NCBI RefSeq assembly: GCF_002161065.1
Contig: NZ_NFLV01000030.1
Span: 1 to 38,999, forward strand
DNA: 38,999 bases
Direction of reading: 5' to 3'
Source: Eubacterium sp. An11
GTDB lineage: Bacteria > Bacillota > Clostridia > Lachnospirales > Lachnospiraceae
Below the pieces are notes generated by a model, which worked only from the letters and a program-made list of their open reading frames with translations, was not told the DNA's origin and ran no database searches. Below are positions 1-38,999 of the stretch, in pieces (position 1 is the stretch's first letter; every line of letters starts with the position of its first letter). A program made the translations under genes and the position numbers.

Positions 1-1
1 G

Positions 2-376
2 GTGGAGATCGAGGGGATCGGCGAGGTCATCGCGGCCAGTGTCCGGGACTATTTTGACAATGAGCATAACCAGAAAACCGTCGGCCGGCTGCTTCAGTAT
101 CTGACTTTTGAGGAGATGCCGAAAGAGTCCGGGGACAGTCAGCCTCTGGCGGACAAGATTTTTGTGATCACCGGCTCCGTGACACATTTTAAGAACCGGA
201 AAGAGCTCAAAGAGCGCATCGAGGATCTGGGAGGAAAGGTCACCGGTTCCGTATCGAAGAACACCAGCTATCTGATCAACAATGACAACCTTTCCAATTC
301 GACAAAAAATAAAAAGGCAAAAGAACTGGAAATTCCGATTCTCACCGAAGAAGAATTTCTGGAAATGATAAAATGA
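2..376 (+). CDS. ligA: NAD-dependent DNA ligase, C-terminal part (5'-truncated by window)
   Basis: Only the last 124 or so residues are in the window; the reading frame is open to the left edge, so the GTG at base 2 is not the real start. NAD-dependent ligase seals nicks during replication and repair. What is visible is a helix-hairpin-helix motif near the start (IEGIGEVIAASV), followed by a BRCT domain (about residues 47–124: LADKIFVITGSVTHF, then LGGKVTGSVSKNTSYLI, ending EEEFLEMI). The HhH-then-BRCT order at the very C terminus is the normal LigA layout. The catalytic adenylation domain lies outside the window. The stop is 19 bases before metA, on the same strand, so the two are probably co-transcribed. 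A different BRCT protein is unlikely because of the HhH context. Confidence 0.93.
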   Translation: MEIEGIGEVIAASVRDYFDNEHNQKTVGRLLQYLTFEEMPKESGDSQPLADKIFVITGSVTHFKNRKELKERIEDLGGKVTGSVSKNTSYLINNDNLSNSTKNKKAKELEIPILTEEEFLEMIK

Positions 377-395
377 AGGGAAGAGATGATACAAT

Positions 396-1325
396 ATGCC
401 AATTAGAATTGACGCCGATTTACCGGCTAAAAAGATTTTGGAACATGAGAATATTTTTGTGATGGACTACGAGCGCTCCATGCGGCAGGATATCCGTCCG
501 CTGCGCATCGTGATCATGAATCTCATGCCGACCAAGGAAGAGACGGAACTGCAGCTCCTCCGGAGCCTTGCCAACACGCCTCTGCAGGTCGACATCTCCT
601 TTCTGAAAACCGAGATGCACAATGCAAAAAATGTGTCCGCCAACCATCTGGAGGCATTTTACACCACATTTTCTGAGATAAAAGAAGACTACTACGATGG
701 TCTTATCATCACCGGCGCTCCGGTGGAGACACTGCCTTATGAGGAAGTGGATTACTGGCCGGAACTGGTGGCCGTGATGGAATGGTCAAAGACCCACGTT
801 ACTTCCACCTTCCATATCTGCTGGGCGGCCCAGGCCGGACTCTACTACCATTATGGCGTGCGTAAATACCTGCTGGATGAGAAAATCTTCGGCATCTTCA
901 AACACCGGACCATCCACAGAAAGACTCCGCTGGTGCGGGGCTTCGACGACGTATTCAACGCGCCTCACTCCCGTCATTCCGGCATCATCCGGGAGGACGT
1001 GGAAAATAATCCTGCCCTCACCATTCTGGCAGACTCTGAGGAAGCAGGACCGTACATCATCATTGCCAAGGAAGGACGGCAGATCTTCGTCACCGGCCAT
1101 CCGGAATACGACGTGGTCACCCTCGATCAGGAATACCGCCGCGACCTGGCAAAAGGCATGGACAACGTGCCGTTCCCGGTGAACTACTATAAAGATGACA
1201 ACCCGGACTTAGGTCCGGTGAAATCCTGGCGCTGCCACGCCAACACCCTCTACACCAATTGGCTCAATTATTACGTCTACCAGATGACGCCGTACATCCG
1301 GGAAGAGATTAAGAATATGAAATAG
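396..1325 (+). CDS. metA: Homoserine O-acyltransferase, predicted acetyl-CoA-specific
   Basis: A 309-residue protein of normal family length that acylates homoserine in the cytoplasm, the first committed step of methionine synthesis. Visible active-site residues are Cys142 (FHICWAAQ), His235 and Glu237 (VTGHPEYD), the triad known for this glutamine-amidotransferase-like family. Residue 111 is Glu (GAPVETLPYEEV). In characterised MetA proteins Glu at this place goes with acetyl-CoA use and Gly with succinyl-CoA use, so this is more likely a homoserine O-acetyltransferase than a succinyltransferase, although the family name is often homoserine O-succinyltransferase. The ATG has a GAAGGGAAGAG purine-rich stretch upstream. 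It lies 19 bases after ligA, with no promoter seen between them, and is followed by a strong terminator. I see no T-box or SAM riboswitch in the short gap. Confidence 0.95.
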   Translation: MPIRIDADLPAKKILEHENIFVMDYERSMRQDIRPLRIVIMNLMPTKEETELQLLRSLANTPLQVDISFLKTEMHNAKNVSANHLEAFYTTFSEIKEDYYDGLIITGAPVETLPYEEVDYWPELVAVMEWSKTHVTSTFHICWAAQAGLYYHYGVRKYLLDEKIFGIFKHRTIHRKTPLVRGFDDVFNAPHSRHSGIIREDVENNPALTILADSEEAGPYIIIAKEGRQIFVTGHPEYDVVTLDQEYRRDLAKGMDNVPFPVNYYKDDNPDLGPVKSWRCHANTLYTNWLNYYVYQMTPYIREEIKNMK

Positions 1326-1417
1326 AGAATACGGCTTAGATAAGCCATATTTTGAAGATGCGGGAAATCCCGTGTAAAGAGAAAAAATTGCAGAGTGAGC
1401 ATAAGAGAATTGAATAG

Positions 1418-1462
1418 CAGCCGGCTCCGTCTTATAATAGATGGATGCCGGCTGTTGTTTTT
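1418..1462 (+). terminator. Intrinsic terminator of ligA–metA
   Basis: Perfect 8-bp stem (1418–1425 with 1447–1454), extended past a one-base mismatch by a 6-bp stem (1427–1432 with 1439–1444, one G·T) around a 6-base loop. It is followed by TTGTTTTT. It sits about 90 bases after the metA stop, in the correct direction. Confidence 0.88.
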
Positions 1463-1545
1463 GTGGGAAGATTTAATTTGACATAATATCCAGGCTCTTC
1501 GTTTTCAGGTTGTAAAATTAGAATTTCAAATTTTTTTCAGTAGAA

Positions 1546-1649
1546 ATCAAAAACAACAGGCTGCCGCCAGGGTACACGTCATGACAGACACAGACATATT
1601 TTTTGGAGATATGCGGTGTTCGTCCGGGCGGGGTGCGGGCGGCGGCCTG
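1546..1649 (-). terminator. Probable long-loop terminator of the amidase gene
   Basis: On the minus strand, the 12-base arm 1649–1638 pairs with 1568–1557 (11 of 12, one C/A mismatch, very GC-rich). The arms are separated by a loop of about 69 bases and followed by TTGTTTTTG. It begins just downstream of the amidase stop codon. The loop is long for an intrinsic terminator, so the call is moderate. Confidence 0.5.
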
Positions 1650-1659
1650 TTTGGCTCTA

Positions 1660-2253
1660 TCAGGAGAGGATCTGCGGCAGACCCAGATAGTTCAGAAGAC
1701 CCACGTAGATGCCGTAGGCGAATTGGTAGGACTCCTGCTGCATGAGCTGGTTATCTTCGTAGTTGGTGATGTAGGCAAGCTCCACCAGAATGGCGGGCAT
1801 GCGGGTGTTGCGCAGCACATAGAGGGAAGGGTTGGTGAAGACGCCGTTGTATTTGGTATTCAGGCGTCGCACGATCTCTGCCAGTACATCAAGGGCCAGA
1901 TACCAGGCAGCGGAGTAGCTTTCCATCACGTAGACCTCGGAACCGTTGATATCCGGATTTTCGCTGGCGTTGGCGTGGATGCTGATAAAGTAGTCCGCCG
2001 GCCAGTTATTGGCCTGGGTGACCCGCTCCCGCAGGCTGCTGGTATTGTTGTAGCCTAAGGTGGTCTCGGGCGTGGGTCGGGAGAGCTTTGCCGTGAACCG
2101 GTAGTCTTCCGATAATATGTTATACAGATATTGTCCGACCTGATATGTGATATCCTGTTCGCGGATGCCGAACCCTTCGGCGCCGGCGTTGACCCCGGCC
2201 GGATTATGTCCCTGATCAATATAAATACGAATAGCCAATGAAAACAGCCTCAT
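1660..2253 (-). CDS. N-acetylmuramoyl-L-alanine amidase (Amidase_3)
   Basis: A 197-residue zinc amidase that cuts the bond between MurNAc and L-Ala in peptidoglycan. Zinc ligands are visible as His16 (IDQGHNP), Glu32 (IREQDITYQ) and His93 (FISIHANA); the catalytic Glu is Glu158 (AILVELAYITN). The domain fills almost the whole protein. There is no clear signal peptide and no wall-binding repeat, so it may act through a non-classical route, be retained inside, or start at another codon. The ATG at 2253 has only a poor A-rich Shine-Dalgarno; a TTG five codons in has GAGG upstream and is an alternative. The family resembles CwlD/CwlM-type stand-alone catalytic domains, but the sequence does not decide between them. 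It is transcribed divergently from xpaC. Confidence 0.88.
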   Translation of the reverse strand: MRLFSLAIRIYIDQGHNPAGVNAGAEGFGIREQDITYQVGQYLYNILSEDYRFTAKLSRPTPETTLGYNNTSSLRERVTQANNWPADYFISIHANASENPDINGSEVYVMESYSAAWYLALDVLAEIVRRLNTKYNGVFTNPSLYVLRNTRMPAILVELAYITNYEDNQLMQQESYQFAYGIYVGLLNYLGLPQILS

Positions 2254-2463
2254 TCTTTTTTTTCAGTATATTCCGGGGAGACACAAAAGATGCGTAGAAA
2301 AAAATAGAGTTTCATGATACAATAGTCGTGCTTACGAGTGAAATGTTTATAAAATATAACTGTTCAGCCATGCACTCCGGATTTCACGTTCAACGTTGTT
2401 TTGCCCTGAATATCGCATGGCTGCACAGTTATTACAGAATAATAATGAAAAGAATGATGAAGA
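2254..2463. other. Divergent intergenic region, amidase/xpaC
   Basis: A 210-base A/T-rich divergent promoter region. A possible +-strand promoter is TTACGA (2332–2337), 17 bases, TATAAC (2355–2360); the -35 is weak. An 18-base imperfect inverted repeat (2356–2432) overlaps the -10. I could not pick a confident minus-strand promoter; a TATACT lies upstream of the amidase but has no good -35. Confidence 0.5.
2356..2432. repeat. 18-bp inverted repeat in xpaC leader
   Basis: Arms 2356–2373 and 2415–2432 are complementary at 17 of 18 positions, with a 41-base loop. The left arm overlaps a possible -10 box; the right arm ends 31 bases before the xpaC ATG. No T-run follows on the + strand, so it is not a simple terminator. 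It could be an mRNA hairpin or a paired operator. Confidence 0.65.
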
Positions 2464-4038
2464 ATGAGTAACAATAGATGGAGTAACCGGGCAGATAAAG
2501 AGAAAATGGAATATGATAACGGCGGCTATGGCGGTGAAAGAGACGGGGGTTCGGAGAACAGATATGATTCCCGGTCGGCCGGCAGCGATGCGGATGGGCA
2601 TAGCAGGAGAGGAAAGAAAAGTTCTGCCGATGATCTGGCAGAATGGATTCAGGACATGGTGCAGGATGCGGTAGACTCGATGGATTTCAGTAATCTCAGT
2701 CAGAATATCCGCGATGCGGTGGATACGGCGAAAGATGCCGTGGGTTCGGCCCGGGAAACCATGGCGGAGCAGATGAAGGAAAAGTCCTGGAAATCCGGGA
2801 AAGCGGAGAGACAGCGCTATGGGAAGCATTATCGCTGGCCGGATGACAGCCGGGTGCAGCAGCCGGTGGAGAGCCGGCAGCCCCGGGAAAAAGGATGGCT
2901 TCGGAGGATTCCCGGCCGCTGGAGCGGTCCGGTGCGGACGGTGACAGGAGCCTGCGGGATGATCGTGTTCGGAGCCCTGAGTCTCGGATTCGGCCTGGCT
3001 GGGCTTGGATTTTCCATGACGAACGGCATTTTGTCCACGGCAACCATTGTGCTGGAAAGTGTTTTTATTCCTCTGACTGTCGTCAGCGGAGTGCTTTTTG
3101 GTACCGGAAGAGCGGCCGGAAGCCGCGTCCGCCGGCTGCGGGAATATGCCGGCCTGTGGGGTGAGAAGGGATTTATCATGCTGCAGGACTTAAAGAATGG
3201 GACCGGTTACGCCATGAAGCGGATCCAGAAGGATATCCGTTTCCTGTTGGACAATCGTCTCATTCCCTATGCCAGAATGGATGAGAATAAGACCTGCCTG
3301 ATGCTCACCAGGGAAGCAGGAGAGCAGTATGATGCGGCGGTGCGCTCCAGGATAGAGAGGGAGCAGCGGGAAGCCCAACAGAAGGCCGGAGATCAGGCGG
3401 TGCCGGGAACTGCCGGAGACGGATGGAACGGCGGTGCCGGAGGGCAGAAGCCGGAACCATGGACAGCCGATGGACAGGTGGGACAAGATGGTTCGGCGCA
3501 GACGGATGGCAGTGGTCAGAACGCAGCGGCGCAGAAACGCCCTGAGGAGATGACGGAGGAAGAACGGAAAATGTACCGGCTGCAGCAGACCGGCGGCAGT
3601 TATCTGCAGGAGCTGCGGGAGAGAAAGGCGAGAATCCAGACGCCGGAGGTGTCGGAGAAGCTCGACCGCCTGGAACTTCTGCTCAGCAGGATTTTTGTGT
3701 GTATCAGGGAATATCCGGAGAACATTTCCCAGGCAGACCGGCTGCTGGAATATTATCTTCCGTCGGTGATGAAGCTGGTCCGTGTGTATGAGGATATGGA
3801 AAAACAGCCGATCCAGAGTGTGAATATCATAAAGACCCGCATGGAGATCGCCGAGTCTCTGGACACGGTGAATCAGGCGCTGGAAGCCATGTATGACGAT
3901 ATGTTCCAGGATGTGGCTATGGATATTTCCTCTGATATCAAAGTGCTGGAAACCATGCTGGCAAAGGATGGATGGGGAGCGCAGGAGCTGCGTTCGCAAA
4001 GAGAGCCTGAATCATCCATCTGGGATGAGCGAGGATGA
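2464..4038 (+). CDS. xpaC: XpaC-family membrane protein (5-bromo-4-chloroindolyl phosphate hydrolysis family)
   Basis: A 524-residue protein. Residues 1–130 are hydrophilic and charged. Two hydrophobic segments follow (about 163–186 GMIVFGALSLGFGLAGLGF, and about 192–214 containing TATIVLESVFIPLTVVSGVLF). A basic segment, about 220–300, looks like a small winged-helix-type fold. A Gln/Gly/Ala-rich linker spans about 310–365, then comes the helical XpaC domain (about 385–510: SEKLDRLELLLSRIF … ESLDTVNQALEAMYDDMFQDV). The family is named after a dye-substrate phenotype; its real biochemical role is unknown, and it is repeatedly found beside TelA, as here. The start at 2464 has only a weak Shine-Dalgarno; Met15 is an alternative. 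The stop overlaps the short region before telA, so the two are surely one operon. The linker makes it longer than simple XpaC homologues. Confidence 0.82.
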   Translation: MSNNRWSNRADKEKMEYDNGGYGGERDGGSENRYDSRSAGSDADGHSRRGKKSSADDLAEWIQDMVQDAVDSMDFSNLSQNIRDAVDTAKDAVGSARETMAEQMKEKSWKSGKAERQRYGKHYRWPDDSRVQQPVESRQPREKGWLRRIPGRWSGPVRTVTGACGMIVFGALSLGFGLAGLGFSMTNGILSTATIVLESVFIPLTVVSGVLFGTGRAAGSRVRRLREYAGLWGEKGFIMLQDLKNGTGYAMKRIQKDIRFLLDNRLIPYARMDENKTCLMLTREAGEQYDAAVRSRIEREQREAQQKAGDQAVPGTAGDGWNGGAGGQKPEPWTADGQVGQDGSAQTDGSGQNAAAQKRPEEMTEEERKMYRLQQTGGSYLQELRERKARIQTPEVSEKLDRLELLLSRIFVCIREYPENISQADRLLEYYLPSVMKLVRVYEDMEKQPIQSVNIIKTRMEIAESLDTVNQALEAMYDDMFQDVAMDISSDIKVLETMLAKDGWGAQELRSQREPESSIWDERG

Positions 4039-4067
4039 TGTCTGACAGCAGACAGAAAGGAGAAGCT

Positions 4068-5219
4068 ATGGATATCGAACAGTTATTGAAGGAAGGTCCG
4101 TCCCTGACACTGAATCCGGAAGAAGAATTCAGCGATCTGGCGGTGGAGGAACCGAAGAAGGAAGAGGTGCAGGCAGAAGAGGCCTACGAAGAAGAAAAAT
4201 ATCTGACAGATGCCGAAAAGAAGCAGGTGGATGCCTTTGTAAAAGAAATTGAATTAAAGGATTCCGCTGCCATTCTTCAGTACGGCTCCGGTATTCAGAA
4301 GAAAATGTCTGATTTCTCAGAGGGGACGTTAAATAAGGTTCGCAATAAAGATCTGGGAGAGATTGGTGAACTTCTGAGCGGCGTAGTGACGGAACTGAAA
4401 GCGTTTGACGAAGAAGAAAGCAAGGGTGTATTTGGCTTTTTTAAGAAGAAAATGGCCAAGGCGGAGGCCCTGAAGCTGAAATATGACAAGGCGGAAGCCA
4501 GCATTGAAAAAGTATCAAAGACTCTGGAAGGACATCAGATGCAGCTTTTAAAAGACAGCGCTCTTCTGGATCAGCTCTATGATCTCAATAAAGTATATTT
4601 CCGGGAATTAAATATGTACATTCTCGCCGGCAAGAAAAAGCTCCGCCAGGTGATGGAGGAGGAGCTGCCCCAGGCCAGGGCCAGGGCAACCGCTTCCGGT
4701 ATGCCGGAAGACGCTCAGGAGGTCAGCGATATAGAGGCCATGTGCAACCGCTTTGAAAAGAAAATCCATGATCTGGAACTTACCAGGATGGTTTCTCTGC
4801 AGATGGCGCCGCAGATCCGGATGATCCAGTCCAGCGATGCCATGATGGCGGAAAAAATACAATCCACTCTGGTCAATACCATCCCGCTCTGGAAGAGCCA
4901 GATGATCATTGCTCTGGGAGTGGAACATTCCAGACAGGCGTCGGAGGCCCAGCGGGAAGTATCGGATTTCACCAACTCTCTTCTTAAGAAGAACGCGGAG
5001 AAGCTGAAAACCGCCACCGTGGAAACGGCCAGAGAGAGCGAGAGAGGTATCGTCGATATGGAAACCCTCATTGCCACCAACGAGAATCTCATCTCCACCA
5101 TTGATGAAGTCATGCGGATCCAGAGTGAGGGAAGAGAGAAACGCAGAGAGGCGGAAGTCCGTCTGACAGAGCTGGAAGATCAGCTGAAGAATAAGCTGCT
5201 GGAGACTTCTTACCGGTAA
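4068..5219 (+). CDS. telA: TelA/YaaN-family toxic-anion resistance protein
   Basis: A 383-residue, highly charged, mostly helical soluble protein. Family features are the segment YGSGIQKKMSDFSEGTLNKV followed by the KDLGEIGELLSGVV helix (about residues 74–115), a FGFFKKK turn, and long coiled-coil-like helices to the end. TelA proteins are tied to tellurite and other stress resistance and belong to the Ter-type stress network; the molecular activity is not established. An in-frame ATG exists at 4035, overlapping the xpaC stop, but the ATG at 4068 has AAAGGAG five bases upstream and gives the usual N terminus, so I chose it. It is the second gene of the xpaC–telA operon and ends at a bidirectional terminator. 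Confidence 0.88.
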   Translation: MDIEQLLKEGPSLTLNPEEEFSDLAVEEPKKEEVQAEEAYEEEKYLTDAEKKQVDAFVKEIELKDSAAILQYGSGIQKKMSDFSEGTLNKVRNKDLGEIGELLSGVVTELKAFDEEESKGVFGFFKKKMAKAEALKLKYDKAEASIEKVSKTLEGHQMQLLKDSALLDQLYDLNKVYFRELNMYILAGKKKLRQVMEEELPQARARATASGMPEDAQEVSDIEAMCNRFEKKIHDLELTRMVSLQMAPQIRMIQSSDAMMAEKIQSTLVNTIPLWKSQMIIALGVEHSRQASEAQREVSDFTNSLLKKNAEKLKTATVETARESERGIVDMETLIATNENLISTIDEVMRIQSEGREKRREAEVRLTELEDQLKNKLLETSYR

Positions 5220-5244
5220 GAAGCCTCCGGGTTTCCTGAAGTAA

Positions 5245-5328
5245 AAAACGCATCCGTTATGTGAAGATTCCCTGTTACTGAATCATGAAATTCAGCAGCT
5301 GGGAATCCAAACATACAGGATGCGTTTT
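5245..5328. terminator. Nested bidirectional terminator between telA and NlpC/P60 gene
   Basis: Three nested stems: 5245–5255 with 5318–5328 (11 bp), 5266–5272 with 5301–5307 (7 bp) and 5278–5283 with 5290–5295 (6 bp). T-runs leave both sides: TTTTAT on the + strand and TTTTTTAC on the minus strand. It lies between two convergent genes and should serve both. Confidence 0.82.
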
Positions 5329-5351
5329 ATGTATGATCAGATTCTACAGAA

Positions 5352-6239
5352 CTAGTTAAAGATTCTTCTGATTGTGACAATGGAGCGGTAAGCTGCATTG
5401 CTGGAAATCTTAATACCGTCTTTCGGATTACTTGCATGGACGATCTTATTATTGCCCATGTAAAGAGCCACATGACCGTTGTAACAGATAATATCACCAG
5501 GTTTTGCTGCGCTTAAGCTGCTGACCTTGGTTCCACAACTTCTCATGGCACTGGAAGAGTGCGGAAGAGATTTACCAAAATGTCTGTAAACGCTCATGAT
5601 ATAACCGGAGCAGTCAGCACCGTTTGTCAGGCTTGTGCCGCCCCAACGGTAAGGATTGCCTACAAACTGTAATGCAAAGTTCACAACTTCTTCGCCTTTG
5701 GAATAAGGATTGGTGGCAGTGCCGCCGTCCTCCAGGGCGATTTTTTTGCCCTTTGTATATCCGGTAACGCCGTTGGCGGTAACTTTTACCCATTTGGAAC
5801 CGGTGGTAAGAACAGTGAGCTTAGTGCCCTTGGTAACTTTGGTCAGGGCAGAAGAGCTTTTGCTTTTTCCGGCACGGATAACAAGCTTGCTGGCGCTTAC
5901 GGTTCCACTTACCGCATTAGCGTCCGGGTCCGTAGCTGTTCCGGATTCTGTGGTAAGATATCTTCCCTGTGTATAGCCAACTTTTCCGTTTACACTGACT
6001 TTCACCCATTTTTTGCCGGTGGAGAGTACCTCAACCTTTTTGCCTTTCTTTAAAACTGCGATACGTTTGGCACTGGTGCTTTTTCTTGTACGGATATTAA
6101 GAATGCTTGAATTTACAGTGCCGATCGTGCTGGCGTCTACAGTTGCTATATTATTTCCTGCGGCTGGAAGAACGGCAAAATTTAAAACGAGTGCGGAAAT
6201 TGCCAAACTGGTGCCCAGCCGTTTATATGTATTTGACAT
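5352..6239 (-). CDS. Secreted SH3–SH3–NlpC/P60 peptidoglycan endopeptidase
   Basis: A 295-residue secreted hydrolase that cuts peptide stems of peptidoglycan. Order: signal peptide (1–28, hydrophobic SLAISALVLNFAVLPAAG), bacterial SH3 domain 1 (about 38–97, ILNIRTRKSTSAKRIAVL), SH3 domain 2 (about 107–170, KLVIRAGKSKSSSALTKV), then NlpC/P60 (about 178–295). The catalytic Cys210 is in GADCSGYIMSVY and His256 in YNGHVALYMG; His268 (KIVHAS) is the likely third polar residue. The frame runs upstream to 6311, but the ATG at 6239 has GGAGG nine bases before it and starts a clean signal peptide, so I use it. It stands alone, transcribed leftward into the bidirectional terminator. Substrate specificity (for example D-Glu–diamino acid) is family inference. 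Confidence 0.92.
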   Translation of the reverse strand: MSNTYKRLGTSLAISALVLNFAVLPAAGNNIATVDASTIGTVNSSILNIRTRKSTSAKRIAVLKKGKKVEVLSTGKKWVKVSVNGKVGYTQGRYLTTESGTATDPDANAVSGTVSASKLVIRAGKSKSSSALTKVTKGTKLTVLTTGSKWVKVTANGVTGYTKGKKIALEDGGTATNPYSKGEEVVNFALQFVGNPYRWGGTSLTNGADCSGYIMSVYRHFGKSLPHSSSAMRSCGTKVSSLSAAKPGDIICYNGHVALYMGNNKIVHASNPKDGIKISSNAAYRSIVTIRRIFN

Positions 6240-6481
6240 GTTCGTAACCTCCATCGTCAATAATAATTCCTTCATACTCTGTGGTGTTCTTTGGTAATTA
6301 TAAAACGACAATGTGTGCGAAATGTGGCGTTTGTCACAGTTTTTAATAAATACGTAATAATAACCGATGAAATAATAAAAAAATGTTATGGAGTTATTAT
6401 TTTGTTACAATTCTACACAACAATTTTGTATTTTTGGACATAATTATTATTAATAATTTCCAGAACAAACGGACTCCCTTT
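6240..6481 (-). other. A/T-rich gap before NlpC/P60 gene
   Basis: 242 bases between two minus-strand genes. It carries a TATAAT on the minus strand (6302–6297), 58 bases before the NlpC/P60 start, with no convincing -35, and an all-A/T 7-bp hairpin (6442–6458) just after the upstream gene that lacks a T-run. I see no gene or structured RNA. Confidence 0.45.
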
Positions 6482-9400
6482 CTATTCGTAGATATCGATG
6501 TAGCTCTTCGGATTGAAAAAAGCGTCCTCATTGATCTGATAAATGCATCGTCCGGTATCAAAAGAGTCCGGTACTTCGCCTTTAAACAGATTCTCGCGAA
6601 ACGGCGTTTCCCGGTAAAAAACAGTGTCCGGGCGCTGTTTGCCGTTGTCGCCCAGGACATAGCGGATGCGCTCGATATCTCCGTCAAACCACTTCTCCAG
6701 AAGCGGGATCAGCTGTTCCCGGAAAATACGGGCCAGGGAGATAAAAGGATCTTTGTCCGCTTCTCCCAGGAAAAATCCCTCTCCCAGCTGGAAGTCTGCG
6801 CCCAGGAAATAGGAAAGCCGCAGGTTGATGGTTTCCATGAGCCGCTCCAGCAGGATGCCTTCCACCCGGATACCCCGGAGGACGCTGGAATCCGGAGCAA
6901 TGTGACGGATAAAGAAGTCATGGCTGATGGCTCCGAGAACGGTGTCCTCGCTGATATTGGAATCACAGGTGGCCACGATATACAAGTTGGACGGCAGTTT
7001 AAAGGTCTCTTTGGAATACTTCAGAGTGACGGCCGTCTCGCTTCCCGTGCCTTCCCGGCGGTTGTCACGTAAAAGGACAGCGGTCTCTCCGAACAGATGC
7101 ATCCAGTTCACATCCACTTCTTCCATCATGACCACATACCGGCCGTCGGCACAGCGGTTGGCAAATTCCTTGAAGATACCATCCCGGATGGCCGGACCGT
7201 TTTTGGTCTCAATCCAGTTTTCGTATCCTTTTCCGTCAATATCCGGATAGGAAATGTGCATGATCCGTTTTTCTTCCACGTAATTCTTATAATGTTCCAG
7301 AATATCCGGCACCGGTTCGATCCGCATCATATTGGAATCTTTTCCCTCGATGATGCCCACAGCGGTCAGCATGGCCTCGTGGTATTTGGCAGTTTTCAGC
7401 GGGCCCCGGATCAGAGTATTCTTTGGATACAGATGAAAACTTTGGTCACTGCGGTCCGGATGGGTGGATACCGGAACCTTCTCTTCCCGGTACCAGTCCG
7501 GAAGAACGAGATTCCCCGCCGGATGGCCGCCGGATGGATGAGAACCGCCTGCCGGACGCCCGTTCCCCGGAGAACCGGCGGCAGTGCCGGAAGGGGAGCC
7601 GGATGTTCCCCGGGAAATACCGTCTCTTCCGGCCGGGCTGTTATTTCCCGGAGAACCGGAAGAAACAGTGCCGGAAAAACCGCCGTTAAGGCTGCCGTCG
7701 TCGGAGCGTCCGGCCGGTGAGGATGCCGGTGACGGATCATTTTCATAAGACTCATAGGCGGCAGTTGCCCCGGAAGTTCCGTTTGGGAAGGCTTCGTCAT
7801 AACTGGCGTCAAAATTATCAGAGGAATCGTGGTCAGCGGTATCTTCGGATTCTGTCGGCACATCGTAGCCCTGCAGCACTTTAGTCACATATTCGGTGGT
7901 CGGAGATATGCCGCCCTGCTTGTATATGATATTAGGACCCGGCACTTCCCTGGCCGGCCGGTATTTTAATTTGCTGCCCAGGGCCGCTGCCAGAGGGTCT
8001 TCCTGCGGCATCTCCTCAGCAGCCGGATAATAGTTCTGACAGATATCAGTATAATAGGAAGCAAAAATTTCCGTGGCGGTGGACATCATACCGACGATAT
8101 CCTCCTCCTTCATGGTCTTGAAGTCTTCATAAGAATAGAGGACGGAAGCCTTGATCTTCTGGCTGTCCTCGGTCAGGTCAAAACCTTCCGTGGCCATGTT
8201 CTCCACTTTAAACGGGGCGGAAGTCATGAGGGTGAGCATGCTGCATTTATCCTGAATGTCCAGCATCGCTTCCTCATTGTTACAGAACGGGAGATTCAGA
8301 GCAATCTCAATGTTCACTGCATCTTTGTCCGGCACCGTCAGAAAAGAAATCCCCGCATTGGTGTGGGCATAGTTTTCCATATATAATACGTCACAGAAAA
8401 TGTAAGAAATCCGTCCCTCGGAAGGCTGCTGCCAGTCAGCCTTTCTGGCGTAGGTGAAGTTCGGGTATTCTTTGATCAGGGCGTCCGCCAGCATGTGGAA
8501 GGTGGCAACGCAGTCTTCGCCGTCCGCCCGCAGGGAGAGCGCCTGCTCGGAAGTATCCTCCGGGCTGTACGGGGTGCCGCCCTGTCTGGTGAGATAATCC
8601 GCCATGCGGACAAATCCGTTGGAGGCGTTCAGCTCCACGTAGGATTCATCTACCAGATGGGCGTACTCATGGTCGATAAAATCCACCAGTTCATTTAAAG
8701 TCATATAGCCGTAAATGGAATAAATGTACGCGTTGTAGTCAAAATTTTCCGGATCCGGACGCTCTCTGTCGCCCTCGAATTCTCCGGGAAAGGCCACCCG
8801 GTAATATTTGTAGATATCCCGCAGATAATTGAAGCGGTGTCCCCGCTCGTCAGCGTTGCAGATCTGGGTGATGGTGTTGACGTTGATATCCTGGCCGAAC
8901 ACCTTCTGGGCGCGGGTCTGAACCTCGTACTGCATGAGCAGAATCTCGTCGGCGGAAATACCCGGGTTCTGGTAATATTTCTCATATAAGAGTACGGCTG
9001 CCGCCACCCACACAGCGTCTTCCTGATTATAGCGGATCTGCAGACTGCGCTCCACATCGTTCATAAAGGCGTAATAGCGTTCTTCCTCCTCCGGCCACAG
9101 GGCGCCGATGACTTCCGTCAGTTCCGGATGCAGCTTCAGTTCCAGGGTTCCGGCGTCGGTATTTTTACCCCAGAAATACAAAAACCACCAGTATTCATTT
9201 CCGGAGAAATCCACCTCCGGTCTGATGTCATTGGCAGCTGCCAGCAGCTCTCCCATGGCGTTGACCTGAGAAAGGATATCTTCCTCTGTGGTCTTATTGT
9301 GAAAGGCCAGCTGCAAAAGAGTGGCAGCGTGATTATAGGAACTGTAGATCTGTTTTAACAGATGGATATCTTCTTCCGAAAGCTGTCCGGAGCTTAAAAT

Positions 9401-9490
9401 GTTATTCCATTGTTCTTCTGTATAACGGCTTTTGGATTGATAGTCGCCGTCATATTCATAATCCCGTTGTCTCTGTTTGTCCGTAATCAT
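6482..9490 (-). CDS. Large protein with degenerate McrB-type AAA+ domain
   Basis: A protein of about 1,002 residues. Residues 1–545 are an unrecognised, mainly helical, acidic region. About 547–667 is a Gly/Ser/Pro-rich low-complexity linker. The rest is a McrB-like AAA+ module: a Walker A position reading IRGPLKTAKYHEAM (about 692–699; a normal P-loop needs GxxxxGK[ST]), a Walker B position YVVMMEEVDVNWMHLFGE (about 784), a sensor-1 strand NLYIVATCDSN (about 840) and a McrB-like LMETINLRLSYFLGADFQLGEGFF near 880–905. The fold is recognisable, but nucleotide binding is doubtful. McrB proteins normally pair with McrC to cut modified DNA; no McrC or nuclease lies nearby, so I do not call this restriction. 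The frame opens at 9571, but the ATG at 9490 has AGGGGG upstream and avoids coding through a leader hairpin. True function unknown. Confidence 0.7.
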   Translation of the reverse strand: MITDKQRQRDYEYDGDYQSKSRYTEEQWNNILSSGQLSEEDIHLLKQIYSSYNHAATLLQLAFHNKTTEEDILSQVNAMGELLAAANDIRPEVDFSGNEYWWFLYFWGKNTDAGTLELKLHPELTEVIGALWPEEEERYYAFMNDVERSLQIRYNQEDAVWVAAAVLLYEKYYQNPGISADEILLMQYEVQTRAQKVFGQDINVNTITQICNADERGHRFNYLRDIYKYYRVAFPGEFEGDRERPDPENFDYNAYIYSIYGYMTLNELVDFIDHEYAHLVDESYVELNASNGFVRMADYLTRQGGTPYSPEDTSEQALSLRADGEDCVATFHMLADALIKEYPNFTYARKADWQQPSEGRISYIFCDVLYMENYAHTNAGISFLTVPDKDAVNIEIALNLPFCNNEEAMLDIQDKCSMLTLMTSAPFKVENMATEGFDLTEDSQKIKASVLYSYEDFKTMKEEDIVGMMSTATEIFASYYTDICQNYYPAAEEMPQEDPLAAALGSKLKYRPAREVPGPNIIYKQGGISPTTEYVTKVLQGYDVPTESEDTADHDSSDNFDASYDEAFPNGTSGATAAYESYENDPSPASSPAGRSDDGSLNGGFSGTVSSGSPGNNSPAGRDGISRGTSGSPSGTAAGSPGNGRPAGGSHPSGGHPAGNLVLPDWYREEKVPVSTHPDRSDQSFHLYPKNTLIRGPLKTAKYHEAMLTAVGIIEGKDSNMMRIEPVPDILEHYKNYVEEKRIMHISYPDIDGKGYENWIETKNGPAIRDGIFKEFANRCADGRYVVMMEEVDVNWMHLFGETAVLLRDNRREGTGSETAVTLKYSKETFKLPSNLYIVATCDSNISEDTVLGAISHDFFIRHIAPDSSVLRGIRVEGILLERLMETINLRLSYFLGADFQLGEGFFLGEADKDPFISLARIFREQLIPLLEKWFDGDIERIRYVLGDNGKQRPDTVFYRETPFRENLFKGEVPDSFDTGRCIYQINEDAFFNPKSYIDIYE

Positions 9491-9539
9491 ATGTCCCCCT
9501 GCCCTTTCTGCTCGTCGTTTTCTATCAAAAGTGTAAAAC

Positions 9540-9559
9540 GCCGGGCCTGCACACCCGGC
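9540..9559 (-). promoter_or_regulatory. GC-rich hairpin in leader of the McrB-like gene
   Basis: Perfect 6-bp stem (9540–9545 with 9554–9559, GCCGGG/CCCGGC) with an 8-base loop, followed on the minus strand by GTTTTAC. It lies about 50 bases before the chosen start at 9490. It looks like a weak terminator or attenuator. If the longer start at 9571 were used, it would fall inside the coding region. Confidence 0.5.
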
Positions 9560-9640
9560 TGGTTTCGTCATTTTTTCAATTCAGATATCATTATATTTTA
9601 TTAAAGAACGGCTGTCAATTATCCGGTTCCGGTAAACTGG

Positions 9641-9669
9641 TTGTATTTTGCGGCTTTTTCTTTTATACT
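9641..9669 (+). promoter_or_regulatory. Sigma-A-type promoter for the HAD–oxidoreductase operon
   Basis: TTGTAT (9641–9646), a spacer of exactly 17 bases, then TATACT (9664–9669). It lies about 90 bases before the fusion gene, in the divergent gap from the McrB-like gene. Confidence 0.6.
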
Positions 9670-9693
9670 GTTCTATATATAAAAAGGAGGACC

Positions 9694-9759
9694 ATGGACC
9701 GGCAGAAAAGCGGAGGCGTCATGACGGGACATGGATATTACAAAAAGGAGACAGGATAA
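9694..9759 (+). CDS. Possible 21-codon leader ORF
   Basis: ATG at 9694 follows AAAAAGGAGG directly (short 3-base spacing) and reads 21 codons (MDRQKSGGVMTG…, ending KKETG). Its TAA stop shares its last A with the ATG of the downstream gene (TAATG). It lies just after the predicted transcription start. This arrangement suggests translational coupling. The peptide resembles nothing I know, and it may be only a coupling device or chance. Confidence 0.35.
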   Translation: MDRQKSGGVMTGHGYYKKETG

Positions 9760-11582
9760 TGAAGCGTTACATATTTTTTGATCTGGACGGAACGCTGACG
9801 GACCCGATGATCGGCATCACTTCTTCGGTACAGTACGCGCTCTCAAAGTTTGGAATCTCGGTCCGATATCTAAAAGAACTGATCCCGTTCATAGGGCCGC
9901 CTCTGGCGCAGTCTTTCCGGGAATTCTACGGATTTTCCGAAGAGCAGGCGGAGGAAGCGGTAAGATATTACCGGGAATATTTTTCACCCAAAGGCATTTT
10001 TGAAAATGAGATCTATCCGGGTATCGCGCAGCTTCTGGTCACTTTGTACGAAGCGGGGTTTGAGCTGGCAGTGACTACATCTAAGCCGCGGGTATATGCG
10101 GAGCGGATCTTGAAACATTTTGGTATTGATGAATATTTTTCCCTGGTGGCCGGCAGCGAACTGGACGGGACAAGGGTGAATAAGAACGAAGTGATCCAGT
10201 ACGCTCTGGATGCCTATGGTATTTCCGGGAATGACGCGCTGATGATCGGCGACCGGAAACATGATATGGAGGGGGCCGCCGCCTGCGGCGTGGAATCTGT
10301 AGGCGTGCTCTACGGCTACGGTTCCTGGGAGGAACTTACGGCAGCGGGAGCCGGACATCTGGTGGAAACGGTAAAAGAACTGCGGGAGTTTTTACTGGCG
10401 CAGGATACAGACAAAGAGGAGGAGGATACAACAATGGTACGATTCGGATTTATCGGCACGGGAAAGATCGCGGAGAATTTTTATCAGGCCAACCGTTTTA
10501 TCAACGGATTTGAACTGACGGCAGTATATTCAAGAACTATGGAGAGGGCGAAAGAATTTGGTTTTCGCAAAGGCAGCCTGGCGTATTTTGACGATCTGGA
10601 GGAATTTGCGAAGAGCGATGCCTTTGACGCAGTCTATCTGGCAAGCCCGAACTGCTGTCATCACGACCAGGCCATCGCCATGATGCGGGCGGGAAAACAT
10701 GTGCTCTGTGAGAAACCGCTGGCATCCAATTACGAGGAAGCAAAGGAAATGTTTGCGGTGGCTGAAAAAGAAGGCGTGATCTTAATGGAAGGCATGCGTT
10801 CCATCTATACGCCGGGATTTCAGAAGATGACAGAATATATGGAGACCCTCGGACATATCCGCCGGGCGACTCTCCAGTACTGCCAGTACTCTTCCCGGTA
10901 TGATAATTTCAAAAGAGGCATCATCGAGAACGCCTTTAAGCCGGAACTTTCCAACGGGGCGCTTATGGATATCGGCGTGTACCCGGTGGCATGTATGATC
11001 CGCCTCTTCGGTGCGCCAAAGAGCGTGAAGGCCGCGGGCGTCCGGCTTAAGGGCGGCGTGGATGGAGAGGGAACCATCCTTATGGAATACGATGACATGA
11101 TCGGCGAGGCCATCTATTCCAAGATCACCGACGCAGCCGTACCGAGCCAGATTCAGGGGGAAGAGGGCTCCATGATGGTGAGCGAGATCGAAAATGTAAA
11201 GGATCTCCGCATCCGCAGAAAGACTGTAACGCAGAGCATCCATTTTGAGCAGTCTGATAATACTTTGAATTATGAGGCGGCCGCCTTCATAAAAATGGTA
11301 AAGACAGGAACCGGATGGGAGGCCGCCAGAGATATCACCCTGGAGACCATGAAAGTGCTTGACGAGGCCAGACGTCAGATGGGAATCGTGTTCCCGGCAG
11401 ATGAGAAGACAGCTGAGGCGGCAGCGGAGACCGCGCCGGAAGAAGATAAGGCATCTGCCGGAGAAGCGGAAGCCGCCATGCCGGAGGAGAAGACGGAACA
11501 AAAACCGGAACCAGCGGCTTCAACAGAAGAAGAGAAGAGTGCAGAGCCGGAGGAGAAAGAGGGAGAATCCCCGGCAGAATAA
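9759..11582 (+). CDS. HAD phosphatase–Gfo/Idh/MocA oxidoreductase in-frame fusion
   Basis: A single 607-codon frame with two enzyme domains. Residues 1–218 are a phosphoglycolate-phosphatase-like HAD hydrolase: FFDLDGTLTDP (nucleophile Asp8, acid Asp10), AVTTSKP, a VNKNE lysine and MIGDRKHDMEGA. Residues 226–548 are an NAD(P)-dependent sugar-type dehydrogenase: GFIGTGKIAENF nucleotide loop and CEKPLASN catalytic lysine. The tail, about 550–607, is Glu/Ala/Pro/Lys low complexity. The ATG at 9759 has AAGGAG and begins the HAD domain; the frame is open further upstream without a better start. At the junction the second domain begins with its own ATG (10434), preceded by GAGGAGGAGG, so a separate oxidoreductase may also be made. 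Substrates are unknown. The sigma-like gene starts 18 bases after the stop, so they likely share a transcript. Confidence 0.85.
   Translation: MKRYIFFDLDGTLTDPMIGITSSVQYALSKFGISVRYLKELIPFIGPPLAQSFREFYGFSEEQAEEAVRYYREYFSPKGIFENEIYPGIAQLLVTLYEAGFELAVTTSKPRVYAERILKHFGIDEYFSLVAGSELDGTRVNKNEVIQYALDAYGISGNDALMIGDRKHDMEGAAACGVESVGVLYGYGSWEELTAAGAGHLVETVKELREFLLAQDTDKEEEDTTMVRFGFIGTGKIAENFYQANRFINGFELTAVYSRTMERAKEFGFRKGSLAYFDDLEEFAKSDAFDAVYLASPNCCHHDQAIAMMRAGKHVLCEKPLASNYEEAKEMFAVAEKEGVILMEGMRSIYTPGFQKMTEYMETLGHIRRATLQYCQYSSRYDNFKRGIIENAFKPELSNGALMDIGVYPVACMIRLFGAPKSVKAAGVRLKGGVDGEGTILMEYDDMIGEAIYSKITDAAVPSQIQGEEGSMMVSEIENVKDLRIRRKTVTQSIHFEQSDNTLNYEAAAFIKMVKTGTGWEAARDITLETMKVLDEARRQMGIVFPADEKTAEAAAETAPEEDKASAGEAEAAMPEEKTEQKPEPAASTEEEKSAEPEEKEGESPAE
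10418..10436 (+). promoter_or_regulatory. Internal ribosome binding site and ATG at fusion junction
   Basis: GAGGAGGAGG followed by about seven bases and ATG (10434–10436), in frame, exactly where the Gfo/Idh/MocA domain begins. It is what one would expect of two formerly separate, adjacent genes. Confidence 0.5.
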
Positions 11583-11600
11583 AGAAAAGGAGAATGATAA

Positions 11601-12359
11601 ATGGGAGGACAGACAGAATTTTTGGATGCGGTGCGGGAGCTGGAACGGCTCGCCCAGACCAATAATAATCATCTGAATATGGAAGAAATCCGTTCCTATT
11701 TTTCAGATATGAATCTGAAAGACGAGCAGCTTGATTATATCTGCCGCTATCTGGAAAGCCACCGGATCTTTATCGAAGACCGGGTAAAGCGCGGGCAGAA
11801 TGAGATCGCTGACGAGGATGTCACCACCAGGGAGGATCCGCTGGACGCCGATATGGTGAACATTTATATGGAAGAAATCGGTAAGGCCAGTCAGGTCAGC
11901 GAGGAACAGGAGGAGATGCTGGTGCGCAAGCTCATCAACGGAGACGAAAACGCCAGAAATCTTCTCATCGAGGCCAATCTGGCCTACGCCACCGCCCTGG
12001 CAAAAGAATACACGGGGCGGGGACTTCTGCTCAGCGACCTGATCCAGGAGTGCAACATCGGCCTGATGACGGCCGTCAATGAGTACGAGCCGCGGATGCA
12101 TGGCAGTTTCCGGAAGTATAAAGAAAAGATCATCCGCCAGTATGTGGAGGATGTGATGGCGGAATACAACCAGTCCACCCGGTCTGCCATGAAGATGGCC
12201 ACCCGGGTCAACGAACTGAATGACCTGGCCACCGCTTTTGCCAAGGAGTACGAGCGGGAGGCGAAGCCTTCGGAGCTGGCGGAGCGCATGGGCATCTCCG
12301 AGGAGGAAGTCCGGGAGCTGATGAAGGTGTCACTGGACGCCATCGCGGTGATCGAATAG
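11601..12359 (+). CDS. Sigma-70-like protein lacking region 4 (RpoD paralogue)
   Basis: A 252-residue protein clearly related to the RpoD encoded about 2 kb downstream. An N-terminal region (5–60: NNNHLNMEEIRSYFSDMNL) matches Rpo[20 protein letters not shown]. Region 1.2 is near 84–96 (DMVNIYMEEIGKA). Regions 2.1–2.2, which contact the core polymerase, are well kept (119–162: LLSDLIQECNIGL). Regions 2.3–2.4, which melt and read the -10 element, are replaced: Rpo[12 protein letters not shown] becomes FRKYKEKIIRQ. A region-3 helix-turn-helix-like segment follows (AKPSELAERMGISEEEV), and there is no region 4. It could bind core polymerase without recognising promoters. It has AAAAGGAG before the ATG and starts 18 bases after the fusion gene. 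Function not known; a decaying duplicate is the alternative. Confidence 0.8.
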   Translation: MGGQTEFLDAVRELERLAQTNNNHLNMEEIRSYFSDMNLKDEQLDYICRYLESHRIFIEDRVKRGQNEIADEDVTTREDPLDADMVNIYMEEIGKASQVSEEQEEMLVRKLINGDENARNLLIEANLAYATALAKEYTGRGLLLSDLIQECNIGLMTAVNEYEPRMHGSFRKYKEKIIRQYVEDVMAEYNQSTRSAMKMATRVNELNDLATAFAKEYEREAKPSELAERMGISEEEVRELMKVSLDAIAVIE

Positions 12360-12458
12360 TGGGTGCGGCGCAAAATCGTCTTTCCTGCGCAAATCAGTAA
12401 AAAAATGTGCATGGTTTGACGGCTTGTGACATATAATTAGAAATGAGAAAGAGGCAAT

Positions 12459-14234
12459 ATGAGATACGAGGATGATGTAATTGAAGAGGTCAGGGAAAAA
12501 AATGATATCGTGGACATTATTTCCCAATACGTTTCCCTGAAAAAAAGGGGCTCCTCCTACTTTGGACTTTGCCCTTTTCATAATGAAAAATCGCCTTCCT
12601 TTTCTGTCAGCCGGGAAAAGCAGATGTATTATTGCTTCGGCTGCGGACAGGGAGGAAATGTGTACACATTTTTAATGGAATATAACCGGCTCTCCTTTGT
12701 GGAAGCATTGCAGGAACTGGCCAGACGGGCCGGAGTGGAGCTGCCCCAGGGAGAGCAGACGCCGGAGGAGAAGCGTCAGGCGGATGCCAGGGTGACTTTG
12801 AAGGAAATGAACAAAAAGGCCGCGGTATATTTCCACTACCTGCTGAAAAGTTCCCGGGGCGGGCACGCCATGGCTTATCTGAAAGGCCGGGGCATTTCCG
12901 ACGAGATGATCAACCATTTCGGCCTGGGATATGCGGACATTTACCGGGATGACCTGTATCAGTATCTGAAAAAGCAGGGTTACAGCGATTACCAGATGAA
13001 AGAATCTTCTCTGGTGACCATCGATTCGGTGAAAGGCAGCTATGACAAGTTCTTTAACCGGGTCATTTTTCCCATCATGGACGTGAACCAGCGGGTGATC
13101 GGCTTCGGCGGCCGGGTCATGGGAGACGGCGAGCCCAAATACTTAAACTCCAGAGAGACCATTTTGTTTGATAAGGGAAGAAATCTCTACGGTCTCAACT
13201 ACGCCAAGAGGACCAAGGAGAACTCCATTATCCTTTGCGAGGGATACATGGACGTGATCTCTCTGCATCAGGCGGGCTTTACCAACGCAGTGGCGCCGCT
13301 TGGCACTGCATTCACACCGAATCAGGCGATGCTGCTGAAGCGCTATACCGACGAAGTGATACTGTCCTTTGACAGCGACGGCGCCGGAGTGAAGGCCGCG
13401 CTGCGCGCCCTGCCAATCCTGCGGGAAAACGGACTCCGGGGACGGGTGCTTTCCATGAAGCCGTTCAAGGACCCGGACGAGCTCATCAAAGAAGAGGGTG
13501 CGGAAGGATACCGAAAGCGGCTGGAGGAATCGGAGCCGGGCCGGATGTTTGAGATGCTGGTGCTCTACGGGCAGTATAATCAGAAAGACCCGGAGAGCCG
13601 CACGGAATTTATCCGCGCCATCGCCAGAAAGCTGGCGGAGATCGAGGAGCCTGCCGAGAGAAATACCTACCTGGAGGCAGCGGCCAATCGTTTCATGATC
13701 GTCCGGAAGGACCTTACCGATCTGGTGAACCGGTACGGCATAGATTATCAGTACAAAAAAGCCAACGAGCAATACAAAAAAGAACCGGAAAGCCGGGAGA
13801 AGAAACAGGAGAAGAAGGAGCAGAATCACAGCCAGCCTCAGCGGATTCTCCTCACCTGGCTCACCGAACATCCGGAGATATATCCGTATGTCCGGCCCTA
13901 TGTGAGTGCCGACGATTTTCTGAATCCACTCTACCATTCGGTGGCTATCATGCTCTTTGATCAGCTGGAGCAGGGACAGGCCGTGAATCCGGCGCGGATC
14001 ATTAACCAGTTCACCGAGGCCGAGGAGCAAAAAGAGGTGGCGTCGCTTTTTAACGCCCATCTAAAGTACGAGACTTCCCCGGAAGACAGGGATAAGGCGC
14101 TCACCGATGTGGTGAAGAAGATCCTCATGACAAGTATCGAGGATGAAATGGTCCACACGGGAGATATCGTCCGGTGGCAGGAGCTTCTGACAAAGAAAAA
14201 CAAGGTGCAGAAGCTGCAGCTTCATATAAATTAA
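12459..14234 (+). CDS. dnaG: DNA primase
   Basis: A 591-residue primase that makes RNA primers at the replication fork and is recruited by the DnaB helicase. The N-terminal CHC2 zinc finger has Cys38, His41, Cys59 and Cys62 (GLCPFHNEKSPSF … YYCFGCGQGGN). The central TOPRIM domain shows ILCEGYMDVISLHQAG (about residue 257–270) and the metal-binding FDSDGAG (about 304–310). A charged linker (about 435–460, KKEPESREKKQEKKEQ) separates it from the C-terminal helical domain that binds the helicase. The length is normal. The ATG has GAAAGAGG upstream. It stands between the sigma-like gene and rpoD in the classic dnaG–rpoD order. The 99-base gap upstream has no terminator. Confidence 0.97.
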   Translation: MRYEDDVIEEVREKNDIVDIISQYVSLKKRGSSYFGLCPFHNEKSPSFSVSREKQMYYCFGCGQGGNVYTFLMEYNRLSFVEALQELARRAGVELPQGEQTPEEKRQADARVTLKEMNKKAAVYFHYLLKSSRGGHAMAYLKGRGISDEMINHFGLGYADIYRDDLYQYLKKQGYSDYQMKESSLVTIDSVKGSYDKFFNRVIFPIMDVNQRVIGFGGRVMGDGEPKYLNSRETILFDKGRNLYGLNYAKRTKENSIILCEGYMDVISLHQAGFTNAVAPLGTAFTPNQAMLLKRYTDEVILSFDSDGAGVKAALRALPILRENGLRGRVLSMKPFKDPDELIKEEGAEGYRKRLEESEPGRMFEMLVLYGQYNQKDPESRTEFIRAIARKLAEIEEPAERNTYLEAAANRFMIVRKDLTDLVNRYGIDYQYKKANEQYKKEPESREKKQEKKEQNHSQPQRILLTWLTEHPEIYPYVRPYVSADDFLNPLYHSVAIMLFDQLEQGQAVNPARIINQFTEAEEQKEVASLFNAHLKYETSPEDRDKALTDVVKKILMTSIEDEMVHTGDIVRWQELLTKKNKVQKLQLHIN

Positions 14235-14408
14235 AAATCACACAGAAAGAAAATACGGACAGGCTTTTTCAATACGTCCGGCAGTATACAGAAGAAAGAA
14301 TAATTCAGAAAAAAACGGTTAGACTTTACTTAGTATATTGGCACATTTCTTATGGAGAGTGCCGACGCGGCGGCATGGCGCGGCAAAAAAGAAATTGGAG
14401 GGCGTATT

Positions 14409-15506
14409 TTGGACAGGGAAGAACAAACCTTTGGCAGTCAGTTGAATATTTTGTTTCAGAAAGCGGAAAAAAATAAAAATGTGCTGGAAATGCGGGAAAT
14501 CAGAGAGGCATTTCAGGATGTTTCCCTGACGCCGGTGCAGCTGGAACGCATTGTCTCCATGCTGGAAGCCCGGAATATCGATGTGCTCACCGTGTCGGAC
14601 AGCATGGATGAAGACCTGAGCGACCCGGAGGAGGAGATGGAGAGCGCACTGAACCTGATGGATTCCGAAAATGTATCCATGGAAGATCCGGTGCGTATGT
14701 ATTTAAAAGAAATCGGAAAGATCCCTCTGCTGAAACCGGAGGAAGAAATCGAACTGGCCAAGCGGATGGAGCAGGGCGATGAATCCGCCAAACGGAGACT
14801 TTCCGAGGCCAATCTGCGTCTCACTGTCAGTATCGCCAAGCGTTACGCCGGAAGGGGCATGCAGTTTCTGGATCTGATCCAGGAAGGCAATCTGGGGCTC
14901 ATCAAGGCGGTGGACAAGTTTGATTACCGCAAAGGCTATAAGTTCAGCACCTACGCCACCTGGTGGATTCGCCAGTCCATCACCCGGGCCATCGCCGACC
15001 AGGCCAGAACCATCCGGATTCCGGTGCATATGGTGGAGACCATCAACCGGGTCAACCGGGCGAGACGGGCGCTTCTGCAGGAGAAAGGACGGGAACCGAC
15101 GCCGGAAGAGGTGGCTCACCGTATGGAAATGCCGGTGGAACGTATCCTGGAGATTTCCAAGATCTCTCAGGAACCGGTCTCCCTGGAGACGCCCATCGGC
15201 GAGGAAGAAGACAGCCATCTGGGCGATTTCATTCAGGACGAGCATATCCCGATCCCTTCGGAGGAGGCAGCCCATTCTCTCCTGCGGGAACAGCTCTGTG
15301 AAGTGATGGACACTCTCTCCGAGAGAGAACAGAAGGTGCTTTCCCTTCGCTTCGGTCTGCTGGACGGCAAACCCCATACTCTGGAGGAAGTCGGCAAAGA
15401 CTTCCAGGTGACCAGAGAGCGCATCCGTCAGATTGAGGCAAAGGCTCTCCGGAAGCTCCGCCATCCGACAAGAAGCCGCAAACTGCGGGACTTTCTGGAT
15501 ATGTGA
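14409..15506 (+). CDS. rpoD: Primary RNA polymerase sigma factor (TTG start)
   Basis: A 365-residue housekeeping sigma factor. Region 1.2 is at about 93 ([16 protein letters not shown]), region 2 at 134–205 ([37 protein letters not shown]), then region 3, and region 4 at about 301–358 ([36 protein letters not shown]). It lacks the long non-conserved insert of proteobacterial RpoD, as usual for Firmicutes. An ATG at 14352 extends the frame but has no ribosome binding site and adds unusual residues. TTG at 14409 has GGAGGG six bases upstream and gives the typical N terminus, so it is chosen. It lies 174 bases after dnaG; I could not identify a clear promoter in that gap. Confidence 0.95.
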
Positions 15507-15602
15507 GAGGATCCCTGCCTTTGAGATACTGTCAGGAAGATAAAACGATATATCACAACAAGACGCATTATAGAAATACACGTTAAATACGGAGAAAAAG
15601 AG

Positions 15603-16415
15603 ATGGAATTATCAAAACGTTTACAGACCGTCGCCATGGCGGTGACCCCGGGAAACAGGATTGCCGATGTGGGCACGGATCACGGCTACGTTCCTATTTA
15701 TCTTGTAAAAAATGGACTCTGTCCGTCGGCCTGCGCCATGGACGTAAACAAAGGCCCCCTCGCCCGCGCGGCGGAGCACATCGGACAGGAAGGCCTCTCG
15801 GACAAAATCGCCACAAGGCTTAGCGACGGCCTTGCCGGTCTGTCGCCCGATGAGACCGACACCGTTGTCATAGCCGGCATGGGCGGCGAGCTCATCTGCC
15901 GGATTCTGAAAAACGCCCCTGAATTTTTGAAGGCGGGCATGGAATTCATCCTCCAGCCCCAGTCCGAATGGTTCAAGGTACGCCACCTGCTCCATGACGC
16001 CGGATACCACATTGCTGGCGAATGGTTCCTGAAAGAAGATGGCAAATACTACGTGGTCATAAAAGCCCTCCCGGCTCCCGCCGGACAGCAGGAAAGCTAC
16101 CCGGACGAATTCCACTACGCCTACGGCTCCTGCCTGCTCCGGGAGCAAAACCCGGTGCTGCTGGAATATCTGCAAAAAGAACAGCAGAAAAAGAAGAGCA
16201 TCCTGGCGCGCATGGCGCAGCCGGAAGAGGAAGAAAATATCCCGCAGATAACAGATTCCGAACAACAATCCCGGAATTCGCAGGAAGATCCGGAAAACAC
16301 ATCCGGTAAGTCCCGAAAAGATCCGGAACAAAACGCCATGAAACGCCGCCAGCGTCAAAAACAGCTGGAAGAAGAAATCCGGGCGATTGGGCAGTATCTG
16401 AGAGAGACAGTCTGA
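15603..16415 (+). CDS. trmK: tRNA (adenine-22-N1)-methyltransferase
   Basis: A 270-residue SAM-dependent enzyme that methylates N1 of A22 in some tRNAs. The Rossmann SAM loop is IADVGTDHGYVPIYL (20–34), with CAMDVNKGPLARAAEHI next and the family motif IAGMGGELI near residue 92, followed by FILQPQSEWFKVRHLL. The usual C-terminal helical part is interrupted by a low-complexity, Gln/Glu/Ser/Asn-rich insert (about 202–250) before a last helix (LEEEIRAIGQYL). GGAG precedes the ATG with an eight-base A/G-rich spacer. trmK directly after rpoD is a familiar Firmicute order. The 96-base gap to rpoD shows no terminator, so read-through is likely. It ends at an intrinsic terminator. Confidence 0.93.
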   Translation: MELSKRLQTVAMAVTPGNRIADVGTDHGYVPIYLVKNGLCPSACAMDVNKGPLARAAEHIGQEGLSDKIATRLSDGLAGLSPDETDTVVIAGMGGELICRILKNAPEFLKAGMEFILQPQSEWFKVRHLLHDAGYHIAGEWFLKEDGKYYVVIKALPAPAGQQESYPDEFHYAYGSCLLREQNPVLLEYLQKEQQKKKSILARMAQPEEEENIPQITDSEQQSRNSQEDPENTSGKSRKDPEQNAMKRRQRQKQLEEEIRAIGQYLRETV

Positions 16416-16443
16416 AAATATCACTAAACTTATTAGAAATATG

Positions 16444-16485
16444 TACAAACTTGATACCTTTCGTTGTAATAGTGTCAAGTTTGTA
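16444..16485. repeat. 14-bp hairpin after trmK
   Basis: Arms 16444–16457 and 16472–16485 pair at 14 positions with one G·T, around a 14-base loop. No T-run follows directly; the true terminator begins eight bases later. It could stabilise the 3' end of the mRNA. Confidence 0.6.
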
Positions 16486-16492
16486 TAAGAAC

Positions 16493-16525
16493 AGAGTTTT
16501 GGAGAAAATCCAAGGCTCTTTTTTT
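16493..16525 (+). terminator. Intrinsic terminator of the dnaG–rpoD–trmK block
   Basis: 11-bp stem (16493–16503 with 16509–16519, two G·T pairs), 5-base GAAAA loop, then seven T residues. It lies about 80 bases after the trmK stop. Confidence 0.87.
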
Positions 16526-16603
16526 GTTGCATGTCCTTTCAATCATAACAATGTCTCCGTATCATTACAAAAACAAAAAGGCGAAAAAAGTAAATTAGAA
16601 TTA

Positions 16604-16632
16604 TTGTAATGGAAAAATAAACTTTTTATAAA
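16604..16632 (+). promoter_or_regulatory. Candidate promoter of the giant adhesin gene
   Basis: TTGTAA (16604–16609), 17-base spacer, TATAAA (16627–16632), giving a leader of about 118 bases. The whole 16530–16710 stretch is very A/T-rich, so chance matches are possible. Confidence 0.4.
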
Positions 16633-16713
16633 ACTTATAATGATTCTATTGAAAAAGTGCAAAAAATGTGCAATATTACATAATAAGAAAATGTGTATTT
16701 TTCTGCATAAAAA

Positions 16714-16752
16714 GGTAATGAAAATTACCACGAAAAACGTGGAAAGGAGAGG
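16714..16752 (+). promoter_or_regulatory. Two overlapping hairpins next to the adhesin ribosome binding site
   Basis: Hairpin 1: 16714–16719 with 16724–16729 closing a GAAA loop. Hairpin 2: 16728–16732 with 16738–16742 closing AAAAA. They share two C residues (16728–16729), so only one can form fully at a time. The Shine-Dalgarno AAAGGAGAGG (16743–16752) follows immediately. Confidence 0.55.
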
Positions 16753-16757
16753 TTAGC

Positions 16758-19700
16758 ATGAAAAAAAGAAATTTCTGGGCCAAATGCATAGCATTCCTGC
16801 TGGTTGTTGTCATGGTCTTAAGTGAGCAGAATATCACTACTCTCGGCGAGACCATCGGCAGCTACGCACAGGAGCGCATGACTGGCAGCTCAGAGCAGGA
16901 GACGGAAAGAGCAATTATAAAAGAGGACTCTTCTCAGGAGAGTTCTTCTGCGGATGGTTCGTCGTCCAGTTCGTCGGAGACGAGTCAGGCAGAAAGCTCA
17001 GTAAGCAAAAATGATTCTCAGAAAACGCAGCAGACGGATAACAATTCCGATGCGGGCAGCGCACAGACAGACCAGGGGACAAGTGCGTCTTCCGGGCAGC
17101 AGGCGCTGACAGACGGCGCTTCGGATGTGGACAACGCCGGCGCTCAGAATGAGAAAAAGACTGCTGATGACAAGAAAAACAATCGGCAGAATGCTCAAAA
17201 AAAGCAGAAAGCGAAAACAGAGGAGCAGAATGACGGACAGACCGCCGGTAATGAGAATGGTCAGGATAATGGCGGTAATAACGGTGAAAATACCGGAGAT
17301 AAAAGTGGCAAGACGTTTAAAGATGTTGCGGAAGAGAACTACGGAGATAATGGAACCCAGAAGACCGCAACCGTAACGATCACCAAAAGAGGAAACCGGA
17401 ATCAAACGGATGTGAAAGCGGGAAGCACCATCAGCTATGAAGTCAGCTATCATTTGTTCTCGGCTGTATATTTTGACTACGGAGAACAGAGCCGACCGCT
17501 TTTTGATACTTATAATGATACAAAGATTATTCTTCATCTTCCGGATGGTTTGACAATTGATAAGGATGCAGAAGGTACACTGCAAAATGTTGTATCAATT
17601 ACCGAACCACAAAAAGGAGCCCCAAATGACTGGATACTGGAATTAAATAATCGTATACAGGCAGATTCCGATAAAAGCGGAACCTTTCTTGTGAATCTTA
17701 AAGTCGATGGCAACGGAAGACTTGATGTCGGGCATGATTTCAATTTTGGAGAGGGTAATGCCCTTGCTGAAATTCAGACAAGCTTTACGATTATGGACCG
17801 TACCGGTACTACAGATAAGCCGGCAGAAGGAATAGAACCCTATACAAAAACGATTGGAACCACAAGTACTCTCAATGACCTGGAAGCAGTGACCGATGAC
17901 AGTTGGATGATCGAGAAGGAAGCAAATGGATTTACGCCAAATGCCGACGGTACAGTAACAGTAAAATATAATTTATCCATAGGATTGAAAGGTACAACTG
18001 TCGAAGGAGACAATACAAAAGACAGTATTATCATAGACCCGGGTACATATGGACGGGAAGGACGTGCGACATTTAATGATAAAGTTACTTATGAATCTAC
18101 GGATGGAACAGAAGTTAGTTACCCGGCCGTTAAGCTGACGGAGATTCCAACTGTGACGGGAAAAGATGGAAAACCAATCAACGCGAAAAGTATTACGGTC
18201 ACTCCGTCTTTTGATGAGTTGTCTCCGATTACAGTCAACGATGGAGCGGTTCTTATTCCTATGGATACCTGCGAAGGTCAGACGACAGGCGCCACAGTAG
18301 ATAAAGATGCTCCATATCTGTCAAACTATACGGTGGAAGTGGTATATGAGAATTATGAGGATAACTTTGTTGCTCATTATTATGATTCCAAGCAACAACA
18401 GCAGAAGCTGGACGTGGTAAATGAGGCGGATATTGAGTATCAGTTTAAAGGCGAGACAACGAAACAGACATATGATAGCAAAGCCACACAGCCGGTCGGA
18501 GACGTAACAAAACCGGCAGCAATTAATCTTAGTAAACATATTGTGGATTATAAAACGAATACGTCAAAAGTGTACAGTTGGGCGAACTTTTCCAATGATC
18601 CGGTCAGTGGAGCGGTTACGTATGAGATTAAAACAAGTGACGGCAAAGTTCCAACTCTCTATCAGTATGATGAAAAGACAGGAATATATAGTCCAATCAG
18701 GAATGTTGACGGGAGCGATGACGGAAAGATAGTCTTTGATCCGGCACAAAAACAAAATCAGGAAAATGCATCTGGTCTGGTGACTGTATATCTGGATCCG
18801 GGGACTTATACAATCACTGAAACAGATATGCCTGATAATACTGAGAAAATACCTGCGACAGAAAATGACGAAGGCAAAAATTCTGATTCTAAAACAATAA
18901 CAGTTGCTGCCGATCAGACGAAAGATGTTGTCTTTTATAATAAAGAAAAACTGGGAGACATCACGATTCATAAATATGGACGAAAAAACGGCGTGGATAG
19001 TCCGCTTGCGGGAGCAACCTTTGGCATCTATACGGATTCGGAATGTACTAAGCCGTATGCATCTTATAAGGATGGAGTGCAAACTATCGCCGACGGTACA
19101 GCGACATTTGCGAGACTTCCGTATGGTACATATTATGTGAAGGAAACAGAAGCTCCGACAGAATATATTAAAGATACGGAAACGTACACGTTTACGATTC
19201 CAACAGATAACAATGTTACCTTGAAAGAAAACAGTATCAATAAATACAATCGGGCTCCGGTTGAACTGCGGAAACAGATGTATAATCCAAATGAGACAGG
19301 AGATAACAAATATGTAAATGTCACAGCTGCGGAAGCCGGAAATTTTGCCAATTGTTTTGAGGTGCAGAAACAGAATGAGAATGGTACATGGACTCTTCTC
19401 ACAGCCTCAGGGTTGGGAGTATCAGAAGGTGCTTATCCGTTGTCTCTGAATCAGACAGGAAAAATCAGTCTGAGTCTTCCGGTATACAAAGATAACGGAA
19501 CGACAGTTATTACGTATCGGTTCAGAGAAACCTTGCCGGATGGCTGGCACGCTGATAGTGAAGATACAACTGAGGAGGCTGGTAAAAGATTCGCATATTC
19601 TGAGCCATTTACTCTTGCGGAGAAGATAGGTAATTCAGACGCAGACCCATATACCGTTACGATGAAAAATGATCGAAATGGCAGTATTGAGCTGACGAAG

Positions 19701-22700
19701 GAGTTTTATTCCGCAACGGCTTCCGGAATGACAAAAAATACGTCTGCGGACCTGTCAGCATCCTTTGATCTATATTATAAAAACGGGCCAGATGGGAAAC
19801 TGGTAAAGTATAATGAGGAAGGCTCTTATACAGTAACAGCAGCAAAGTCGTTAACTATCTCTGACCTGCCTCGGACAGAGACGATAAATGATGTAACGTA
19901 TGACAGATATTATTATCTTGTGGAGAGTGCAACGGAAGATGGATATGCGCCGTCTGCTACAGCAGATTTAAGGGGAACAAATACAGCAGAAAGAACAAAC
20001 CTGTCTGTTGGAGAGGGTGGAACTGATGTTGAAGCTTATGGTCCGTTTAATTTTACAGAAACCTTATCACAGGATGAAGGTGGGACAGGAAGGATTGAAC
20101 TGGCACAGTCGGTTACTATCACCAATGTAGAGCAGAAAGTTCCGGTTGTAGTAAAAAAAGAAGATAGTTACAAAGGTACTTATGTCAGTGGAGCCAAGTA
20201 TAAGATTTATAAATACGATGGTGATAATGCTGAGGATGGTTATAAAGGCGAACTTGTAACAACTTCATCTGATCAAAATTATCAGGGTGAAGATATTCCT
20301 TCCAACGGAGATCTGACAACACTGACGCCGGGACAGAAATATGTTATAGAGGAATCTTTTGTACCTTCAAAGTATACTTTTGATTCCATAATAATTGGTA
20401 CTCAGACATCCACTACTACGACGGCAGTGATCGATTTAACTGATACCAATAAAGTAGATACCAATACTACACCTGTTAATGTTGTTATCAAAAACAAACC
20501 GGATCCGACATTTACGGTAACTAAAATAAAAGATAATGCGGTAGGTGACAATGAAGAATTAAAGGGTGTAGAATTTGAGGTATATACCAAAGATAATTCA
20601 AATGTTTTCCAACGTGTGCAAGGATATGATGGTAAGAATTTGACCATCAAATCAGGAACAGCTACATCCATTCCGGCGGGAACCTATTATTTAAGAGAAG
20701 TAGCGGATAGTAAAAATGGTGTCCTTGATCCGTCAAAATATAATTCTTTATATAATGGTGGAACTTATGATGAAACTACTCAAAGTTTTTACTTTGGCCC
20801 ATATGAAATCAAACACAAGGAAAGTGAGCAGGCGCAGATCAAGGAAACTATAACAAACTACTCCGATAAAGGAGCAGTAGAAGTTACCAAATACTACAAG
20901 ACTACAAGTGGAACGGAGTCGCCTCTTGCTAATGCTACGCTTACAATATATGAAGTTGTCAATGGAGTGGAGAAAAAAGTTAAAGATGTAATTAGTGGTA
21001 CAAATGGAAAGGCATTATTTGTTGATCTTTCTATTTATGATGAGCAGGGCAATCCGATTACTTATAGAATTAGGGAAACAGCGGCTCCGGACGGGTATAC
21101 CATCAGTGATGAATATTTGGACGTGACATTGAAGCCGGGTGAGACGGTAACTACACAAAAAGTAAATAATGAGGATGTCGAACTCAAGATTGTCAACCAG
21201 CCAGAGACAACGCTCTACGTAAATAAAACTTATCATAATATATGGGAGAATAAATTTACAGATAAGTCATATTTCTTACCGGGTACTGTGATTGCTCTCT
21301 ACAAATACAATACAGAGACAAAAGTCTATGATTTGCAGGGCACAGAGACCACAGACGAGATGGGCGATGCAATCTTTAGGGGGTTGACACAAAAAGATAA
21401 ATATATCGCCATTGAGGTTTGTGTTCCGGCAGGTGAAGAATACAAATATCTGGAGCCGGATGGAAGAAAAAGTTATCTGAATGCAGATTACTTGCAAGAT
21501 GGATACTTACCACCAACATTAACTAATCAACAGCTTATCGAAGGAAACTATAGCTATGTAACAAAAGAAGTCAATCCAGGCAACCCAATATTGGTATATC
21601 AGGGAGATAGCTATAATTTACTCAATGAGGAACACTGGGCACAGCTTCATATCCATAAATTTGTTACAGATAAAAAAGATGGCGAACCAGACAAAAAACG
21701 AGATATTAACAACGCCGAGTTTACTCTGTATATGCAGGTTGTAGATTTGAAGGGGCAAGATCCGAAAGATGTGAGTAATCCAATTTCTCTGGGATATGAC
21801 TCGTCACATCCGGAATATTATACAAAGATTGGCAGTTACTCCAGCGGAACACTCTACGATACCGAAGGGAATCGGATGAATGGATGGTTCGGAACAGATA
21901 TTTTAAAATCTGCTGATAATGTCGTATATTGGCTCGTGGAGACGGACGCCGGAATCGGAGCGTCTATTAACCCGGAAAATGTAGTAACACTCATCCACAG
22001 GAATGGAACATATTATAAGAACGATACAAAGAATTATTCTTATGTAGAAAATGGAGAAACAAAACCTTGTCCTGAGGGTCAGCCAAATGCAACAATGACG
22101 TATATGGATGACCAGGTGACAGAAGAAGATTTTGAGAATATTCCAGAATATGGTCCTGGGTATGCACAATTTTCCACGGTACGAATTGCCAAATGGCAGG
22201 GCGCGATGGATGAGAGTGGTCAGAGAAAAGAAGAATTTTCACCTCTTGGTAATGCGAAGTTTGAAATCTGGCTGACAAATGAGGAAGGACAGGAGTATGA
22301 ACTGCTGGATACAGTGACTACAGGTCTGGACAATAATTTTGGAGCGGATGCAAGTACAGATACTGATTCCGACGGGGATACGAATAATAATCCAAATGCT
22401 AACCCAATCAGTGGATGGGCGTCCTCAAAAGCATTTGTCTGGAGCCAGATGGAACAGTTAAGAGCAAACTATCCAGATGCCTTTGTGGACGATGAGAAGG
22501 GAAATCACTATGTGCGGATTGCCATCAAGGAAACCACACCGCCAACCGGTTTTATGACGGAAAAACAGACGGTTTATATGTACATGTTTTTCCAGAACAG
22601 TACCAATGAAACTACAGAAGTATTTAATGACGCATATTATGTTAAAACTGCAGAGAATATTGTAAATTTAGCAGAAGAACAGAATGGAATCCAGTGGGCT

Positions 22701-25700
22701 TTTTATCCGACCATGAAAGACGGAGATGAATATAAAGTAGTTGATAGTGACAAGTTTGGAACAGGAGCACCTGTTTCATCAACATCACAGTTCCGTCTGG
22801 TCAACTGGCCGATTGACACTTATGCTGTGACATTACAAAAATATGGCTATGATGTAAAAAATGATAACCTGGGTAAGACATCGAAAGAGTTAGATACATA
22901 TTATACTTCGGGTCAGACTGACAGAAAACCATTGTCGGTGACAATGAAACTGGAACGCTACAACAACGAAGAAAAAGAGTGGAGACCATATACATTGGAC
23001 GGTGATACAAATGGACGATTCCAGACAGGAAGAGATGGTTCTTATATATTCCGGAATGGATTGCCAGTGGGTCATTACCGCATCACTGAGGAGACGCCAG
23101 ACCCAGCTTATGAGAATATCTACGATGGCAGCACGATAGAAAGGGCTGCCGGGGAAAAAAATGCAAAAGCATATTATTTCCAGGTAGTAGACGATAATCT
23201 GAATCTTACCATATATAATCCGAAGAAACAGTCTTTGACTATAAAGAAAACGGATATGGATGACAATCCGTTATCTGGTACGACATTCACTCTCACAGAA
23301 GAGGATGGCACAGAGATTACATCTACTAATAAAGGAGAAGAAGATCCTACTCAGGTATTAAGCAACATCGGTTCGGGTACTTACGTATTGTCTGAGACGC
23401 CAGGTACCAGATATACAAATAGTTACTTTGCATCTTATTTCGCAGCACAGTATGGAAAAATATCTGGCACAGCTGGAAGTATCAATCAGCTGGTTAATGA
23501 AGTAGAGATCAATAATGAAACGAAAAAAGGTATTTTCTTAGGCTATACGACCACATTGGAAGAAGACGGGAACGAAGCCAATGTAGTTGTAAATAGCAAA
23601 ACAGATATCTATGATTATGGTATTTCTGAAAGTAACGATGGCATTGATTTAAATATCAAGAACCCGAAAACGGTAGCTTTCGATATTAAGAAACAAGATG
23701 CACAGGATAATACGGCTTTACCAGGAGCTGTCTTTGAAGTAAAATATTTGGCTTTTAATAATGATGCAATTAATAACGATGCAATCTATAATACCTTAGC
23801 AGAAGCAGCGGGCGCAACAATTGCTGTCAATAGCAGTGATTTTGCTAATGTTACTGCCACAACGTATACTACTGGAGAAGGCGGAATTGCAGCAGTGACA
23901 GGCAATCCGGGTATCTATCAGATTAAAGAGACGACAGCTCCATCTGATTACGACCTCACGGAAACGGCGCCGAAATATGTTGCCATGACCGGAGGATTAA
24001 ATATCAAGAGCGTCACTGTAGATGGAACTGGTATTCCGGTTGACAGGAGTACTGTGGAGGAAACACAGAAGTCAGATAATGATGTGACAATCGAGTTCCG
24101 TGATAAGAAGAAAGTCAGCCTTACAATCATCAAAATGATCAGAAACAAAGAGGATGGTGCAGAAGGACAGCTGGCGGTCAGTGGAAATCCAGAGTTTACA
24201 TTTAACCTGTATGAAGATAATCAGAAACAAAAATTGGCAGGAACCGCAGAGATTCAGTGGTCTGTAGATGGTGAGAACAAAGATACGATTACCGGGTTAA
24301 GTCAGGGTAAGACTTATTATCTGGAAGAGATATCAGGAGAAAACTATGAGGTGTCCGCTTTGAAATTGAATAATAATTCGATACAGGACAACGGAGGATT
24401 ATATACCATCACCATACCAGATAATAGTTCGGCTGAGGTTACAGTCACTGCGGAAAATACTTATCTGCGTGGTAAGATTTCTGTACGTAAAGTAGACGGT
24501 AGCACGGGAAATGTGCTCCATGGAGCAGAATTTGAAGTGTTCCGTCTGGATACAGAGAAAAGTGAACAGGGAGAAACGAAAGTTACGGAAACTCCGATGC
24601 CAAATATTGCGCTCGCAGAAGAGGGTAGTACCGGCGTATATTCGGCGGAAGTTCCGCTGCGCAGTGAGGCAGGAGAAACTTTCCGTATCCGTGAAAAGGA
24701 AGCTCCAACCAATTATCTTCAGGATACTGAAAGTTATATTGATATCACTGTAGAACCTAGACAGATCATGGAAGCGCCTGATCTGCATAATGTAGATGGG
24801 ACATGGCCGTATGCTTCGGGAGACCGTGACGAAAATAACAAAAACATGCTCGCTAATCAGAATTTTCCGAACTACAATGGAGCCTGGATTGATATTACAA
24901 AATATGATGATATCTACGCGGCACAACCTTCCGCGACGCTGGGAGGAGCGGTATTTACATTGTATGAATATAATGCAAATACAGAAACATGGAGCAGCGC
25001 GGGGTCACAAACTACATCGACGGAAAATGGCGCACTTCGATTTGTAGTAAGAGGCGGAACGCAGTATGCGATTGAGGAAACTTCGGCTCCACTAGGATAT
25101 AAAGGACTGGACAGTATTTATCAGCGGAATACAGAGACCGGCGCAGATGAAGCAGTTGCTACAATTAAAGCGAAGATGACCAACGGAGAAGAAAAAACTC
25201 TGTATCAGATTAATAACGGAGCTGCAGTAACTGCGGGTGTATCTTACGCATATGATGCTTATAATATTCCATATCAGTCTTTGCGGATTGAAAAGGAAAA
25301 TGCATTAGACCCGACAACGAGATTGACAGCTCAGGCAGACGTCTACGAGTTGCCGGATAATGTTAGCCTAAACTCTGATGAAGATGTATTAAAGTATCTC
25401 CAGGGAACACTCACAGGAACAGAAGAAGAGCCGAAGGTGCCGACTCCGGTTATCCCGGATGTTGAGGTCAATACGAATGGCAGTGATGGTACGGATCATC
25501 TTTACACTTACGCTGACGGTATCAGTGACCCACGGCTTAATGGAGCTATTGTAGCAGGTAAGTCGTACCTGGTTGTGGAAAAAACAGCCAGCGTCAGTCA
25601 GATTCGCGACAATGACGATGTAGAATGGTATGGCATTGTTGATGTGCCTGAAAATAGTAATAAAAATGGTTCTTATATTGTTACCCTGAAAAATATTGAA

Positions 25701-28700
25701 GGGGCAGCGACACTGTCATTGTCAAAGACGGCAACACCTGATAAATTTGAAAGTCTCTTTACTACAGAGTCTACAACAGTACATTATACAATTACTCCGA
25801 CAGTCAATAATACACTGCCGCTGGATACATTTGTTGTGAATGATACAGGATTGACAGCGTATAATGGAAATACTCAGCTGACAGACACAGACACGCTGAC
25901 CTATCTTAAAAATGGCTACTCTTTGACAGAGGTAACGATAGGCAAAGCAACACATGAGACAAAGGGATATGCTGTTGAGAGTGATGGAGCCGTGGATAAA
26001 ATTACAGCGGAAGTTACTTTCTATGATTTTGATGGAAATCCAATAGGTGAACCGGAAATTCTGGATGTAAGCAATACGGATGCAAAAGCAATTCCGGATA
26101 GTGGCAAGGCGGCACGTGTGTCTGTAAAATATTATTCGACAGATTTTAAGGAAGCAGCAGGGTATGATCTCGGAACTAATTTTAAACCGGGTGATATAGA
26201 TATTACAGCTGTGATTGATCAGCAGAGCGGCGGTAATGGCAAAAAAGAAATTGACCGAATCCGCAATACTGCGCAGACGGTAATGAAATATTATCCGTGG
26301 GATGTGTCCGGTAACAAAGCAGGACAGCCTACAACAGAAGAAAAGTCGGCATATGCGGATGTTGAATTTGAAGCACAAAAAGGCGCAAAGATATCTGTTA
26401 CTAAGGACATTGTTTCTACACAAGAGGGACAAGAAATTAAAACTGTGAATCTTCAGGATACAATAACCTATGAAGTAGAGATATCCAATGCTGCGGATTC
26501 CGGCGCTGCGTTAAAGAATCCATATATCGTGGATTACCTTCCACAGGGTTCTTCCTGGGTAGAGTTCGACAGCGTGAATCCGGTTCAGCTGGTAGATGAG
26601 GACAATACCGGTCTGACTGTCGTAGATGCTCCAAGGGAAACTAAAGATGGAGAAAACGCGGTATTTGTTTATCTGAATGGTAATCTGGAACCAGGCAAGA
26701 GCGTAAAAGTACAGTTGAAGGTTAAAGTGGAGAATACAGTGACTTCTTATGGAACGACCATGTATAATTATGCTTTTGTGGGAAGTACAGAAAAAGGAGC
26801 GCAGACAGATAAAAATCCTCAGGAAGCTTCTTTTATGACGAGTAGTGGCGATTGGGCGCCAACTATAGACAGTATTCTGAATGGCTGGCAGATGTCAGAG
26901 CCACGTAAAAATGCATTAAATACAATGCTGGAAGCTCAGCAGCTGAACGGCGGCGGATATGTTTCCGGTTCCAGAACAGTGAACTGGGCGGGAGATTCGG
27001 ATGTAGTTCTTGTTAAGTCGGCATACGGAGATGCTAACAGTGAAGATGGCTACAGCACGGATATTTTGTCAGAAGTAAGTAACGGTGGTACAATGCACTA
27101 CAGACTTACCGTTTCCAATACGTCAATGTTAAATGGTGTTACGAAGTTTTCTGTCATTGATATTCTTCCAAATGTAGGAGATATGACGTCCGGAAATTCA
27201 TCAAGAGGCAGTGCTTGGGCATTGAATTTCGGAAAAATAGATAATATATATATTGGACAGACAACTGAAGATGAAAATACCGGAACAGTGACAACTCCTG
27301 ATCCTGTATTATCGGATCATTATAGAGTTTATTATTATACAGGAGATTTGAATACTGCCGGATATATGAATCTTTATAATCAGGTAGAAAGTATTGACTT
27401 TGATACTCCTCCGGCTGCGGAATCTGGCTGGGTAACATCAATAGATCAAAACAATATAGGTCAGGTCAAGGCATTTGTCGTGGTAACTGATGATACGGTA
27501 AGACTGAACAATAATGAAAACTTAATTATCGAGTATACAGCAAGGGTAAATAATGGTACAGAGTGGAATGATGAAATTCTGAGCAATAACTCATGGCAGA
27601 ATGCTGTAAACAGCTTTTCATGTAGCTACAGCAGATATGATTTATCTAGTCCATCCTCTGCTTTAGTTAAAGCTGGTATCATTATGGGTTCTAATCAGGT
27701 ATCTGCGACAATCATGCCGAAATCGGTCAGTGTTGGCGGGCAGCTGTGGATTGACAAAGACGGTGATGGTGTAAGAGAAGAAGGAGAGTCTCTGGTTGAA
27801 CAGAAAGATACTAATGGAGAAGGTCAGTCAGAAACGGTGAATAATTTCGAAGGTAATTATCTGGTTGGGCAATTATTGAAGAACTTCAATATCAGACTAG
27901 ATACATATAGCGGAACAAAAACAACTTCTGATGGAAGAACCCCATATAACAAAGGAGACACATGGCATGGAACATATCTGTTCTCTGATTTAAACCCTGC
28001 TATGCTGAAAACGGGTATCACCGATGAAGCGGCTTATCCAAACCAGAATTCTGGTCTGTTCCCTGGCGGAGAAATAGATCCGTCCAAACTGAAAGGTTCA
28101 GCACCGAACACCTATGAACTTATTGCAGATTTGGGAGGCGTGGATGGATTTGAAGTGACATCAGTTGGTAAAACCAGCGGAAAATCCAGAGATCCGGAAA
28201 ATCCTGATAGTTTCCATCCGGAAGGGGGAGACGAGACTACAGATAACAACTTTGTGGTGGATGGTTCCATAACTCGATCTGAGAGATTCTATCTTTGGGC
28301 AACAGATTCTGATTATGATATGACCAAAGATATTGGCGTTGTTCTGAAACGTAATCTGGTCATTACCAAACAGGCAGAAGACACGAAAGAGCCGATAGAA
28401 GGAGTTATCTTCAAAGTTTATGGTCCGTTTGATGAAGATGAGACCATTACGGTGGACAAATTAAAGAATGCAAAGCAGCAGTATACAGACATGACAGATG
28501 CTCAGGGCAAGGCAACCTTCAGCAATCTCCTTTGGTACAAGAAATATGTTATCGTGGAAGAAAGAGTACCGGAAGGGTATGAACTGGACGGCGCTTTTGC
28601 GAAAAAGACAGAGGATGATAATAAGGCTAACTTGTCAGAATTGACCTTAATAACAAATGATGAAATCCTTAAAGGAAAGCCTGCATGGATTCTGGGCGTG

Positions 28701-31700
28701 CCGGATGATCGGGCTCAAGACGCCACAGATGAGGTCACTGTCACCAATAAGAGGACAGCTACAGAGACGTCATTAACTGCATCCAAAACATTTACAAAAC
28801 TTGGTGTGGAACAGTCTCTGACAGCGGATCAGTTTAAATTCTCTTTGTGGAAGGAATACCCGGGAGAAGGCAAATTACCAATTAAGACAAAAGGAATAGA
28901 TGTAAATGGTAATGTAACATTTGCAGCAAGTGATTTTGACGATACTGCAAAAGAGTTGACTTTCACCAGTGAAGGAACATATACCTATTACATCACTGAA
29001 GAGCTACCTACCGAGGCTCAAGGGGCAAATCCATATGAGGGCATCAAGTACGACGAAGCCATTTACAGGGCAACGGTCAATGTAAAATGGACAGACGGAA
29101 AAGGATTAGGAGTAGAGTCGGTTACTTACGAAAAGAAGGTAGGGGATGCTTGGGCGACTGTTGGAAGCGGTGAGACTCCGACATTCACCAACGAATACAC
29201 TGCTACCGGATTTTGGACGCCGGAAGGCACCAAGACGCTGACGGGAAGAACCATGAAGGCGGGAGAGAAATATACTTTCTATGTTAAAGATAAAACAGGT
29301 AAAGTAATTTCTACAGGAACGGCAACTGGTCAGGAAGGACAGCAATCAGCCGAGATAGTATTTAACAACAAAATTGAATATGATCTCAATGATGTGGGGA
29401 AAATCTACACTTATACTATTAAGGAAGATAAGGCAGGACAAAAGGTTTCAGGTGTAATTTATGATGATAAGATTTACACAGTGACCGTAACGGTAACGGA
29501 TAACGGAAAGGGAACTTTAGTGCCACATGCAACCTACAAGGTTGGTGATACTACAGCTAATCAGGCGGACTTTACCAATATTTATGAACCAACCCCAATT
29601 ACTTACACACCGTATGTTTCAAAGACTCTTACCGGTCATGAACTTCCGGTCAATACTGAAAATAAGAGAGAGAAAACATTTACTTTCAGTTTGAGTAAGG
29701 GTTCGTGTAATCCAGAAGATGGAGTTCAAATGCCGTCAACTGAGACATTGGAAATTCCAATTACTAAGGAATCTAGTGCGGATGTAAGTGATGTAAAGAG
29801 TTTTGGTGCTATAACATTTACAAAAGCTGGCACTTATACCTTTACGATTAATGAAGAAAAAACAGATGAAGTTGGAGTTACTTATGATGAAACAGTTTGG
29901 ACGGTAACAGTAAAGGTTACAGATGATAAAGAAGGAAAGCTTACTAAAACTGTGACTTATACAAACAATAAATCGCAGCAGGCTGTGACAATAACTGGCG
30001 ATACGATACCGTTTACTAACAGTTATCAGCCAACTCAAATAGCGGTACCGCTGAGTGTATCCAAAGCGGTGGAGGGCGCTGATATGCCGAAATCACAGAC
30101 CTTTACTTTCAAATTGAGTATGAATGGTCAAAATGATGGTTCGGTAAGCATTCCGCAAGAAGGTATAACAAAAGAGGTTACTGTATCGCAGACTGGCGAA
30201 GCAAGCCGAGAGAAAGTAACGTTTGATCCAATTACTTTTACGAAAGCAGGAACGTATACCTTTAAGATTGAAGAGACAGCCATTCTTCCGGACGGATATA
30301 CAATGCCGACGCCGACCAGATACGTGCAAGTTGTAGTATCGGATAATAATGGTAGATTGCAAAGCAGTGTGGCATATTACCTGTCAGATCCTGCTGTAGT
30401 GGATGGAGACAATACGGCATCTCGTTTTACTAACAATTACCGAACGGTAGATGCAGACTTTGCCCCGAAAGTGATAAAGACTCTGAACGGCGACATTCCG
30501 GCAGGAACAAAAGAATTCCAGTTTAAGATTGAGAACATCTCCGGAGATCAGACAGGTTTTAGTATAACGAACGCAAACTGTGTTGTTGGTTATGCACAAA
30601 CTACAGGTGATAAAGAAGCATATTTTGAGCCAATTACATTTACCAAAGCAGGTGAATATAAATTTAGAATTGAGGAAATCCCTACAGATGCCGATGGCAA
30701 TAAGGGGTATGCGTATGATGATTCTAAATGGATTTTGACAGTCAATGTGGTGGACGATCCTGATGATAATGATAATCATCTTAAAGCGACTGGCACTTAT
30801 GTCAAAGAAAATGGATCTGGTTCAAACAATAATGCAGCATCCTTTACAAACTCTTATGATGTAACGCCTGACACATACGCACCTAAGGTGAAAAAAATCA
30901 TCACTGGCGCTGACATACCGGCTGGAAGAAAAGATAAGTTTGACTTTACATTGACATACAAAGATGCAGACTCTGCTTACGCCGGTGAAGATGTAACAGG
31001 CAGTGTGAAATATGGCAGTGACGTTATGTCGGTCAATGATGTGAAGAATCTGACGATGACAGGCAGTGGTGAAAACAGTTTCGAAGAGCTGACATTCACC
31101 AAAGCCGGAACTTACACCTTTGAAATTAGTGAGACTAAAGGAAATCAGCCTGGATACCAGTACGATGACTCTACATGGACATTGACAGTGACCGTAGTAG
31201 ATGAAAACGGTGTACTTAAAGCGACGCCGTCTTATACAAAGACCGGTGATAAATCAGACACCCAGGCCTCCTTCACCAACACTTACTCTGTAACACCTGT
31301 TGACTTTATTCCTAAGGTGGAGAAACAGTTCAGTGATGACAGTGTAACAAGACCGAGAGCCAAAGACTTCAAGTTCACATTGACTGCAGATGTCAAGAAC
31401 CCGGCAGGCGGCGCATTTACAGGAGTGACTGACGTCGAAGAAGGCACGGAATTGACAGGAGAGAACAACACCCCTACAGCTACGGTAAATGGAGCAGGAA
31501 CTGTCGACTTCAGCACTATTACCTTCAAGCGGGCTGGCACCTACACCTTCTGGATCACGGAGAATGAAGGCGAGGACCTTGGCTACACCTATGATGACTC
31601 CGTATGGACGCTCACCGTACAAGTGAATGATATCGGCGGAGCGTTGCAGGTAACAGATAATGATGTGACCTATGAGAGTGATGATACGGCGGTAGAGCCG

Positions 31701-33542
31701 AATAACGAAAACGCAGTATTTGTAAATGAATACCATTACGTGGCTTCTATTGTTATTAATAAGGAAGTACTTCGCGGCGATGCGGCTTACGAGACCGATG
31801 ATGTCTTCTACGCAGGTATCTTCCGCAAGGTTGACAGCACAGACAATGGATCTGGCGGCCAGGACGGAGATGCCCAGGAAGGAAGCGGCACGACAGGAAG
31901 CACCTATGAGCTTGTAAAGAATGTGATCGTTGATGATAAGACTGTGGAGAACGGGGTTGTTCAGCTTGTAAACAACAGCAGCGTGGAAGTTTACGTTCCG
32001 CTGGGCGGCGAGGAACAGACCGAAGCGGTTACCTATTATGTATTTGAGACTGATGCAGACGGACATCCTCTGGTAAGTTTCGATGCAGAAGGAAATGCAG
32101 TGTATAACCAGCCGTTTACCTATGAGATTTCCTCACAGAGTACAGGCGAGGACGGAACGGTCAATGACCGCGGCGAAGTCTATGTGACGGCAGAGGCTGC
32201 AGGAGCACATCCGGAAGTGACCATTACCAACAGAGCCACCAGTGTATCCATTGAGAAGAGAGATACCAGCGGCAATCCTCTGTCGGGAGCGGTACTGGAA
32301 TTATGGAAACAGGCAGATTCTGTGGATGCCGGTGTGGAAGCAGATGCAGACCGGACAAAAGCGGACAATGGAGATATTCTTTTTGAGACCTGGACTTCGG
32401 ATGGTACCCCTCATGAACTGACAGCAGAGCTGGCAGTAGGCGGAACCTATTATCTGCATGAGGCACAGGTGCCGGAAGGATACCTGCAGGCAGCGGATAT
32501 TCTGTTTACGGTTGAAAACGGTGAGCCGATCACCTTTGTCATGGAGGATAAGGATCAGGCGGGCATGCTGGGACAGATCCAGGTGACCAAACGATTAAGC
32601 ACCATAGACGAGACAACCTTTGATAATATTGACCTGGTTGCAGCAGATGCAACCTACTATGTGGGATTGTTTACTGACGCTGAAGGAAAGCATCCGTATG
32701 GCTCTGACTATGTGAAAGAGATTCATATACAAAATGCATCGTCAGGAACAGTAACTTATGACAATCTGCCGTCCGGAACCTATTATGTATTTGAGACACA
32801 GCAGGATGGAACCGTGATCCCTTACGGAGAGCTGCAGACCATCAATGCGGAAAGCGGCGAAGGATTTGCCTGCGTGGGTGATGGCGCTGAGGGAGGCGCA
32901 AAGGAAATCACCCTTCAGCTGGATGCAGGCACAGCAACCGGCAGTACAGAGTTAGAAAATGTATATTATGGAACTCTGCCGGAAGGTTTTGCATATCAGG
33001 GTCAGATCATGCTCACGAAAGCGATTGTCAAAGACGGAGCGCCTGCTGACAGCGATGATACTTTCTATGCGGGAATCTTTACCAGCGAGACAGAGACTGC
33101 GCCGTACAAGGTAGTGACTCTGGAAAATAACGGTACAGTTACCGTGGAAGTTCCTCTGGGCGGTGAAAATGGCATGGATCCGGTTACTTACTATATCTAT
33201 GAAACAGATGCCAACGGAAACAAAGTGGATAAGGATTCCTTCGCTTACACAGTAAGCGGAGAAGGAACCGTGGCGCTGGATATGAATAGCACTGTGGGAA
33301 CCCGAACCATTATCAACACCATAGCGTCAAGCTCAGAACCAACCAGAACGATTCGTGAGACCAGCGATAAAGATAACATTTCCAGCAAAACAGATAAGGG
33401 AAGTACAGCAACGAACCGGAGAACTTCATCTTCGAAGACTGGTGATGATACACGAACCGGATTATACATTCTGTTCTTTGCGGCAGCAGTTGTCGGTATT
33501 GTCATCACTTTACGGAAACGGAAAGAAGATATCTCCGAATAG
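16758..33542 (+). CDS. Giant wall-anchored Cna-B/FctA repeat adhesin (5,594 residues)
   Basis: A surface fibre protein. Order by residue: signal peptide (1–37, IAFLLVVVMVLS); Ser/Gln/Asn/Lys stalk (38–190); N-terminal beta-rich region (about 205–590), perhaps the binding head; about 17 Cna-B/SpaA-type modules (591–2980) with E-box motifs such as KETEAPTEY, RETAAPDGY and EETSAPLGY; DUF11-like domains (about 2983–3650); an SdrD-B-like domain (3659, GGQLWIDKDGDGVREEGE); one Cna-B (3867); seven FctA/Spy0128-like modules (4001–4994) with TFTKAGTYTF, YDDSxWTLTV and FTNxY; a repeated C-terminal module (4995–5525); and a sorting tail with SSKTGDD (Lys5560), a hydrophobic segment and RKRKEDISE. Cna-B and FctA families form Lys–Asn/Asp isopeptide bonds, which stiffen the rod. 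The sorting motif is not canonical LPXTG. No sortase is in the window. The middle is much more A/T-rich than the flanks. Ligand unknown. Confidence 0.9.
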   Translation: MKKRNFWAKCIAFLLVVVMVLSEQNITTLGETIGSYAQERMTGSSEQETERAIIKEDSSQESSSADGSSSSSSETSQAESSVSKNDSQKTQQTDNNSDAGSAQTDQGTSASSGQQALTDGASDVDNAGAQNEKKTADDKKNNRQNAQKKQKAKTEEQNDGQTAGNENGQDNGGNNGENTGDKSGKTFKDVAEENYGDNGTQKTATVTITKRGNRNQTDVKAGSTISYEVSYHLFSAVYFDYGEQSRPLFDTYNDTKIILHLPDGLTIDKDAEGTLQNVVSITEPQKGAPNDWILELNNRIQADSDKSGTFLVNLKVDGNGRLDVGHDFNFGEGNALAEIQTSFTIMDRTGTTDKPAEGIEPYTKTIGTTSTLNDLEAVTDDSWMIEKEANGFTPNADGTVTVKYNLSIGLKGTTVEGDNTKDSIIIDPGTYGREGRATFNDKVTYESTDGTEVSYPAVKLTEIPTVTGKDGKPINAKSITVTPSFDELSPITVNDGAVLIPMDTCEGQTTGATVDKDAPYLSNYTVEVVYENYEDNFVAHYYDSKQQQQKLDVVNEADIEYQFKGETTKQTYDSKATQPVGDVTKPAAINLSKHIVDYKTNTSKVYSWANFSNDPVSGAVTYEIKTSDGKVPTLYQYDEKTGIYSPIRNVDGSDDGKIVFDPAQKQNQENASGLVTVYLDPGTYTITETDMPDNTEKIPATENDEGKNSDSKTITVAADQTKDVVFYNKEKLGDITIHKYGRKNGVDSPLAGATFGIYTDSECTKPYASYKDGVQTIADGTATFARLPYGTYYVKETEAPTEYIKDTETYTFTIPTDNNVTLKENSINKYNRAPVELRKQMYNPNETGDNKYVNVTAAEAGNFANCFEVQKQNENGTWTLLTASGLGVSEGAYPLSLNQTGKISLSLPVYKDNGTTVITYRFRETLPDGWHADSEDTTEEAGKRFAYSEPFTLAEKIGNSDADPYTVTMKNDRNGSIELTKEFYSATASGMTKNTSADLSASFDLYYKNGPDGKLVKYNEEGSYTVTAAKSLTISDLPRTETINDVTYDRYYYLVESATEDGYAPSATADLRGTNTAERTNLSVGEGGTDVEAYGPFNFTETLSQDEGGTGRIELAQSVTITNVEQKVPVVVKKEDSYKGTYVSGAKYKIYKYDGDNAEDGYKGELVTTSSDQNYQGEDIPSNGDLTTLTPGQKYVIEESFVPSKYTFDSIIIGTQTSTTTTAVIDLTDTNKVDTNTTPVNVVIKNKPDPTFTVTKIKDNAVGDNEELKGVEFEVYTKDNSNVFQRVQGYDGKNLTIKSGTATSIPAGTYYLREVADSKNGVLDPSKYNSLYNGGTYDETTQSFYFGPYEIKHKESEQAQIKETITNYSDKGAVEVTKYYKTTSGTESPLANATLTIYEVVNGVEKKVKDVISGTNGKALFVDLSIYDEQGNPITYRIRETAAPDGYTISDEYLDVTLKPGETVTTQKVNNEDVELKIVNQPETTLYVNKTYHNIWENKFTDKSYFLPGTVIALYKYNTETKVYDLQGTETTDEMGDAIFRGLTQKDKYIAIEVCVPAGEEYKYLEPDGRKSYLNADYLQDGYLPPTLTNQQLIEGNYSYVTKEVNPGNPILVYQGDSYNLLNEEHWAQLHIHKFVTDKKDGEPDKKRDINNAEFTLYMQVVDLKGQDPKDVSNPISLGYDSSHPEYYTKIGSYSSGTLYDTEGNRMNGWFGTDILKSADNVVYWLVETDAGIGASINPENVVTLIHRNGTYYKNDTKNYSYVENGETKPCPEGQPNATMTYMDDQVTEEDFENIPEYGPGYAQFSTVRIAKWQGAMDESGQRKEEFSPLGNAKFEIWLTNEEGQEYELLDTVTTGLDNNFGADASTDTDSDGDTNNNPNANPISGWASSKAFVWSQMEQLRANYPDAFVDDEKGNHYVRIAIKETTPPTGFMTEKQTVYMYMFFQNSTNETTEVFNDAYYVKTAENIVNLAEEQNGIQWAFYPTMKDGDEYKVVDSDKFGTGAPVSSTSQFRLVNWPIDTYAVTLQKYGYDVKNDNLGKTSKELDTYYTSGQTDRKPLSVTMKLERYNNEEKEWRPYTLDGDTNGRFQTGRDGSYIFRNGLPVGHYRITEETPDPAYENIYDGSTIERAAGEKNAKAYYFQVVDDNLNLTIYNPKKQSLTIKKTDMDDNPLSGTTFTLTEEDGTEITSTNKGEEDPTQVLSNIGSGTYVLSETPGTRYTNSYFASYFAAQYGKISGTAGSINQLVNEVEINNETKKGIFLGYTTTLEEDGNEANVVVNSKTDIYDYGISESNDGIDLNIKNPKTVAFDIKKQDAQDNTALPGAVFEVKYLAFNNDAINNDAIYNTLAEAAGATIAVNSSDFANVTATTYTTGEGGIAAVTGNPGIYQIKETTAPSDYDLTETAPKYVAMTGGLNIKSVTVDGTGIPVDRSTVEETQKSDNDVTIEFRDKKKVSLTIIKMIRNKEDGAEGQLAVSGNPEFTFNLYEDNQKQKLAGTAEIQWSVDGENKDTITGLSQGKTYYLEEISGENYEVSALKLNNNSIQDNGGLYTITIPDNSSAEVTVTAENTYLRGKISVRKVDGSTGNVLHGAEFEVFRLDTEKSEQGETKVTETPMPNIALAEEGSTGVYSAEVPLRSEAGETFRIREKEAPTNYLQDTESYIDITVEPRQIMEAPDLHNVDGTWPYASGDRDENNKNMLANQNFPNYNGAWIDITKYDDIYAAQPSATLGGAVFTLYEYNANTETWSSAGSQTTSTENGALRFVVRGGTQYAIEETSAPLGYKGLDSIYQRNTETGADEAVATIKAKMTNGEEKTLYQINNGAAVTAGVSYAYDAYNIPYQSLRIEKENALDPTTRLTAQADVYELPDNVSLNSDEDVLKYLQGTLTGTEEEPKVPTPVIPDVEVNTNGSDGTDHLYTYADGISDPRLNGAIVAGKSYLVVEKTASVSQIRDNDDVEWYGIVDVPENSNKNGSYIVTLKNIEGAATLSLSKTATPDKFESLFTTESTTVHYTITPTVNNTLPLDTFVVNDTGLTAYNGNTQLTDTDTLTYLKNGYSLTEVTIGKATHETKGYAVESDGAVDKITAEVTFYDFDGNPIGEPEILDVSNTDAKAIPDSGKAARVSVKYYSTDFKEAAGYDLGTNFKPGDIDITAVIDQQSGGNGKKEIDRIRNTAQTVMKYYPWDVSGNKAGQPTTEEKSAYADVEFEAQKGAKISVTKDIVSTQEGQEIKTVNLQDTITYEVEISNAADSGAALKNPYIVDYLPQGSSWVEFDSVNPVQLVDEDNTGLTVVDAPRETKDGENAVFVYLNGNLEPGKSVKVQLKVKVENTVTSYGTTMYNYAFVGSTEKGAQTDKNPQEASFMTSSGDWAPTIDSILNGWQMSEPRKNALNTMLEAQQLNGGGYVSGSRTVNWAGDSDVVLVKSAYGDANSEDGYSTDILSEVSNGGTMHYRLTVSNTSMLNGVTKFSVIDILPNVGDMTSGNSSRGSAWALNFGKIDNIYIGQTTEDENTGTVTTPDPVLSDHYRVYYYTGDLNTAGYMNLYNQVESIDFDTPPAAESGWVTSIDQNNIGQVKAFVVVTDDTVRLNNNENLIIEYTARVNNGTEWNDEILSNNSWQNAVNSFSCSYSRYDLSSPSSALVKAGIIMGSNQVSATIMPKSVSVGGQLWIDKDGDGVREEGESLVEQKDTNGEGQSETVNNFEGNYLVGQLLKNFNIRLDTYSGTKTTSDGRTPYNKGDTWHGTYLFSDLNPAMLKTGITDEAAYPNQNSGLFPGGEIDPSKLKGSAPNTYELIADLGGVDGFEVTSVGKTSGKSRDPENPDSFHPEGGDETTDNNFVVDGSITRSERFYLWATDSDYDMTKDIGVVLKRNLVITKQAEDTKEPIEGVIFKVYGPFDEDETITVDKLKNAKQQYTDMTDAQGKATFSNLLWYKKYVIVEERVPEGYELDGAFAKKTEDDNKANLSELTLITNDEILKGKPAWILGVPDDRAQDATDEVTVTNKRTATETSLTASKTFTKLGVEQSLTADQFKFSLWKEYPGEGKLPIKTKGIDVNGNVTFAASDFDDTAKELTFTSEGTYTYYITEELPTEAQGANPYEGIKYDEAIYRATVNVKWTDGKGLGVESVTYEKKVGDAWATVGSGETPTFTNEYTATGFWTPEGTKTLTGRTMKAGEKYTFYVKDKTGKVISTGTATGQEGQQSAEIVFNNKIEYDLNDVGKIYTYTIKEDKAGQKVSGVIYDDKIYTVTVTVTDNGKGTLVPHATYKVGDTTANQADFTNIYEPTPITYTPYVSKTLTGHELPVNTENKREKTFTFSLSKGSCNPEDGVQMPSTETLEIPITKESSADVSDVKSFGAITFTKAGTYTFTINEEKTDEVGVTYDETVWTVTVKVTDDKEGKLTKTVTYTNNKSQQAVTITGDTIPFTNSYQPTQIAVPLSVSKAVEGADMPKSQTFTFKLSMNGQNDGSVSIPQEGITKEVTVSQTGEASREKVTFDPITFTKAGTYTFKIEETAILPDGYTMPTPTRYVQVVVSDNNGRLQSSVAYYLSDPAVVDGDNTASRFTNNYRTVDADFAPKVIKTLNGDIPAGTKEFQFKIENISGDQTGFSITNANCVVGYAQTTGDKEAYFEPITFTKAGEYKFRIEEIPTDADGNKGYAYDDSKWILTVNVVDDPDDNDNHLKATGTYVKENGSGSNNNAASFTNSYDVTPDTYAPKVKKIITGADIPAGRKDKFDFTLTYKDADSAYAGEDVTGSVKYGSDVMSVNDVKNLTMTGSGENSFEELTFTKAGTYTFEISETKGNQPGYQYDDSTWTLTVTVVDENGVLKATPSYTKTGDKSDTQASFTNTYSVTPVDFIPKVEKQFSDDSVTRPRAKDFKFTLTADVKNPAGGAFTGVTDVEEGTELTGENNTPTATVNGAGTVDFSTITFKRAGTYTFWITENEGEDLGYTYDDSVWTLTVQVNDIGGALQVTDNDVTYESDDTAVEPNNENAVFVNEYHYVASIVINKEVLRGDAAYETDDVFYAGIFRKVDSTDNGSGGQDGDAQEGSGTTGSTYELVKNVIVDDKTVENGVVQLVNNSSVEVYVPLGGEEQTEAVTYYVFETDADGHPLVSFDAEGNAVYNQPFTYEISSQSTGEDGTVNDRGEVYVTAEAAGAHPEVTITNRATSVSIEKRDTSGNPLSGAVLELWKQADSVDAGVEADADRTKADNGDILFETWTSDGTPHELTAELAVGGTYYLHEAQVPEGYLQAADILFTVENGEPITFVMEDKDQAGMLGQIQVTKRLSTIDETTFDNIDLVAADATYYVGLFTDAEGKHPYGSDYVKEIHIQNASSGTVTYDNLPSGTYYVFETQQDGTVIPYGELQTINAESGEGFACVGDGAEGGAKEITLQLDAGTATGSTELENVYYGTLPEGFAYQGQIMLTKAIVKDGAPADSDDTFYAGIFTSETETAPYKVVTLENNGTVTVEVPLGGENGMDPVTYYIYETDANGNKVDKDSFAYTVSGEGTVALDMNSTVGTRTIINTIASSSEPTRTIRETSDKDNISSKTDKGSTATNRRTSSSKTGDDTRTGLYILFFAAAVVGIVITLRKRKEDISE
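28757..31740 (+). repeat. Seven tandem FctA/Spy0128-like modules inside the adhesin
   Basis: Seven diverged protein repeats of about 130–150 residues, ending FTNEY, FTNIY, FTNSY, FTNNY, FTNSY, FTNTY and FVNEY. A lysine in SKTLTG-like starts and the Asn in F-T-N are the expected isopeptide partners, with Glu in the F-x-I-x-E strand as catalyst. The DNA copies are diverged, so the array is old rather than a fresh amplification. Confidence 0.8.
31740..33330 (+). repeat. C-terminal DDTFYAGIF-type module repeated in the adhesin
   Basis: Three related modules carry a (I/M)xxxK strand, then TFYAGIF or TYYVGLF, and VTYYVFETDA or TYYVFET near the end (starts near 31746, 32574 and 33000). The first and third also have V-PLGG. 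A Cna-B module (near 32247) lies between copies one and two. The DNA here is visibly more GC-rich than the rest of the array. Confidence 0.65.
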
Positions 33543-33723
33543 TTGAGAGATTTTTATGGAAATGTAAATGAGCAGGCCGAAGAAGATTGCCAAAACAACA
33601 GACAAAAGACCTTTGCAGAAACGTAAAGGTATCTGTCCCGGAGAGTAAAATCTCCGGGATGGAAATGAAATCAGTCAGAATGGCCGGAAGATTTCGACAA
33701 AAATATAAGACATTACGGAGGGG

Positions 33724-33771
33724 AGCCTCGGATTCAGAGAACAAAAACTCTGGACCGGGGCTGTTCCTTTT
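33724..33771 (+). terminator. Intrinsic terminator of the giant adhesin gene
   Basis: Stem 33724–33739 with 33748–33762 (one bulged A, two G·T pairs), 8-base A-rich loop, followed by GTTCCTTTTC. It lies about 180 bases after the adhesin stop. Confidence 0.72.
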
Positions 33772-33864
33772 CGTGTCATTAATGATTTTTTGCTTTTTTA
33801 CACCTATAAAAAGTAATGATTTATTGGTGAAAAAATTAATTTTTTGTAAATAATTTGTGTGTAA

Positions 33865-33893
33865 TTGAAGACAAAAAGAAACTGTGCTAGTAT
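33865..33893 (+). promoter_or_regulatory. Promoter of the pectinesterase gene with extended -10
   Basis: TTGAAG (33865–33870), 17-base spacer, TGC directly before TAGTAT (33888–33893), that is an extended -10. The predicted start is near 33900, leaving a leader of about 220 bases. Confidence 0.55.
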
Positions 33894-33934
33894 GTGCCGT
33901 GGAAGCGATTTTTAGTAGAATTGCTTCATGGCAC
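33894..33934 (+). promoter_or_regulatory. Hairpin at the 5' end of the pectinesterase leader
   Basis: Arms 33894–33906 and 33923–33934 (GTGCCGTGGAAGC with GCTTCATGGCAC; one bulged G, one G·T), 16-base A/T-rich loop. It covers the predicted transcription start, so it may protect the mRNA 5' end or mark a regulator site on the DNA. Confidence 0.5.
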
Positions 33935-34118
33935 GATAAAAGGTGTTTTTGGCAGTATTGTTTGTCAGAGACATCATGGCATAAAAAATTCAGATGAAGT
34001 TAAAAAAGACAGGCCTATTTAAGGCGGGAAAGGCAGGCGGCTGAAAGGAAAGCAGAAAGAAGTTACCAGCATCTGAATATTTTATGACCGCCAATTTGAC
34101 AGAAAGGAGAAAAACGTT

Positions 34119-37100
34119 TTGAAATTTTGTAAACATCAGACCAGTAACAAAAATAATCTGGCAGTAACTAACATGCGCAAAAAGCCGCTTCGTCTGCTGG
34201 CTGTTCTGCTGGCTTTCATCCTGACGATTACCCTTTGCCCGACAGAGGCACTGAGGGTGCAGGCGGAGGAAACCAATGACAGCCATATTATTAAAACAGA
34301 CGGCGGAGCGGTGACCTGGGATTTTACAGATGAAAATGCTGCCATTTATCAGGAGTCGAAGAAGGATGGTTCGCTCAGTGTGACAGGAAACTTTAGTTTA
34401 TATAAACAACAGCCGCAGCATGGAGCGAATATCGGAGATGGCACGGTATTTTCCATTCAAGTACCGGCTGGACAGACGACGCTGACTTTTGGTGTGTGTG
34501 GGTTTGGTTCTTCCAATGCAGATATTAGTGTAAATGGAGAAGTTTTGGAAGAAAACTTTTCTTTAAATCATGCAGCGACAGACGGAGAAGAATCTTCCAT
34601 TCAGTACACTTCTGAATCTCCAGCGACGATTACTGTTACCATAACCGGCAATGGATACCTCCACTCCATTACCGCCAAAACCATCACGCCTCCGCAGGTG
34701 GCGACGGTCAGCGGTACAGTGACTATAGCTACGGGAGCAGCTGATTCTGCCGTTGGGGAGACGCTGATATTCACAGATGAAGAAGAGAAAACTGTTGAAA
34801 CAGAAATTACAAAAGAGGGATATACAGTTGAACTTCCTATAAAGCATAAATACACGGTATCTTTTGATAATTCCGACATTTATGAAATCACAGGAGACAA
34901 TACCATAGATTTGACCGGTGCTACCGATGGAAGTTCCGCGACCTATAACATTTCTTATCGGGTCATCTGGGATACATCGAAAGAATTTGATTTTACCATC
35001 GGTGATACCACTTACACCGTGACGCCGGGAGAATCTTCTTCGAAAGATTTTTCCGTGGAGGCAAGTGATGAAAAGGGCTCCGTGGAACTGGCCACAACCG
35101 ATACAGCCATCATATGGGCAGATCTGGAGGGAGCCGGCTCAGGTAATCTCAGGTCGGACAGCATTACAAATGTCAGTGATAATGTGACGTATAAGATTTC
35201 GGGCAATACCATTACATTTACATATACAGACACAAATACTTCACCGGGAAAATATACAGTTCAGGTGAAAGATAACAGTGCGTCGGGAAAACCTCATGCC
35301 GATGGACAGAAAAAGACCTATGATTTCGGTGACGGAAGTGTCGTATCTAACCTTTATACCGGAAGCTATTCTATCAAAGGAGGAGCTTCGGTCAATTCCA
35401 CCGACGGTCTGGTTACGGTGACAGGAAATAAAGGAATTAGTTATAATGGTTCCCACGGTATCATGATAGGTGATGGTGACCGGATCAGCGTGAAGGTGGC
35501 CGGAAATGCGGAGATTCAGCTGAAGCTGTGTTCTTATACAGCTCCGGGTAGCACCTTTAACGCGACAGTGACAGAAGGAAGTGGAACAGTGAATCCGACG
35601 TCGACTGATGCAAAAGTATCCGCGGACGGTGATACTGCCTCTTTCCAATATACCGGCGAAGCGACAACTCTGACTTTCACTTATAATGGAAGCGGTTCCG
35701 GCTATCTCCACGCCATGTCCGTGACCAATGAGCTGCCGGAGACAGATATTACAGAGCAGGAAGAAATGCCAGATATTCGGGATTACGGAGATACCGACGG
35801 CATGAAAGTTAACGCCCAGGGGCAGCGACTCACTCTGTCCCAGGAAGGCGGCAGTCTGGCAACAGGAGCGGCCTTGACAGATAATGTTGGATATTATGGT
35901 TTTGACGCTACGACTGCTTGTAACCGGCTGGAAGCAGATGTCATCGTCAACTCCTGCGGAAATTCTTCCGCCAACGGTGTTTTCTTTGGCGCCTTTAATG
36001 GAGAGGCCATTGAGACCATCGGCATTCGGAATTCAACCAATCTGAGAGGAATTTATTCAAACGCAAGTTCACAGATAAGTGCCAGAGGAGAGCAGAATGT
36101 AACCATCACCTCAGGTCAGAAAGTACACTTTACAGCAGAGAAAACGGCGGACGGCTTTGTCATTACGGCAACTCCGGAGGGCGGAGAAACTTACACTGTG
36201 AACAGTTCCGACAGTGATGCCCTGTTCAGCGGCGGTGTGAAAAATGCAGAGATTTCCTTCGGCTTCATTCTTGCCAACGCTTCTGTGACCGTCACCAATA
36301 TGAAATATTGCGATGCTGATGGCGATTTGCTCTACGACCAGAATGCCTGCTATGAACCAATTGGAGAAGAGCCGGTTGTCACATCAGTGCAGGCGAATAT
36401 TGCGGACACCCGGGATGCTATTATTGTCACCTGGGGAAGTAAAGAGGAAGCATACGGAGACGGACGCTATGTGATTCAGGTGAAGAAGAACGGTGGAGAA
36501 TGGACAGATGTGGCGGAAACTACAGAATCTACCTATACATATCCAACAAAAGAAGCCGGAACTTATGAATTCCGTGTGGGCGGCAAACTGGGCAGCGAAG
36601 GTGAAGTGACTCAATGGGTACAGACAGAGAAGGCTTTAGACTTCCTTCCGGCACTGCCGACTCCGGTGGTAACGCTCACAGCCCATGAGAATTCCATCGA
36701 TGTATCCTGGACCGTCTCCGATGGAGCAACACAATACGAGATATACCGATACTCTTCCGATGAGAGTGCGGAAAATGCCAAAGTGGTTTACACGGCAGAC
36801 AGCACAGACGCCACCCTCTCCTGGACAGATACCACTGTGGAGAAGGAAATTCCTTACTATTATTATGTCATTGCCTACCAATACGGCGACACCGAAGAAG
36901 GTACAGGAACTGAAACGGATGGATCAAAAGAGATTAACTCCAGCAACCCGTCCGAGGCAGTCTGGGCCATGGCTTCTGCAGGCCATACCGGCGATTATGT
37001 CTATGAAGATGAGGCAGCCAAGATTACCCTCACAAAATGCCCGGATGCGACGGTATTCCAGAGCAACATTTCTATCGGCGGAACGGTGGACCGTGCCGGT

Positions 37101-38861
37101 CAGCTGAAAGCCAATGTCAACGGAAAGCAAGTATCCGATGAGAGAGTGACAGCAAACGGAACATTTAATATAAGACTCTCATTAGATGAGGGAAGAAATA
37201 CTGTGGAACTTCTTTTCACAGACAGTGCCGGGAAGGTGACACGGCAGACCCGCAATTTTGTCTATCTGACTAACTATGATATGATCGTGGATGCCGCTTA
37301 CACCGGAAAGGACGGAACAAAGGTGGACGGCGTGCCGACCTACAGCACTGTGCAGGCGGCAGTAAATGCAGTTCCGGCAGATAATACAGAGAGACAGGTT
37401 ATCTATATCAAGGCAGGAGATTACGAGGAGCGGCTGGTAGTAGAGAACCCGTACATTTCTCTGCTGGGCGAGGATCCGGACAGAGTGCGTATCCATTGCT
37501 ATCCGGCGGATTTGTATGAGAATAAGCCTGATAAATCTGACTATGAAGCGGGCGGAGATATGTCCAAACGCTGCGCTACCTATGTCACAGACAAAGCTGT
37601 CGGATTCTCCGCGGAGAATATCACCTTTGCCAATGATTATGTCTATGCAACGCCGGATGGAAAGAGCAACAAATCAGCCGATGCGCTGCGATGCGACGCG
37701 GAGGGAGCAACCTTTGTCAATGTGACCATTTCCGGTGTGCAGGATACATTGTATATGAATGCAGGACATCAGTATTTCTATCAGTGCCGCATTGAAGGAC
37801 TCATTGACTTTATCTATTCCGGTGATAATGCCAGGGCGCTGTTCGAGGATTGTGACATTGTCTTTGTCTATGAGGCATCGCGTCGGGACAGAGGAGGTTA
37901 CGTATGTGCGCCTAGGACAGCAGAGAATGCTACTTACGGACTGATCTTTAATAACTGTTCCATCACAGCAAAAGAAGGCTGTGTGGCAGGAATTCACTAT
38001 CTGGCGCGGCCATGGGGACCGAATGCATTTATCTACTGGATTAACTGCTATATGGGCAGTGCCATCAACAAAGATGTGCCATATGATGACATGAGCGGCA
38101 ACCTGTTCACAGCGGCAAGATTCTTTGAGTGTGGTTCTTACGGACCGGGCTATGCGGTCAACGCTGACAGAAGACAGATATCTCCTGAGGCAGCAAAGAC
38201 GCTGTTGTCAGATGCGAGTCTTGGATGGGAGCCGGACAGCAAGGTGAAGAATGTCAGCGATGCCTATGTTGGCGACATGCCGGCCCTGGAAGAGCCGATC
38301 CCAGATGAGCCAGCGACAGAGGAACCAACCACAGAGGAACCGACCACAGAAGCACCGGAAGAAGAAACACCGACGATGGAAGATTCTTCTGCCACTTCAC
38401 AGACTTCTTCTGTAAAGTTGACTGCCGGTATGCTGGTAGCCGATAAAAACAATGAAGCGGTGTACAGAGTGACAGGCAGTGCTTCTTCGGGTTATACGCT
38501 GACCTGTGTGCGGGCTTCCTCCAAACACGATGTGGTTGTGAAGATTCCTTCGAAGGTAACGGTAAATGGGGTATCTTATCCGGTGACATCCATTGCGGCC
38601 AATGCTTTTAAGGGACAGAAAACAATCAGGAAAGTGGTCATTGGTGCCAATGTAACAAGCATCGGGAAGAAAGCATTTAAGGGCTGCAGCAATCTTAAGA
38701 AGGTTGTGGTGAAATCTAAAAAACTTCAGACCGTCGGAGCAAAAGCATTCGCAAAAATCAATAAAAAAGCGGTGATAAAAGTTCCGAAGGGAAAAATGAA
38801 GGCCTATAAAAAGATATTTAAGAAAAAGACCGGTGTAAAGAAATCTATGCTGAAAAAATAA
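34119..38861 (+). CDS. Secreted multidomain pectin methylesterase with BspA-like LRR tail
   Basis: A 1,580-residue protein that removes methyl groups from pectin outside the cell. The signal peptide hydrophobic core is LLAVLLAFILTITL (about 24–37). Two similar beta domains (about 50–190 and 398–538, both ending in a GYLHSITA/GYLHAMSV strand) may bind carbohydrate. A LamG-like region follows (548–745), then two fibronectin III-like domains (754–950), an Ig-like domain (965–1050), the CE8 esterase (1056–1370), a Glu/Pro/Thr linker (about 1388–1425) and LRR_5/BspA-like repeats with a very Lys-rich end (about 1440–1580). Catalytic residues of the family are present: Gln1208 and Asp1209 (GVQDTLY), Asp1230 (IDFIYSG) and Arg1297 (LARPWGP). 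The TTG at 34119 has AGAAAGGAG nine bases upstream; the next ATG (34173) has none. No sortase motif, so attachment is probably through the basic repeat tail. Confidence 0.92.
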   Translation: MKFCKHQTSNKNNLAVTNMRKKPLRLLAVLLAFILTITLCPTEALRVQAEETNDSHIIKTDGGAVTWDFTDENAAIYQESKKDGSLSVTGNFSLYKQQPQHGANIGDGTVFSIQVPAGQTTLTFGVCGFGSSNADISVNGEVLEENFSLNHAATDGEESSIQYTSESPATITVTITGNGYLHSITAKTITPPQVATVSGTVTIATGAADSAVGETLIFTDEEEKTVETEITKEGYTVELPIKHKYTVSFDNSDIYEITGDNTIDLTGATDGSSATYNISYRVIWDTSKEFDFTIGDTTYTVTPGESSSKDFSVEASDEKGSVELATTDTAIIWADLEGAGSGNLRSDSITNVSDNVTYKISGNTITFTYTDTNTSPGKYTVQVKDNSASGKPHADGQKKTYDFGDGSVVSNLYTGSYSIKGGASVNSTDGLVTVTGNKGISYNGSHGIMIGDGDRISVKVAGNAEIQLKLCSYTAPGSTFNATVTEGSGTVNPTSTDAKVSADGDTASFQYTGEATTLTFTYNGSGSGYLHAMSVTNELPETDITEQEEMPDIRDYGDTDGMKVNAQGQRLTLSQEGGSLATGAALTDNVGYYGFDATTACNRLEADVIVNSCGNSSANGVFFGAFNGEAIETIGIRNSTNLRGIYSNASSQISARGEQNVTITSGQKVHFTAEKTADGFVITATPEGGETYTVNSSDSDALFSGGVKNAEISFGFILANASVTVTNMKYCDADGDLLYDQNACYEPIGEEPVVTSVQANIADTRDAIIVTWGSKEEAYGDGRYVIQVKKNGGEWTDVAETTESTYTYPTKEAGTYEFRVGGKLGSEGEVTQWVQTEKALDFLPALPTPVVTLTAHENSIDVSWTVSDGATQYEIYRYSSDESAENAKVVYTADSTDATLSWTDTTVEKEIPYYYYVIAYQYGDTEEGTGTETDGSKEINSSNPSEAVWAMASAGHTGDYVYEDEAAKITLTKCPDATVFQSNISIGGTVDRAGQLKANVNGKQVSDERVTANGTFNIRLSLDEGRNTVELLFTDSAGKVTRQTRNFVYLTNYDMIVDAAYTGKDGTKVDGVPTYSTVQAAVNAVPADNTERQVIYIKAGDYEERLVVENPYISLLGEDPDRVRIHCYPADLYENKPDKSDYEAGGDMSKRCATYVTDKAVGFSAENITFANDYVYATPDGKSNKSADALRCDAEGATFVNVTISGVQDTLYMNAGHQYFYQCRIEGLIDFIYSGDNARALFEDCDIVFVYEASRRDRGGYVCAPRTAENATYGLIFNNCSITAKEGCVAGIHYLARPWGPNAFIYWINCYMGSAINKDVPYDDMSGNLFTAARFFECGSYGPGYAVNADRRQISPEAAKTLLSDASLGWEPDSKVKNVSDAYVGDMPALEEPIPDEPATEEPTTEEPTTEAPEEETPTMEDSSATSQTSSVKLTAGMLVADKNNEAVYRVTGSASSGYTLTCVRASSKHDVVVKIPSKVTVNGVSYPVTSIAANAFKGQKTIRKVVIGANVTSIGKKAFKGCSNLKKVVVKSKKLQTVGAKAFAKINKKAVIKVPKGKMKAYKKIFKKKTGVKKSMLKK

Positions 38862-38888
38862 TACATAATGAAAAAGGGCTGCATTGTG

Positions 38889-38951
38889 ATATGCTCCCTT
38901 CTGGGTAGACAAGTGAAATAATAAAAACTTGTCACTTAGGAGGGAGTATAT
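38889..38951 (+). repeat. Inverted repeat covering the transposase ribosome binding site
   Basis: Arms 38889–38914 and 38927–38951 pair over 25 positions (four G·T, one bulged A) with a 12-base loop. The right arm contains the Shine-Dalgarno TAGGAGGGAG used by the following frame. Confidence 0.7.
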
Positions 38952-38954
38952 TTT

Positions 38955-38999
38955 ATGCCTAAAAAGAAAATATCTGTTGAAGATAAGCTATATGCTGTA
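38955..38999 (+). CDS. Start of a putative transposase / HTH protein (3'-truncated)
   Basis: ATG at 38955 with AGGAGGGAG upstream; only 15 codons are visible (MPKKKISVEDKLYAV). The basic start followed by SVEDKLYAV looks like the first helix of the HTH domain in IS3-type OrfA proteins. Too short for a firm call. Confidence 0.5.
   Translation, partial: MPKKKISVEDKLYAV

Follow-up and report, generated by a model that had tools for sequence, protein, structure and literature searches.

The 38,999-nucleotide stretch of Eubacterium sp. An11 DNA analysed here (the window) carries, just upstream of dnaG, a gene for a short protein that resembles the sigma factor RpoD, and the question it raises is what such a protein can do if it keeps the parts of a sigma factor that bind core polymerase and lacks those that read promoters. 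The usual picture of sigma factors is of initiators competing for core polymerase; if this reading is true, a widespread family in which the competing surface was kept and the initiating one dropped would mean that competition itself has been turned into a regulator, and that polymerase housekeeping inhibitors have been built from a sigma factor itself. The short protein appears to be a sigma-70 descendant without the hallmarks of a functional sigma factor, and its recurrence in the Lachnospiraceae, a family abundant in the human gut, hints at transcription regulation that is as yet unstudied. Searches of the open-access PMC literature showed no description of such a short-sigma family among the papers listed.

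Anatomy of the short RpoD-like protein

The reading frame of the short gene has an ATG start, 252 amino acids and an AAAGGAG ribosome-binding site upstream. It and the other features referred to below are the following (evidence in brackets):

11601..12359, + strand: putative pseudo-sigma (short RpoD-like protein), 252 aa (ORF, BLASTP, Pfam, genus orthologues)
11601..11786, + strand: region 1.1-like N-terminal domain, residues 1-62 (Pfam Sigma70_r1_1, 18.8 bits against a cut-off of 22.5)
11847..12029, + strand: regions 1.2-2.1, residues 83-143 (alignment to RpoD)
12036..12056, + strand: DLIQECN, predicted clamp-helix docking motif of region 2.2, residues 146-152 (D403/E407/N409 equivalents)
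12081..12185, + strand: degenerate regions 2.3-2.4, residues 161-195 (residue counts, pN/pS)
12126..12131, + strand: codons at the W433-W434 positions, Lys-Ile here (translation and family alignment)
12186..12356, + strand: regions 3.0-3.1 up to the C-terminus, which aligns with E. coli residue 507 (Pfam Sigma70_r3, pN/pS)
12459..14234, + strand: dnaG (directly 3' of the short gene in 23/23 genus orthologues)
14352..15506, + strand: full-length dnaG-linked RpoD paralogue (evolves faster than RpoD2 elsewhere in the genome)

In BLASTP the short protein and the RpoD encoded at 14352-15506 are 33% identical across 246 aligned columns (E 1e-38), a similarity that far exceeds chance. The two are collinear from region 1.1 to region 3.1, as the preliminary description had read by eye; its placement of DLIQECN in region 2.2 and of the protein's end before region 4 also stands, and since the protein's last residue corresponds to E. 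coli residue 507, region 3.2 is missing along with region 4 (E. coli numbering is anchored by taking D403 as the first D of DLIQEGN in RpoD, which agrees with the PDB alignment range). Sigma-70 membership is given by Pfam matches to Sigma70_r2 (37 bits, cut-off 24) and Sigma70_r3 (33.7 bits, cut-off 25.3); the matches to the region 1.1 and 1.2 models are below cut-off, as is that to the region-4 model, which falls on the helix-turn-helix of region 3. Scores against the RpoD equivalog models are far too low (TIGR02393, 87.8 versus 354 bits; NF006666, 125.7 versus 572), while the neighbouring RpoD passes TIGR02393 (397.9) and lies slightly below the NF006666 cut-off of 572 at 565. The sole hint of a link to defence is a weak match to NCBIfam MzaA, and ordinary RpoD shares it.

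The region 1.1-like domain has predicted helices at residues 3-20, 27-33 and 41-53 and is not universal in the family, being nearly absent from five sequences as delimited here. Among solved structures the short protein matches SigA, RpoD and other sigma chains such as RpoS and RpoH. An AlphaFold model made from ten genus sequences has sigma-like helices (mean pLDDT 75, pTM 0.50), with a single unbroken helix predicted at residues 170-220, and the chains closest to it in Foldseek are sigma factors (best match the SigA-RpoC model 9a58_A, E 9e-11); TM-scores by query length reach only 0.29-0.41 among the 50 matches listed, so the domain arrangement differs or is uncertain.

At the residue level, the clamp-interface residues of region 2.2 are present as D146, E150 and N152, and the equivalent of L402, which we take to be a core-binding position, is S145. 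The preliminary description held that the aromatic melting motif is lost; this is right for the W433-W434 dyad, which is K176-I177 here, and wrong for F427, Y430, R436 and Q437, whose equivalents are kept (F170, Y173, R179 and Q180). T440 is replaced by E183, R441 by D184, H455 by K198 and E458 by T201. Thus of the residues that mark a functional sigma factor, the dyad and T440 are changed (to Lys-Ile and Glu) and Q437 is kept.

Docking and promoter-contact residues across the family

Passages in PMC4496690, PMC2613000 and PMC10216364, taken jointly, give W433 the role of a wedge in promoter opening, have Q437 and T440 face position -12, and assign contacts with the extended -10 element to H455 and E458; PMC10216364, in the part that deals with the beta' clamp-helix interface, locates D77 and E81 of sigma32 there, and the equivalence of these two residues to D403 and E407 was assigned in the present analysis. 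Residues were counted after aligning 34 RpoD-type proteins with 84 short genes, which form 62 clusters at 60% identity and include 23 from the genus of this strain. The 84 were not filtered for the D-E-N motif, duplicates with other starts were merged (L055/L069, L059/L072, L061/L075), and we left out L089 and L093 (full RpoD), L065 (the same as L016) and L209, L210, L212, L213 and L214 (region 4 present, or approached where the fetched stretch ends).

The docking residues are nearly invariant in the short family (D403 in 83/84, E407 in 83/84 and N409 in 82/84), and L384 (77/84) and Q406 (64/84) are also kept. W433, W434 and P453 are retained in none of the 84 genes, and T440 (2/84), K426 (2/84), R441 (3/84) and T429 (4/84) only rarely; retention is low for Q437 (8/84), H455 (8/84) and E458 (9/84) and intermediate for Y430 (30/84), R451 (34/84), R436 (38/84) and F427 (40/84). 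Identity to the RpoD consensus falls from 0.54 in region 2.2 to 0.08 in region 2.3, and in 64 of the 84 genes fewer than 10 residues follow position 507. Mean net charge over regions 2.3-3.0, the DNA-facing segment, is -5.5 in the short family versus +7.1 in the 34 RpoD-type proteins. The window's protein is a mild member of this family, with the F427, Y430, R436 and Q437 equivalents in place and a net charge of 0 over the same segment.

Sampling tests gave the same picture. Twelve promoter-contact positions named in the papers are kept less than random sets of positions (mean 0.10, p 0.0016), and the same holds for the 11 of them that belong to the 69 RpoD-invariant positions (p 0.005), while the four positions mapped from the clamp interface of sigma32 are kept more (p 0.03 for the exact residue, 0.04 for any RpoD residue). 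The earlier view that docking residues were kept and promoter-reading residues lost therefore extends from the one protein to 84 family genes, and the regional constraint reported below agrees with it. Three other sigma factors of the same genome keep D403 and do not keep E407 or N409, so the motif retained by the short family is stricter than core binding generally seems to need. On the other hand, L402 is changed in 84/84, the usual RpoD residue is found at position 413 in 8/84, and Q406 is Gly in 16/84; these changes may alter or weaken docking.

Conservation and selection within the genus

The short protein is found in 23 of 24 genus genomes (this one included) with no in-frame stop within the match, and the sole genome without it, G014, is 76% complete; the absent or stop-riddled orthologues by which a decaying duplicate would have been recognised were thus not what we found. 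Its dN/dS is about 0.04, and the neighbouring RpoD has the same value. When this genome is compared with G020, dN and dS are 0.028 and 0.69 for the short protein, 0.030 and 0.74 for the dnaG-linked RpoD, 0.014 and 0.48 for DnaG, and 0.005 and 0.66 for RpoD2, a second full RpoD on another contig of the same genome (L045:10540-11640, contig C34).

Constraint was also estimated by region. Among four close species and among eight species, respectively, pN/pS is 0.104 and 0.204 in region 1.1, 0.031 and 0.214 in 1.2-2.1, 0.062 and 0.108 in 2.2, 0.178 and 0.270 in 2.3-2.4, 0.022 and 0.086 in 3.0, and 0.042 and 0.099 in 3.1; these values are rough, since synonymous differences are large (pS by region 0.39-0.79) and in places near saturation. 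Regions 2.2, 3.0 and 3.1 are consistently tight, region 1.2-2.1 is tight among the close species and not across the eight, and regions 2.3-2.4 are loose yet still constrained. The comparison of 2.2 with 2.3-2.4 that the preliminary description proposed thus came out as its reading would predict (0.062 versus 0.178 in the close species).

Distribution and origin of the short-sigma family

A profile search of 75 Lachnospiraceae genomes from 75 genera (at least 95% complete; search complete at a threshold of 1e-35) led us, on reading the sequences, to accept, for 37 of the 75 genera, an open short ORF that lacks region 4. Two of the accepted ORFs (L199, L207) have a doubtful start codon; G069, G101, G119, G143 and G084 (stop inside the match, or a fragment) were not counted, and G079, G151, G124, G134 and G118 (region 4 present or approached) were set aside. 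With no open short ORF accepted in 38 of the 75 genera, the protein does not fill a universal need. In an order-level survey of 97 genomes, ORFs of <345 aa that match the profile end to end are present in at least 8 of 11 Lachnospiraceae genomes, a count that takes in G069 (internal stop) and G493 (sequence unread), G367 having a ninth, shorter one. None was seen in the 86 genomes of other families among the matches listed (down to about E 7e-21), and weaker matches there, covering residues 69-251, were taken as other sigma factors. A class-level survey of 98 genomes likewise had none recognised in 95 non-family genomes among the matches listed, matches in G599, G522 and G586 being left out.

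In a quick maximum-likelihood tree with 117 rows, the 75 short rows (72 genes, three of them entered twice) fall on one side of a single branch, whose SH-aLRT of 84 is below the 95 mark; the outgroup rooting is not clean. This grouping favours a single origin; long branches and the missing C-terminal columns could help to produce it. Carriage by phages was considered and rejected, as a scan of viral contigs with profile A3 returned at least 80 matches of 38% identity or less, mostly over residues 80-250, that were taken to be ordinary sigma factors.

Some distant family members (L078, L081, L083, L091, L195 and L220) have histidine-rich tails and may bind metal. Another Lachnospiraceae genome has full-length RpoD genes in tandem (L236, on contig C2 of G114).

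Genomic surroundings of the short gene

The preliminary description asked whether orthologues recur before dnaG, and they do so only within the genus: dnaG is the next gene after the short gene, on the same strand, in 23/23 genus orthologues and adjoins it in 0/25 resolved neighbourhoods outside (25 of 27 loci were resolved, with at most four ORFs per side and fewer at contig ends). By similarity comparison, in which not all neighbours were named, the 25 loci have no constant neighbour of the short gene. Since the neighbours vary throughout, a constant region-4 or anti-sigma neighbour is not seen, and the arrangement is as for a trans-acting factor. Contexts specific to subgroups, named from reading the sequences, include a membrane protein, a 150-aa protein, an M16-type peptidase and an Era-type GTPase. 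A promoter scan found two promoter-like sites, with 2.4 expected by chance, and none between the short gene and dnaG.

The full-length RpoD beside the short gene has a dN of 0.030 where that of RpoD2 is 0.005, so it is probably not the housekeeping copy; it looks like a dispensable duplicate, and the far more conserved RpoD2 looks like the housekeeping sigma factor. In the dnaG-trmK interval of seven other genus loci, rpoD is absent in G003 and G015, cut in G005, and present in G020, G007 and G006, the seventh, G021, having no resolved outcome. The suggestion that dosage of the short gene is tied to dnaG-rpoD consequently finds no support as a general feature, with dnaG adjacent in none of the 25 loci outside the genus and three of the seven others within it having no intact dnaG-linked rpoD.

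In the one-contig genome G005 the two parts of this rpoD lie about 39 kb apart (L047:12363-12974 and L323), the cut coincides with the W433-W434 dyad codons or lies next to them, and a serine-recombinase-like gene adjoins it; the sigma gene has apparently served as an integration site.

Possible functions of the short protein

Near-invariant docking residues together with the disappearance of promoter-contact residues in 84 genes support the reading that the short protein is a non-initiating, core-polymerase-binding pseudo-sigma, derived from RpoD, that tunes polymerase occupancy, and we give this reading an even chance of being correct. As RpoD does, the protein would dock through region 2.2 on the clamp helices of beta', regions 1.1 and 3.1 would add further core contacts, and the complex would be silent, as it has neither region 4 nor the finger of region 3.2 and the residues for opening a -10 element are missing. 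By competing with RpoD for a share of the core enzyme, the protein would then set the amount of free polymerase; NusG, another user of the clamp helices, may be a second competitor. We infer core binding from the residues, and likewise infer competition and a physiological role; a protein that still docks and no longer initiates would most simply compete with RpoD for core, and it may act on polymerase that is elongating or idle. A broader reading, in which the family as a whole consists of single-origin, Lachnospiraceae-specific chromosomal pseudo-sigmas that bind core through the RpoD motif, have an acid-shifted DNA face and no dyad, and serve as built-in regulators of polymerase occupancy or hibernation, is more doubtful, and we offer it tentatively.

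Of known proteins, RpoD/SigA (group 1 sigma-70) is closest, having the same order of regions from 1.1 to 3.1 and the same DLIQExN motif; the short family differs in lacking the W-dyad, most residues that read the -10 and extended -10 elements, region 3.2 and region 4, and in being acidic on average in a segment that is basic in RpoD. T4 gp55 is also a sigma factor without region 4, and it reads late promoters. The N-terminal domain of NusG/RfaH has a fold unrelated to that of sigma factors.

Four other explanations deserve consideration. The short protein could be half of a split sigma factor, its region 2 binding core while a separate region-4 protein finds promoters. Such two-subunit sigma factors exist, and in the portion of PMC8103513 on Bacillus subtilis SigO-RsoA, RsoA, like the short protein, bears region 2 without region 4; several small region-4 ORFs, unlinked and seemingly too short for region 2, are also present in this genome. 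RsoA and SigO, however, work at real promoters, whereas the short family has lost melting functions and not region 4 alone (W433 and W434 lost in 84/84, T440 in 82/84, Q437 in 76/84, and the DNA-facing charge changed family-wide). As no region-4 gene recurs beside the short gene in the 25 resolved loci, and some of the small region-4 ORFs read as mobile-element genes, the region-4 partner offered by the preliminary description has lost ground and we regard it as quite improbable. It is also unlikely that the protein is a sigma mimic that titrates an anti-sigma factor or other sigma-binding regulator and not polymerase. The sigma-like domain of PhyR serves such a non-initiation purpose, acting against the anti-sigma factor NepR (in the PhyR passage of PMC8103513), and the strongly conserved regions 3.0-3.1 could form a partner surface; but PhyR has a response-regulator domain and a Pfam scan of the short protein found no receiver domain, the gene has no constant neighbour of any kind in the 25 loci compared by similarity, and the most conserved motif of this RpoD-derived protein is the polymerase-docking one.

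There is a small chance, too, that the protein is an elongation-phase factor that, once initiation is over, takes the NusG/RfaH position on the beta' clamp helices and alters pausing or recycling. NusG binds these helices according to the relevant part of PMC4650657, and the short protein would use the same site. HARE-HTH, the domain type of the delta subunit, had no match in 13/13 family genomes searched (a B. subtilis control matched), so a delta role may be open; G227 and G308 are among those without HARE-HTH and have no short copy among the matches listed, so there is no pattern of replacement, and as genomes with and without the short gene were alike negative we dropped delta replacement as uninformative. 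The last explanation, a functionless leftover of RpoD duplication, could account for a protein shorter than RpoD with degenerate regions 2.3-2.4, in a genus where another rpoD copy is missing or cut by insertion. It is very improbable indeed: the 23 genus orthologues have zero stops, the dN/dS of the short protein equals that of the neighbouring RpoD, the motif and the end point are shared family-wide, and we reject a decaying duplicate on this conservation, selection and lack of stops.

Other observations in the window

Just upstream of the short gene, at 9648-11582, a HAD-phosphatase-like domain and a Gfo/Idh/MocA-like oxidoreductase are apparently fused in one ORF, and in some genus members the oxidoreductase part alone is matched. 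Downstream, positions 16758-33542 form one ORF whose 5594-aa product begins with a signal-like segment, contains repeated domains and has a membrane anchor at its C-terminus; it is probably a giant surface adhesin.
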